NCBI RefSeq assembly: GCF_026151205.1
Contig: NC_087083.1
Location: forward strand, 8,987,460 to 9,051,459
Origin: Bolinopsis microptera
Taxonomy: Eukaryota; Ctenophora; Tentaculata; Lobata; Bolinopsidae
Reading direction: 5' to 3'
DNA length: 64,000 bases
Shown here in pieces: positions 1 through 64,000 of this stretch. A model generated the notes under the pieces. It saw nothing but the letters and a program-made list of their open reading frames with translations. It ran no database searches and was not told the origin of the DNA. The stretch's first letter is position 1, and the number at the start of each line of letters is the position of its first letter. A program made the translations under genes and the position numbers.

Positions 1-439
1 TCCTTCCTTATATCTTAGAGTATTATCAAGATGTCGATGGTATACCCTTTTATAAATTGTTTGACGTCTTTGAAGATTAAGGGAAAAAAGCTGTTTTATG
101 TCACTGAGGACTCCTGGACACCACTTTTTGAGGATCTTTCAGTTACTCCTCAAGATCTTTTCCAATATTCTCTCCTTAAGAGAAGATCTGTTTAATTCAA
201 GTGGAACTCCTTCTTCAAATCCAGCTATTTTACTGCACTTGTTTTGTCGCGGTAAGTCATGTAAAAGAAAAAAACAGTGACTCAAAACAACATCTATCGC
301 CAACAAATAAAAACGCGTACTGACTGGAGATCAAACGCGCGCTGTAAATGAAGAGAGACACGTACTGGAGCTCAACAGAACTTTTCGTTCGACTTTTCGT
401 TCGACAATTCAAACGTTCACAAGAGGTAAAACAAAGAAA
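1..439. other. Non-coding flank, nothing recognised
   Basis: AT-rich sequence up to the 66-bp minisatellite. A 60-codon frame at 98-280 has no recognisable motif and no splice context that I trust. I see no gene here. Confidence 0.4.
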
Positions 440-985
440 ATGACTCCTGATCGCAGCCTGATATCTCGCATTGTGTCCACACTCCACGAGAGAAAAGATA
501 CGATCAGCCTGGAGAATGACTACTCGCAGCTTGATATCTCGCCTTGTGTCCACGAGAGAAAAGAGATGATCAGCCTGGAGAATGACTCCTCGCAGCTTGA
601 TATCTCGCCTTGTGTCCACGAGAGAAAAGAGACGATCAGTCTGGAGAATGACTCCTCGCAGCTTGATATCTCGCCTTGTGTCCACGAGAGAAAAGAGACG
701 ATCAGTCTGGAGAATGACTCCTCGCAGCCTGATATCTCGCCTTATGTCCACGAGAGAAAAGAGACGATCAGCCTGGAGAATGACTCCTCGCAGCTTGATA
801 TCTCGCCTTGTGTCCACGAGAGAAAAGAGACGATCAGCCTGGAGAATGACTCCTCGCAGCCTGATATCTCGCCTTGTGTCCACGAGAGAAAAGAGACGAT
901 AAGCTTGGAGAATGCCTACTCGCAGCTTAATATCTCGCCTTGTTTCCACGAGAGAAAAGAGACGAGCCGCCTAAAAAATGGCTAA
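440..985. repeat. 66-bp minisatellite, about 8 copies
   Basis: Tandem units of 66 bp (22 codons) containing CTCGCAGC, GATATCTCGCC and CCACGAGAGAAAAGAGACGA. Because 66 is a multiple of three and the unit lacks stops in several frames, long frames open on both strands (440-985 plus, 257-949 minus). Differences between copies change amino acids freely (Leu/Pro, Cys/Tyr), so nothing suggests coding selection. I treat it as non-coding. Confidence 0.85.
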
Positions 986-2570
986 ATATGTATTGAAGAA
1001 AATGAGACATATTTGACATATACCCAGGAGTCAGGACCAAGCCTAACAAGATCTTAACAGTGAAATGGGAACTAACGGTGAGATGTACCAAGGCATCCTG
1101 ATAACAGAAGACAAGATAACACTAACAATCTAACACGAGACGATGAAACAGACAATAAAGGACGGACACAGTATGCACTAACCTAGCGTGCATTAACACC
1201 GCGTGCACTAACACCGCGTGCACTAACACCGCGTGTACTAACCTAGAGTGCTCGAACACTGCCTACTTGCTGATCACGAGCTACAACCCATCTCCGAAAG
1301 ACAAGGCTGTTACGAACCAGGTTGAACGTAGGTATTTACTATTTACCAGCATTTGGTACTTTTAACACAGTTCTGTAACAGCTGTAAGAATTAGTATTTA
1401 CGAGCTGTCGTGCCGTGCAGAAGTTGAGTGGAGCTTCTGTTGCCAGGTAACAGGTTTTCCGGTCACGTGAGCAACTTCCCGGTTCGTTCCGGATCAGTGA
1501 TTAGCACGAGATTGCTAGCAGTTAGGTGTATGTAGTTAGCAGCGGGCTTTAGTAACTAAGGTGCGACCGGGGGAGAGGAGGGTCGAGAAATCAAAATCTC
1601 TGCTCACGAAAAGAGCCGCACATCAGAGAAGCCCTGAGTTTAAACCAAGTTAGAGTCGCCAGGTATTCGGGTTTCGGGGTCACGTGTGCTATCACGTGAC
1701 GTCACACCATGTCACGTGACTATAACTTGAAAACACGTACTGGAGAGTGTGTCAGTTATTATATATTGTAACGTAAAGTGCAGGTACTGGTGAGCTAGAG
1801 AGAGAGAGAGCTTTATAACACCCAACATGCTCGAGAGAAGGGAGCCGAGGATTGCAGCTGTTAGAGAACACCTGTAATTACCCACACCAAGTCACGTGAC
1901 ACCCTGTTTTAATCTCTCATTGGTGGAGGAGCGGTCACGTGGGTTGAGATTAGTTGCTGGGACCCCCACACGTGGGGTTGTATCATCATGGTGATTGGTC
2001 GGATGGAGTCACGTGGGGTCATAATGATTTGTGGGGACCCCCTGGATGATCAAGCGGTAGATGAGATTGTTTTGCTACACAACCGATCGTGCGACGTGCT
2101 GGGGTATAATAGTACTCGGTGAGAGGGAGAAGCGTCAAGTTTAGTAGAGATCACGTGGGTGAAAGTAGGATCACGTGGGCAGATAGTAGAGTCACGTGGG
2201 CCAGAGACAAAGGTATCACACAATCATACTATAGTTGTAACGTTGCGTCTATAAGTGTCAGGGATTTGCTGGGGGTACTACACCACTGTGAATGGAATGC
2301 TGTATTTATAGATGTAAACAAGTATTCTAAAATACAGTCTGATATTTTCGAGTACACTGAGTCTATAAGGAATGATTAATCTGATTCGGTTACAAGTCTT
2401 TTATAAATGTTTTATAGGAAATATTTTTTATAAATGTTTTATAGGAAATAAGACTGAGTTAAGACTGTTAACCCGGCTTAAATGTTTGAAATCTGATATG
2501 GGAAGTGACAGGCTGGCGTCGTCCGGTTATGAGACTCAGTCCGAATCAGTAAGAAAGAAATAACAGAAAT
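986..2570. promoter_or_regulatory. E-box-rich non-coding DNA
   Basis: No gene recognised. CACGTG is dense, for example near 1463, 1681, 1693, 1714, 1893, 1935, 2011, 2152, 2171 and 2193, usually inside GTCACGTG. A 17-bp repeat built on GCGTGCACTAACACC occurs at about 1190-1245 and a GA run near 1800-1815. The E-boxes could bind bHLH-zip factors of the MYC/USF/TFEB type; whether they do is inference. Confidence 0.4.
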
Positions 2571-2576
2571 ATTAAA

Positions 2577-2768
2577 AAGTCTGATTCTGTCCTCAATTTC
2601 AATCTAAATGAGCAATAAAGTGAGAAATAAAATATAATAATATTGAATCTATAATAAATATGAGTCCGTGAGCTGATTCTGTCCTCAATTTCAATCTAAA
2701 TGAGAAATAAAGTGAGAAATAAAATATAATAATATTGAATCTATAATAAATATGAGTCCGTGAGCTTA
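2577..2768. repeat. Tandem duplication, period about 92 bp
   Basis: Two nearly identical copies, each beginning TGATTCTGTCCTCAATTTCA (2582 and 2674) and ending in ATGAGTCCGTGAGC. A smaller direct repeat of TTTATAAATGTTTTATAGGA lies just upstream at about 2399-2450. Confidence 0.8.
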
Positions 2769-2779
2769 TTACTACTTAC

Positions 2780-3858
2780 TGTGTTTGCGTCTGAGATGAT
2801 TCAGTAACAAAGATCACAATAGTGACTTTAGTATAATCATAAACTGAGTCCGAGTTTCAAACAAAGCTCGGAACATGAAACTTACTTTTGTCCGGAAAAC
2901 AAAATATATTTTCCTTTAATTGAAAAGAGTGGCTATCTGACCTCATCAGACAGCAGAGTGAATATGTGAAACAACACGAAAATAAAATATATGTACATCA
3001 TATCATCGGAAAGTCAAAAGAGAGAAGATCTAAAAATGATATTTGATCTCATTTTTTGACAGTACTAATCCATAATATTTAGAAAACATAACGTCGGTGC
3101 ATGGCATCACATCAACATAAACCCAAAAAAAAGCAGGATACAAAAATATTTGATCAAAGTTTTTTAAGGATGTAAAAAAAAGAGAGAATTAGATCATCAC
3201 TAAATACCGTTGACAAGCTCTCGACGAAAAGAGATATCCTCAGCTCATGATGAACACTCCTGGCTAACAGACGCCAGCCCACAACTCGCTAACAAGCTCG
3301 CTTCAAAGTGCCAACTACAGCTTCATATTAACACAAAAATTTATGAAGGAGCACCTACCGTCGAGAGTCCTGTCTCTTGGAGAGCTGAAATCAACTATTA
3401 CCAAAAGTTTTTAAAAAGATCACACGTGAAACACGTCAACAGGTGAAATATATCAACAGGTGAAGTTGGGGTTAAGTTAAAATTTACCAAAAGTACCGTT
3501 AGCATGGGTTCACAAAAACTGTTTAGAAGCTTTACGTTAGAGTGTTGTGATGGTATACACGTGGAAGTAGACTTTTTTCGACTACACAAATATTTACATG
3601 TGGACATGTACAAGCAGAAGTGTTACCCAAACCATGGTGATAATCACAGTAAATCTGAATATCATTGATAACGACTCAATCGAATCATGATATATTGGAT
3701 TAGAGTAGTTGACATCCTGCTGAAGGCATGAGGATCTATTATTGTCGCTACACGGTGATGCAACACTACCAGGTATTAAAACATAGTTCCTGGCTAAAAA
3801 TTCAATAATAACTTTATCATGGAAACTATAAACTGTAGCACACTGACAATATTCTTGA
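2780..3858. other. Non-coding stretch, nothing firm
   Basis: No known element was recognised. A 78-codon plus-strand frame at 3210-3446 has a plausible amino-acid mix but no family I recognise and no clear splice partners. E-boxes occur at 3424 and 3558. Confidence 0.35.
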
Positions 3859-3860
3859 TA

Positions 3861-6800
3861 TAATAAAACCCCAATTTGACGCAGAGGTTGGGCGAAAGGA
3901 AACGGTGTTAAATCGGTGTTTGTAGTAAATTGGGGCGGGGTAAATCGGTGTTTGCAGTAAATTGGGGCGGGGTAAATTGGTGTTTGCAGTAAATTGGGGC
4001 GGGGTAAATTGGTGTTTGCAGTAAATTGGGGCGGGGTAAATTGGTGTTTGCAGTAAATTGGGGCGGGGTAAATTGGTGTTTGCAGTAAATTGGGGCGGGG
4101 TAAATTGGTGTTAGCAGTAAATTGGGGCGGGGTAAATTGGTGTTTGCAGTAAATTGGGGCGGGGTAAATTGGTGTTTGCAGTAAATTGGGGCGGGGTAAA
4201 TTGGTGTTTGCAGTAAATTGGGGCGGGGTATATTGGTGTTTGCAGTAAATTGGGGCGGGGTAAATTGGTGTTTGCAGTAAATTGGGGCGGGGTAAATTGG
4301 TGTTTGCAGTAAATTGGGGCGGGGTAAATTGGTGTTTGCAGTAAATTGGGGCGGGGTAAATTGGTGTTTGCAGTAAATTGGGGCGGGGTATATTGGTGTT
4401 TGCAGTAAATTGGGGCGGGGTAAATTGGTGTTTGCAGTAAATTGGGGCGGGGTAAATTGGTGTTTGCAGTAAATTGGGGCGGGGTAAATTGGTGTTTGCA
4501 GTAAATTGGGGCGGGGTAAATTGGTGTTTGCAGTAAATTGGGGCGGGGTAAATTGGTGTTTGTAGTAAATTGGGGCGGGGTAAATCGGTGTTTGCAGTAA
4601 ATTGGGGCGGGGTAAATTGGTGTTTGCAGTAAATTGGGGCGGGGTAAATCGGTGTTTGCAGTAAATTGGGGCGGGGTAAATTGGTGTTTGTAGTAAATTG
4701 GGGCGGGGTAAATTGGTGTTTGTAGTAAATTGGGGCGGGGTAAATTGGTGTTTGCAGTAAATTGGGGCGGGGTAAATTGGTGTTTGTAGTAAATTGGGGC
4801 GGGGTAAATTGGTGTTTGCAGTAAATTGGGGCGGGGTAAATTGGTGTTTGCAGTAAATTGGGGCGGGGTAAATTGGTGTTTGTAGTAAATTGGGGCGGGG
4901 TAAATCGGTGTTTGCAGTAAATTGGGGCGGGGTAAATCGGTGTTTGTAGTAAATTGGGGCGGGGTAAATTGGTGTTTGTAGTAAATTGGGGCGGGGTAAA
5001 TCGGTGTTTGTAGTAAATTGGGGCGGGGTAAATCGGTGTTTGCAGTAAATTGGGGCGGGGTAAATTGGTGTTTGCAGTAAATTGGGGCGGGGTAAATTGG
5101 TGTTTGCAGTAAATTGGGGCGGGGTAAATTGGTGTTTGCAGTAAATTGGGGCGGGGTAAATTGGTGTTTGCAGTAAATTGGGGCGGGGTAAATTGGTGTT
5201 TGTAGTAAATTGGGGCGGGGTAAATCGGTGTTTGCAGTAAATTGGGGCGGGGTAAATTGGTGTTTGCAGTAAATTGGGGCGGGGTAAATCGGTGTTTGCA
5301 GTAAATTGGGGCGGGGTAAATTGGTGTTTGTAGTAAATTGGGGCGGGTTAAATTTGTGTTTGTAGTAAATTGGGGCGGGGTAAATTGGTGTTTGCAGTAA
5401 ATTGGGGCGGGGTAAATTGGTGTTTGTAGTAAATTGGGGCGGGGTAAATTGGTGTTTGCAGTAAATTGGGGCGGGGTAAATTGGTGTTTGTAGTAAATTG
5501 GGGCGGGGTAAATTGGTGTTTGCAGTAAATTGGGGCGGGGTAAATTGGTGTTTGCAGTAAATTGGGGCGGGGTAAATTGGTGTTTGTAGTAAATTGGGGC
5601 GGGGTAAATTGGTGTTTGTAGTAAATTGGGGCGGGGTAAATTGGTGTTTGCAGTAAATTGGGGCGGGGTAAATTGGTGTTTGTAGTAAATTGGGGCGGGG
5701 TAAATTGGTGTTTGCAGTAAATTGGGGCGGGGTAAATTGGTGTTTGCAGTAAATTGGGGCGGGGTAAATTGGTGTTTGTAGTAAATTGGGGCGGGGTAAA
5801 TTGGTGTTTGCAGTAAATTGGGGCGGGGTAGATTGGTGTTTGCAGTAAATTGGGGCGGGGTAAATTGGTGTTTGCAGTAAATTGGGGCGGGGTAAATTGG
5901 TGTTTGCAGTAAATTGGGGCGGGGTAAATTGGTGTTTGTAGTAAATTGGGGCGGGGTAAATTGGTGTTTGTAGTAAATTGGGGCGGGGTAAATTGGTGTT
6001 TGCAGTAAATTGGGGCGGGGTAAATTGGTGTTTGTAGTAAATTGGGGCGGGGTAAATTGGTGTTTGCAGTAAATTGGGGCGGGGTAAATTGGTGTTTGTA
6101 GTAAATTGGGGCGGGGTAAATTGGTGTTTGCAGTAAATTGGGGCGGGGTAAATTGGTGTTTGCAGTAAATTGGGGCGGGGTAAATCGGTGTTTGTAGTAA
6201 ATTGGGGCGGGGTAAATTGGTGTTTGCAGTAAATTGGGGCGGGATAAATCGGTGTTTGTAGTAAATTGGGGCGGGGTAAATTGGTGTTTGCAGTAAATTG
6301 GGGCGGGGTAAATCGGTGTTTGCAGTAAATTGGGGCGGGGTAAATTGGTGTTTGTAGTAAATTGGGGCGGGGTAAATTGGTGTTTGCAGTAAATTGGGGC
6401 GGGGTAAATTGGTGTTTGTAGTAAATTGGGGCGGGGTAAATTGGTGTTTGCAGTAAATTGGGGCGGGGTAAATTGGTGTTTGCAGTAAATTGGGGCGGGG
6501 TAAATTGGTGTTTGTAGTAAATTGGGGCGGGGTAAATTGGTGTTTGTAGTAAATTGGGGCGGGGTAAATTGGTGTTTGCAGTAAATTGGGGCGGGGTAAA
6601 TTGGTGTTTGTAGTAAATTGGGGCGGGGTAAATTGGTGTTTGCAGTAAATTGGGGCGGGGTAAATTGGTGTTTGCAGTAAATTGGGGCGGGGTAAATTGG
6701 TGTTTGTAGTAAATTGGGGCGGGGTAAATTGGTGTTTGCAGTAAATTGGGGCGGGGTAGATTGGTGTTTGCAGTAAATTGGGGCGGGGTAAATTGGTGTT

Positions 6801-9800
6801 TGCAGTAAATTGGGGCGGGGTAAATTGGTGTTTGCAGTAAATTGGGGCGGGGTAAATTGGTGTTTGTAGTAAATTGGGGCGGGGTAAATTGGTGTTTGTA
6901 GTAAATTGGGGCGGGGTAAATTGGTGTTTGCAGTAAATTGGGGCGGGGTAAATTGGTGTTTGTAGTAAATTGGGGCGGGGTAAATTGGTGTTTGCAGTAA
7001 ATTGGGGCGGGGTAAATTGGTGTTTGTAGTAAATTGGGGCGGGGTAAATTGGTGTTTGCAGTAAATTGGGGCGGGGTAAATTGGTGTTTGCAGTAAATTG
7101 GGGCGGGGTAAATCGGTGTTTGTAGTAAATTGGGGCGGGGTAAATTGGTGTTTGCAGTAAATTGGGGCGGGATAAATCGGTGTTTGTAGTAAATTGGGGC
7201 GGGGTAAATTGGTGTTTGCAGTAAATTGGGGCGGGGTAAATCGGTGTTTGCAGTAAATTGGGGCGGGGTAAATTGGTGTTTGTAGTAAATTGGGGCGGGG
7301 TAAATTGGTGTTTGCAGTAAATTGGGGCGGGGTAAATTGGTGTTTGTAGTAAATTGGGGCGGGGTAAATTGGTGTTTGCAGTAAATTGGGGCGGGGTAAA
7401 TTGGTGTTTGCAGTAAATTGGGGCGGGGTAAATCGGTGTTTGTAGTAAATTGGGGCGGGGTAAATTGGTGTTTGCAGTAAATTGGGGCGGGATAAATCGG
7501 TGTTTGTAGTAAATTGGGGCGGGGTAAATTGGTGTTTGCAGTAAATTGGGGCGGGGTAAATCGGTGTTTGCAGTAAATTGGGGCGGGGTAAATTGGTGTT
7601 TGCAGTAAATTGGGGCGGGGTAAATCGGTGTTTGCAGTAAATTGGGGCGGGGTAAATTGGTGTTTGCAGTAAATTGGGGCGGGGTAAATTGGTGTTTGCA
7701 GTAAATTGGGGCGGGGTAAATCGGTGTTTGTAGTAAATTGGGGCGGGGTAAATTGGTGTTTGCAGTAAATTGGGGCGGGGTAAATTGGTGTTTGCAGTAA
7801 ATTGGGGCGGGGTAAATTGGTGTTTGCAGTAAATTGGGGCGGGGTAAATCGGTGTTTGTAGTAAATTGGGGCGGGGTAAATTGGTGTTTGCAGTAAATTG
7901 GGGCGGGATAAATCGGTGTTTGTAGTAAATTGGGGCGGGGTAAATTGGTGTTTGCAGTAAATTGGGGCGGGGTAAATTGGTGTTTGCAGTAAATTGGGGC
8001 GGGGTAAATTGGTGTTTGTAGTAAATTGGGGCGGGGTAAATTGGTGTTTGCAGTAAATTGGGGCGGGGTAAATTGGTGTTTGTAGTAAATTGGGGCGGGG
8101 TAAATTGGTGTTTGCAGTAAATTGGGGCGGGGTAAATTGGTGTTTGTAGTAAATTGGGGCGGGGTAAATTGGTGTTTGCAGTAAATTGGGGCGGGGTAAA
8201 TTGGTGTTTGCAGTAAATTGGGGCGGGGTAAATCGGTGTTTGTAGTAAATTGGGGCGGGGTAAATTGGTGTTTGCAGTAAATTGGGGCGGGATAAATCGG
8301 TGTTTGTAGTAAATTGGGGCGGGGTAAATTGGTGTTTGTAGTAAATTGGGGCGGGGTAAATCGGTGTTTGCAGTAAATTGGGGCGGGGTAAATTGGTGTT
8401 TGTAGTAAATTGGGGCGGGGTAAATTGGTGTTTGCAGTAAATTGGGGCGGGGTAAATTGGTGTTTGTAGTAAATTGGGGCGGGGTAAATTGGTGTTTGCA
8501 GTAAATTGGGGCGGGGTAAATTGGTGTTTGCAGTAAATTGGGGCGGGGTAAATTGGTGTTTGTAGTAAATTGGGGCGGGGTAAATTGGTGTTTGCAGTAA
8601 ATTGGGGCGGGATAAATCGGTGTTTGTAGTAAATTGGGGCGGGGTAAATTGGTGTTTGCAGTAAATTGGGGCGGGGTTAATCGGTGTTTGCAGTAAATTG
8701 GGGCGGGGTAAATTGGTGTTTGCAGTAAATTGGGGCGGGGTAAATCGGTGTTTGCAGTAAATTGGGGCGGGGTAAATTGGTGTTTGCAGTAAATTGGGGC
8801 GGGGTAAATTGGTGTTTGCAGTAAATTGGGGCGGGGTAAATCGGTGTTTGTAGTAAATTGGGGCGGGGTAAATTGGTGTTTGCAGTAAATTGGGGCGGGA
8901 TAAATCGGTGTTTGTAGTAAATTGGGGCGGGGTAAATTGGTGTTTGCAGTAAATTGGGGCGGGGTAAATTGGTGTTTGCAGTAAATTGGGTTGGGGTAAA
9001 TCGGTGTTTGTAGTAAATTGGGGCGGGGTAAATTGGTGTTTGCAGTAAATTGGGGCGGGATAAATCGGTGTTTGTAGTAAATTGGGGCGGGGTAAATTGG
9101 TGTTTGCAGTAAATTGGGGCGGGGTAAATCGGTGTTTGCAGTAAATTGGGGCGGGGTAAATTGGTGTTTGTAGTAAATTGGGGCGGGGTAAATTGGTGTT
9201 TGCAGTAAATTGGGGCGGGGTAAATTGGTGTTTGCAGTAAATTGGGGCGGGGTAAATCGGTGTTTGTAGTAAATTGGGGCGGGGTAAATTGGTGTTTGCA
9301 GTAAATTGGGGCGGGATAAATCGGTGTTTGTAGTAAATTGGGGCGGGGTAAATTGGTGTTTGCAGTAAATTGGGGCGGGGTAAATCGGTGTTTGCAGTAA
9401 ATTGGGGCGGGGTAAATTGGTGTTTGCAGTAAATTGGGGCGGGGTAAATCGGTGTTTGCAGTAAATTGGGGCGGGGTAAATTGGTGTTTGCAGTAAATTG
9501 GGGCGGGGTAAATTGGTGTTTGCAGTAAATTGGGGCGGGGTAAATCGGTGTTTGTAGTAAATTGGGGCGGGGTAAATTGGTGTTTGCAGTAAATTGGGGC
9601 GGGGTAAATTGGTGTTTGCAGTAAATTGGGGCGGGGTAAATTGGTGTTTGCAGTAAATTGGGGCGGGGTAAATCGGTGTTTGTAGTAAATTGGGGCGGGG
9701 TAAATTGGTGTTTGCAGTAAATTGGGGCGGGATAAATCGGTGTTTGTAGTAAATTGGGGCGGGGTAAATTGGTGTTTGCAGTAAATTGGGGCGGGGTAAA

Positions 9801-11190
9801 TTGGTGTTTGCAGTAAATTGGGGCGGGGTAAATTGGTGTTTGTAGTAAATTGGGGCGGGGTAAATTGGTGTTTGCAGTAAATTGGGGCGGGGTAAATTGG
9901 TGTTTGTAGTAAATTGGGGCGGGGTAAATTGGTGTTTGCAGTAAATTGGGGCGGGGTAAATTGGTGTTTGTAGTAAATTGGGGCGGGGTAAATTGGTGTT
10001 TGCAGTAAATTGGGGCGGGGTAAATTGGTGTTTGCAGTAAATTGGGGCGGGGTAAATCGGTGTTTGTAGTAAATTGGGGCGGGGTAAATTGGTGTTTGCA
10101 GTAAATTGGGGCGGGATAAATCGGTGTTTGTAGTAAATTGGGGCGGGGTAAATTGGTGTTTGTAGTAAATTGGGGCGGGGTAAATCGGTGTTTGCAGTAA
10201 ATTGGGGCGGGGTAAATTGGTGTTTGTAGTAAATTGGGGCGGGGTAAATTGGTGTTTGCAGTAAATTGGGGCGGGGTAAATTGGTGTTTGTAGTAAATTG
10301 GGGCGGGGTAAATTGGTGTTTGCAGTAAATTGGGGCGGGGTAAATTGGTGTTTGCAGTAAATTGGGGCGGGGTAAATTGGTGTTTGTAGTAAATTGGGGC
10401 GGGGTAAATTGGTGTTTGCAGTAAATTGGGGCGGGATAAATCGGTGTTTGTAGTAAATTGGGGCGGGGTAAATTGGTGTTTGCAGTAAATTGGGGCGGGG
10501 TTAATCGGTGTTTGCAGTAAATTGGGGCGGGGTAAATTGGTGTTTGCAGTAAATTGGGGCGGGGTAAATCGGTGTTTGCAGTAAATTGGGGCGGGGTAAA
10601 TTGGTGTTTGCAGTAAATTGGGGCGGGGTAAATTGGTGTTTGCAGTAAATTGGGGCGGGGTAAATCGGTGTTTGTAGTAAATTGGGGCGGGGTAAATTGG
10701 TGTTTGCAGTAAATTGGGGCGGGATAAATCGGTGTTTGTAGTAAATTGGGGCGTGGTAAATTGGTGTTTGCAGTAAATTGGGGCGGGGTAAATTGGTGTT
10801 TGCAGTAAATTGGGTTGGGGTAAATCGGTGTTTGTAGTAAATTGGGGCGGGGTAAATTGGTGTTTGCAGTAAATTGGGGCGGGATAAATCGGTGTTTGTA
10901 GTAAATTGGGGCGGGGTAAATTGGTGTTTGCAGTAAATTGGGGCGGGGTAAATCGGTGTTTGCAGTAAATTGGGGCGGGGTAAATTGGTGTTTGCAGTAA
11001 ATTGGGGCGGGGTAAATCGGTGTTTGTAGTAAATTGGGGCGGGGTAAATTGGTGTTTGCAGTAAATTGGGGCGGGATAAATCGGTGTTTGTAGTAAATTG
11101 GGGCGGGGTAAATTGGTGTTTGCAGTAAATTGGGGCGGGGTAAATTGGTGTTTGCAGTAAATTGGGGCGGGGTAAATTGGTGTTTTACTG
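3861..11190. mobile_element. Tigger/pogo-like element blown up by satellite expansion
   Basis: The outermost bases of the satellite block look like the two ends of the Tigger-like elements found at 49679-50899 and 56641-56802. The left end (from 3861) carries AAAACCCCAATTTGACGC followed by a GCGAAAGGAAAC segment that matches the subterminal GGGGAAAGGAAA of the 49.7-kb element. The right end reads GGTAAATTGGTGTTTTACTG, one base different from the terminus at 50880-50899 apart from the usual C/T variant. TA precedes the left end (3859-3860), but the right flank is CA, so the target duplication is imperfect. I infer one element whose subterminal repeat expanded in place. Confidence 0.6.
3909..11184. 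repeat. 32-bp satellite, about 227 tandem units
   Basis: An uninterrupted array with a 32-bp unit that is itself a diverged dimer of 16-mers: GTAAATTGGTGTTTGC then AGTAAATTGGGGCGGG. Variants recur in ordered patterns: CAG/TAG, ATTGG/ATCGG, GGGG/GGGA. Rare private variants repeat at exact multiples of 32: GGTAGATT at 5831 and 6759 (928 bp apart), and GGGTTGGGG at 8991 and 10815 (1824 bp apart). Higher-order units have therefore been duplicated as blocks. No long frame is open in this array. Each unit carries a GC-box-like GGGGCGGGG and a forkhead-like TGTTTGC. Confidence 0.95.
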
Positions 11191-14100
11191 CATTACCCTT
11201 ATACTCTTATATTAACGGTTAAAGTTCACAGACGGGTACTATAATGTTAGGGCAATAACAGAGCTATAATGTTTAAGTTAGACCTCACAGAAACTTTATG
11301 AACGCAACCCCATTTAGCAAGACCTCGCTAATGCACTATTTTGTCTATTATTTGGGTATAAACACTACGCAATACTCTAATGGACCACCAAATATGGTAA
11401 AAATGAAATTTCAGAACTTTTATTTATCGTAAAGTAGTTTCTTAAACAACAAACACGATATAAGCTTAGGTTGAAAGCATGTGGAGATGAAACGATCATT
11501 AAATAGTTACGCAAGGTACTGAACTTTACTAAGTTTAACATTTTATGTCGCTCAAGGTAAACGCTAAATATATTAGTAATATAATAGTATATAATGACAA
11601 TATAATATAATAGTAATATAATTAGTAATATAATATATACTTGAGAGTGTGGCTGCTATTATATTGTTAGCGCTGAGTGGTGATCTACTCCAGCTCAGTA
11701 CAATTCCTTATAATTACTGATATTTTATGTCTATATTCAGGCTCTAGGCAGCCTGGCAGCTGCAATTGGAATCTGGCAGCTGGTTCTCTCAACATTTCTG
11801 TAGTTAGCTTTATCTACGTTGAAAGATTAAAGAGAGAAAATATTTCTAATCACCAAAATCTGGCCTCTTTTTAAATTAATAACTCTCTCAGTTTTATGCA
11901 ACTCCGGGTATACTCCAATGATCTATTTAATTGGAAAATTTTTTAATTTAATTTAATCGTATTTAAGTTAATTAATTAATACTACTCATATTCAAATTCC
12001 TAGAAGCTTCTCAAGGTAAATTCCTAGAAGCATGATTCCTCTTTTTAAATGGAAATTCCTAGAGGCTTGTTTCCTCCTTCCCAAAGTGCATTTCAGTCAT
12101 AAGTGGTCCCAGACCGTCCGATATAGAACAAACTAATAACAAAGTACTACATTCGGCAGATTATCAAGGCAATAATAGGTACAGGACTGCAGACTAAATT
12201 TTAATACGGAATAAGGAGCAACCTGTTCGCAATAAGAATAATAGAGGCACAGAATAGTTAGGAACCTGTGCAGTACAGGAATAGAACACCTCTCAATAAA
12301 GGTGTTTAGAATTTTGCCTTTTGATCAGTCATAAAAATGAAAAAATAGGAAATCAAAATTGTCTAGATCATAGATTATCTAGAAAGTCTAGATAACGGGA
12401 AAAAGATTATCTATTTATCTAGGCGAGTTGATAATAATGGAAACCCTAGTCGGCACAGGCGTAATGTGCCAGTACGAGATACACAACACCTCTCTGTATA
12501 CAGCTCTGTATACAGCTCTGCTTGTGCCTCCCTTGGAATGTACTAGTAGTATTAACACTCAGCAAGGTTTTTGTAATTAATTAACTGATATATAGCTTAT
12601 AATATATAATATATGTAATATATAATGTAAGTTGTAGTGAAGACCGTGGGTGAATCCGTTATGGATTCGTCCGGGTGTTTGAGTAACGTACTATGTACGG
12701 ACTTTATTATACTTGTTTTTAATGCTCCTTTATAATGGCTGCTCCTTCAAAGTTTATAAAGTCATCTACAAGAGATAAAAACAGGATTAAAGCTGAATAT
12801 TACGTTTAATCAAATAGATTCAGTTGGCATAACAATGTCACGAATATAAAGTATGTTATTCGCTAATAGCTTTATCATGTTTATTCCGTCACGTGATTAA
12901 AATGAGCTGCTATGGTTAAGTTATGTTGTGATTAAGTGGGAAAAAATAATAAAAAGAATGAACTCATTTCATTAGAGGTGACTTTTATTTTTATATAAAT
13001 CAAGGGATCGCCATATGACTATGAGCTGTTATATCTGTATTTAAAAAAACATGCTACCGTTAAAAATAAGAGTCACGTTTTATTAAATAGTTAAATTTGC
13101 CTCATATATCAAAGGATCGTCAAAATCTAGCAACGTACCTGGGTGATCCTTTTACTTCTTTGAACTTAATAAATCGACAAATACCGTAAAACCATAAAAG
13201 ACAGCTTTAACGTAAGAATTCTGCATTTATTTAACTACAGAGACCCACTAAATATAAGAGCACTAATACTTCATAACAATTAATTTAGCTTGTTCCATAT
13301 GAGCTTTTCTAGTGACTTAGTGACAGTACTGACAGCTGTAGAGACAGTTCAGCACGTACATTATTAACAAATCACTGAATTTGATGAAGTCGCAGCCACT
13401 TCAGGGGGTACAGTAAATCGATAAATTCGAAGTCAATATTATATTTCGACTATATGTATAATCCAGCGGACCCGAATTGTAAGCAGTTTTTATCAAGTTA
13501 ACATCCGCACAAAACAATTGGTATTTGGTAATTAAGAAATGAAGCTGATGGTCAGGATCGAGGTAGCACTAATCAGTCACAGGACAATGTGTTCATTAGA
13601 CATGCACCTTACAGCTTACCTTGTATCGCCAACAAATCAATCATCATATTAAAGTGCTGAAAATGAACGAATAGTCATGACAATGACATGAATCTCCAAT
13701 TGCAAAGCTGCATGTCACCGTGCATGAATTGATCGTGAAAATGAATGTAGAAGTCACATCAATTGTCAATGCGTCAACGATAAATAGCTCACAGTAGATC
13801 TGCAGCTGTTGTGTGAAACTTGAAGATTAATGAAGTGCATGGGAAGTTAAGATTGGATCTCAGATCCGTGTCTTTGTTTTTTGTGGACCCGCACAGCAGC
13901 TGGTGCTCCTAATTCACCGTGCACACCTGCGTTAGATGGAATAGTCATGATAGACTAAGAATAGATTTGGAGCTGTTTATGCCCTGGAAAAATTTTAAAT
14001 GCAGACGTTTGGCCTTGGGTCTCTTTTCAACCGTCAGAGGAGTTAATCTAGCAAACGACAGCTAACCCTTTCCTGATTTATCCAGCGGAAATATGCTGCT

Positions 14101-15510
14101 TCAAACTCCCGTAAATTAGAACCACAATGAACGGAGGTACATTCTGTATAGCTTGTAGTAATGGTTATCTTATGTGTGCGTGGTCAAACGCACAGAGAAA
14201 ATGAAACGAGAACTGCTCGCCACTCGATCATTTTGCTAGGCCGTTCCAAAGTTTAGACACGACAGCCCCGCATTTAATCTGATAGATTTATGAAGGAGCA
14301 CTCCGCATTTATGTTTAAACACTTCAAGACATTGACGAGTTTTTATTCCTCGAACTGAAAGAAAAATAAGAAAAGGAAAAATGTCTATTGAGAGGAATAA
14401 ACAACTTATGATGCTTGACACAAACAAGCAAACAATCAAATAATAAGCTTGTTGTAAATGAAAACAAGATGACTCAGCAAGATGACTCAGCACGCGAATC
14501 AGCATTTTGAGACCACGTGACTGCACCGAGGTGTACATAAGCAAAATAATTATGTTTTGGATTATTTCTTCGCTGAAGTTTCTCGATAAATGGTTATTCA
14601 GCGCAACATCTTCAACTTATAACTGAGTCAACGTATTTCAAAGTTTGCAAAAATGGACACACAGGAAGCGATTCAATCTAAGATCAAAAGTTTTTTAATT
14701 TTGATATGAGCTACACGATTTTTGATGGAATTAGAATTAGAACCAGAACGCAGTCACGTTAAACGATTTAAATGTAAGATAGACCGAACTATGTGATCAC
14801 ACTTATAAACTGGGGCCCAAAGTAACAATATCGTTGATATGACGTCGTTGTATTGATATCTTTGTACTACCGCAAAAATCTGGCCTTTAAAATTTGAGCT
14901 TTTAGTGCGATTCGATTATAACAATTCGAGCTATCAAATACCAGCTTCTCTTTGGTTAAGTGTAGACTAAAAGAAAATACTTTCAGCACAGGCATATCAG
15001 TCTGGATTACCAAACACAAGCAAATAGTGGAATATTGAAAGCAAATAGTGGAATATTGAGCACACCGTTACAGTGGTGTTAGAATAGTGGTAAAATGGTG
15101 CTGCAGCCCAGTGCTCTGTCTTTGTCAATTAGCGGAGTGGCACCCGGATACGAGGGAGAAGAGAGAGAAGAGACAGCTTTTGCACTGGTGCTTACTACTT
15201 GTAGAGAAACGGGGGGGGGGGGGGGGGGGCTATAAATTTTTGATAATTTTAGGCTGAAATTGTTTAAAGTATGGTCACCCCCGGCCTCTTCAGCTCTACC
15301 AACTAATAAATTCTACTCAACTTTTACTCAATAATTATTGAACACAGTCACATCTAAGTTGGTGTGCTGAACCACTTGGATTGGCTTTCTCTTTCGACTT
15401 GCTAGTGTAAATAATCATGGCAGGATGGTGATGCGATGATAAATCCTAATTAAGACAATTACCTTATTAACTAATTAAGGCAACAGAAGGTAGCTATTGG
15501 AGAGCTGGAC
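11191..15510. other. Long gene-free stretch
   Basis: AT-rich DNA without a recognisable exon or element. Small repeats only: an AT-rich run with TAGTAATATAAT near 11570-11640, TCTAG-rich sequence near 12360-12425, and a 19-base G run at 15211-15229. A 102-codon minus-strand frame at 14236-14544 is hydrophobic but unmatched, and I do not call it a gene. Confidence 0.45.
15211..15229. repeat. Poly-G tract
   Basis: An uninterrupted run of G. Similar runs occur at 26211-26231 and 35860-35877, with C runs inside the hAT element near 50210 and 50360. Such tracts can form G-quadruplexes; lengths in an assembly are often inexact. Confidence 0.8.
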
Positions 15511-15527
15511 TCTGATTAGCAGAACAG

Positions 15528-15541
15528 GTAACCATAGTAAC
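15528..15541 (+). promoter_or_regulatory. RFX-type X-box
   Basis: GTAACCATAGTAAC fits the RFX consensus GTHNYYATRRNAAC at every position. A second overlapping near-match begins at 15537 with one mismatch in the final half-site. Confidence 0.45.
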
Positions 15542-15914
15542 CATAGTAATAGTGGAATTGTTAGTGGTGAGCGGTGTAGTCATCATGATGACTGGTCATT
15601 CGTTATACTTATAACTACTACTAGGATCAAGGTATCAACTCGTGCGTGGTATGTTTAGTATTTGCCAATCAAACAACCTGCGTATTTCTATCTACTATTG
15701 CCTGTCAGCGAGGAATTCATTTAGCTTAGGAAGATATTGAACATGATACTGAAGGATTTAATTCAATCACAGACATAAATTCTAGGGATTGGTACAGCAG
15801 TCCCACGGTACAAGAAACCTTATTTTGATCAGAATTGGGAGTAGCCACTGAGTTAAAATATTTCACTTTCACAAACCGAATACTGACAAGCAGTGCCAGG
15901 AACCTTCAGAATGG

Positions 15915-16095
15915 TCACTATCACGTGACGTCATCACACTATCACATGACGTCATCACACTATCACGTGACGTCATCACACTATCACATGACGTCATCAC
16001 ACTATCACGTGACGTCATCACACTATCACGTGACGTCATCACACTATCACATGACGTCATCACACTATCACGTGACGTCATCACACTATCACTAA
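15915..16095. promoter_or_regulatory. 21-bp array of fused E-box and CRE sites
   Basis: Eight full units plus a partial one. Each unit has a perfect palindromic CRE, TGACGTCA, fused to an E-box: ATCACGTGACGTCA in five units and ATCACATGACGTCA in three, partly alternating. The unit length of 21 bp is two helical turns, so all sites face the same side of the DNA. Long frames on both strands are by-products of the multiple-of-three period. Confidence 0.85.
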
Positions 16096-16444
16096 CTTGG
16101 GGTGGTAAAAGGTGGGACCTCAAGTCATATATAAACAGAATTACCAACACCATCACCAACATCACAACTGACTGATCGTAGGTATTTCAGTGGCATTTCT
16201 AATTCTATATTTGGTTAGCTATTAAATGAGGGTACAAGAATATGTGATATTTTCGAAGCAATGATCATACATTTAATGAATAGTGGATACAGCATTCTCA
16301 CAGTATAGGAAACGCCTTAGAACGCGCGAAAGTGGAGCAGGAAAGCTACAGATATTGGTATGATCAACACCTAAAGTAACCTAAAGTATTCTCCAATCTC
16401 CACATCTCAACAAGAAGCTGATAGTGATACTGTTCATTCAACCA

Positions 16445-16870
16445 CGTGGTCAACATAAATCGGGGGCCAAGCATATTGAGAGGCAGTAAAACGATCAGAC
16501 TGCGATAAATGGGGACTTGCCACCCCATGGCAACATTAAAATATACCGATTCTGTTACATCGCTTCCTAAAATGATTTGCTATTCAGTGGTGTTGAAATA
16601 TTAAAACTATGTGATACGAATGCCAAATAAAAGAAAGCACGCGTAACGTAATATTTCGAATTAACTGCAGCTAAATAATTACCGCTTGGCAGGTGTGTTG
16701 TATCCCAGTATAATTTTAGATCCAGCCGACTGTTCTGGAAACAGCTGTGGATATAGCCCCACGTGACAACCCACGTGATAGTCTGAGGCACGTGGTATTA
16801 TAAAATTACCATATAAGGAATATAGCCCCCACGTGACCAGGTTATAATACCACGTGGCAGTCACGTGATT
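16445..16870. promoter_or_regulatory. E-box cluster with CArG box
   Basis: E-boxes (CACGTG) sit at about 16445, 16760, 16772, 16789, 16830, 16851 and 16863. A CArG box, CCATATAAGG, lies at 16809-16818, and CCACGTG/CACGTGG copies occur on both orientations around it. No gene start is visible next to it. Confidence 0.4.
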
Positions 16871-18274
16871 AACTTCATCTTACTTTGTACTTTATAATTT
16901 TGGTGGTAAATGTTGGTGGAGATGTGATAATTTAGTCTAGGATAAAGATAAGATCTGAGGAGAGATGTGTCTTCCTCGGCTCCTGAGAGAAGACAAAACC
17001 GTCTCTTAAAGAGTTCGGGAGAAATATATTTATTTCCTAAAGAGTGAAACTGAAGGAGATAGATGTGTCTCTACCAGAAGTTGATAAACGCGACAATATA
17101 CATCGCATGCCAGATATATTAAACACGCAGATGCCAGGGTATATCAACATTACTTTATCCTGAAGAGAAAAGGAATCACATTTGTCTTCTAGGGCGACAA
17201 GGAGACGTCTTAAGTTGACAGGTGCACTGTGAGCAGGCCTTGTTAAACTTTCAGCTAGATTTACAGATCTGTTTAATCACCAATAGCGCAGCCTCTCCGA
17301 CGCTAACTTAAATATTAAAATAAGTGTAACGTTAAACAGGCTGAGGTAATGCTGGTTGTAAATTTAATAAAAGCTGCTTAATTTAGAGCTAATTATTTGT
17401 AGATGGTAAGGTTGTGCGATTACCTCATCTAATTTAACTTTTAAGTAGTACTAGTATTTAGTTATAATATCACTCTTAGTAAACGAACGCTGCTAACTGC
17501 TTGCAGAGTTACGCCAGCCCCCGTAAAGTTTAAAGTTACAGCTTTACAGTTACAGTTACAGACTGATTCAAATATTACATAGCGTACTATATATATATTA
17601 TTATATATAAACTATATATATATTACATAGCGTACTATATAGTATTAGTTTTGGGTCTTCATAACGGCTTATCAAGGAGGGGGGAGGGGGTAAGAATCGC
17701 ATAATTGATCACGTAATACTAATATTATTAGTAATACAAGCTTTAATAATAATTGGACAAAAAGAAATAAAAATATCATAATGGTACGCCTGATCCACCA
17801 TTTTCTACCAGTATCTATAATTATCACGGGCATGGCAGGTCAGTTGCCATTACCATAACAACACACTGATACAGTGTCAGTACTGGATTCAATTTCCCCG
17901 TATAAATCATACAATATAAACGTCTTTCAAGATCATTACTTCAAAAACCAGGTCAATGAACATTGAACACCAATAAATATTCCAATAACAGAGAGAATCC
18001 TGGAGTTATAAATATAATGGCACATTCAAAAAACCCTATCGATCATTCCTTTTTCGACTGCTTAAATTGATTCACTGATAAATGGTAACGTGCATTAATA
18101 TGTAAGTGATCTTGCTTTAAAAAATCAACACTGCAGCTTGTAAATTCGCATTGTGATGTCGTAACATGAACATCCGATACATAATAAGATAGTAGCTTAG
18201 CAAAACCGTGAACTCGGCCGGCGCCGCGCAAGTTTGAAATTGGGTAAACGCTATATAATACTGTATAGTTGATA
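16871..18274. other. Gene-free stretch
   Basis: Nothing recognised. An AT-rich duplicated palindromic segment around TACATAGCGTACTATATA occurs at 17576-17645. Confidence 0.4.
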
Positions 18275-19031
18275 TTATAAACCCCTCCGGGATAGAATAA
18301 GATTCTGATAATCCCGGCTCCCGCTAAATAGATTCTGATAATCCCGGCTCCCGCTGTTAGTTTTTTCCCGCTGAATAAATAACCCCGGCACAGCTTTTAT
18401 AATCCCGCCCCGCTAATTTGGCTCAACAAGATTTGTTTTGTTTTGACATTCCATGAGAATTTCAACCGCGTACAGTCACGTGTTTTGATGACGTGTATCA
18501 CGTGACTAACTACTACGACGCGCATTGGTAAAAAATGTCACGTGACCTATGGCTTAACGTAAGAACTATAAATACACTCGATCTACGTATCGGTCTAATT
18601 GCAGGCGCTGGCAAAACTCCAGCACACTGCTTACATTACTTAAACTCTTACATTAATTGGACCAGTTCCAAAACTTGTCTCGACGGTTACATTTGATTTT
18701 GTCCGGTTCGATTAATTTTGTCGTGTTTGATATAAGCCATGTATTATAGTCGTCTACTTTGATAAACTTCATGACACGATATCATTATTAGCTTTTATCG
18801 CTTGCCAGGCTTAACTCGACGCCCCTTATCGATATTCATATTCATTCAACGTTCTGACTGAGGAATAATGTTTAGATATAACGCCAATTTCAAAAGTCAT
18901 AGTACCTTAGTTGTATTTATTTGGTAGTCCCCAATTCCATTTCATATTTTCCATAATGATCTCATATAGCTATATTTAAGAGTAAAATGTCAAATTTGTT
19001 GGTCCTAGCACTAACCCGGAGGGGTTTATAA
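18275..19031. mobile_element. Candidate 757-bp terminal-inverted-repeat element
   Basis: TTATAAACCCCTCCGGG at 18275-18291 is exactly inverted at 19015-19031. Inside are two copies of GATTCTGATAATCCCGGCTC (about 18303 and 18331), three E-boxes (18478, 18499, 18539) and a TATA-like CTATAAATAC at about 18565. No target duplication is obvious and there is no transposase frame. It could be a MITE that carries promoter-like sequence, or a chance pairing of dispersed repeats. Confidence 0.5.
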
Positions 19032-19222
19032 CACATAACACCGGCACGCTTAAGTTATATTAAAATAACCCCTCGTGCTAAAGCACGTCGGGGTTATTTT
19101 CATAATATTAATAATCCCTCGTGCTTCGCACTCGAAATTATTATAAACTTTTCCCGCGCGTCGCGGGAAAAATTGAAATATAATCCCTGCGCATGCCGGG
19201 GTTATGTGTGTTATATACTATA
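19027..19222. repeat. Compact element with three internal hairpins
   Basis: Ends TATAACACATAACACCGGCA and the inverse of TGCCGGGGTTATGTGTGTTA pair with few mismatches. Between them are three hairpins: around CTCGTGCTAAAGCACG, around TCGTGCTTCGCACTCGA, and TTTTCCCGCGCGTCGCGGGAAAA (first half TTTTCCCGCG). It adjoins the previous element and shares its CCGG-rich edges. A MITE or structured non-coding RNA are both possible. Confidence 0.5.
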
Positions 19223-21660
19223 TTAATATAATAATTCAAGAGACGTACACTTCGAATTGACACACGCTGTATAACTATACCTCTTTTTGCGCGCGAAGCA
19301 AACTTCGAACTGTGCACGGTTTAAATTTTAATTATATTTATATAAACGACTCAGATTATGCACGGTTCAACAGTTTTCACAAACACTATAACATTCAACC
19401 GTGCGAAGTTGAAACTGTGAATCGTAACCGATATGGTTCACAAGCCAACAAGTTACAAGTACCGTGAAAACCACGATCGAGTACCGTGAGCCAGAGACTA
19501 GCAAGCTAGCAAGCCGTGAGCCATTACGTTGGGCTAATACTAATATCAATAGTAATAAGTTACTGCTAACTCACAGTCACATGAGCTAACACTTAAAACT
19601 TACTATATCAATATAACTTGCTACATCTAGACGTGCTACATGAGCTAGTATATTACTATAGTATTAGTAGTACCACAGCTGCTGCTCATTCCATTGACGC
19701 GTATGCGTCTAGTTTACAGTTTACTGTTATACTCTTTGATATGCCGAAGAGAAGATTAGTTAACATATAAGTAATAATTAATAATTAAGAGAGCAAATGT
19801 GGACTTTATTATACTAGTATATTATATTATTATATTTTATTATACTAGAGTGTAGAGGTAAGTAAATTGTTACAGCTGTGAACATGTCAATTGTCAATTG
19901 TCAAGGTTAAGTGTGTAATATCTATCAGAGATAAAACAAGATCAATGGACATCTTCATCATCATAACATGTTATTGTTACCTTGTTGTGTTGTGTGTAGA
20001 AGAAGCCGCATAATAAATGGAAAGTATCAACGCACAAAAGGGTTTAAATTTTTAAATCTCTTAAGAATGAACTAAACTAAAGAAATAAAATTGTTACAAC
20101 TTTGAGCAGTTTAATGTTTAATATCTTATGCAACGTGGATCACAAACTGGAAACTAACAGTATTACTATTAGTAACCATAGCTAGTAACCATGGTTACCA
20201 TTACAGTAACCATATAGTAACCATGTTGATCTACATAAATGACAGCGAGGATGATTATAAAAGGAACGTGAGTGGAGTTTAATTTTAAATCTTTAAATCT
20301 GATCTAGACGAGGGCCAAGCAATTAAAGGAGACACGGGTTGCTAGTAAACGTGCGTTGCTAGGAGACGCAGGTATGTCATTATGGTGTCACTTGATGAAT
20401 ACAGGAATAATTGACACTGCAGTGAGTATGTTACTGATGCTCGAATAGTCGAATCTGCAGACTGATTTCAAATTATATGCATGAATTAGATGAATTATGC
20501 ACATAAATCATATTTATTTCTGCATTCAGCTGTTTCATTGTCCCTGAAGTTCTGTTGAAATTGTTGAACATTTAAATATTCATAATTACTTCTTATGTCT
20601 AATCGGTGTGGTTCAAAATCGATGCATATCGATAAAATTTACCCTGGGTCACGGGCACGCTTTATCATATCGCGGTACGTGTCAGGATCACAAAGAAATA
20701 ATAAATGATAAAATCGAAAATATTTCGTGCATGTATTTCGAATTATTCAGTGAGAATTTTAAGATAATCTGTAGCAAAAGTTTATTAATGCATTTTGCGG
20801 TGGAATTGAAAGAAATAATAAAATATAGAACTGAACATATTTCCTTGAATTTACTTCCAATTATTCAGCGAGAGTTTGTACCAAAAAGAGGTTGAATAAT
20901 GCATTTTGTGGTGCAAATAACTGGGATTAATTTCGAAAACACAAAATATGGCAGGCTTAAACAGAACTAATTCACAATAAACTCCTTAATACTTGTTTTT
21001 CCTTTGACAGTGAATTGCAAAGATGCGTGCTGGAAGGGCTTTGTGACAGTAAAGTTTTTAAAGTTCACCCGAGGTACTAGAATTACACGTGTGACGTGTG
21101 ACATTAAGTTGTGTGACGTGTGACAGTTGTGTGACAGTTGAAGCGACGTGTGACAGTTGAAACTACGTGATACACCAAAATACACATCCTTATTTCTTGA
21201 AGTTTAGTGTTTTTGCACTCCTAGTCTTATATCCTTTTAACCAATGGTGACCTTCATTCGAAAGATAAAATGACCATTCTCCCATAACCAAACCCGGTTA
21301 AAAAAACCCAATGTTAATTTCACCAAGCTCTCTAAAATCTGACTTGTGACGCTAAAATGTGACAGGTATACTCCAGCCCTAACACTTTAGTTTGATAACG
21401 ACGAATGATTGCGGAGGTTCGCACCCTCCCAAGGTTAATTGCCTGTTATTTGGAGGTGTGAGGCAGATTATCATTACGACACCTCTTTTAGCCCCCACTC
21501 CCTGCAGTAGTGATCCTAACGAGCCCAGGCTACGCGCTAATTACAAACCATTAGGCTGCTGTAATAGGTTTATAATTATAAGATTCACAGCTCTTCAGGA
21601 TGGAGGATTAAGCTTATTGTGCTTAATATGTGATCCTTGTAACAATTAATCGGATTAATC
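19223..21660. other. Gene-free stretch
   Basis: No recognised gene. There is a degenerate internal duplication around ATTATTCAGTGAGAATTT / ATTATTCAGCGAGAGTTT (20735-20905), GTAACC/GGTTAC motifs at about 20170-20225, and a short TGTGACGTGTGACA repeat at about 21090-21160. Confidence 0.4.
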
Positions 21661-21671
21661 AATATACACCT

Positions 21672-21691
21672 CCTTATATGGCCATCACGTG
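21672..21691 (+). promoter_or_regulatory. CArG box plus E-box module
   Basis: CCTTATATGG (21672-21681), a perfect SRF-type CArG box, is followed after 4 bp by CACGTG (21686-21691). The same arrangement recurs at 23520, 23706 and 24679, and inverted at 22728. Confidence 0.5.
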
Positions 21692-21818
21692 TTCAATTCA
21701 ATATTGAACTGAGTCTAGTATTATCCCCATAAAATAAGTCGAATTTATTGCAGATTTTCGCAAAAAAGATTCGAGGCAAGTTGCATAGTTGATAATCAAA
21801 ACATCTGAGGGGGTAAAA

Positions 21819-22187
21819 TAGTAACAAATTCTAATGAAAAAAGTGCGGACAGTGAGGGAGAAATGTTCGGCAAGTCGGAAGAACCAGGAGGACAGACAGG
21901 AAATAACGAAGAATTTAATCTTACGGTAAAATATTCAGTCTGACATGTTGGGATTAAATGGCAAAGACTTATTCTACGAATATGTCCAGCCGAAAGTTCG
22001 TAACAAAAACGATGGTCGGAAGAAATTAAATAAGTAAATGCCAGCGAGCACTTATTATTATCTGGTAAAACACACCTTAAATACCGGCCAATATTGACAT
22101 TATCACGTGACAAAAACCAGCCAATCAGGGGCCAGCATCCTTAGTCACGTGATACATTTCCACCAATAATGCAGCAGCTGGAGTGCC
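21819..22187. repeat. Dispersed repeat, copy 1 (about 365 bp)
   Basis: It matches 24244-24620 almost base for base. Both copies keep a short plus-strand frame beginning MKK and ending NLILR before a stop, and a longer minus-strand frame, so I cannot tell whether either is real. The 3' part contains two E-box/CCAAT pairs (22104 and 22145), each with an 11-bp gap. Confidence 0.8.
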
Positions 22188-22277
22188 CATAATTTGAGAA
22201 GCTGCTTGGAATTAGTCTCACGACTCACATTCAACAGACTCACATTCAACGTAAATGAGTGAAGTAGTACAACACCG

Positions 22278-22325
22278 GTAACCATGGTAACCATGGTAAC
22301 TATGGGCCATAGTTACCATGGTAAC
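22278..22325. promoter_or_regulatory. Cluster of three RFX X-boxes in a palindrome
   Basis: GTAACCATGGTAAC occurs at 22278-22291 and overlapping at 22287-22300, and GTTACCATGGTAAC at 22312-22325. All fit GTHNYYATRRNAAC. The block folds around TATGGGCCATA. Further matches lie at 22644-22657 and 23008-23021, each preceded by an ACACC-like stretch, suggesting spread by duplication. Confidence 0.5.
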
Positions 22326-22667
22326 TCTAACTCTATCACGGTGCGTGTCGAAGGGCTGCAATTAATAATATTAAATACAGCTTTAATAATACATAATTAC
22401 AATAATTACAAGGTCACCTACTGAATGGGTCTAAGTATTTGGTATTGGGCATATTCTTGAAAAATATAGAAATATTATTAAACAGTTCAGTTGGACTATG
22501 TAATTATGCCCCAATTATACGCTTTCATAATGCTAGGAGTACAATTAACGCTGGGTTTAACAGGGAACACTAATTATTAATTACAGCTTTCGTTTTCACT
22601 TTATAACAAAACATCTAATCACTGACTCTGTAATAGAACACCGGTAACCATAGTAACCAACCTCTTA

Positions 22668-22747
22668 CCACGTGTTTAACTCTACTGGTAACTTTAGACA
22701 CGTGACATTCTCAGTTATTTAATAAAACACGTGATGCCCATATAAGG
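22668..22747. promoter_or_regulatory. E-box cluster with inverted CArG module
   Basis: CACGTG at about 22668, 22699 and 22728. The last is followed after 4 bp by CCATATAAGG (22738-22747), the reverse complement of the CArG/E-box module seen elsewhere. Confidence 0.45.
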
Positions 22748-23519
22748 TACCACTTATAATCAGAACCTAATCCCACCAGGTGAATTGTTTTCCTGGCGTA
22801 AATATTATAAAATTGCAGACCTTCTGATTTTGGATTTCTGTAAAGTTTCAACTGGCTTGAAATTGGAAGTTTATTCGTTTAGAAGTACCAGACAGTAAAG
22901 CTGGTCTAAACGTTTCTGTAGAATTTGTTCAGACAGTAAAAATAAAACACTCGAATAATGTGTGTAAACTTTATTTAGTTAAACGTCAAAAAAGTAGAAC
23001 AACACCAGTAACCATGGTAACTACGTACAATTCAAATACCTGTAACTCTCTAAACATCAGAATAGCTACAAGGGTAACACAATAATATATCAAAGTTTCT
23101 GTATAATTTCAAGGAGGACGTAACACGGGTTTTAAGGCTACATTTTACACATCGCACCTTTGTGTTTTCAGATCAGTAACACACGTGACTAACTGCACGT
23201 GACAGATGCTGGAACCCTATGGTAGAATCCGGGGAAATACTAGGGATATTAGATGAATCTGTAAATAACTTAATCCCCACCTTGCTATACATTAATAATA
23301 TTAATAATGCGACACTCTCTTAGTTAAACTATGCGAAAAATTTCCCAAGCAGCATTATAAACGTTTCTCATATAGTGGGTACTAAATTTCGTAATTTAGA
23401 ATACATTTTCAATATTATATCGAACATCAGAATTCCGAAAAAAAATCACAATAAACTCTGGACATAAAAACTCCCAATTTCTATTTCCCGAATTGTATAT
23501 CGGAGTAACTGTGACATTA

Positions 23520-23725
23520 CCTTATATGGGCATCACGTGGTATAATATTTAAAGTATGTTATTACAAACCGATCTAATTGGCAGCAGGCAATAAAGACGT
23601 GACTATCTAAAGGTAGCCCTAACGTCCTAAACATAGCGTACAGTCCTCAGAGGTGGTTAAAACTTATCCCGTCTTAACAATGCCACACGTGGTATTTTGA
23701 CTTAACCTTATATGGGCATCACGTG
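23520..23725 (+). promoter_or_regulatory. Two CArG plus E-box modules
   Basis: CCTTATATGGGCATCACGTG is present at 23520-23539 and again, identical, at 23706-23725. The 4-bp gap GCAT is conserved. A third E-box lies at about 23686. Confidence 0.55.
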
Positions 23726-24044
23726 GTTTACAAGATTCAACCCTCTAGGCGTTCTCAGAAATACAATCTTAATAAAAATCCGGCTTTACAAATTCATATC
23801 ATTAAGTGTCATGGATGAGCGTGATCAAGACAGATCTTAGGAAAATCACCCTAAAAATGTCACTACAAAAAGATATTATCTAAAAATCAACATCACTCAT
23901 AACTAATCATAATGATGAGGTCATTATGAACACCATTATTATGATCACAATTATGATTAATAAACAGTAACTGATAACCCAGACAACAAACATTGATCTT
24001 ACGAATATTCTGAATCTGACACAAAGTATTAAAAATATCATTAT

Positions 24045-24125
24045 GTAGCCCACGTGATTATTTGGCCCACGTGATTATGTAGCCCACGTGATTATTAAGC
24101 ACACGTGATCATGTAGCCCACGTGA
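24045..24125. repeat. Short E-box minisatellite
   Basis: Five copies of a roughly 17-18 bp unit, GTAGCCCACGTGATTAT with small changes, placing CACGTG at about 24051, 24068, 24086, 24105 and 24119. Confidence 0.7.
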
Positions 24126-24243
24126 ATCTAAGATATGAAAGGGGCAAATATCGGGTAACGAATTGTGATCTTAAATATCGACGTTAATGTTGTAAACGTG
24201 TCATTGATATTTCCGTCTTCAAATTTTAATAGTTGCTTGTATA

Positions 24244-24700
24244 GATACGGTCAAATTCTAATGAAAAAAGATGAAGTGCAGACAGTGAGGGAGAAATCTT
24301 CGGCAAGTCGGAAGAACCAGGAGGACAGACAGGAAATAATGAAGAATTTAATCTTACGGTAAAATATTCAGTCTGACATGTTGGGATTAAATGGCAAAGA
24401 CTTATTTTACGAATATGTCCAGCCGAAAGTTCGTAACAAAAACGATGGTCGCAAGAAATTAAATAAGTAAATGCCAGCGAGCACTTATTATTATAGGTAA
24501 AACACACCTTAAATACCGGCCAATATTGACATTATCACGTGACAAAAACCAGCCAATCAGAAGCCAGCATCCTCAGTCACGTGATACATTTCCACCAATA
24601 ATGCAGCAGCTGGAGTGCCCACGTGACCGGCAACTAGAGGGTAATTCCGGGGAATCTTGGCACTATCCATCTACATCTCCTTATATGGGCATCACGTGTT
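24244..24700. repeat. Dispersed repeat, copy 2, with CArG/E-box tail
   Basis: Second copy of the 21819-22187 repeat, with a 6-bp in-frame insertion near its start. It extends further, through CCCACGTGACCGGCA and into the CArG/E-box module at 24679-24698. A third, partial copy at 26966-27110 keeps only this right half and reaches the end of the cyclin E gene. Confidence 0.75.
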
Positions 24701-24952
24701 CGGTCTTCGCACTATATCCAGCGAGACAGAAAGGGAGAGTATATTGCTGTAATATTGGGGAGAGAAGAGGAATGCGGGAGTGGTGAAACAAGGGTGAAAC
24801 TGGAGCTTACGGGAGATGGGCACGTTATGTTCAGTCACGTTACACAAACCAGCCAATCAGAGGCGGGTATTGGAGATGGGCACGTTACGCTCAGTGGAGT
24901 TGGCAAGTTAAGGAGGGTAACATAAACTCCATGGCTAGAATATTGGGGATAA

Positions 24953-25145
24953 GGTCAGAAACTAGGACTTGAAACTGGTGATGGGATCAGAAACTAGGGC
25001 TAGAACATTGGTGATAAGATCAGAAACTAGGGCTAGAACATTGGTGATGGGATCAGAAACTAGGGCTAGAACATTGGTTATAAGATCAGAAACTAGGGCT
25101 AGAACATTGGTGATGGGATCAGAAACTAGGACTACAAAACTGGTG
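24953..25145. repeat. 33-bp minisatellite with 66-bp alternation
   Basis: Units containing GATCAGAAACTAGGGCTAGA followed by ACATTGGTGAT alternate between GTGATGGGATC and a GATAAGATC form. Frames on both strands are open because of the period. Confidence 0.8.
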
Positions 25146-25174
25146 ACTACTGACGGGTTATTAGAATTCACCTA

Positions 25175-26205
25175 GATGAGACCATATAAAAGCGTATTAA
25201 ATAACCTTATATAACAACCATGGTACATAAGGCTTGTCTTAAAATGTTAGCAAATAGTTGACCAAAAACTTCATCAAATGTCATATCAAATACCAGAAAA
25301 AAACAACACTTAATATTGTAAGATACTAAACATTTGAAATTCTGTTGTCCCATTAGCTGATTAGCTAATTAGCTATTCTCGACTAGTTGCTGTAATTAGT
25401 ACGTTTCCTAACATTGCTGTACGCTGTTTCTTCATTTTCTGCGTGTCTTAGCTAGTTTACAAGTTGGATTTAGATGACGTCACGTTTTGGGTGATGACGT
25501 CATTTGGTCGACACATGGTTCTGTATCACCTGAAAGTAAAGGAATGTAATAATTATGAGCACTGATAATTATGAATATTGAAATATGGATATATACGCTG
25601 TTATCACCATTTTTGATTATACTGTAAGCGTTTTAAAAGTCCATTTAGTCACTGTCCACTGCAACTTTTACTTAAGATTCAATTTACAACAACGCAATCA
25701 TAAATTCTATCATCGTACGTGCATGAGATAGTTCTACAACATTCGTTGCAATCATTACAAAAAACCCTGATTCGCGTCACTAAAGTTTACCTAAAGTTTA
25801 CTGTCTAACTAAGGAGTACCAATAGTTTAGAAATATTTACCGGTATTACAAGAAGCCATACCAACAGCAGCAATGTTTAATGAGAGAGCAGTGAAACCTA
25901 TCACGTCATATAATTGCAATAAGTAAGATTTGGCCAACTTTGACGTATAAAGGTATAAGGGCCCGACACACTGCGACCTTGTCACGAGAACAGGCCTCTA
26001 AACGACCTCTAAACGACCTCTAAACGACCTCTAAACACACTGTGCCATTTGTCACGTGTGTCGTCACGTTTAACATGATTGTTAAGAGGAGCAAAGCTGC
26101 CTGTTAAGGTTACTTTTACTATCGATTTTTTTGGTATCAGTGGAGATTCTCTAGCTTCAGCTGATTGGACAAGTCTGGAAGAGATCGCTACCTTTACAAG
26201 TCTAC
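25175..26205. other. Gene-free stretch with paired CREs
   Basis: No gene recognised. Two perfect TGACGTCA sites lie close together near 25475-25502. CTCTAAACGAC is repeated at about 25996-26035. Confidence 0.4.
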
Positions 26206-26210
26206 GTTCC

Positions 26211-26231
26211 GGGGGGGGGGGGGGGGGGGGG
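26211..26231. repeat. Poly-G tract
   Basis: A run of 21 G residues flanked by TTCC and CTCACT. Confidence 0.8.
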
Positions 26232-26361
26232 CTCACTGCCTAACAGCCACCTAGTTGTAGCCAACATTGGCTCAGATATTTGTGACATATTATATTTGGA
26301 CACCATCATATCACTTAACATTGAACCAATAATAAACTAACTGATCAGAGCAGCTATCAAG

Positions 26362-26706
26362 GCAGCTATCAAGGTTTCTTGGTGCAATATAGTCTTAGGT
26401 TCTGGTATTATTGAGAGTGAAGATCACTTCCTTAACCATTGTGATCTTAACGCCGCATCGAGGCGAAAAGTCCTAGACAAGATCCAGTCAATCATATCAA
26501 ATCCAAACAAACCATCTGCGACATCTTATCCTGTTCACGCTGTCATCCCTGGATCAAACGTTCTCAAACTCATCAGCAACAACAGTGAAATCATTGAATT
26601 AATCACGAACGAAAGTCAAGTCCACCTCACGAGAGTCGTTGCTAGATTTGCCACTACGTGTTTTAACAACCGCAAGAAATTCGTCGACTCTCTGGCCAGT
26701 ACATGA
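26362..26706 (+). pseudogene. Fragment of a retrotransposon C-terminal domain
   Basis: An open frame of 114 codons with no usable ATG. It contains SEDHFLNHC followed by a helical segment ending CFNNRKKFVDSLAST and a stop. The H-x(3)-H-C arrangement after an acidic stretch resembles the zinc-binding tail that follows reverse transcriptase in many non-LTR elements; the first cysteine pair is not visible. I infer a truncated copy. No reverse-transcriptase motifs are present upstream. Confidence 0.45.
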
Positions 26707-26965
26707 ATATTAAACATCACTGTACCAGCGCTGTTTCTTTTCGCGCAATGATGAGTGCAGAGTGACCTGGCTCAAGCATTACAGCATTACCAAGGCGACT
26801 GTAAACAAAATATTTATTGTCAAAATCTTTATTTTTCACTTTGGTTTATATTAAGTTATATAATATAATAAATTTAAATCATATGATATTGTTATTATCT
26901 TAACAGTTACTATTGTAACTAAAGATTTTAAATTTGTATTCCTTGTATTCCTTGTATTCCTTGTA

Positions 26966-27110
26966 TTCCAAACCAGCCAATCAGAGGCTAGCATCCTAAA
27001 TCACGTGATACATTTCCACCAATCATGCAGCAGCTGGAGTGCCCACGTGACCGGCAGGGTAATTCTGGTGATAAAGTACATCTCCTTATATGGGCATCCC
27101 GCATCACGTG
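26966..27110. repeat. Dispersed repeat, partial copy 3
   Basis: It aligns with 24546-24698: AACCAGCCAATCAGAGGC, then an E-box at 27002 with CCAAT 11 bp on, CCCACGTGACCGGCA and the CArG box CCTTATATGG at 27084-27093, followed by CACGTG at 27105-27110. The last E-box overlaps the stop codon of the cyclin E terminal exon on the minus strand. Confidence 0.7.
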
Positions 27111-30100
27111 ATAAAGTACCTGTGTTTTGATGAGGAGGGGGAGTTGTGTTCGGAGGAGTTTGGAGTTAGATAGTGAGCCACTTCCGCGTTCTCGTTATCT
27201 GAGTCTGATTCCGGCGTGAGGGGCTGCGACTCCTGGGAAATTGTTTGTTATTCTCGTGAAATATTAAAATCACGCGATTATAATCACACAAATTATAATA
27301 GCATTAATTTTCACAAGTGAAATGTTTGTCTATTGTTGGTGTGGACTGGTGTGATATAACAGGGGCCGGGTGTGATATAGCAGGGGCCGGGTTTGATATA
27401 GCAAGGGACTGGTGTGATATAGCAGGGGCCGGGTGTGATATAGCAGGGGCCGGGTGTGATATAGCATGGGACTGGTGTGATATAGCAGGGGACTGGTGTG
27501 ATATAACAGGGGCCGGGTGTGATATAGCAGGGGCCGGGTGTGATATAGCAGGGGACTGGTGTGATATAGCAGAGGCCGGGTGTGATATAGCAGGGGACTG
27601 GTGTGATATAGCAGAGGCCGGGTGTGATATAGCAGGGGCCGGGTGTGATATAGCATGGGACTGGTGTGATATAGCAGGGGACTGGTGTGATATAACAGGG
27701 GCCGGGTGTGATATAGCAGGGGACTGGTGTGATATAGCATGGGACTGGTGTGATATAGCGTGGGACTGGTGTGATATAGCAGGGGACTGGTGTGATATAG
27801 CAGGGGACTGGTGTGATATAGCAGGGGCCGGGTGTGATATAGCAGGGGCCGGGTGTGATATAACAGGGGCCGGGTGTGATATAACAGGGGCCGGGTGTGA
27901 TATAGCATGGGACTGGTGTGATATAACAGGGGCCGGGTGTGATATAGCATGGGACTGGTGTGATATAGCATGGGACTGGTGTGATATAGCAGGGGACTGG
28001 TGTGATATAACAGGGGCCGGGTGTGATATAGCAGGGGACTGGTGTGATATAGCAGGGGCCGGGTGTGATATAGCAGGGGCCGGGTGTGATATAGCAGGGG
28101 ACTGGTGTGATATAGCAGGGGACTGGTGTGATATAGCAGGGGCCGGGTGTGATATAGCATGGGACTGGTGTGATATAGCAGGGGACTGGTGTGATATAGC
28201 AGGGGACTGGTGCACACTGCAAGTTTGTTTTAACACATGAGAGCCATCAACCAATCACTAATCAACTTGCAGAACCAGCCAATAATATTGCAGAATCACG
28301 TGTCAGAATAGACCTGTATCACACACACGACGATCAGCGTTGATCAACTTTATGATTAATCAACAATTTCATCAAATTATGGACATTATAAATCAACATG
28401 TTCTGTTTCCAGCAAATGAAAGTATTGGTCTCCAGTGACAATCTATACGTTAAAATAACACCACTTCGATATGCATACTTATAGTGCGTTAAAAATTGAA
28501 TTATATTAATTTCAAAACATTTATTAATCAAGATCATAAACATCCCGAAGTCACGTGATACAAAACAACCAATCAGAGGGCTGCATTCTGGTCACGTGAT
28601 ACAAAACAACCAATCAGGGGGCTGCATTCTAACCTGAAGTTCGTACACATCATGTAAGAGGGGTATTGCGTTAAAATGGGTCTGAATGTGATGTCGATCC
28701 TTTTTGTCAACATCTTCGAAATCTTTCAACTGCTGAGCTGGCTGGTCCTTTAGTACCTAAGGTGGTTATTTTACAATTAATAAAACTAGAAGTAAGAAAT
28801 GGTTACGAAAGTAATGGGAATTCACATAAATAATGGCGATGAGGTGATCCATATTTTCGCTGAAATAATTCTACATTTAAATCCGAACTCTAATACGGAA
28901 CTCTGCGTGTAAGACTTTTAAAACGAACCTGCGCATAAGGCTGCATCCAGTGACGACAAGATATGAGATCATCCCAACTGTAACCAGTAACCTCCTTCAG
29001 TTTGCTGGGGACCACTAACCATAGTGCACTAGCCGCGATCATACTCGGCCTGCAACCATCAAATTGTTAGCTTTAAGCTTATTGTAAGTTGTAACATTGG
29101 ATATTGGGAAAAATGTGAAAATTGTAACAGCTCAGCGAGATATTAGCGAGATATTAGGGGTGGGATATTGCAGGGATTTAGACGCCCACTTTTTAGGATT
29201 TCTCGGGTAAATGCAAATGTCAATGATACCCACAGGGTTGAGAAAACACAAATTTGTCGAATTTGACTGATTATGAATAACTAGTAAGGATAAAGGAAGT
29301 AATTAAGTAATAAGTACAATTAATCACCTATACTCGACGCTCTTAACATCAAGGGAACACAGGTCAATGAGTTGGATTATCTTCACAAAGTCGGACTGTG
29401 AGTATTCTGCTCTCAGAAACTGGAACGTAGTGCAACTGATACCTGAAGTAAAAATTGTATAGCCAATGAGAGGGAAGTATTCTAGTCACGTGACACAAAC
29501 TAGCCAATGATAAGGGAAGTATTCTAGTCACGTGACACAAACTAGCCAATGATAAGGGAAGTGTTCTAGTCACGTGACACAAACTAGCCAATGATAAGGG
29601 AAGTATTCTAGTCACGTGACACAAACTAGCCAATGATAAGGGAAGTATTCTAGTTACGTGACTGATAAAATAGCAACTGTTATCATGCCACGTGACATGC
29701 CACGTTTCAGTTCATTCACCAGATTAACGAACAGTAAATGAGTAAACAATCGCTTGATGTAATCGACCACCTCAAAGCAAGTTTGGGAATATATGTACTT
29801 ATTTAGTGATAAGATGATTCAGCTAACTGGGTCGGGTAAACATTTGACCGGATGAGGTGGCGACAACTTGTTGATTGATTGGGAGTCATGAATATTTTGG
29901 GTGTTACTGTGCGATCCGCCCTAAATGATTGATGGTGCATTGGTGCAGCAGCAGCATGTCAACGGTTCCTACACCACTACAGCTGATAACTACAATAGTG
30001 TATAAAAAGATAGGTATCTCACATAGGTACATCCAATCATCCACGAGTAAGAAAGAAAAGAAATGTGTAACTGTAACGATTAGTTTTGACTGGAAAGTTT

Positions 30101-33100
30101 CACTAAGTCAAGGGTTAAAGAAACTGTATTGAGGGGTCTAATAAAGTAATAACTTACCTCTGTAGTATTCTATTTGTAAGTAGAGGTTTAACCACGTGTT
30201 AACGGTGAGCGCTGCAAGTTTCCAGTCCAGTGCCTGAACGATCACACCGTGTTAAACCACGTGTTAAACCACGTGTTAAACCACAAAGTTACACAACAAT
30301 AGGTGAGATCCCAAGATAGATCGAGGGAGCGTTTGTTTTTACACGTGTCACGTGGTAATATAATCGAAGTGAATCATAAAGTTGCCCTGGAGAGGGACTC
30401 ACTTTCATCATTTCAAGTTCCATTTTCCACATCGCATCTTTAGAACAGGAGTTGTCAGTGATGTAGGACAACTTTTCCAGGCCTGGTGGGTAGATCTCCT
30501 GAAAAATGTATAATTTGAGAAAAATGTATAACTTATGAATAATTAATGTATAACTAAAGATTTACTCGAGGAAGAACATCAAAAGCAACCTCAATAATTG
30601 CACCATTGAGGTAACAGTTGTGCTTTTCCGGGTTGAGCTTCTTTTTACGACCATTTTAACATTCGGGATTAAGGATTATGGTCGTTAGATATGCCAATGA
30701 CTCTCAATCACGATTATCACAACACAGTCACTACACGCAGTAATAACCATTGTAAGCTCGGAAATAAGTACATAATTACCACAAACATTCCTTGCGCTGA
30801 TCATTTTGCTAGGTCCACTTATGCCCATATAAGGAATAATACGGGAGTACACACGAACTATACACAGAGGAAATAGAGTACATTTCGTGTGTTGAAGGGG
30901 ATGTACAATGAAGCGAGGAGAGAGAGAGAGTAGGTCTATAAATAGAGCGCGGAGGCCGTTAAGTCACAACCCTTTAACATAATGCGAGTTCGGGAATTGG
31001 GTTTGGGGAATTAGGTTCCGTTCTCAAGAATTTGAGAACGCGCGTGCTCAAGATTGGCAGTTATGACAAAGAAATGGGGCTCAAATCACGAGGAATTCGT
31101 TGATTTTTTGATCTGAAACTGTTTGCAGGTATACGGAGAGGAAATAAGGTCTGAAAATGTTTTGAAAAAATGAAATCATTTCAAAAAGCTGAGCAGAGAA
31201 AAACATTTGGCGCCTTTATTATTGCGAAATGCCTGTAGTGACGACTTTTAGCGCAAGCATGCGGTTAGGCAAGCGCGCGTTCCATACGAGAGACAAAAGC
31301 CGTTAGTTGGAGAGTTCGCGCCATTTCCTACACAGATGGAATGTACGAGAGCTATGTTTCTTACCGCCAAATCATTCGGGAGGAAGGAATTATGACTAAA
31401 TATGAGGCACAGGAACGTGAAAATTGTGACAATCCCAGGTCTATTTGTCCGCACTAAAGATATATCTACATCAATTGATTGAATTTAATTCAGTAATACG
31501 TGTATTATAACATGTAGCACAGCCTACTACGGGTAGTAGTAGGTGACACGTAAATAGTTAAAATGAATACATTACCTCTAACTTAGCAGCCATGTGTAAC
31601 GCTGTTATGCCGACTAACTGGAGCTGATCTTTTTTAATGTCAGGCCTTTTTGATATAAACCTGGGGAGGGTTTTGGTAATTTAGAATGGGGTTTATTTTA
31701 GAAGAATAAAGATTTTTAGAAGTAAACACTGCAACAGGATACTCAAATTGCCTGAAATTGAGTTTTGATGAATGTCATACATTGGTGTTGAATTCTAGGT
31801 TTCTTGGAACGTTAAGGTGAGCTGTGGTACTACACCCAATTAGCAATTTCTTATCTCCCAATCAAACACAAGCAAATCAAGCTCTTTTAACATGTATACG
31901 CGGTTTTACACTTCATCAATTTGAAAACGATTGTGTTAACAGTTTCTTATACAACCCAATTATTACATGTTACAATCCCAATCGGGTTTAAATTCCAACC
32001 GTGTGAAAAGATCGGATGAATAAAATGACGTTATGACATCGTGGTACAATCCAAGTGTAAAGTTTGCACGAGATAAAGATAATTTTAAAATTACGAAAAG
32101 GTGCCCACTCAACATTCCTTTCTCTGGTGTGGTATTCGGAATAACTTCTGTTCTAGATAGCATTATTGCAATACATAAGATAACTCCGCTTGGTGCATGA
32201 TAAAACTAAGAGGAATAAGGTAAAGTTGATGTGTAGCGGATTTATTTTTGGTAATGATGAAAGTTTTAGAAACACACCAAACTTTAAAGATGTTGATCAT
32301 GACGTGATATGGTTAGGAGGTTATATTAGATTACCGGGAAATGAACATGATGAAACAAATATAATCGTGATATAAGTTGGGATATTATAAATTTATGCTT
32401 ATATCGCGTGAATCAAAACATGAAATGACACAAGTACTAAAATAACATTAAATTATGCGAATAAAGCATGAATATGAAAAATATTCAAGTTATTTAGAAA
32501 TTAACTGTTACCTGTCAATGTAGTCCATGGATAGGTAGAACGTTTCCCGCTTCAAGCAATATAACTGTGATACCTGCAAAACGAGTACTTATTAAATATT
32601 TATTTATTAAATATTTATTAAATAACATAAACAGAATTTATGTTAAAGCTACGTGTGCGATATATTTAGTAAAAATAAAGAAATTCGACATTAGATACAT
32701 ATTAAATAATCACTTCTTAATAAATAAATAAATAAATAAATTCTAACATTTATTACACGCTTCGACATTAAAATATACCCAACAAAGATGTACATTAAAG
32801 TCATTCAAGCGAGACTTAGTGTTGAAATAGCAAGATTATGGACTTTTTAAACAGTTCAGATTTTATGAACAAATATTTGTATGAAGTTACCAAAATTATG
32901 CACTTTCATATCAGTTCAGACATTATGGACAAATATTAGAAATATTATCAAAAGCTAGTTGGAAATAAAACGTCTTTAGGGCATTTTTAAAACATTCTAC
33001 AGATGATAATGATCTCACTGAGTAGGGTAGTTCATTCCAAATTTTTGGTCCACAAAACATAAATGCAGCATCTGTTCGTCTGAAATGAGGAGCAGGAGGA

Positions 33101-36100
33101 ACTTTCAACAAATAAAAGTCATCATCTAGTCTGGAACTTTGTCTTCGTACTTCCCTTAGATTGACGTGTCCTTGTAAGTACTGAGGGGCTATGTTATTAA
33201 GACACTTGAAGACCAGAAGTGATATTTTGAACTTAATTCTGAACCGAACAGGCAGAAAGTGGAGCTTTTTGAGGTAAGGCATGATAGGTTCACGTATCTT
33301 TTTTCCGTAAAGACCAAAGATAAATCTAGCAGCATTGTTCTGTATCTTTTGTAGCTTATGAAGATTCTTTTCTGTTAGTCCATAATAGACTGAGTTGCAG
33401 TAGTCTATGAAACAGAGGATATTGGAGTGAACTAGCTGAACTTTTAGGTCATGGGAAAGCTTCGAACCGATTCTTGCTAAGTCCCTTTGATTCAAATAAC
33501 ATACTTTGGAGACAGCATTTATTTGAGAGTCCAGATTCATTTGGTGATCGAAAAGGAATCCCAGGTTCTTGGCCTTGCTAACAGGGCAGATTGAGAGGTC
33601 TCCTAAATCCATTGTCTGGATTGGGCTGACATATGGTCCTATATCAATGAACTCTGTTTTTTCATCATTCAGTTTTAGGAAGTTAACTGTCATCCATTGC
33701 TTTATCTCCAGAAAGCAATTTTTCACAGCTGTTAAATCAGGATTAGAACTGTGAACATCAAAAGTAAAGTACACCTGTGTGTCATCTGCATACAAATGTA
33801 TCGAGAAACCATATTTTGTGACAATTTCTTCAAGATCTCTGGTATACAATATGAACAGTAGTGGTCCTAAAATGGATCCTTGAGGTACACCAATATCCAG
33901 ATAGCCTTCAGAAGATGTGGCTTTTTTTACTTTAACCTTGAATGTGCGATTATTAAGGTAACATTGTAACCAGCTGAGTGCTAGTTCTGTAATACCATAC
34001 GCATTCTTGAGTTTCGTAAGAAGGAGGTTATGGTTTATGGTGTCGAAAGCAGCTGATAGATCTAAGAGTAGAAGCACAACATTCGATTTGCTGTCAATCA
34101 TCATTAGAATATCATTATGTATTTTGGTAACTGCAGTTTCACAACTATGGAATTTTCTATAGCCTGATTGATATGGGGAAAACAGGTTGTTGACATCAGC
34201 ATATTCATTTAATTGGCAATGAACTACTTTTTCTAGTATTTTGGACAGATAAGTTAGATTGCTAATCGGTCGATAGTTTTTCAGCTCATCAACATCTAAG
34301 GTAGGTTTCTTGAGTCCAGGCCTAATAGATGCTTCTTTTAGGGCAGATGGAAACTTTCCGACTCTTAGTGATTCATTCACGATGTAATGGATGATTGGGA
34401 GAAGCTCGGGTAAGCAGTTCTTGAAGAGCCACATTGGTATGACATCGAGTACGCTTGATTTATTGGGAAGACTCTTAATTAAGGTTTCAAGGTCTGATAA
34501 TGAGACTTCCTTAAACTGATTAAGTCTACACTTTGCATTATCTATCGAAGTAGAGTCCTTGGTACCTTGACCGTTTAGGGAAGTGTTTTGAATTTCCTTC
34601 TCAATATTAGAGTAAATGGTCTTTACTTTTTGATCGAAGAAAGTCTTGAGTTTGGCAGCCACTTCGATATCTTCACCATTTGGCAATTTGTTGGAGCCAT
34701 ATTCCTTATCTAAAAGTTTATTTATGACTTTATAGGTCCCTTTCGAGTCTCCTTTGCAAGAACTGAGCTGTTTATCATAGTAGCCATCCCTAGCTCGATT
34801 GATAGTGATTTCTGCGTCAACACATTTTTCAAAATGAGTAGTTTTAAACTCATCATTCTCTGGATACTTTTTGGCTTTTCGTTTTGCCCTTCTCCTCTCT
34901 CTGACAGCAATTTGACATTTAATATCCCAAAAATCAGACTTTTCAGCAGTAAATCGTTTCGTAATAAGTGGGGCATGTTTGTCTAGCACCTGTTCAAGGA
35001 CATTTTGATAAAGGTTCACAGTCTCGTCTAAGGATTGATATTCAGAAAGGTTAAGCTCTGAACAAAACAGATCTTCCCTGAACTTATCGATGTCAATTTT
35101 GCTTAGCTCTCTGACATCTTTTTCTTCATATGTACGAGCTTTATGAAGATCGAATGTGACTGGGACCTGAAAACTTACTAGATAGTGATCAGAGCTGGTT
35201 CCAGTGCTTGTCTCTACCATCATATCTGTTACAGACAATGAGTCACTTACACAGCCTAGAGTAAATAACAAGTCCAGTGTCCCGCCGGAGATGTGAGTAG
35301 GAGAGTCGACATGCTGAAGGAAGCCTTTGCTCTCACAAAGAGCAATAAAGTTCTGGGCAACATTAATCACTAATGATTTAAGTAATACGACTTACTATGT
35401 TAATTAAAAATAGCAACGTGACTGCCTGGACATTTGCTAAGGGGTAAATTCATAACGACCTGGATCAATAACTAAGTATTGAACGTTATTGATTGTTATC
35501 TAATAACTTTACCCCGATTTGCTACATAAGACAGTAATCAATTCTCGAACAGATCGTCTTAAGAATTACGATAATTTGAAAGTTTTAATACTTTCAACAT
35601 TAACACTACTAAAATTATTAATTATATGTATAACAAACAATTCTGTTGCTGACGATCTGCGACAACATTTCACCTCAGATGATTTTTGTTAAAGTTTACA
35701 AGAAGAGTTGTTACTCTCACTCGTTGTATGATGGCAAAAACTTCTATTATTGTAACATTTGAACGTTCGAAATGAATTTAAACCACCTTTTTAAGATGTT
35801 AAAATTAAATCTAAAGATGATATACTTCGAATGCTACATTACAACGATTTGCCTAGATAGGGGGGGGGGGGGGGGGGATCATGAGTATTTTTGATATCAG
35901 ATGATCTCAAATACGGTGCACTAAATATGTTTTTTATAAATTCGTCAAAAATCGAATTATTCAGTTCAGTTGGTATGGTGATGATGTCAATTCCTCTTTA
36001 ATCATTGGTGTTACAAAATTATAACATAACTGAAATTTACATGTAACCAATATTTTAACATCATCAATATCATTCAATATTCATTTTAGACGGAGTAAAA

Positions 36101-39100
36101 TACTGGGTAACTAGTAACACCAAACTCTCCTGATACGCAACAATTCGATTAATTGTAGCAACATTGTGAGCAAAATTGCAGCAAAACTCGTGACGTGAGA
36201 AATTAAGCTAAATCGTTTCGATTGAAAGGAGCGAGGTACAACTCCCATTGCAAAACAGTTGAACACTTTATATCACAAATATTTGACGTAACAAAGCTAA
36301 CTTGTGACGTTATGATTATCAGTTACCTAACAACCATTAGGTTACCTAGCAATCATTAGTTTAAGAGCTCTCTTAGTTTTATTTTTACGGTAATCACTAA
36401 TCACACACGTAAACAAAACTGCACTTTGTTAATCGTTTTAATACGTGAAGAAGAAAAATTTTATTTAGGACGAATAGGTGGCCTTTCTTCGTTCTATAAC
36501 ATAAATAGAACCTTTATTTATTTATAACATTTAGACCGGCAATGAAAACTAAGGACCTTTCAACCATTTCTAATTGTATACATATTTTACTGACATGATT
36601 TTTATCATTAACAAATATTACTGATTAATTATCCGTCATTATCCTAATCATTAATTAGGGTAATCAATTAGTAATTAACCAATTAACTGACCTCAATTAA
36701 CCAATCTAGTAGGATAGCTCGAGCTCCTTGTTTAATGTGGGGATGTTGGAGTATCCCTAACTTAGACGCTTGCCTCTTTTCCTCCTGTGGGTAAAATGCT
36801 ATCAAAATATGTAGAAAATTAGTAAGTTAGCGGTTTAATTAATTAGCAATTCAAGCAGTTCAAGTTTAGATTTGCGATTAATACGATAAATAATATTTAC
36901 GGTTGGTTACTAATATTTACGGTTGGTTACTAATATTTACGGTTGGTTACTAATATTTACGGTTGGTTACTAATATTTACGGTTGATTGGTTACTAAGCG
37001 TAGAATTGTGATAAAACACTCATATCTTAAACTAATAAAAACAAATTTTTATTGTATTTCCTCAGCCAATAAAAGTAAATAAATAAAAATAAAAGGAATT
37101 AAATAAATAATAATAATTATTGATTAATTCATTAATTAATTAACTAAATAAAGTACCTGGTGTTTTAACCCAGCCCAGATCTTGTCATTTGCCGCGAAAT
37201 TGAGTGGTGGAAGAGGTATAACGACAGTGGAGGGTATCTGACTACTACTATAGGCCGGTGAATCCTGGGGAGAGAGAGAGAGAGAGAGGTTAGTAACCTA
37301 TTAACATACTAATTTATCATTAATAACATATTCATTTAGGAGATAGAGATTAGTATAGTAACCTATTAATATATCATTAACATATGTTAATAACATATTC
37401 ATGGCTCATTATTTATGCATGAGATTTATTAATAGTTTTGATTTATTACATCACATACATGATACATTCGTTTAAAATCCACAAGCGAACTCTGCTTTAC
37501 AGGGGTAAGCAGGAGAGGGGTGAGGGACGCGTAGAAAACGTAGAAACAATATAAATAACCAATTTTATCGGTTTTAACGATTGCGTTATTTTCGGAAACC
37601 GCCCTGGAAAAATTTTACCTTGAAGCGATCAGTTTTGTCTGGTTTCTTTTTATCGCTACGCACATACAAATCAACATAAACATATTCAGTCATCTACCCA
37701 AATTGAGAAATAATACAAAGAAATAAACTGCTGCAACTTAAAACGGTAGGAGGTAGTATTTATAATTTTATGCTCGGTTATAAACAAAATCACTCAACGA
37801 AGGAATTATGTACTGATAAGGACTGAGTGATAATTTCAATTGGAAATAGCTGGTATTATTAAAGCTGAAATGGAATGCAGATAAGACTCAAGATAAGCAA
37901 GATAACAAGTATCATATGGTATAACAATCATTCTCAAGCTGCCGAGCTATTATAGGTTAAGTAGATTTACAAATAGTATCTTAACTGAGCAATCGATAAA
38001 GACCAAGTCTTACCTTTCAAAAGTAATTTTCTTCTCGGTACCGAATTTTCTCGAGCGGATCCCAAATTTTTCGAAACAATTTGATTTCTAAAAAGATTTC
38101 CCAGCAAATCAACAATAAAAATGGCGTTTCCCGGTACGCTAGCGAGCGTACCCACTCTTGAAAAGTTTCTGCAAAGTTGCCAACCCGAGGGCAAAATTTT
38201 ATAAATTTTAATAACACCGACACAAAGGCATTCGAATTGAAGTGAGAATTCTCAGAAAACTGAGCCAATGGCTTAGAGTCCAGCCATTGAGACTGACAAC
38301 CTCATGGAGCGAACTGAAACAATGGCTTCAACACTAATTAATATTGATGATACAAAAAGAAAAGCATGGGATAATGAGGGTCTCATATTATGATCTGTTA
38401 ATGTTAGACGGCCCCAACGTTAATGTGGCTTTTGCTATGTGTTGGTTCAGCCGAATTAATTATTATATAATTAAGTTTATTTTTCCATGTTCAGTTAGTT
38501 GTCATCTGGTTACACAATATGCCACTTATCTTCCATTAGTTGTATGTCAAAATAATGTCATTGTAATTTTGCATGGCTGAAATGTAATGTTTGATTTATA
38601 TTATATATTATGATAGTTTAATTTTATTTTAATTAATTGAATTCTTATATTAATTAATTGAATTTTTAAATTTAAAACAATATTAACCTCTCCGAAAGGC
38701 GGTGTTGGAAGCTCAGGTCGGATCTTGTTAGTTTCCTCCCAAGGGGTTGTAGCGTTGTTATCAACATACCTTCTTTTGGAACTCTGCAATTGTAATTGTA
38801 ATTGTAATTGTAATTGTAATTTTAATTGTAATTGTAATTGTAATTTTAATTGTAATTTTAATTGTAATGGTAAATAACAAACTAATCGAAACTTGAATTA
38901 AATAAAGATCGTTGAGCTGCATAGATAAGTTTACAAATGTAGGCCAGTTTTGAGTAAATTAAAAGTGCTAACTGGTACAGTCAATACTGACAACAGTAAG
39001 GAGATAAACAAGCTCATGCTGGATAGACAGATCAGAGAAAGACGATGTCTACTCGGACATTAAAGCCGCCCTAAGTCGAAGCAACTAAGTTGAGTAAATA

Positions 39101-42100
39101 ATACATGCAGAAAATTTGCATGATATTTACAAGATGCAGTGTTTTCAGCTGCTTATGGAGATCACACTTGAATGACTGAAGTTTGTTTGTTATAATTAAT
39201 TTATTCGATTAACACAGTTTCAGTAACCAACACAATTGAAGTTAAAAAACTAAACCAACCAATCAGACCAGAGTATCGGCACCACGTGACACAAACAACC
39301 AATCAGACCAGAGTATCAGCACCACGTGACACAAACTAACCAATCAGACCACAGTATCAGCACCACGTGACACAAACTAACCAATAAGACCACAATATCA
39401 GCACCACGTGACACAAACAACCAATCAGAGCACAGTATCAGCATCACACGTGACACAAATTAACCAATCAAAGCACAGTATTTAACTTACAGCACTGGTT
39501 GTGGGGGCTTGTTTGGGTTGGAGGGGTTTGAAGTGTGACTGTAGAGATGTTTGGCGTGACGATGCAGCCCCAGCTACACACTTCTTCTTCGTTCCCTCCT
39601 GAGAAGTGCGAATCGTTATTCTACGTTTATTAAACCTGAGTTTAAACTACTGACACAGTTTTAAAACTAGCTACTCAACTATTTCATAACACGCCCATAA
39701 GTGACTAAGGTGTGAGCTGATTTTTAAAAAGGTGATGAATATTTAGGATTGGGTGATGACCGAATACTTGGACTAAAACACGAACCGGTTTAAAAAGTGA
39801 TACTACCAACCAGTATGTCTCTACCAACAGTCTCTAATAAACTCACAGTCTCTTATAAACTCACAGTCTCTAATAAACTCACAGTCTCTAATAAACTCAC
39901 AGCCTCTAATAAACTCACAGTCTCCAATAAACTCAGAGTCTCTAATAAACTCACAGTCTCTAATAAACTCACAGCCTCTAATAAACTGACAGTCTCCAAT
40001 AAACTCACAGTCTCTTATAAACTCACAGCCTCTAATAAACTGACAGTCTCCAATAAACTCACAGTCTCTTATAAACTCACAGTCTCTAATAAACTCACTG
40101 TCTCTAATAAACTCACAGTCTCTAATAAACTCACAGTCTCTAATAAACTCACAGTCTCTAATAAACTCACAGTCTCTTATAAACTCACAGTCTCTAATAA
40201 ACTCACTGTCTCTAATAAACTCACAGTCTCTAATAAACTCACAGTCTCTTATAAACTCACAGTCTCTAATAAACTCACAGTCTCTAATAAACTCACAGTC
40301 TCTAATAAACTCACAGTCTCTAATAAACTCACAGTCTCCAATAAACTCACAGTCTCTAATAAACTCACAGTCTCTTATAAACTCACAGTCTCTAATAAAC
40401 TCACAGTCTCTAATAAACTCACAGTCTCCAATAAACTCACAGTCTCCAATTAACTCACAGTCTCTAATAAACTCACAGTCTCTAATAAACTCACAGTCTC
40501 TAATAAACTCACAGTCTCTAATAAACTCACAGTCTCTAATAAACTCACAGTCTCTAATAAACTCACAGTCTCTAATAAACTCACTGTCTCTAATAAACTC
40601 ACAGTCTCTAATAAACTCACTGTCTCTAATAAACTCACAGTCTCTTATAAACTCACAGTCTCTAATAAACTCACAGTCTCTAATAAACTCACTGTCTCTA
40701 ATAAACTCACAGTCTCTAATAAACTCACTGTCTCTAATAAACTCACAGTCTCTAATAAACTCACTGTCTCTAATAAACTCACAGTCTCTTATAAACTCAC
40801 AGTCTCTAATAAACTCACAGTCTCTAATAAACTCACTGTCTCTAATAAACACACAGTCTCTAATAAACTCACAGTCTCTAATAAACTCACTGTCTCTAAT
40901 AAACACACAGTCTCTAATAAACTCACAGTCTCTAATAAACTCACCGTCTCTAATAAACTCACAGTCTCTAATAAACTCACAGTCTCTAATAAACTCACAG
41001 TCTCTAATAAACTATCAGTCTCTAATAAACTCACAATCTCCAATAAACTCACAGTCTCCAATTAACTCACAGTCTCTAATAAACTCACAGTCTCTAATAA
41101 ACTCACAGTCTCTAATAAACTCACAGTCTCTAATAAACTCACAGTCTCTAATAAACTCACAGTCTCTAATAAACTCACAGTCTCTAATAAACTCACTGTC
41201 TCTAATAAACTCACAGTCTCTAATAAACTCACTGTCTCTAATAAACTCACAGTCTCTAATAAACTCACAGTCTCTAATAAACTCACAGTCTCTAATAAAC
41301 TCACTGTCTCTAATAAACTCACAGTCTCTAATAAACTCACTGTCTCTAATAAACTCACAGTCTCTAATAAACTCACCGTCTCTAATAAACTCACAGTCTC
41401 TTATAAACTCACTGTCTCTAATAAACTCACAGTCTCTAATAAACTCACTGTCTCTAATAAACACACAGTCTCTAATAAACTCACGGTCTCTAATAAACTC
41501 ACTGTCTCTAATAAACACACAGTCTCTAATAAACTCACAGTCTCTAATAAACTCACCGTCTCTAATAAACTCACAGTCTCTAATAAACTCACCGTCTCTA
41601 ATAAACTCACAGTCTCTAATAAACTCACAGTCTCTAATAAACTCACAGTCTCTAATAAACTATCAGTCTCTAATAAACTCACAATCTCCAGGGCGGGCAT
41701 GTTTTTTAGACTCTGGAGACAAGCTCCACTGCAGAAGTGCCTCATTCAGGCTGGATAAAGGACAAAAGTACCACCAGCGTGCTATTTGTAAAGAGTAAAG
41801 CAAATGCACAAACAAATATCAAGAGGATAACAGCCACGATCAGAACTTGTTAAGAAGCAGTGAGATTATATAGCCTCAATAAAGATTTTTAGTGGGCAGA
41901 GAGGGAACAGAGAAACCAAGAATTAAGACTGGTGAAGAAAAGTGGGGAAGAAACAATAGTCCTTGCTAAACGCAATGATTTCTGAAATCTGAATACTTCT
42001 TACACACTGATACTGCACTGTGTACATTGCTCAACACATAAGAAATAGACTCCCTCTATACTTAACAAACTTGTCAAAGAAACGAAGAAAAAACCCATAC

Positions 42101-42823
42101 TAAAATAAACATTTCACTTTATCCGGGCTAATAAAGTGAACTTTGTAGATATAAATTCTTATCTACTAACAGCATTTTATCTAATTAGTGTATATTCTAG
42201 AGTACATAATATTTAGTGTGTAGTTGGATATTCTGCAGGGTTCGAAAACTTTCAACACTATGTTGCAAATAATTTGAGTGACAGGTGGATTTCGGTGACA
42301 GGATGAATTTGAGTGACGGGTAGGATTTCTGAGGGTGCATGTATAAGATGACGTGAATGGGACCCAGTCCCCAGCAAACACGATGGTCTTAATATTTATT
42401 TAATTTATGTGCAATAACTGGGTCTATTTTTGACTACTTGTATACTTTTGTTTTGAGTATATACTAATAGGTACCATAATTGTGAACATAGCATGTATTT
42501 GGTGAAGAATTAAAAATTTAATTATTTTTCAGACACCTTAATTACACTTCGGGAGAACTCAATATCTAATATATACAATAATTACCGCTACACCTGTTTC
42601 TGTAAGACTAGTTCTAATTTTCTAGTTCTAATTTCTAGTCCAAATTTTCTAGTTCTAATTTCTAGTTCTAATTATCTTTGTTAAAATGTTCATGAATAAA
42701 AGTATGATGATCACGTGACAGAAACTAACCAATCAGAATTAATTGAATAAAATAATAAATTAAATGTTTTACCTGAAGCACAGTAGTAGACTTTCTCTTG
42801 GCAACTTTTCCCCCACGGATCAT
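27104..42823 (-). CDS. CCNE: Cyclin E (13 exons, 420 aa)
   Basis: Regulatory subunit of CDK2 that drives G1/S entry, acting in the nucleus. Exons, 5' to 3': 42823-42773, 39598-39491, 38783-38688, 37264-37157, 36784-36692, 32573-32512, 31660-31576, 30498-30403, 30233-30158, 29442-29328, 29049-28929, 28756-28634, 27232-27104. All introns are GT-AG and all joins keep frame. The cyclin box (about 121-258) has ARAILLDWLIE, RETFYLSMDYIDRF, QLQLVGITALHMAAKLE and EIYPPGLEKLSYITDN, the pattern of cyclin E rather than A or B. The second fold contains LIDLCSLDV and MIAASAL. The N terminus has basic KVAKRK. The C terminus has LTPESDSD and LTPNSS, matching FBXW7 phosphodegrons. Length fits human cyclin E1 (about 410 aa). 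The ATG at 42823 starts the first exon in frame. The end of exon 13 is the least certain part. Confidence 0.93.
27340..28212. repeat. 21-bp array in cyclin E intron 12, about 41 units
   Basis: The unit is TGTGATATAGCAGGGG plus either ACTGG or CCGGG, so each copy is one of two main types, with rarer CATGGG, AGAGG and AACAG variants. The period is seven codons, and frames of about 300 codons are open on both strands. The array lies wholly between exons 12 and 13 of cyclin E, so these frames are not taken as genes. Confidence 0.95.
28552..28615. promoter_or_regulatory. Two E-box/CCAAT modules
   Basis: CACGTG at 28552 and 28593, each followed after exactly 11 bp by CCAATCAG (28569 and 28610). 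They form a 42-bp direct duplication. The second ends just beyond the exon 12 donor of cyclin E. Confidence 0.6.
29470..29665. repeat. 42-bp array in cyclin E intron 9
   Basis: About five units, each with TCACGTGACACAAACTAGCC followed by AATGATAAGGGAAGT. E-boxes at 29487, 29529, 29571 and 29613 each have CCAAT 11 bp downstream. The array sits just inside the acceptor of exon 10. Confidence 0.9.
30185..30360. promoter_or_regulatory. CCACGTGTTAAA repeats near exon 9
   Basis: AACCACGTGTTA occurs at 30191 inside cyclin E exon 9, and twice more at about 30255-30285 in the intron with a 13-bp period. E-boxes at 30341 and 30349 follow. Confidence 0.4.
30825..30945 (+). promoter_or_regulatory. CArG box and TATA/MEF2-like site in cyclin E intron 7
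   Basis: CCATATAAGG at 30825-30834 and, about 100 bp on, CTATAAATAG after a GA-rich run. CTATAAATAG fits both a TATA box and the MEF2 consensus YTAWWWWTAR. No plus-strand reading frame follows, so an antisense or internal promoter is only a possibility. Confidence 0.25.
32715..35390 (-). mobile_element. L2/CR1-like LINE, 5'-truncated, in cyclin E intron 5
   Basis: One long frame encodes the end of an apurinic-type endonuclease and a complete reverse transcriptase. The 3' end is probably the ATTT repeat at about 32720-32745 (TTTATTTATTTATT on the minus strand), the kind of short tail seen in L2/CR1 elements. The copy lies in the same orientation as cyclin E, inside the 4.1-kb intron between exons 5 and 6. 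The exact 5' boundary and target duplication are not visible to me. Confidence 0.8.
32923..35370 (-). CDS. Non-LTR retrotransposon reverse transcriptase (815 aa, N-truncated)
   Basis: Catalyses target-primed reverse transcription of a LINE. Residues 1-70 hold the C-terminal part of the endonuclease: GGTLDLLFT and the SDHYLVSF motif, with the catalytic N-terminal part missing. The reverse-transcriptase core shows RPISNLTYLSKILEKV, SGYRKFHSCETAV, LLDLSAAFDTINHNLL (motif A), GVPQGSILGPLLFILY (motif B) and YADDTQVYF (motif C). The C-terminal region includes CFIDYCNSVYYGL, KIQNNAARFIFGL and PKIWNELP, which are typical of L2/CR1-group elements. No stops or frameshifts interrupt the frame, which points to recent insertion. 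It cannot be autonomous without the endonuclease N terminus. The stated start is only the first ATG in a truncated copy. Confidence 0.85.
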   Translation of the reverse strand: MINVAQNFIALCESKGFLQHVDSPTHISGGTLDLLFTLGCVSDSLSVTDMMVETSTGTSSDHYLVSFQVPVTFDLHKARTYEEKDVRELSKIDIDKFREDLFCSELNLSEYQSLDETVNLYQNVLEQVLDKHAPLITKRFTAEKSDFWDIKCQIAVRERRRAKRKAKKYPENDEFKTTHFEKCVDAEITINRARDGYYDKQLSSCKGDSKGTYKVINKLLDKEYGSNKLPNGEDIEVAAKLKTFFDQKVKTIYSNIEKEIQNTSLNGQGTKDSTSIDNAKCRLNQFKEVSLSDLETLIKSLPNKSSVLDVIPMWLFKNCLPELLPIIHYIVNESLRVGKFPSALKEASIRPGLKKPTLDVDELKNYRPISNLTYLSKILEKVVHCQLNEYADVNNLFSPYQSGYRKFHSCETAVTKIHNDILMMIDSKSNVVLLLLDLSAAFDTINHNLLLTKLKNAYGITELALSWLQCYLNNRTFKVKVKKATSSEGYLDIGVPQGSILGPLLFILYTRDLEEIVTKYGFSIHLYADDTQVYFTFDVHSSNPDLTAVKNCFLEIKQWMTVNFLKLNDEKTEFIDIGPYVSPIQTMDLGDLSICPVSKAKNLGFLFDHQMNLDSQINAVSKVCYLNQRDLARIGSKLSHDLKVQLVHSNILCFIDYCNSVYYGLTEKNLHKLQKIQNNAARFIFGLYGKKIREPIMPYLKKLHFLPVRFRIKFKISLLVFKCLNNIAPQYLQGHVNLREVRRQSSRLDDDFYLLKVPPAPHFRRTDAAFMFCGPKIWNELPYSVRSLSSVECFKNALKTFYFQLAFDNISNICP
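35860..35877. repeat. Poly-G tract in cyclin E intron 5
   Basis: A run of 18 G residues on the plus strand, so poly-C in the cyclin E transcript. Confidence 0.8.
36897..36990. repeat. 20-bp repeat, four to five copies
   Basis: Tandem copies of ATATTTACGGTTGGTTACTA in cyclin E intron 4, just upstream (in transcription) of exon 5. Confidence 0.85.
38786..38870. repeat. TAATTG hexamer microsatellite
   Basis: A run of TGTAAT/TTTAAT hexamers abutting the acceptor of cyclin E exon 3 (exon edge 38783). On the transcribed strand it reads as ATTACA repeats directly before CAG. Confidence 0.8.
39255..39478. repeat. E-box/CCAAT array, unit about 40-41 bp
   Basis: Five to six units of ACCAATCAGACCAGAGTATC plus AGCACCACGTGACACAAAC, in cyclin E intron 2 next to exon 2. 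The E-box to CCAAT gap is 10 or 11 bp. Confidence 0.85.
39826..41690. repeat. 18-bp array in cyclin E intron 1, about 100 units
   Basis: The unit is AGTCTCTAATAAACTCAC with point variants. It shows block duplication: AACTATCAG recurs at 41011 and 41659 (648 bp, 36 units), and CCAATTAACTC at 40447 and 41059 (612 bp, 34 units). Long frames are open in several phases on both strands and are by-products of the period. On the cyclin E transcript each unit reads GTGAGTTTATTAGAGACT and so presents a 5'-splice-site-like GTGAGT. Confidence 0.95.
42600..42680. repeat. TTCTAGTTCTAAT short repeat
   Basis: Four to five imperfect copies in cyclin E intron 1. An E-box/CCAAT module with an 11-bp gap follows at 42714-42736, close to the exon 1 donor. 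Confidence 0.7.
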
Positions 42824-42849
42824 TTTGTTCTACTGGCTAAATGAATATG

Positions 42850-44030
42850 ACCTGGTTAGATAAAAAGCACAGCATGTTAAAAGTTTTAGATAGGTATACT
42901 TATACTGACGAAATCGAGAGAAAATGTTAACAAATTTAAAGTTATTCAAGTTTAAAATGTACAGTGTAATGTTATAAAAGAGGCAGCAGATGCACCAAAG
43001 GTAAGGTCATGTAGATAATGTGTAACACATTTGACTAGGATGTCATCAGCGAGTGACATGGGATATTCAAAAGATTTGACACAGTCAAAATATAAACCCC
43101 TAATCCAAGAAAACAACAATTTCAAGAAAACAACAATTTTATTTAGTATCAATTAAAGCAGACAAAAATATATTTTCTATATATATAACTAGCACGAACT
43201 TTAGATCAGATATCTTAGGGGACTTGGAGTAGCAAGAGATTGACTAGAAGGTATATACCTTTTACAAAGATACGTCGAGAAGAATCCAGGGTGATACAGG
43301 ATCGGAGAGTGCAGACCAAAAGTTTACGCACCCACCTTTGCCTCCTGAGTTCTTGGTTGGATAGAAATTTATGCAAACTTGGTCGTTTATACTCCAAGTC
43401 CCTTTCTTAAAAGAAGTAGTATTAACTATGTCTAGAGTTAGCTTCGTTCAATAATAACAATATCAATATAATAATCAATATCAATACCAGATAAACCTAC
43501 CGAATAAATTATTAAATATCAATAAATTAATTCATTCCGATAAAAATTTTTATAAATTTAGATATTTAGTATCTAAAAACATTACAACAAATGGTTAAAA
43601 AGCGCCCAAAATCGATTTGAAAGATTTTCTGTCTATAGTACAATCCAAATGTTTCTCTCTTCATCAATGAGAAATATTTCATCACCTGTATATTTGAAAG
43701 GGTCAATGATGACAGCTATGATTTCAACTTATCAGCAATGAACTGGAAAACTATCATCTAAAATCATAAGCATCGACTCAGAAAGAAACTTAGAGATGTA
43801 TCAATTTTACAATTTTCTGCTGTTCACGTCTCCTCAATCTCCAATCAATATGTTATGTGGTCTGCCAGAGAAAACTATTTACAAAAAGTATTTTGCTGGC
43901 AAGGTTGATTCAGTACAAACTTGTCAGACCAGCAGCTGATACCATGGAATCTACAAATTTGAAGTCCGCTAAGTCTTTGTTTTGGTCATCAGCTGATCTC
44001 ACAAGCTGATCCTGCAGGAATCGAAAGGGC
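42850..44030. other. Upstream flank of cyclin E, no gene recognised
   Basis: This is the likely cyclin E promoter side. I see no convincing TATA box or other core element. Frames of about 60 codons on the minus strand (42952-43152, 43215-43397) have no recognisable motif. Confidence 0.35.
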
Positions 44031-44033
44031 GGA

Positions 44034-44360
44034 TCACATGATTACGACGCAGCCCCAAAATAAGTTAGAGCCTTGAAATTTGGCCTGGAGTAAATTCGTT
44101 TTGAGCTCTACTTTTAAACTGCAAAATGTGCTCAGCAGCCGCAGTGACACATATCCACCGAGTTTGCAGATGAGCGCATGGTTTGTTGAGTATTTCTGGC
44201 CACACGTACATGTCATAGGGCAATCCTTTAAATTCAGGTTATATCTAAGAGCTATAGAGTCTGAGAACGGTTTTTTATTCATCAGACATTCATTCGTTTT
44301 TAATGGTAGTGCAGTTAACCAAGCACTTGCCCCTTTCTCAGCAGCTAGTTGGAACATCAA
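44034..44360 (-). pseudogene. Transposable-element protein fragment with zinc-binding motif
   Basis: The 108-codon frame contains KGASAWLTALPL, FSDSIALRYNL, CTCGQKYSTNHALIC and KLGGYVSLR. This block order (WLT-LP, ALRY, C-x-C-G-x-x-x-x-x-x-H-x-x-x-C, GG-SLR) is one I associate with the C-terminal region of reverse-transcriptase proteins common in invertebrate genomes. The frame then decays. I infer a truncated copy. Confidence 0.5.
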
Positions 44361-44454
44361 CTTAGCCAGCGGTGTTGACTCGAGCTCCTGACGTATTTCT
44401 GCTTGTTTCTGTAGATAGAGCTAAAGCAGTAGAGGAGATGGCGGCCTCTCTGGG

Positions 44455-45215
44455 ATCTCACACATCCTGAAACAGAACACTATGTCCCAACGCACTGGTG
44501 TTGGGATGTCTGCCCCCGGTGCCTGCCCGGGTCAATAAAGCAGTCAAGCATCATGTATGTTAGGATGAGCATTCTCAACCAGCAGATGTGGGAACTCCCA
44601 CGAAAGACCGAAACAGATCTAAAGAGACAATTAGCAAAATCGAAAAATAGACTCGAATTTTTTATATAATTTTGAAGCGTATGTTATTGCCCACGTTAAA
44701 ATTATTAGCTATTTTAGATTTAATAATAATAATATTCTACTGCTAAAGATCTTCCAACAGAGTGCAGTATTTTGTAGACCACTGAACCATGGTCAGTAAT
44801 ACTTTTTGAAAGCCGCTCTAATTTTTTCATTTGTGAGAGCCATTCTTAATCAGGTAGAAAACTACACTGAGAACTGGAACAGCGAAAATCTCTATCTACA
44901 TTATTATTATTAAATCTAAAATAGTTAATAATTTAATTAATTATTAACATGCCCCTTAACGTGGGCAATAACATACGCTTTAAAATTATATAAACAAATT
45001 CGAGTCTATTTTTCCAATTGTCTCTTTAGATCTGTTACGTCTTTCGTGGGAGTTCCCACATCTGCTGGCTGAGACCAGCGCTGGTTGAGGATGCTCATCT
45101 TAACATACATGATGCTTGATGCTTGGTGTTGGGATGTCTGCCTGGGGCAGACATCCCAACACCAATGCGTTGGGACATAGTGTTGGTCTGTTTCAAGATG
45201 AGTTAGATCCTAGAG
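44455..45215. mobile_element. Fold-back inverted repeat, arms about 280-310 bp
   Basis: The left arm (about 44455-44735) and right arm (about 44905-45215) are inverted copies. Shared segments include TGTCCCAACGCA, GTGTTGGGATGTCTGCC, GTGGGAACTCCCACGAAAGA and GCGTATGTTATTGCCCACGT with their reverse complements. The spacer is about 170 bp. The right arm holds an extra local palindrome around TGTCTGCCTGGGGCAGACA. No transposase is visible. Confidence 0.75.
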
Positions 45216-45548
45216 AAGCCTCCATCTCCTGAGCCCTGGTTTCCTGCCACATTGGTACCTCTGAAAGTATAGAAAGGTGGTGGATTTCTGGCCGGGGTCC
45301 AATATTCTCCCTCTTTATTACTTTATTACTTCTTTATTACTTACTTACTTACTTACTATTCTTTAAGGTGTTATCATTTCTCTGAGATGTTTGCAGAGTC
45401 TTTGTTTTCTAGTCTTTCCTGTTGGCTAAGTCCTGGAGAGATTCATTTTGTATTGTGCTCTGCCAATTGCAACACTTGAATTACTTTATTGTATATATAC
45501 TGTTTGACACTTTTTCATATATGTAGATTCATTTTGTTCCCAAAGAAA

Positions 45549-45809
45549 TTAGACTCTCCTAATGAACGCTTTTTGTGTGCTGCTTTTTGTTGATATTAGA
45601 ACTTCTTCTAGATAGGAATATGAGTCAGTTCCATTAAGTTCTTGTTTAAGTTGAAGGTGACTGGTATCTTGGACTTCTAGACATAGCAGAAGCTGGTGAT
45701 CAGGAGAATCATCGAAGTTGTTACAGAAACGACAGGCTTCACCACTGTATTTACCCATGAACTTCTGGATACCTGCAAAGAATGGTGAGCTGCAGTGAAT
45801 ATAATCCAT
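45549..45809 (-). pseudogene. Retrotransposon C-terminal zinc-finger fragment
   Basis: The 86-codon frame includes YSGEACRFCNNFDDSPDHQL followed by LLC, a C-x-x-C-x(8)-H-x(4)-C finger as found after the reverse transcriptase of non-LTR elements. The rest of the element is absent. It sits just beyond the fold-back repeat. Confidence 0.5.
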
Positions 45810-46170
45810 TATTCGGTAGTATATCAGTATGCAGTAGAAGATTAGGCAGTATCCTCCTTATTCAACCTTCAATCATGAATCAAGGATTTCATTATTTTTT
45901 TAAATTACGAATGCGTCGACCAGATAATATTAAATAAAATAAAATATACTTTTATAGCACAATTTGGTGTCGAAACCACAATTTTTCAAGTAAGTGCTTT
46001 TGATGATAAGACCAAAGACATACACAAAAAACAATGTTGATGATAATATAAATGTAGGCACCATGAAGAGCTGTTGGCATTATCCAAAAGATGTTGGCAT
46101 TATCCAAAAGCTTCATCATAATCAGAGTGAAGGATGATAATGTGCGGCACATAATATATAATCTATGTAA

Positions 46171-46794
46171 TAAGCGCCATGAGTTGGCACAGAATCTTTT
46201 GTCTCTGATTTTGATAAATTTGGTACCAAAAGTTGCCTTTAACTGTGAATAATGAAAATTCATCATGTAGCACGATTCGTTGAGATGTATGTGTGGGTCT
46301 CCTGTGCATTGCAAAAGTGTACTATGGACGAAAAATGGTTAATTTATTGCTTAAAATGCCTATAACTCCTAAAATATTGAATATTTTGAAATAATTCTTA
46401 CAGAATCGTAATGAGCTTAATCAGACGCAACTTTTGGTACCAAAATTATAATATAATTTAACGCACAAAATTTTTCGAAAATTTGTTCAGATTAAAAACT
46501 TTTGAGAAAAAAATTCCTTTAAATCTTAAAATATTAGTACTAAAAGTTTCGTCTCGATGAGCTGATTACGATAAATAACTATGTGGTAATAATTTAAAAT
46601 GTGAAAGTTATAGGCCAAAAACTAAAAATTTGCGCGAAAAAAGCACGCGCGGCGAACAAGCGCCGTACTATACTGAAGCATTTTTTCCAAAAATTGCTAC
46701 ACGGTGGATTTATTTTATTCACATTTTTAGACAACTTTTGGTACCAAATTTATCGAAATCGGAAAAAAAGTTCTGTGCTCGCGCTTGGCGCTTA
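46171..46794. mobile_element. Inverted-repeat element, arms about 65 bp
   Basis: TAAGCGCCATGAGTTGGCAC at 46171 and the inverse of GCGCTTGGCGCTTA ending at 46794 bound an inverted repeat containing AAATTTGGTACCAAAAGTTG on one side and CAACTTTTGGTACCAAATTT on the other. A third ACTTTTGGTACC copy lies at about 46430. Probable MITE; no coding content recognised. Confidence 0.55.
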
Positions 46795-46979
46795 TTTACA
46801 CTGACTAAAAATAATTTTGGCAATGCAGAGTTCTACAAATAAATTAAACAAGAGATACCGTTATTAATTTCTAACTGTAAGGACAACATGACAGTTTTAG
46901 CCCAACAATAAACATTCAAAACTTGTGTTGTGGGTACATGGATTATATTTTTAACATAAAGTTGAAATGTTACAAATCT

Positions 46980-47354
46980 TTTGACATACGTTGCATGCCA
47001 CTTTTCGCGCGCGAAGCGCGCGCCGCCGATGTTTGTGATACGCAACATGTATTAACAATTCTTTAATTATTTACATGAAAAATATTTTGTATTCAATTTA
47101 TTTACTAACTTTTAGGCGAATGTTCTGATACTGGTAATCTTTTTTTGCTCTTGTGAGTGGGTCAATCATTTATTTTGAATTGTAGTTGACGAAGTGAGAG
47201 TCTCCACACACTAAGTGGAGACTCTCACTTTGTCAAATACAATTCAAAATGAATGTTCTGATACACTTTAATTTTTGATTTCACATATAACTCAATCAAG
47301 CGTTGATACATGTTGCGCCTTCGGCGCGAAAAGTGGCATGCAACGTATGTCAAA
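46980..47354. mobile_element. 375-bp fold-back MITE
   Basis: TTTGACATACGTTGCATGCC from 46980 is inverted at the right end (to 47354), and the match continues through CACTTTTCGCGC and CAACATGTAT. Inside is a second palindrome, 47168-47250, whose stem is AGTGAGAGTCTCCAC / GTGGAGACTCTCACT. GAATGTTCTGATAC occurs as a direct repeat around 47118 and 47251. Confidence 0.7.
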
Positions 47355-48471
47355 TCAAGCGCCATGTGATGCAAAAATCACTTTAATAATAGTATTTAGG
47401 CCAGACCGGGCCCGCGGCAACATTTTGCAGAATGAATACTATACATATTACATACAAAACTACATTGCAGTTACATACAAAATGTACAAAAATATTTCTT
47501 ATATTTGCCAAATTAGTATAATATGTATACATTTTTATTGTAATTTTGCTTAATGCTTAACAAGTATTTAAAACTAGTTTAACAAGTAATTGTCCTAAAT
47601 ACATGAATGCGCGTTAAAAATGCAATAAACTATTGTTTGTCTACATCTAAATATAAATTAAACAGGTTTTATTATATGTTTGAACAGTACGTCGTGTCAA
47701 ATTCTCACAATACAAATAGTCCAGCGCATCACCAAACTAAACTTAAAATCAAGCAGCCCAAATTTGACCATTTTATTGAGCATTGTTAATGGTCTGGCCC
47801 GGCGCGCGCTACTTGATCGTAGCACTGGTCATTTCGAGAAGAAAGCGGCGCGCGCTACTTCGAAGAAATTTAAACGAGTAACATCCGTCAACCATTTTAC
47901 AGCCAGGCATTGACTTATTTTATTTTGTTTGTATTTATTTTTATACAGCAATGTTTTTTATGAGTAAGCATTTTTTAGATGGCCTACGATATAGATAACA
48001 AATTTCATACAATGATTATCGAAAATATAAAATGTGCCGCGCACGATTGAAACATCTTCAATCTCGATTGTTATTCAATGAGAATCGAGCGCTAATGCGA
48101 ATACTATTTAAAATTTTTATCACTTGAAAGTGGCTATGATCCAGCTTAGTGAAATAGTCAGTCTCTTTCTTGGTATAGCTGTTTTTTTCTTTTGATTAAC
48201 CGCTCAGACATTGACATTGTATCGTGTTAATTATTCAGTTATTTTTTATCCTGGCTTCGCTGATGATTCAGCTCACATATCAAAGCTTTTTTCTCTTTTT
48301 ATTTTGTGTTAGGTGAATACAGTGTGGAATATCTTAACGTCAAAAGGGTAATCTTTCGGCTCACTTGAAAGATGGAAACACTTAGTATAGTATAGTGCAA
48401 TGTTTAAAGCATACATGCGTGCAATTTCGCATAGAACCTATGCAATGGTTCCTTAGCTACTCTCTAGACCA
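47355..48471. other. No gene; GC-rich dispersed repeat at 47783-47815
   Basis: ATTGTTAATGGTCTGGCCCG followed by GCGCGCGCTACT at about 47783 reappears inverted at about 63724-63755 with one difference, so it is part of a dispersed element. Otherwise nothing recognised. Confidence 0.5.
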
Positions 48472-48548
48472 GGTGACTCTGGGATTCAAACCCTGGACCT
48501 TCTGTGCAGAAGGTGGAAGCTCTAATCACTATTATGTTACTGCCCACC
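48472..48548 (-). tRNA. tRNA-like sequence, probably a tRNA-derived pseudogene or SINE head
   Basis: On the minus strand a 77-nt span begins GGTGGGC and ends CACC. It has TTAGAGCTTCCACC in the D-arm position, the anticodon arm CCTTCTGCACAGAAGG (loop CTGCACA, anticodon GCA if read as Cys) and GGTCCAGGGTTTGAATCCCA with the box-B-like GGTTTGAATCC. The T stem has a mismatch and the acceptor stem only partly pairs, so a functional tRNA is unlikely. Confidence 0.4.
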
Positions 48549-48790
48549 TAAAGGTGGATAATAAGTTAAATTATTTGCTACCTTGATTTTAGATAATAAT
48601 AATCTCATCACTAGCCCCAACCCTTCATCAAATCAGATGTGTATTTTATAGCAAAACGAAAGGGGTATCTTCGGCACACATATGAAAGCCCTTGTTGAAA
48701 ATGTATTATAACTAACAAGTAAAAATCTTGACCAGCATTAAAAATGGTCAGATATGTTATTGATAAAAGTATGTTTGTTAACGATATGCT

Positions 48791-51700
48791 ATGAGCTGCG
48801 CTTGCGGATTGAGTGACAAGGTTGAAGATCATGGAAGTGAAACATTTTGCATAGCATGTGGATCTATTGTCAAACAGGTAAGAGCACAAAATGCATTATT
48901 TTGGATTCAGATTTCCGGAAAGAAATAGGTACACTTGCTTAAGTGTTGCAACCAAATGAATTTGTGGCTCAAATCTATCATGCTAACAAAAAACCTTTTT
49001 CAGGACTTTCTTGTTGAGGATAAGCCCAACTTTTGGGACAAATTTCAGCATCAGCGCCATGATTTCACCAAAGATCCTGCTAACAAATTTGTTACACATG
49101 GCATATTTGGCTCCTCTAAAGAAACTTACAATATCAGGTAATTTTTACTTTACCATCTTTCTGTCCAGGGATCATTGACATGTGCATGTGCAGTGAGTTA
49201 AAAACTTTAAACTTTAAAAGTAGTTTAAAATTAGTGAAAATTTTATCTACACACCAACTCACTAAGTAACATGATCCAAAATGGTCTCTTAGAGCGTGGA
49301 AATCACATGACACTACAATGGTAAACAACATTTTGAGAGCGTGAGAAGAGAGAACTCTCTCTATGTCAATGACCCTTCCAGGAGAGCAACCTTTCCTTTT
49401 TTGAAGTAAGTTTCAATTCTAACACATTGACAGTATGAGCATACATTTCTGAACAAGATTACCCTACTATATTATATTTTATGCTGTGCCAAATTATCTC
49501 CCCCATGTACATCAAATTGTAAACATAGTGTGTACCGTATATAATTGATTTGGTAGGCAAACAATCTCATAGACTAAGTGACTGCAAAGTTAATTTGCAA
49601 GATATTGAACACCCTATTAGCTATTCATATGACACTAGATCAATTGCGACTATGCCATTCATAATAATGTATCATGTACAGTAAAACCCAGATTCACTGC
49701 GCCCAAATTTACCGCAAACCCTGATTTACCGTGAGTATTTCCTTTCCCCAAAATTTTTCTTCAAATATTTTTTTCGAAAATCTAGATTTTTTCAGAAAAG
49801 TTGAATTTTTTGCCTGGTCGACGTTGTCTGTAGAAGGACGTTTCAACGATTTCCGTTCAGACAAGCAGGGGAACCAAAGGTGATCTCATATCTTTCGAGT
49901 TCTGCTCATTTCTTTTTGATGTTTCGAACAGTTGTCTCACGATTCCAAAGTGTAGGGTAACTAAAGAGGAGGATTTGCCGCTCTTCAACATTTTGATCAC
50001 TTCTAATTCTCTCTTCTGTCCGATGGTTAGACGTTTTCGATTAGAGGAAGGAGATTCTCCGGTATTAGGTATAGCAGTGGCGTAACTTTGCCTGTTGGCG
50101 CCCCCCCGCTCAGTGACAAAAAGCGCCCCCTAAATTTTTTGTGTCCCTAAAAAAAAAAAAAAAAAAAGGTCGGGTACTTTTTTTCTCGCCCCCCTACAGC
50201 TTTTTGCGCCCCCCCCCCCCCCCTGAAGCAAAAAAGGTACCCTAAATATTTTCTCGCGTCGACCAAACGCTAAATTGGACAGGGAAATACACAAACAAGG
50301 CGTTTTTTCAGTGAAAGGGCTTAAAATTCAGGAAAATTGCGCCCCCCTTATACGGCGCCCCCCCCCCCCCCCCCCCCGCACAGCGGGGTCTGTGGGGCCC
50401 TAAGTTACGCCACTGAGGTATAGTGGAATTAGATTAGAGCAAGACACAAGCTCGTGCTCCACACTGCTTATTGAATCATGTAACCATAAAACCATGTTCT
50501 CGTATAATGCCTTTGCTACTGTGATGCTTGACAGTACTCCTATTACAGGGCATGGGCACCACTGTGTTTGAGAAGGGTCAGTTCGTGCTACAGGGGAATA
50601 TGTGATCTGATCATACAGATGTTGATAGCTAGTGATAATTACAGATTTCGATACGATTTGCAATGTACTGCAAAGAAAGCAAGAATTTGCTCAAACTGAA
50701 TTTCTATCATGTTGATACTATTAAGTTGCTGAGTACAATCAGACTATCAGAAATATCCACTCTATGGATTAAAGGCCTCTCCCACCCTTTCTTGGCCAAT
50801 TTTGGACCCCAAAAACCAAAACCCTGATTTACCGCAAACCCCGATTTACCACAGGTTTTAGCCTTCCCCAAAAACCCGCGGTAAATCGGGGTTTTACTGT
50901 ATAATGTATAAGTTTTTCGTGATATTAATGACACTTCCTTTTAAGTCAAGATTTATTTAGAAGATTTATGTAAAATCTTTTCCACCTTAAATTCACTATT
51001 TTATTGGTTACTATTTTCAGACAGAAGACTTTAAAGAAAAGAAACTTAATGATATCGTGTCACCAATTAAAGCTACCACACCCTGAACTGATAGCCGAGA
51101 CTGCCCTGAGCATGTTGGAGAAACACATTTTCAAACCTCGAAAACATATGCTACAAAAGCATCGTGCTGCTGCTATCTACACTAGTTGTAAATTACACAA
51201 CATTGAGATTACTTCTAGCGTGAGTTTTTTAAATATTGTTAATCTCGTCTTATTATCAATTATCAAATGGATGGTATTAGGCGAATAGATTAATGATTAT
51301 AAAAATCCCATCAATGTAAGCGCCCAAGTACTACACGATACCACAATCAATTGATCTCTAGAAATGCATAACTATTATATTATTTTCAGGAGATAATAGA
51401 CAGTTTGCAAGTTACTGGAAAACATCTTTCAACATTCTTTTTAAAGTTTTACAGGATGTGTACCAGTAATCACGACCAATTAAATACCGAGCTCAGCCAA
51501 TCCCAGCCAATCCACCTGGCTGACATTAAAGATCTAGAGATGAACGGTGTAATACCACCAGATTCATCTAGAACATTCCTAAAATACTGCTCGGATCTAA
51601 GTGAACTGTTCCCGGTGCCACCTGAACCCAGAAGACACACCAGCTATGGGAAACATAGTGGGTATTTTCTGAGAGATTCCCGACATCGGCTGGTGGTGTT

Positions 51701-54019
51701 CGCTAATATGGTTTCTCAGTACTTGTACGGGGAAGAGCTGGGTAGTAGCAAGTTTGAAGCTGCTGGTGTAAAAGATTGTAGGATTGTTAGGTAAATTTTT
51801 ATAAAATATGCATTTTTTAATAAATAGATAGTAAAATCTCTGTAAAGTGCCACAAAATTAAACTTCCTGTTTCATTAAATATCTAGTCACATCACAATCT
51901 GATAATCTTATTTCCTTTACATTTCCAGTTTCCAGAAAGACACAGACTTATGCTGGAGTATACTGCACAAAACATGCGCCCTTTTCATGAAATGGTTACT
52001 TTGGAATTGTTCCCCAGTCTCTGACAGAAAATCACAGGTGAGTCAAATATTAAATTTTAATAAAATAATCCATCGATACCTTAAAAATTGGTGGTCAGAC
52101 GGGTGTTGGTCTCTTAAATATTATGTACTATTAATAGAAGGAGTCAGCAAAACTATTTTTTATTTTCTGTCGAAGGGTTGAAGAGAAGCATTTAAAAAAA
52201 TTAGTACTGCAAAATTGAATAGTTTTCTTTTGTTGCAGGTTTTCCGAAGAAAAACCTTCCCAAAGTTACTAGGAAAATTGCTGGAGAGAAAAGGCTTACT
52301 ATTGGAAAATCTGCGAAAATACCGGGAGTTTGGTAGTGTGAAAGTAGCCAGAGCTAGTGAGTAAATTATGTTTGGTTTATCATTTTTTATTTAACTTTTT
52401 AAAAAGTTATTTAAAGTTTCACCCTCTGAAAGTTTAAGTGAAAATGTGCTAATTGGACAACTTTGCGTGCTGGAGGAATTGGCGAATATCTGTATTATAA
52501 TTAGAAACACACGCAATATCAGTTCTATTATATAAAACTATTTAATAATATCATCTTATTACAGAGCAGAAATCGTGCCAAAAACGGAGAAGAAAGTCCA
52601 TATCTTGTACAAAAAACTCTCCTAAAACCACTTCTTTATCTAGCACCAGCTCCCTATCACAGTCGACTGGTAGTAGCATGGAAGAAGAGTGTACAGCTAT
52701 AAATACTAATACACTGAATCAGTGTTTAGAAGTTCTGAATAAGTACATTGTTCTTCATCATCCGGACCAGATCGTCCAGCAGTTTGAACGGTTAGTTTAT
52801 AATAGGTTAATTAGTTTATTAGTTTATAATATGTTAATTAGTTTATAATATGTTAATTATAAGGATTAATTATAAGGCAATTAAGATAACATTTAGTGTT
52901 TTGAAATTCAAGTTAATCGACTCAATTGAAATTACATCGCATCTTGGCGTAATCTCGGTATAATCTCGGTATAATCTCGCAGGTTGTTGGCGATATTGTA
53001 TCTAACGGATATGAAACCACTCCTTCAGAGAATTCCCAAGCTTATCTACTTTGTTTTACTTCACCAGATAATAAGCACTGTTGAACCCTCTGTAAGTATC
53101 TTATCTTTACTAATTACTAATTAATAATTAGAGTATCTTATCTTTACTAATTAAACGATGGTTGATAAATTCATGTAATATATATATCAATTGGTCATTC
53201 GTTGCTGTGTACTATTCAATTAACTCCATTTTCAAATGACCATTTTAAATTATATCTACAATGATATATCTCCAAACTGGTGGTCAAAGTGCACAACAAA
53301 TTTGAAAATAACTTTATTTCCGTTTATAAAGACTTCAACTGACATTAAAATAATTGATAATTTCAGACTACTAATACTATACCAGTGAATTCTTTGCTCT
53401 TTGTTCTAAAATTCAACACTCATTACTCCATATTGATTTGAATTTTAAAATTCATGAACTCCATTTCACTCTCATGTATAATGTCAATTGTAAATGTAAT
53501 TTGATGTTTTGTTCACTAATTCGTTATTTCACTAATTCACTATTTCACTATTCCTCCCCCAACAGGTCCCATCGCTGTCACAACTTCAAAACCAGAAGAA
53601 TAAAACTGAAAAGATCGACGAAGCAATAAGAAAAACGTTTATAAGAATATTCATCAAGTACAGTGCAACAATGTTGCCGACTAACCTGGATAAGGAGAAG
53701 TAAGTTAATCTGATAATTTAGTGAAAAGATTTTAAAATGGTGGGTAACTTGGTAATTTCTTGGTAATGGAAACGTTTTATTTCAAACCATTAAAAAGTCA
53801 TGGACTATTTCCCTTATTTTCAGGTTAACAGAGACAATACACACTTACTACTACACAATAGTTGGGTCCGTTAAAACCTACAGAAAACTAATTAACACTA
53901 TCTCTCTCGATACGACCTCCGAACCCTCACCCGTTTCTTCTTCTGTCTCTTCTCCTCGGTCTGATATCCAGTTTGTAGTTCCTGCTGAGTTCACCAATGC
54001 ATTGCAGTCGGGCTACTAG
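48791..54019 (+). CDS. TFIIB-family factor, BRF2-like (10 exons, 570 aa)
   Basis: Probable subunit of TFIIIB that recruits RNA polymerase III in the nucleus. Exons: 48791-48877, 49004-49137, 51021-51219, 51390-51790, 51929-52037, 52239-52356, 52565-52790, 52983-53091, 53566-53699, 53824-54019. All introns are GT-AG and frame is kept throughout. Residues 3-23 form a zinc ribbon, CACGLSDKVEDHGSETFCIA plus CG, with CxC where the family usually has CxxC. A first cyclin-like repeat (about 75-165) reads LKLPHPELIAETALSML and KHRAAAIYTSCKLHNIE. A weaker second repeat follows (about 240-345). The pattern recalls BRF2 more than TFIIB or BRF1. Beyond a basic KRRRKS and Ser-rich linker (about 350-380), a helical region of roughly 170 residues has no counterpart that I recall in vertebrate BRF2. 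The subfamily name is inference; the gene model is strong. Confidence 0.85.
49679..50899. mobile_element. Tigger/pogo-like element in intron 2 of the BRF2-like gene
   Basis: Terminal inverted repeats start CAGTAAAACCC (49679) and end GGGGTTTTACTG (50899), flanked by TA on both sides (49677-49678 and 50900-50901), as in the Tc1/mariner superfamily. Each end contains GGTAAAT/ATTTACC subrepeats. The minus strand between about 50055 and 49880 still encodes RKRLTIGQKRELEVIKMLKS and GKSSSLVTLHFGI, the helix-turn-helix start of a pogo/CENP-B type transposase. The rest is deleted or decayed, so the copy is not autonomous. A hAT MITE is nested inside. Confidence 0.85.
50076..50415. mobile_element. hAT-type MITE nested in the Tigger-like element
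   Basis: The 14-bp terminal inverted repeats CAGTGGCGTAACTT / AAGTTACGCCACTG are perfect. An 8-bp target duplication, AGGTATAG, is present at 50068-50075 and 50416-50423; 8 bp is diagnostic of the hAT superfamily. The interior (340 bp in all) is low-complexity with A, C and G runs and no coding content. Confidence 0.9.
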
Positions 54020-54035
54020 AATGTAGTGTTTTCTG

Positions 54036-54057
54036 ATTGGTTGGTTTGTGTCACGTG
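54036..54057 (-). promoter_or_regulatory. E-box/CCAAT module just after the BRF2-like stop
   Basis: ATTGG (54036-54040) and CACGTG (54052-54057) are separated by 11 bp, the minus-strand form of the module seen in cyclin E introns. It lies 17 bp after the stop codon, so probably in the 3' UTR or between genes. Confidence 0.5.
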
Positions 54058-54528
54058 ACTAGAATACAGCTCTCTGATTCGTTGGTTTGTTGTGTATTCG
54101 AAGGCACTATTGCTGAAATTTGATTTAGAGTTAATCAACAGATCATTTGTTAGACTTTATTTTAGTTAATCGTTTTATGGTCATGTGGGAGAGATTTGTT
54201 TGTTTGTTACCACCTCTGATATATTCTATTTGTAAGACTTTTGTCAATCTAACTTGTTAAATATATTTATAATTGTAAAATTCACGATTTAAAACATTTC
54301 TTTATAAAAACTATTTCAATATTTATTGCCATTTTACTCAAGTACAAGATGATTGAAAAATGAAAATTAACATGGTCCACGATTTTATCACACTTAGCTT
54401 GGAAATTCGGCTTCAGGGATGATTAACTAACCTAAAATGAACTAAATAATTATTTAATCGTTTTATAATAAATCAACAAAACCTCATTCCAATTGATAAA
54501 TTCTTTAAAAATTTACCGAATTCCAGCA

Positions 54529-57500
54529 ATGAACAGAGATGAAGCAGTACGGTGCATCAACATTGCAAAGAGATGTATCGCTGATGGGAACAATGAAAAG
54601 GCAGATAAGTTTCTTAAGAAGTCTCTTGCTTTACACGAAACAGCATTAGCAAAAGGTTGGAACTTAATCATGTTAATTATGTTTAATTAATTAGCAAAAG
54701 GTTGGAACTTGTTGTAACTTACCATGAATCATGTTAATGCGAAAGTTAAATTTGAGCAGCTTTTAATGCTACTTTATGATTCACCAAATTTCAGTAAAAT
54801 ACAAATTCTATTGAACCTCATCTTATACTCGTTATATTATGCAAAATAGAATAATGATCGTTCTAGCTCTCATTTTCCATGTTTTTGCCTCACAGGACTC
54901 AGGAGATATTGTGGTCTTTTCTAAATATAACTGTTATACATTGATGTAAAGTTTATTTGAATTTTGAAATTTAAAAAAACCAAGACTCATATTAAAATCT
55001 ACTACTACTTCAGAGTTACTAGCAGGCCTGGGTCGAACACCCCCAAAGTCCCCCACCTCCCCCTCCTCCTCCTCCACCACCAACGGTGATGCAACTCCAT
55101 CAGAGACCAGAAAACGACCCAATACGGGGGGTGGGACGGAGAGTAATGGGAAAGATGTTACTGCTGATATGATAGCTGCCGTTAACAAGTTTGTTATAAT
55201 TGTTTAATTGATTGTTTGTTTGATAGCTGTATAATAGTGGGTTGGCCAATGTCCAAAAGTTTAGAACTCGAGTACAGTCTCAATGTATATTGTATGAGGG
55301 TCTAATCTTCCAGCGTGACGTCACAACACAAGTATTGTCCTAATTCCCTTTGAAATGTGTTGGTTGAGCAGAGTATCACGTGATTGTGTTTACATCACGA
55401 CATACCATACATTTTGTTAAACATATGTAGGCAATTACAATTCTGTAGATAGACAAGAGTGTAGAAAATTATAAAACGTTAATTTTGATCCCCACTATTG
55501 GTTGCATTGCCCAAAATTCCGTAGATTCTGTGAAGTCAAAAAATAGATTTTACAATGTCATGATAGTTTACTTAACACAAATACAATAGATACTAATATG
55601 ATGTAATCCGCAGAGTGAAAGGTAAAAAAGATTACTACACAATTTTGGGATGTGAAAAGACCGCAACAGAACCCGAACTGAAGAAAGCGTACAGAAAGTT
55701 AGCACTTGCGCTTCATCCTGACAAGAACTGTGCTCCAGGCGCTAATGAGGCATTTAAATGTAGGTCACACTGTAGGTCACACTGTAGGTCACCTGTGTAC
55801 ACCCAGGCTAAATCTTTTAAATCAAAACAATAAATTTCCCTCGTTTATTCACATTCATGTTGGCACTGGTTTAATGTCAGTCTTATTTCTTAACAAATTC
55901 GCTGTTTGCCCGGAGTAAGACAGCTTCAATATTGTGTGCAGATATAATTGTTCGTTAATTGACGGATAATCACCCAATAAGTTAATTGACTTTGTTGCAG
56001 CGGTTGGAAACGCGTACGCAGTGCTGTCAAACAAAGAAAAAAGAGGACAATTTGATAAGTATGGATTTCAGGACGATTCCCCTTCTACTTCCCACCGAGG
56101 ACATAGTCACAGATATAACCGTTATTATCATGATGATGAGGGTAATTAGTTTATTAATTAGTGTATTAAGTAACCTATAAATTACTTTACATAGTTACTT
56201 AATTTCATTCGGTCTCATCCTGGTGCAGTTCAAGATAGTTAGTTATCTAACCCTTTCATTCCTAGATTCCAACAACTGCTCATTCCTCATTATAATTTAA
56301 AAAACTAATTTACCAACTAATTACCCGATTAACTTCAGATATAAGCCCGGAGGAGCTCTTCAACATGTTCTTCGGAGGAATGCAGCCCAACAACAGGAAC
56401 GGCCGTAGAGCAACATTCTATAATAACTACACTAGAGAACAAACTACTACAGGGGATAATAACGCCAGTGTTAGTTTACTTTTAGTATTAGTTTGGATTA
56501 TATTTGTTATATTTTTAATTTATATTAGGTTTAATTTACCTTTGTTATTGTTTTAGTAAAAATGTATTATATAGGTTTAGTTTACTTTTAGCATAGTGTT
56601 TGCTAATTTTTTGTATAGATTCACGTAAAATTAGTAAGTACAGTAAAACTCTAAAATACCGCGCCCAATTTACCGCAAACCCCGATTAATTTCCCCAAAA
56701 TAGGGCTCATGCAAAATGTAAACAAACAAAACCCGATTTACCGCAGACCCCGATGTTTCCTTTCCACAAATTTCCCGGTAAATTGGGGTTTTAGTTTTAC
56801 TGTATTTAGAATGAAGTTTTTCTGAATGCACTGGGATACCGACAAAAAGCGTTTATGGACATGACACTTCATTTGTTGGCTTTTCACTTTTCAATGGTGT
56901 CATCTTATATACGATGTGTATAATGTACTATTTACAGTGTACAATGTAAAGTTGTATTATTATTAATTGAATCTATATCATGTTACCTCTGCATCTCACA
57001 ATGGTTTAATTTGGTCTGCAAATTATGTGTATGATAATAAAGTCGTTCGTTAATTACCAATTATAACTGACCCTGCCTAGTTTCATAAATTTGTTACATA
57101 CACAACAAATTATAAATGACCCTGCCTAAATTTTAATTGTCAAGTTATTACCAACATAAAGTTATTATTTGTCTAACTACAAATTAATTATATAACTACA
57201 CTCGCATACTAACAATTTAATCTTAAGAGACAGCATTTAAGACTATTCCAGGTAATTAATTACTAATTATTTCTGATAACTAATTGCTAATTATTTCAGA
57301 TAGTATCATCGCTATTACAAATGTCGCCTTTGCTACTCCTAATCCTCATGTCGGTTCTCAACTCTATTTTCACTGAAGACCCTGCTTGGAGTTACCATAG
57401 AAACGGGTAAGTGAATATGTTTTGACACGTGACAGAGGTTCTGGGATTTGATTGGTAGCTCATTACTTACTGGAGACTCAGTAAATAATGGGGTAAGTGA

Positions 57501-60500
57501 GTTAGATCATTGCTTGATACTGATTTGTCGGTTGATATCACGTGACAAATAAAGTCAGATCTGGAATTCTATTATGTACTGTGATATCTCTTTAAGTTGT
57601 CTTTATTAGATGCAAGTTGAAAGTCTTTACTGTCTAATTATTGTACAGTGATTTATCCTCGCGCTGTATTACCATGCTAATTACCACGTTAATTACCATG
57701 CTAATTACGAAATGAACCGTAATATGTTTTGGTGAAATTCCAAGAACTGTGTCGTGCTTCTTTGCCGGAATCTTCACTGTCATCACGCCATTTGCGGACC
57801 ACCTCCTTGACTGTGCTATCCAGTTATTTTATCACAGAAACCTGAATGTAGCTATCTATCGGCACATTTCTGTCACTTCATCTGTCAAAATATGTCTGAA
57901 ATCTGTCTAAATCAGCCGTCACTACTATCGGTTTTTATTGCAGATTTCATGACACGACAAAATACGAAACTCATCCTTAAAAGCTATTCTACTGGTTTCA
58001 CCCTGTTTTGCTCTCACATTTAAACTGTCAGGCATTAGTAGAATTGCCAATATTATTTAGTCCAATTAGCTCTTTATCACTAACTTCACCACATTTGGTG
58101 TTTATCTTAATTGTACACTAATTATATCTACTCTCATTGTTCATAACAACTCCCTGATTGATCACCATTGACTGTGTATCATGTCACGTGACCCTTCTTT
58201 TACACGTCACCAAATAAAGGTGGTTTGTTTTTTTAAAGTTCCCGTTTCCCGTAAGTTCCCGTTTCCCGTAAGTTCCCGTTTCAAGTAAGTTCCCGTTTCA
58301 GGCAGTATAAAGTGGAAAGGTCGACATCGTGGAATACTATACGTTATTATGTTAAGGTAAGTTTTTATAATTTTGTAATTTATTTGTTAGTAATGATGCC
58401 TGATCAATTATTTAAAAAGATAAGGAAGTTAGAGTACTGTTAATTGATTAGGATGCTTGAGTTACATCCAGTAAATTTAAACAACTAATTTGGAGTGACC
58501 CCAAATCCCGTTATTAAAACACCTCCCGGTAACTAAACACCTCACGGTAAATAATATAGTGGCCCTTGGCTGCAAAGGATCAACAAATACCCACTAAAGC
58601 GGAGGATTACTCAAGAATCACTGTGTCCGTAAATAGAACACATTTCAGGGAGAATTTACAGAACAGTATACAAGCCAGAAGATATTACACCTAGAGTTCG
58701 AAATAGAGCGAGATTACAAACAAGATCTACAGATTAAATGCATCAACAATCAGCGGAGAAGTAAGTCAAGTGTAGAGTGTACCGACTAGACTACTGAGCT
58801 ATCCCTGAATTTAGGTTGAACACTGATTAGAACTGCGACATATTTGCCACAATAATTTGCACCCTTTAACGGAACGCGCGGAGCATTTTACACAGTGGCA
58901 AGGACCCAGTATCTCGTAGTGAAAACTGGCAATAGCTGCGCGGCGGTCTAGTTTGTGCCGCGCGGATACGACAATGTCATGGATTGGTTGTAGTCAAGGA
59001 TCTGACGACATTCCCGTCTATATAACTTCCGCCCCGGGGTTTGAGACTTGGGATACCTCAAGGGACCCATTAGAAACAAATTTGGCTTGGGTAGAAATTT
59101 TGGCTATGGTGCAGTTTTGCGCAATTGACCACGCCCTTTTTTGGCGCTTTTGCAACTTTAGAATCAAAATAACTCCGCTTCTAATTAGAATTAGAAGCTC
59201 AGCTTGGCTTTAAAGTTGTTCAGAATCATCACATTAAGGGGGGTAGAGCATAATTTTAAAGTCAACAGACATCGGGTTGTTGAGTTATGTGACCACACCC
59301 TTATTTACCCTCGCGAGTCGTGATTTTCACACTAAATACGAGATATCTCGGCTTCTGATTGAGCTACGTGCTCATCCTGGGCATTAAAATGTTCAGAATC
59401 ATCACATTGAGTAGGGTAGAGCACAATTTCAAAGTCCTCAGATGTCAGGTTGTTGAGTTATTAGGCCCCAACCTGTTTTTACGCTTTCGCGGGTAGCGAT
59501 TGCAGCGCTTAAAATCAAAATAACTCAGCTTCCAATTGAAGTTAGGAGCAAAACTCGGGCAGCAAAATGTTCACAATCATCATATTGAGTGGGGTAGAAC
59601 GTAGTTTCAAAGTCCTCAGACGTCAGATTGTTGAGTTATTAGGCCCCGCCCAAATGTTTACGCTCTCGCGAGTCCCGATTCGACGCTTAAAATCAAAATA
59701 ACTCTGCTTCTGATTAGAGTTAGGAACTAAACTTGGGCATAAAAATGTTCAGAATCATCACATTGAGTGGGGTAAAACGTAGTTTCAAAGTCCTCAGACG
59801 TCAGGTTGTTGAGTTATTAGGCCCACACCATAGTATTTACGCTCTCGCGAGTCGGGAGTGGACACTTAAAATCAAAATAACTCGGCTTCTGATTAGAGTT
59901 AGGAACAAAACTTGGGCATGGAAATGTTCAGAATTATCACATTGAGTGGGGTAGAACGTGGTTTCAAAGTCTTCAGACGTCAGGTTGTTGAGTTATTAGG
60001 CCCACACCATAGTATTTACGCTCTCGCGAGTCGCGAGTGGACACTTAAAATCAAAATAACTCGGCTTCTGATTAGAGTTAGGAACAAAACTTGGGCATGG
60101 AAATGTTCAGAATTATCACATTGAGTGGGGTAGAACGTGGTTTCAAAGTCTTCAGACGTCAGGTTGTTGAGTTATTAGGCCCCAACCTGTTTTTACGCTC
60201 TCGCGGGTAGCGATTGCAGCGCTTAAAATCAAAATAACTCAGCTTCCAATTGAAGTTAGGAGCAAAACTCGGGCAGCAAAATGTTCACAATCATCACATT
60301 GAGTGGGGTAGAACGTAATTTCAAAGTCTTCAGACGTCAGGTTGTTGAGTTATTAGGTCCCATCTTATTTGTATGCTCAGGCGAGTCGTGAGTCGACGCT
60401 TAAAATTAAAATAAATCTGCCTCTGATTGGAGTTAGCAAGTCAACTTGAACATACAAATTTTTAGGATTATTGAATTGAGTGGAGTAGAGCGTGGGTTCA

Positions 60501-62530
60501 AAGTCATAAGGGATCAGGCAGTTCAGGCTGTTGAGTCACTAATACTTCTGTTTATGATCTCATGTATCGAGTTCTAATACGTCTATTTATGATCTCATGT
60601 ATTGAGTTCTATTTTTCTATTTATGTTTGACGAACTTACGTCGACCTTATACGATAAATAATGTGATTATTCTTTCTTGTTCCTGGCCAAGATGAATTGC
60701 TCACAACTGCAATGGTAAAAGTAGTTTGAAAATTAAATTAATAACCAGAAAAAGTAAGTTTCGCCCAGAGCAAACAGTGAATACTCTCTAAATCCCGTAC
60801 AACCACACTCTTTCTCACTCAATGTGATAATTCTGACCATTTTTATGTCCACGTTTAGTTCCTAACTCCAATCAGAAGCCTAGTTATTTTGATTTTAAGT
60901 GTCGACTCGCGACTCGCGAAAGCGTAAAAACAGGGTTCCGCCTAATAACTCAACAACCTGACGTCTGAAGACTTTGAAACCACGTTCTACCCCACTTAAC
61001 ATGATAATTCTGAACATTTCCATGCCCAATTTTTGTTCCTAACTCTAATCAGAAGCCGAGTTATTTTGATTTTAAATGTCCACTCGCGAGAGCGTAAAAA
61101 TAGGGTTCCGCCTAATAACTCAACAACCTGACGCCTGAGAACTTTGAAACCACGTTCTACCCCACTCAATGTGATAATTTTGAACATTTCCATGCCCAAG
61201 TTTTGTTCCTAACTCTAATCAGAAGCCGAGTTATTTTGATTTCAAGTGTCCACTCGCGACTCGCGAGAGCGTAAATACTATGGTGTGGGCCTAATAACTC
61301 AACAACCTGACGTCTGAGGACTTTAAAACTACGTTCTACCCCACTCAATGTGATGATTCTGAACATTTTTATGCACAAGTTTAGTTCCTAACTCTAATCA
61401 GAAGCAGAGTTATTTTGATTTTAAGCGTCGAATCGGGACTCGCGGGAGCGTAAACATTTGGGCGGGGCCTAATAACTCAACAATCTGACGTCTGAGGACT
61501 TTGAAACTACGTTCTACCCCACTCAATATGATGATTGTGAACATTTTGCTGCCCGAGTTTTGCTCCTAACTTCAATTGGAAGCTGAGTTATTTTGATTTT
61601 AAGCGCTGCAATCGCTACCCGCGAGAGCGTAAAAACAGGTTGGGGCCTAATAACTCAACAACCTGACATCTGAGGACTTTGAAATTGTGCTCTACCCTAC
61701 TCAATGTGATGATTCTGAACATTTTAATGCCCAGGATGAGCACGTAGCCCAATCAGAAGCCGAGATATCTCGTATTTAGTGTGAAAATCACGACTCGCGA
61801 GGGTAAATAAGGGTGTGGTCACATAACTCAACAACCCGATGTCTGTTGACTTTAAAATTATGCTTTACCCCCCTTAATGTGATGATTCTGAACAACTTTA
61901 AAGCCAAGCTGAGCTTCTAATTCCAATTAGAAGCGGAGTTATTTTGATTCTAAAGTTGCAAAAGCGCCAAAAAAGGGCGTGGTCAATTGCGCAAAACTGC
62001 ACCATAGCCAAAATTTCTACCCAAGCCAAATTTGTTTCTAATGGGTCCCTTGAGGTATTCCAAGTCTCAAACCCCGGGGCGGAAGTTATATAGACGGGAA
62101 TGTCGTCAGATCCATGACTATTGGTTTCTAATTTAATTAGATGCAGTAATTAAATCCAAAATTATGATCCGTGCAAATTGAACCGGAGATTTGTACACTG
62201 GTCTAAAATTAAGTTCTGCAATTGTCATGTCATTACTTCTTTTTTATGGAAATCTAGGCACGTGCTAGCGTTCGAGTTATTATTGAGTTAAATCATAAAC
62301 ACAGGCACGCTTTAGGGTGTTGTAATTCCCTATGTTGTAACTCGACTTATAATTACCGTACAATTTTAAAACCTCTAAAAAACTCTTGCGTTACAGAAGA
62401 ACAGTTGATGTACCAGTACCGGGTAACAGGCAACACAAGATACCGGGATTACGCCTCCGAAATGGATCTAGCCTCTTGTAAGGACTATAACGACTTTAAG
62501 TTGCCTCAATATATAAACAGTCGTCCCTAA
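54529..62530 (+). CDS. DNAJB12: DNAJB12/DNAJB14-type J-protein (9 exons, 375 aa)
   Basis: Membrane-anchored HSP40 co-chaperone that stimulates HSP70 at the ER surface in membrane-protein quality control. Exons: 54529-54655, 55014-55188, 55614-55759, 56001-56141, 56339-56469, 57300-57406, 58302-58356, 58649-58760, 62397-62530. All introns are GT-AG with consistent phases. The N terminus reads [14 protein letters not shown] as in the family. A Pro/Ser/Thr linker precedes the J-domain (about 107-170: [24 protein letters not shown] with HPD at 135-137, [19 protein letters not shown]). Then come [14 protein letters not shown], one membrane segment (about 245-263, [16 protein letters not shown]) and the conserved C-terminal domain ending [12 protein letters not shown]. 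The length equals that of human DNAJB12 as I recall it. The first two splice donors (GTTGGA, GTTTGT) are weak. Confidence 0.95.
55760..55795 (+). repeat. 12-bp repeat triplicating the exon 3 donor of the DNAJB12-like gene
   Basis: GTAGGTCACACT, GTAGGTCACACT and GTAGGTCACCTG follow one another immediately after exon 3 (end 55759). Each begins with a donor-like GTAGGT. As the period is 12 nt, use of the second or third donor would add 4 or 8 residues (CRSH repeats) without shifting frame. Confidence 0.8.
56641..56802. mobile_element. 162-bp Tigger-like MITE in DNAJB12-like intron 5
   Basis: It starts CAGTAAAACTC and ends GGGGTTTTAGTTTTACTG, flanked by TA at 56639-56640 and 56803-56804. It contains CCGCGCCCAATTTACCGC and AACCCCGAT subrepeats in both orientations, as in the 49.7-kb element. 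No coding content. Confidence 0.85.
58238..58301 (+). repeat. 17-bp repeat ending at the exon 7 acceptor of the DNAJB12-like gene
   Basis: Units of GTAAGTTCCCGTTTCCC place GTAAGT at 58251, 58268 and 58285, and the last unit ends TTCCCGTTTCAG as the acceptor (58301). The pyrimidine tract of the intron is therefore made of the repeat. Confidence 0.8.
58991..62120. mobile_element. 3.1-kb near-palindromic element in DNAJB12-like intron 8
   Basis: Left arm 58991 to about 60480, right arm about 60815 to 62120, spacer about 330 bp. The outer ends TAGTCAAGGATCTGACGACA and the inverse of TGTCGTCAGATCCATGACTA pair with one mismatch and continue for hundreds of bases. Each arm is built of subrepeats of about 179 bp, marked by ATTGAGTGGGGTAGAACGT (59584, 59762, 59941, 60120, 60298), GTCAGGTTGTTGAGTTATTA and CTCGCGAGTCGCGA. 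The flanks show TTGGTTG on the left and TTGGTTT on the right, a possible target duplication. Short frames with [10 protein letters not shown]-type sequence are repeat by-products. Fold-back type; no transposase. Confidence 0.85.
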
Positions 62531-63130
62531 TTGTTACGCGAGTCAGGTTGTGTTGTTTACCATGTTTTAGATCTAAGTTATGGAAGTGTTGAAAAAAAGT
62601 GAGCCGATTTCAGATGGCCGAATTTGGGCTCTTATTTTGAATGGGTTCTTGTTTTTTTAGTCCCACAATCTTAACAACGTTTGGGACTTAAATTGTTCAA
62701 TACTGATGCAACGACTTTTATTCATTGCTTTCTTCATTTTCCCCTCCCACTTCCTATCATGAAAACTCTGGTGTTAAGATTTTAGTTTGCAGTGGATAAC
62801 CGAATCCAAATGTTGGGTTTGGAAAGTGGTGGTTTATTTCAAAATCGCGTTTGGCGTTTCATCTGATTTGTAATCGCTCTTAGTCTTATTTTTCAGATGT
62901 ATTATCCGAAATATTTGGCTACCGTTTATGTTTGAAAGTTTGACCGATATTGTATAACTGTATAATATAAGAAATTGAAATTTCTCTTGTAGTAAAGTCT
63001 TTTTCGTCTAACCTCCTTGAAGATTTTGAATTTAATAGTGTATACCAGTATACTGTTTGGGCGGTATCTTGAATTTTCGCCAAAAGCAAAACACAGAAGC
63101 AACCCAACTGTATTCTTCGGGATTTTTACT
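62531..63130. other. 3' flank of the DNAJB12-like gene
   Basis: Likely 3' UTR then intergenic DNA. I see no AATAAA in the first 150 bp. Minus-strand frames of about 60 codons near 62919-63135 have no recognisable motif. Confidence 0.35.
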
Positions 63131-63560
63131 TCCAAGTTCCAGTACCTTAATTTGGTTTCATACCATAATCAATTAACTGACTAATTGGTTTCTGGGCAAA
63201 AAGTTCATCCAATCTGACATTTTCACATTTGAAAATGGGACAGAAATTGGAAAATACAAATTTTTGTTTTGTTAAGCTCTCTGCTGTGAGCTTCCTCAGA
63301 TCGAAATCAAACTTCCAGCACCTCAATCGTTACATATGCCATTTATTATTGACTGACTAATTGGTTGCGGGTGAGAAACTCAGTCAAAACTGTAAATTTT
63401 CTGTCCTGGAAATTTCATCTTCAAAAACTGAAAATGGGACAGAATTTGGGATAATATGATTTTTCAATTTTCTTCGCGATTTTGACTTAATTTGGTTTCA
63501 GACAGAAATTAGAAAAATGTATTTTTGTTGTACCTCAATTTGGTTCTCAGAAAACCTTAC
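63131..63560. repeat. Two diverged direct copies
   Basis: CCAGTACCTTAATTTGGTTT...TGACTAATTGGTTTC near 63138-63192 and CCAGCACCTCAATCG...TGACTAATTGGTTGC near 63317-63370 align, as do the following AAAATGGGACAGAAATT and AAAATGGGACAGAATTT segments. Period about 180 bp. Confidence 0.6.
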
Positions 63561-63603
63561 CGGCTCAGAAAACCTTACCCGCTGGGTTATGGATAGCTTC
63601 GGG

Positions 63604-63640
63604 GTTATGGTTAGGGTTAGGGTTAATTGGGATTAGGGTA
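63604..63640 (+). repeat. Short interstitial TTAGGG-like stretch
   Basis: GGTTAGGGTTAGGGTTA followed by ATTGGGATTAGGG. It is too short to be a telomere and could be a remnant or part of a dispersed element. Confidence 0.6.
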
Positions 63641-63664
63641 AAAACCGTTTTGTACGGCTGCAAA

Positions 63665-64000
63665 ACCATAAAAACCAAAGTCACGTGAAATTTTTGGGCG
63701 AGCGAATTAGTAAGAGCCACGAAGTAGTGCGCGCCGGGCCAGACCATTAACAATGGTCAAAGATTCGATACGGCGGAATGACAGGCTGAGCGCCGCGGCC
63801 AGTTTGTAGCGTGATGCGTTACTGGGTTAACGGGTGATACTCTTAAAATATTTGTAGCGCGATGCACTACTGGGTCGCGCGCGCATCTAATAATGCTTCT
63901 CGCGGCGAGATGCACCACTGTGCCTCACCGAGCTGCGAAGGATTGACATCGTGAATCAAGTAAAATATCTGTTCCATATATTCTCGCTAGATCGGCGAAA
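63665..64000. repeat. GC-rich dispersed repeat
   Basis: GCGCGCCGGGCCAGACCATT at about 63730 is the reverse complement of sequence at 47783-47815. Beyond it GTAGCGTGATGCGTTACTGG and GTAGCGCGATGCACTACTGG form a diverged tandem pair. The window ends inside this block. Confidence 0.55.

Follow-up and report, generated by a model that had tools for sequence, protein, structure and literature searches.

A 7.3-kb satellite very probably arose in place, within the right-hand terminus of a single Tigger/pogo-type MITE that is approximately 105 bp long. In the window (the whole 64,000-nucleotide stretch of Bolinopsis microptera DNA that was analyzed), 227 units of 32 bp, as counted in the assembly, follow one another head-to-tail with zero indels. 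Each unit consists of two short blocks, A and B, and the last unit runs into a third block, C, giving the formula (AB)227-C. The array sits between both ends of the MITE, in the following order.

3859-3860, no strand assigned: TA, the expected target-site duplication at the left edge, read from the sequence
3861-3906, plus strand: MITE left terminus and subterminal segment, which align to MITE copy L013
3907-11170, plus strand: 32-bp satellite array of 227 units, each A (17 bp) plus B (15 bp)
11171-11190, plus strand: C unit, the right terminus GGTAAATTGGTGTTTTACTG, from the sequence

The consensus 32-mer, GGTAAATTGGTGTTTGCAGTAAATTGGGGCGG, is A followed by B; it is exact in 120 of the 227 units, and mean unit divergence is 2.2%. 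The TRF call for the array spans 3909-11185, with 96-97% matches and 0% indels. An earlier reading of the same DNA, hereafter the original prediction, had described a 7.3-kb satellite of 32-bp units, bounded by both ends of a transposon whose subrepeat had been expanded more than 200-fold, and this description agrees with the anatomy found here.

MITE ends around the array

Immediately after the TA, the left edge of the array element reads TAATAAAACCCCAATTTGACGCAGAGGTTGGGCGAAAGGAAAC. Its left terminus is TAATAAAACCCC, where the family form is CAGTAAAACCCC, and its subterminal segment is GAGGTTGGGCGAAAGGAAAC. Alignment of the left segment to L013 gave a z score of 15.6, which was equalled by none of 2000 shuffles, and the left flank alone (44 bp, free of repeats) matched six ordinary MITE copies with z scores of 9 to 17, each match beating 2000 of 2000 base shuffles; the shuffles behind these scores preserve base composition only. 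On the right, the target site at 11191-11192 is CA, one transition from TA. Because of this change and of two substitutions in the left end, the array element is old or damaged. The bare 10-mer terminus CAGTAAAACC was rejected as evidence: allowing two mismatches, it has 68 matches in the window, with 82 expected by chance. What carries the argument is the longer flank, together with the family as seen across the genome.

When reduced to a single AB pair, the array element is approximately 105 bp long, and ordinary MITE copies match it along its entire length (best z 36). The closest copies found are L013 (C2), L012 (C13), and L025 and L037 (both C12), with z scores of 26-36. Further along, the window contains a longer member of the same MITE family, with the features listed here.

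49679-50899, no strand assigned: longer member of the same MITE family, flanked by TA on each side, its left end reading A-B-C (minus strand)
49860-50066, minus strand: remnant of a coding sequence, linked through two genomic relatives to a DNA-binding domain of the CENP-B_N type
50075-50415, no strand assigned: unrelated insertion inside the longer family member, with CAGTGGCG ends and 8-bp repeats AGGTATAG

The ends of the 49679 element are 88% complementary over 25 nt. Its left end, locus L009, reads A-B-C on the minus strand, in keeping with the earlier observation of the same two blocks, followed by the terminus, on the opposite strand. The original prediction went on to place source element, termini and product together in one window. 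The termini and the product are indeed present, but the copies closer to the array element are short ones on C2, C12 and C13. The 49679 element, whose ends match the array element with z scores of 12-17, is related but clearly less similar than these short MITE copies and was set aside as the direct source. The array element belongs to the short form (about 105 bp) and has a longer cousin in the 49679 element. The insertion nested in the latter, which we take to be hAT-like, plays no part in the satellite.

The family end and its copy-number series

In the copies examined, the usual family end consists of the imperfect short repeats A (GGTAAATCGGGGTTTGC) and B (GGTAAATCGGGGCGC) and the terminal C (GGTAAATCGGGGTTTTACTG), followed by TA. 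The three repeats have the core GGTAAATCGGGG in common, and the first 15 bases of A and C are the same. Consistent with the proposal that the pair of blocks belongs to the family end, A-B-C was found in 31 of 33 distinct runs (33 of 35 rows) across 30 loci matched by the 49679 end; these loci (L009-L038) were picked for their likeness to that A-B-C query, and A-B-C is not necessarily the sole form. The terminus is followed by TA in 30 of the 33 A-B-C rows and by CA in 3, with one locus counted twice. Genome-wide, at one mismatch, A stands directly before C at 75 ends and B before C at 109, at least 8 of which read GGCC, that is, not B. The family terminus GGTAAATCGGGGTTTTACTGTA occurs at 1877 genome sites with up to three mismatches, and its reversed control at 0.

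Such an end would provide a ready-made seed of three adjacent imperfect repeats. Were A to mispair with C while the DNA is replicated or recombined, one AB pair (32 bp) would be gained or lost, because the first 15 bases are common to these two repeats; mispairing of A with B would change the length by 17 bp, and that of B with C by 15 bp. Sister copies would thereby have come to hold 1, 2 or 4 pairs, and the window copy would have run away to 227. We infer both this mechanism and this order of events from the arrangement of the repeats.

The series itself begins with the single pair of the query-selected set above. (AB)2C is present at four loci (L099, L104, L115 and L116) and (AB)4C at two (L105 and L114), matching the intermediate copies that the original prediction had proposed to look for. 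Between 4 and 227 pairs, no copies were found among the loci examined, a gap that spans the run-away phase. L105 and L115 represent one shared insertion with the same flanks, and they differ in length by exactly 64 bp, or two AB units, and by one substitution. A segmental duplication may account for this pair, as may the retention of both haplotypes in the assembly; under either origin it reveals a change in copy number, without its direction.

Expansions have also occurred in parallel. All 28 of the expansion loci fetched (L089-L116) carry a run of at least four units, and in 25 of the 28 the run ends directly in C, the terminus (23 of 26 insertions when L105/L115 and L111/L112 are each counted once); since these loci were chosen by a match to the array flank or to an expanded-repeat query, and are 28 of a longer match list, no family-wide proportion of expanded copies is inferable. 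At C6:16.263 Mb there are about 47 A-type units, enclosed by remnants of the two ends, and L093 carries a run of 18 units, mostly B. Across 31 runs, 228 of 233 spacings are 17 or 15 bp, as mispairing predicts (28 loci: L034 plus L089-L116 minus the duplicate L112, with L105 and L115 both retained). The terminus is not the sole seed, because at L096, L100 and L113 the run is found in the left half, where it lies at the inner repeat.

Alternatively, growth may have taken place mostly during transposition and not after insertion, for example by gap-repair slippage following excision, with expanded ends that are mobile and may be favored through additional transposase-binding sites, as has been suggested in accounts of Galileo and Tetris (PMC3688188, PMC4079207). 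The presence of expansions at many separate loci is consistent with such growth, as is the description of several transposase-binding sites within the Galileo tandem repeats (PMC3688188). However, the L105/L115 difference arose at one identical site. Moreover, L111 and L112 have in common both the expanded end and 37 bases beyond the terminus, and are therefore one duplicated locus and not two insertions. Units are also closer on average within loci than between them: two AB units from one locus differ on average at 2.0 of their 32 bases and two from different loci at 6.5, where six sampled units represent the window in the former and the first six units per locus enter the latter, with the L105-L115 pair omitted. 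The within-locus value rises to 2.9 when the 15 sampled pairs of the window are left out. For L116 the case for a local origin is weak, because its two units differ by 4.0 bases, the same as from L104 units. On balance we consider growth during transposition unlikely, and favor expansion within an inserted MITE end.

Probable growth of the array at a single locus

Later growth of the window array, following its expansion in place, would have included duplications of long blocks, of 29 and 57 units, the traces of which are listed below.

5411-6498 (units 48-81), plus strand: trace of a 29-unit block duplication, identical letter for letter to 6339-7426 (units 77-110)
7331-9154 (units 108-164), plus strand: 57-unit block duplication, with its copy at 9155-10978 (units 165-221)

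The two 57-unit blocks differ by a single substitution across 1824 bp. They include an exact run of 49 units, and the maximum run reached in 200 unit-order shuffles is 15. Duplication during assembly would resemble this near-perfect repeat, and tandem arrays are error-prone in assembly; under such an artefact, the assembler would have lengthened an array that is in truth short. The 7.3 kb are nevertheless free of indels, the variants lie in structured blocks and non-repeat flanks are present on either side, and we regard an artefact as very improbable.

A search of 264.65 Mb for the 32-mer (up to two mismatches) returned 210 matches, all of them inside the window array, and no second array elsewhere; likewise, no array of this unit was found between flanks other than Tigger ends, as the original prediction would have it. 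The array is a young satellite or, by size, a large minisatellite. Because it is the sole array of its 32-mer in this search, we describe it as an incipient satellite (or large minisatellite) at a single locus, and it presumably lacks a function. That the MITE captured or invaded an earlier satellite, with the transposon ends being secondary, follows a route proposed for Xenopus miDNA4 (PMC12628747) but is extremely unlikely here, given that the 32-mer is absent elsewhere in the search, that its A and B halves belong to the ordinary family end, that the array is in register with C and that low-copy versions at other loci carry their own substitutions; the occurrence of A-B-C in ordinary copies largely refutes it.

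Transposon class and known systems

The Tigger label given in the original prediction is supported, as a probable Tigger/pogo-type assignment within the Tc1/mariner group, by the TA sites, the CAGT ends and the CENP-B_N domain in relatives, but a transposase with these ends did not emerge among the DDE_1 matches inspected (20 of 123, with 1.5-kb flanks), where 0 of 20 had a convincing family end. These inspected loci show only weak partial matches to the family end, and some have common stretches with borders of their own. Pfam gave no match for the remnant at 49860-50066 itself or for two exon-like pieces next to the 49679 element. Two genomic relatives of the remnant carry a CENP-B_N domain (E values of 8.7e-9 and 6.6e-7), and one of them adjoins a CAGTAAAACCCCGAT end. 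A 257-aa ORF at C5:20.363 Mb, related to the family CENP-B_N piece, has no family ends in the 2.4 kb inspected and may be a host gene.

In a bolder reading, the pogo-type CENP-B_N domain would bind the A, B and C repeats. The family would then have scattered many hundreds of self-expanding binding-site seeds across the genome, and the 227-pair array would re-enact, at the first locus to undergo it, the passage from a Tigger end to a satellite that is CENP-B-box-like and bound by protein. We think that this is quite unlikely.

The beginnings of satellites are usually inferred only after their source has decayed. Here one assembly holds the seed, the low-copy steps, a two-unit difference at the same site and a runaway array; other copies have expanded in parallel, the registers being 32, 17 and 15 bp, and the source family is still recognizable at many hundreds of genome sites. 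Because all of these stages coexist in one assembly, the rate and size of steps and the threshold length for runaway growth should be measurable in one species.

Several described systems bear on this origin. The CENP-B box is reported both in Tigger ends and in alpha satellite (PMC7325037); as in that case, a satellite is connected here with Tigger-type ends and a protein of the CENP-B_N type, at the level of sequence. In Xenopus, miDNA4 is described as a Tc1/mariner MITE whose tandem array varies in length (PMC12628747, PMC9659126), for which capture of a foreign tandem repeat is proposed, whereas the present repeat is the element's own end. The terminal repeats of Galileo in Drosophila are reported to contain internal tandem repeats holding transposase-binding sites (PMC3688188); Galileo belongs to the P-element superfamily, has very long ends and is described with binding shown, whereas binding to the repeats studied here is hypothetical. 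The array origin is of the same kind as that of Tetris and TIR-220 in Drosophila. In Drosophila virilis, terminal tandem repeats of the Tetris foldback element are described as amplified inside the element to up to 66 copies, such that repeats of a non-autonomous DNA transposon become arrays of the TIR-220 satellite, and a pair of allelic copies is reported with repeat numbers one apart (PMC4079207). As with Tetris, the array unit belongs to the ordinary terminal repeat of the element, the window array lies between both element ends, and variable repeat numbers occur. Tetris is described with 220-bp repeats and foldback-like ends, whereas here a MITE of about 105 bp supplies the seed in the form of three 15-20-bp repeats; also unlike Tetris are the three possible step sizes, the TA target sites, the CENP-B_N relatives and the 227 pairs at one locus. 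Satellites of the Tetris kind form arrays at several sites or within heterochromatin, whereas the 32-mer formed one array in the genome searched. With these comparisons, an origin of the Tetris kind reaches beyond Drosophila to a pogo-type MITE of very small size.

The array and the family end

The satellite array described in the window was confirmed: 227 units of 32 bp succeed one another with zero indels from 3907 to 11170. Their consensus, GGTAAATTGGTGTTTGCAGTAAATTGGGGCGG, is matched exactly by 120 of the 227 units, and mean divergence is 2.2%. The array is bounded as follows.

3859-3860: TA of the left edge, then TAATAAAACCCCAATTTGACGC and GAGGTTGGGCGAAAGGAAAC, then the array
11171-11190: right edge, GGTAAATTGGTGTTTTACTG, entered in register, then CA

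The left end of a longer family member at 49679-50899, hereafter the 49679 element, was used to search the genome that the window comes from (232 contigs, 264.65 Mb; the window lies at C12:8987460-9051459) and gave at least 47 matches, with 40 of 234 candidates scored. In 30 fetched loci the family end reads, toward the terminus, GGTAAATCGGGGTTTGC (A, 17 bp), GGTAAATCGGGGCGC (B, 15 bp) and GGTAAATCGGGGTTTTACTG (C), usually with TA next. Among these loci, selected by likeness to an A-B-C query, strict A-B-C order was found in 33 of 35 run rows and 31 of 33 distinct runs; the exceptions were L033 (A-A ahead of an inner repeat) and L034 (A-B-B-B-C). Genome-wide, at one mismatch, B precedes C at 109 places, at least 8 of which carry GGCC ahead of the core and hence are not B, and A precedes C at 75, indicating that A-only ends are also common. 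With up to three mismatches, 1877 occurrences of the terminal 22-mer were counted, against 0 of its reversed control. The window's 32-mer is A plus B, in a register identical to the family end; the original prediction hinged chiefly on finding this pair of 16-mers there, and it is present. A perfect B-C terminus also lies at G000:C12:8983595-8983620, about 7.7 kb upstream of the array and just beyond the window.

Source and type of the transposon

Reduced to one unit, the array element is about 105 bp long and can be aligned over its full length to an ordinary MITE, such as L013 (C2:5.764 Mb, TA at both sides). Aligned with six short copies, it scored 25 to 36 SD higher than base shuffles, compared with 12 to 17 SD when aligned with the two ends of the 49679 element; the left flank alone, stripped of all repeat units, scored better than 2000 of 2000 shuffles for each of eight targets. 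The 49679 element, originally proposed as the source, is thus a longer cousin instead; the broader proposal, that the satellite grew from a Tigger-type terminal repeat, is supported, with the short MITE form as the closest source.

Pfam gave no match to the coding remnant of the 49679 element. Two relatives of this remnant, 58 and 64 residues long, score above the curated CENP-B_N cut-off (E values 8.7e-9 and 6.6e-7) and, together with the TA sites and CAGT ends, place the family with Tigger/pogo-type elements. A phylogeny of the group recovers Tigger as polyphyletic and cautions against names based on similarity alone (PMC7325037), making "pogo-type" the safer label. No transposase with family ends was found among 20 fetched of 123 DDE_1 matches (0 of 20 with a convincing end). 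Two loci on different chromosomes (L081, L083) have 501-aa DDE_1 ORFs within a common stretch of more than 2.6 kb and may represent another pogo-like family that moved recently; L082 is a third 501-aa DDE_1 match. A 257-aa ORF at L119 (G000:C5:20362838) shares 50% identity with the family's CENP-B_N piece across 56 residues; family ends are absent from the 2.4 kb fetched, and the ORF may be a host gene of pogo-element origin. The simplest view of the array is that it has no function; putative binding by a pogo-type protein is possible.

Copy number and growth

All 28 loci fetched for a match to the array flank or to a query of expanded repeats contain four or more units in a row. C closes the run in 25 of the 28, and at L096, L100 and L113 the run sits at the inner repeat of the left half; counted per insertion, 23 of 26 have a run ending in C. 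The intermediate copies called for earlier exist at the low end: AB pairs number two at L099, L104, L115 and L116, four at L105 and L114, and 227 in the window, with none between 4 and 227 among the fetched loci. Runs of A type include A9-C (L094) and A10-C (L102); the one at L089 (C6:16.263 Mb) has about 47 units and two irregular joints, and like the array it is flanked by what is left of both transposon ends. L093, of B type, has 18 units, mostly B. Unit spacings are 17 bp in 171 cases and 15 bp in 57, together 228 of 233.

Two loci, L105 (C4:3.854 Mb) and L115 (C4:3.595 Mb), carry one and the same insertion between flanks that are letter-identical over the stretch compared. One terminal substitution separates them, as does a length difference of exactly 64 bp, or two AB pairs. 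The pair could reflect segmental duplication or the presence of both haplotypes in the assembly. A second such pair (L111/L112) has repeat runs without difference.

AB units from one locus differ on average at 2.0 of their 32 bases (2.9 if the window is left out) and those from different loci at 6.5, suggesting that the repeats grew locally at most loci. The exception is L116, whose two units are 4.0 apart, equal to their distance from the L104 units (4.0). Mispairing of A with B or B with C would give steps of 17 and 15 bp, as in the observed spacings, and mispairing of A with C steps of 32 bp.

Along the large array, unit variants form two long exact repetitions (49 units at lag 57 and 34 at lag 29); shuffling the unit order 200 times produced no run longer than 15. 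Units 108-164 and 165-221, each 1824 bp, are one substitution apart, which suggests that the last block duplication is recent; such near-identical blocks could also be an assembly duplication, which we consider less likely. Growth would have begun with slow single-pair steps, with block duplications following once the array was long, an order that we infer.

Other features of the window and known systems

Further repeats and mobile elements in the window are listed here.

27343-28212: long minisatellite, 21 bp x 41
39827-41688: long minisatellite, 18 bp x 103
15916-16092, 28550-28630, 29460-29662, 39252-39481: examples of CACGTGAC/GTCACGTG
32923-35370, minus strand: 815-aa ORF without interruption, encoding an RVT_1 reverse transcriptase domain (E 2.2e-33), probably a non-LTR element
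50075-50415: insertion nested in the 49679 element, with CAGTGGCG ends and 8-bp direct repeats AGGTATAG
58991-62120: 3.1-kb palindrome, arms 58991-60001 and 61110-62120 (1011 bp, 98% identity)

The palindrome contains more inverted pairs toward its centre, mainly 178-bp tandem repeats in opposite orientations, and looks like a foldback-type element. The motif CACGTGAC/GTCACGTG occurs 59 times in the whole window versus 0.9 expected from base composition, partly within several different minisatellites and partly outside them. The L075 end, CAGTGGCGTAAC, resembles the ends of the nested insertion.

Among the titles and abstracts of open-licence papers listed, none describes a satellite that comes with such a series from the end of a pogo/Tigger MITE, or a ctenophore satellite of such origin, which is weak evidence of absence. 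Reviews include terminal repeats among satellite sources (PMC12628747, PMC9659126). Tetris of Drosophila virilis is of the same kind as the array here, with tandem repeats in its terminal repeats; copy number varies between alleles, and arrays of up to 66 copies form inside the element (PMC4079207). This kind of origin is already known, and the present case is an unusually complete one.
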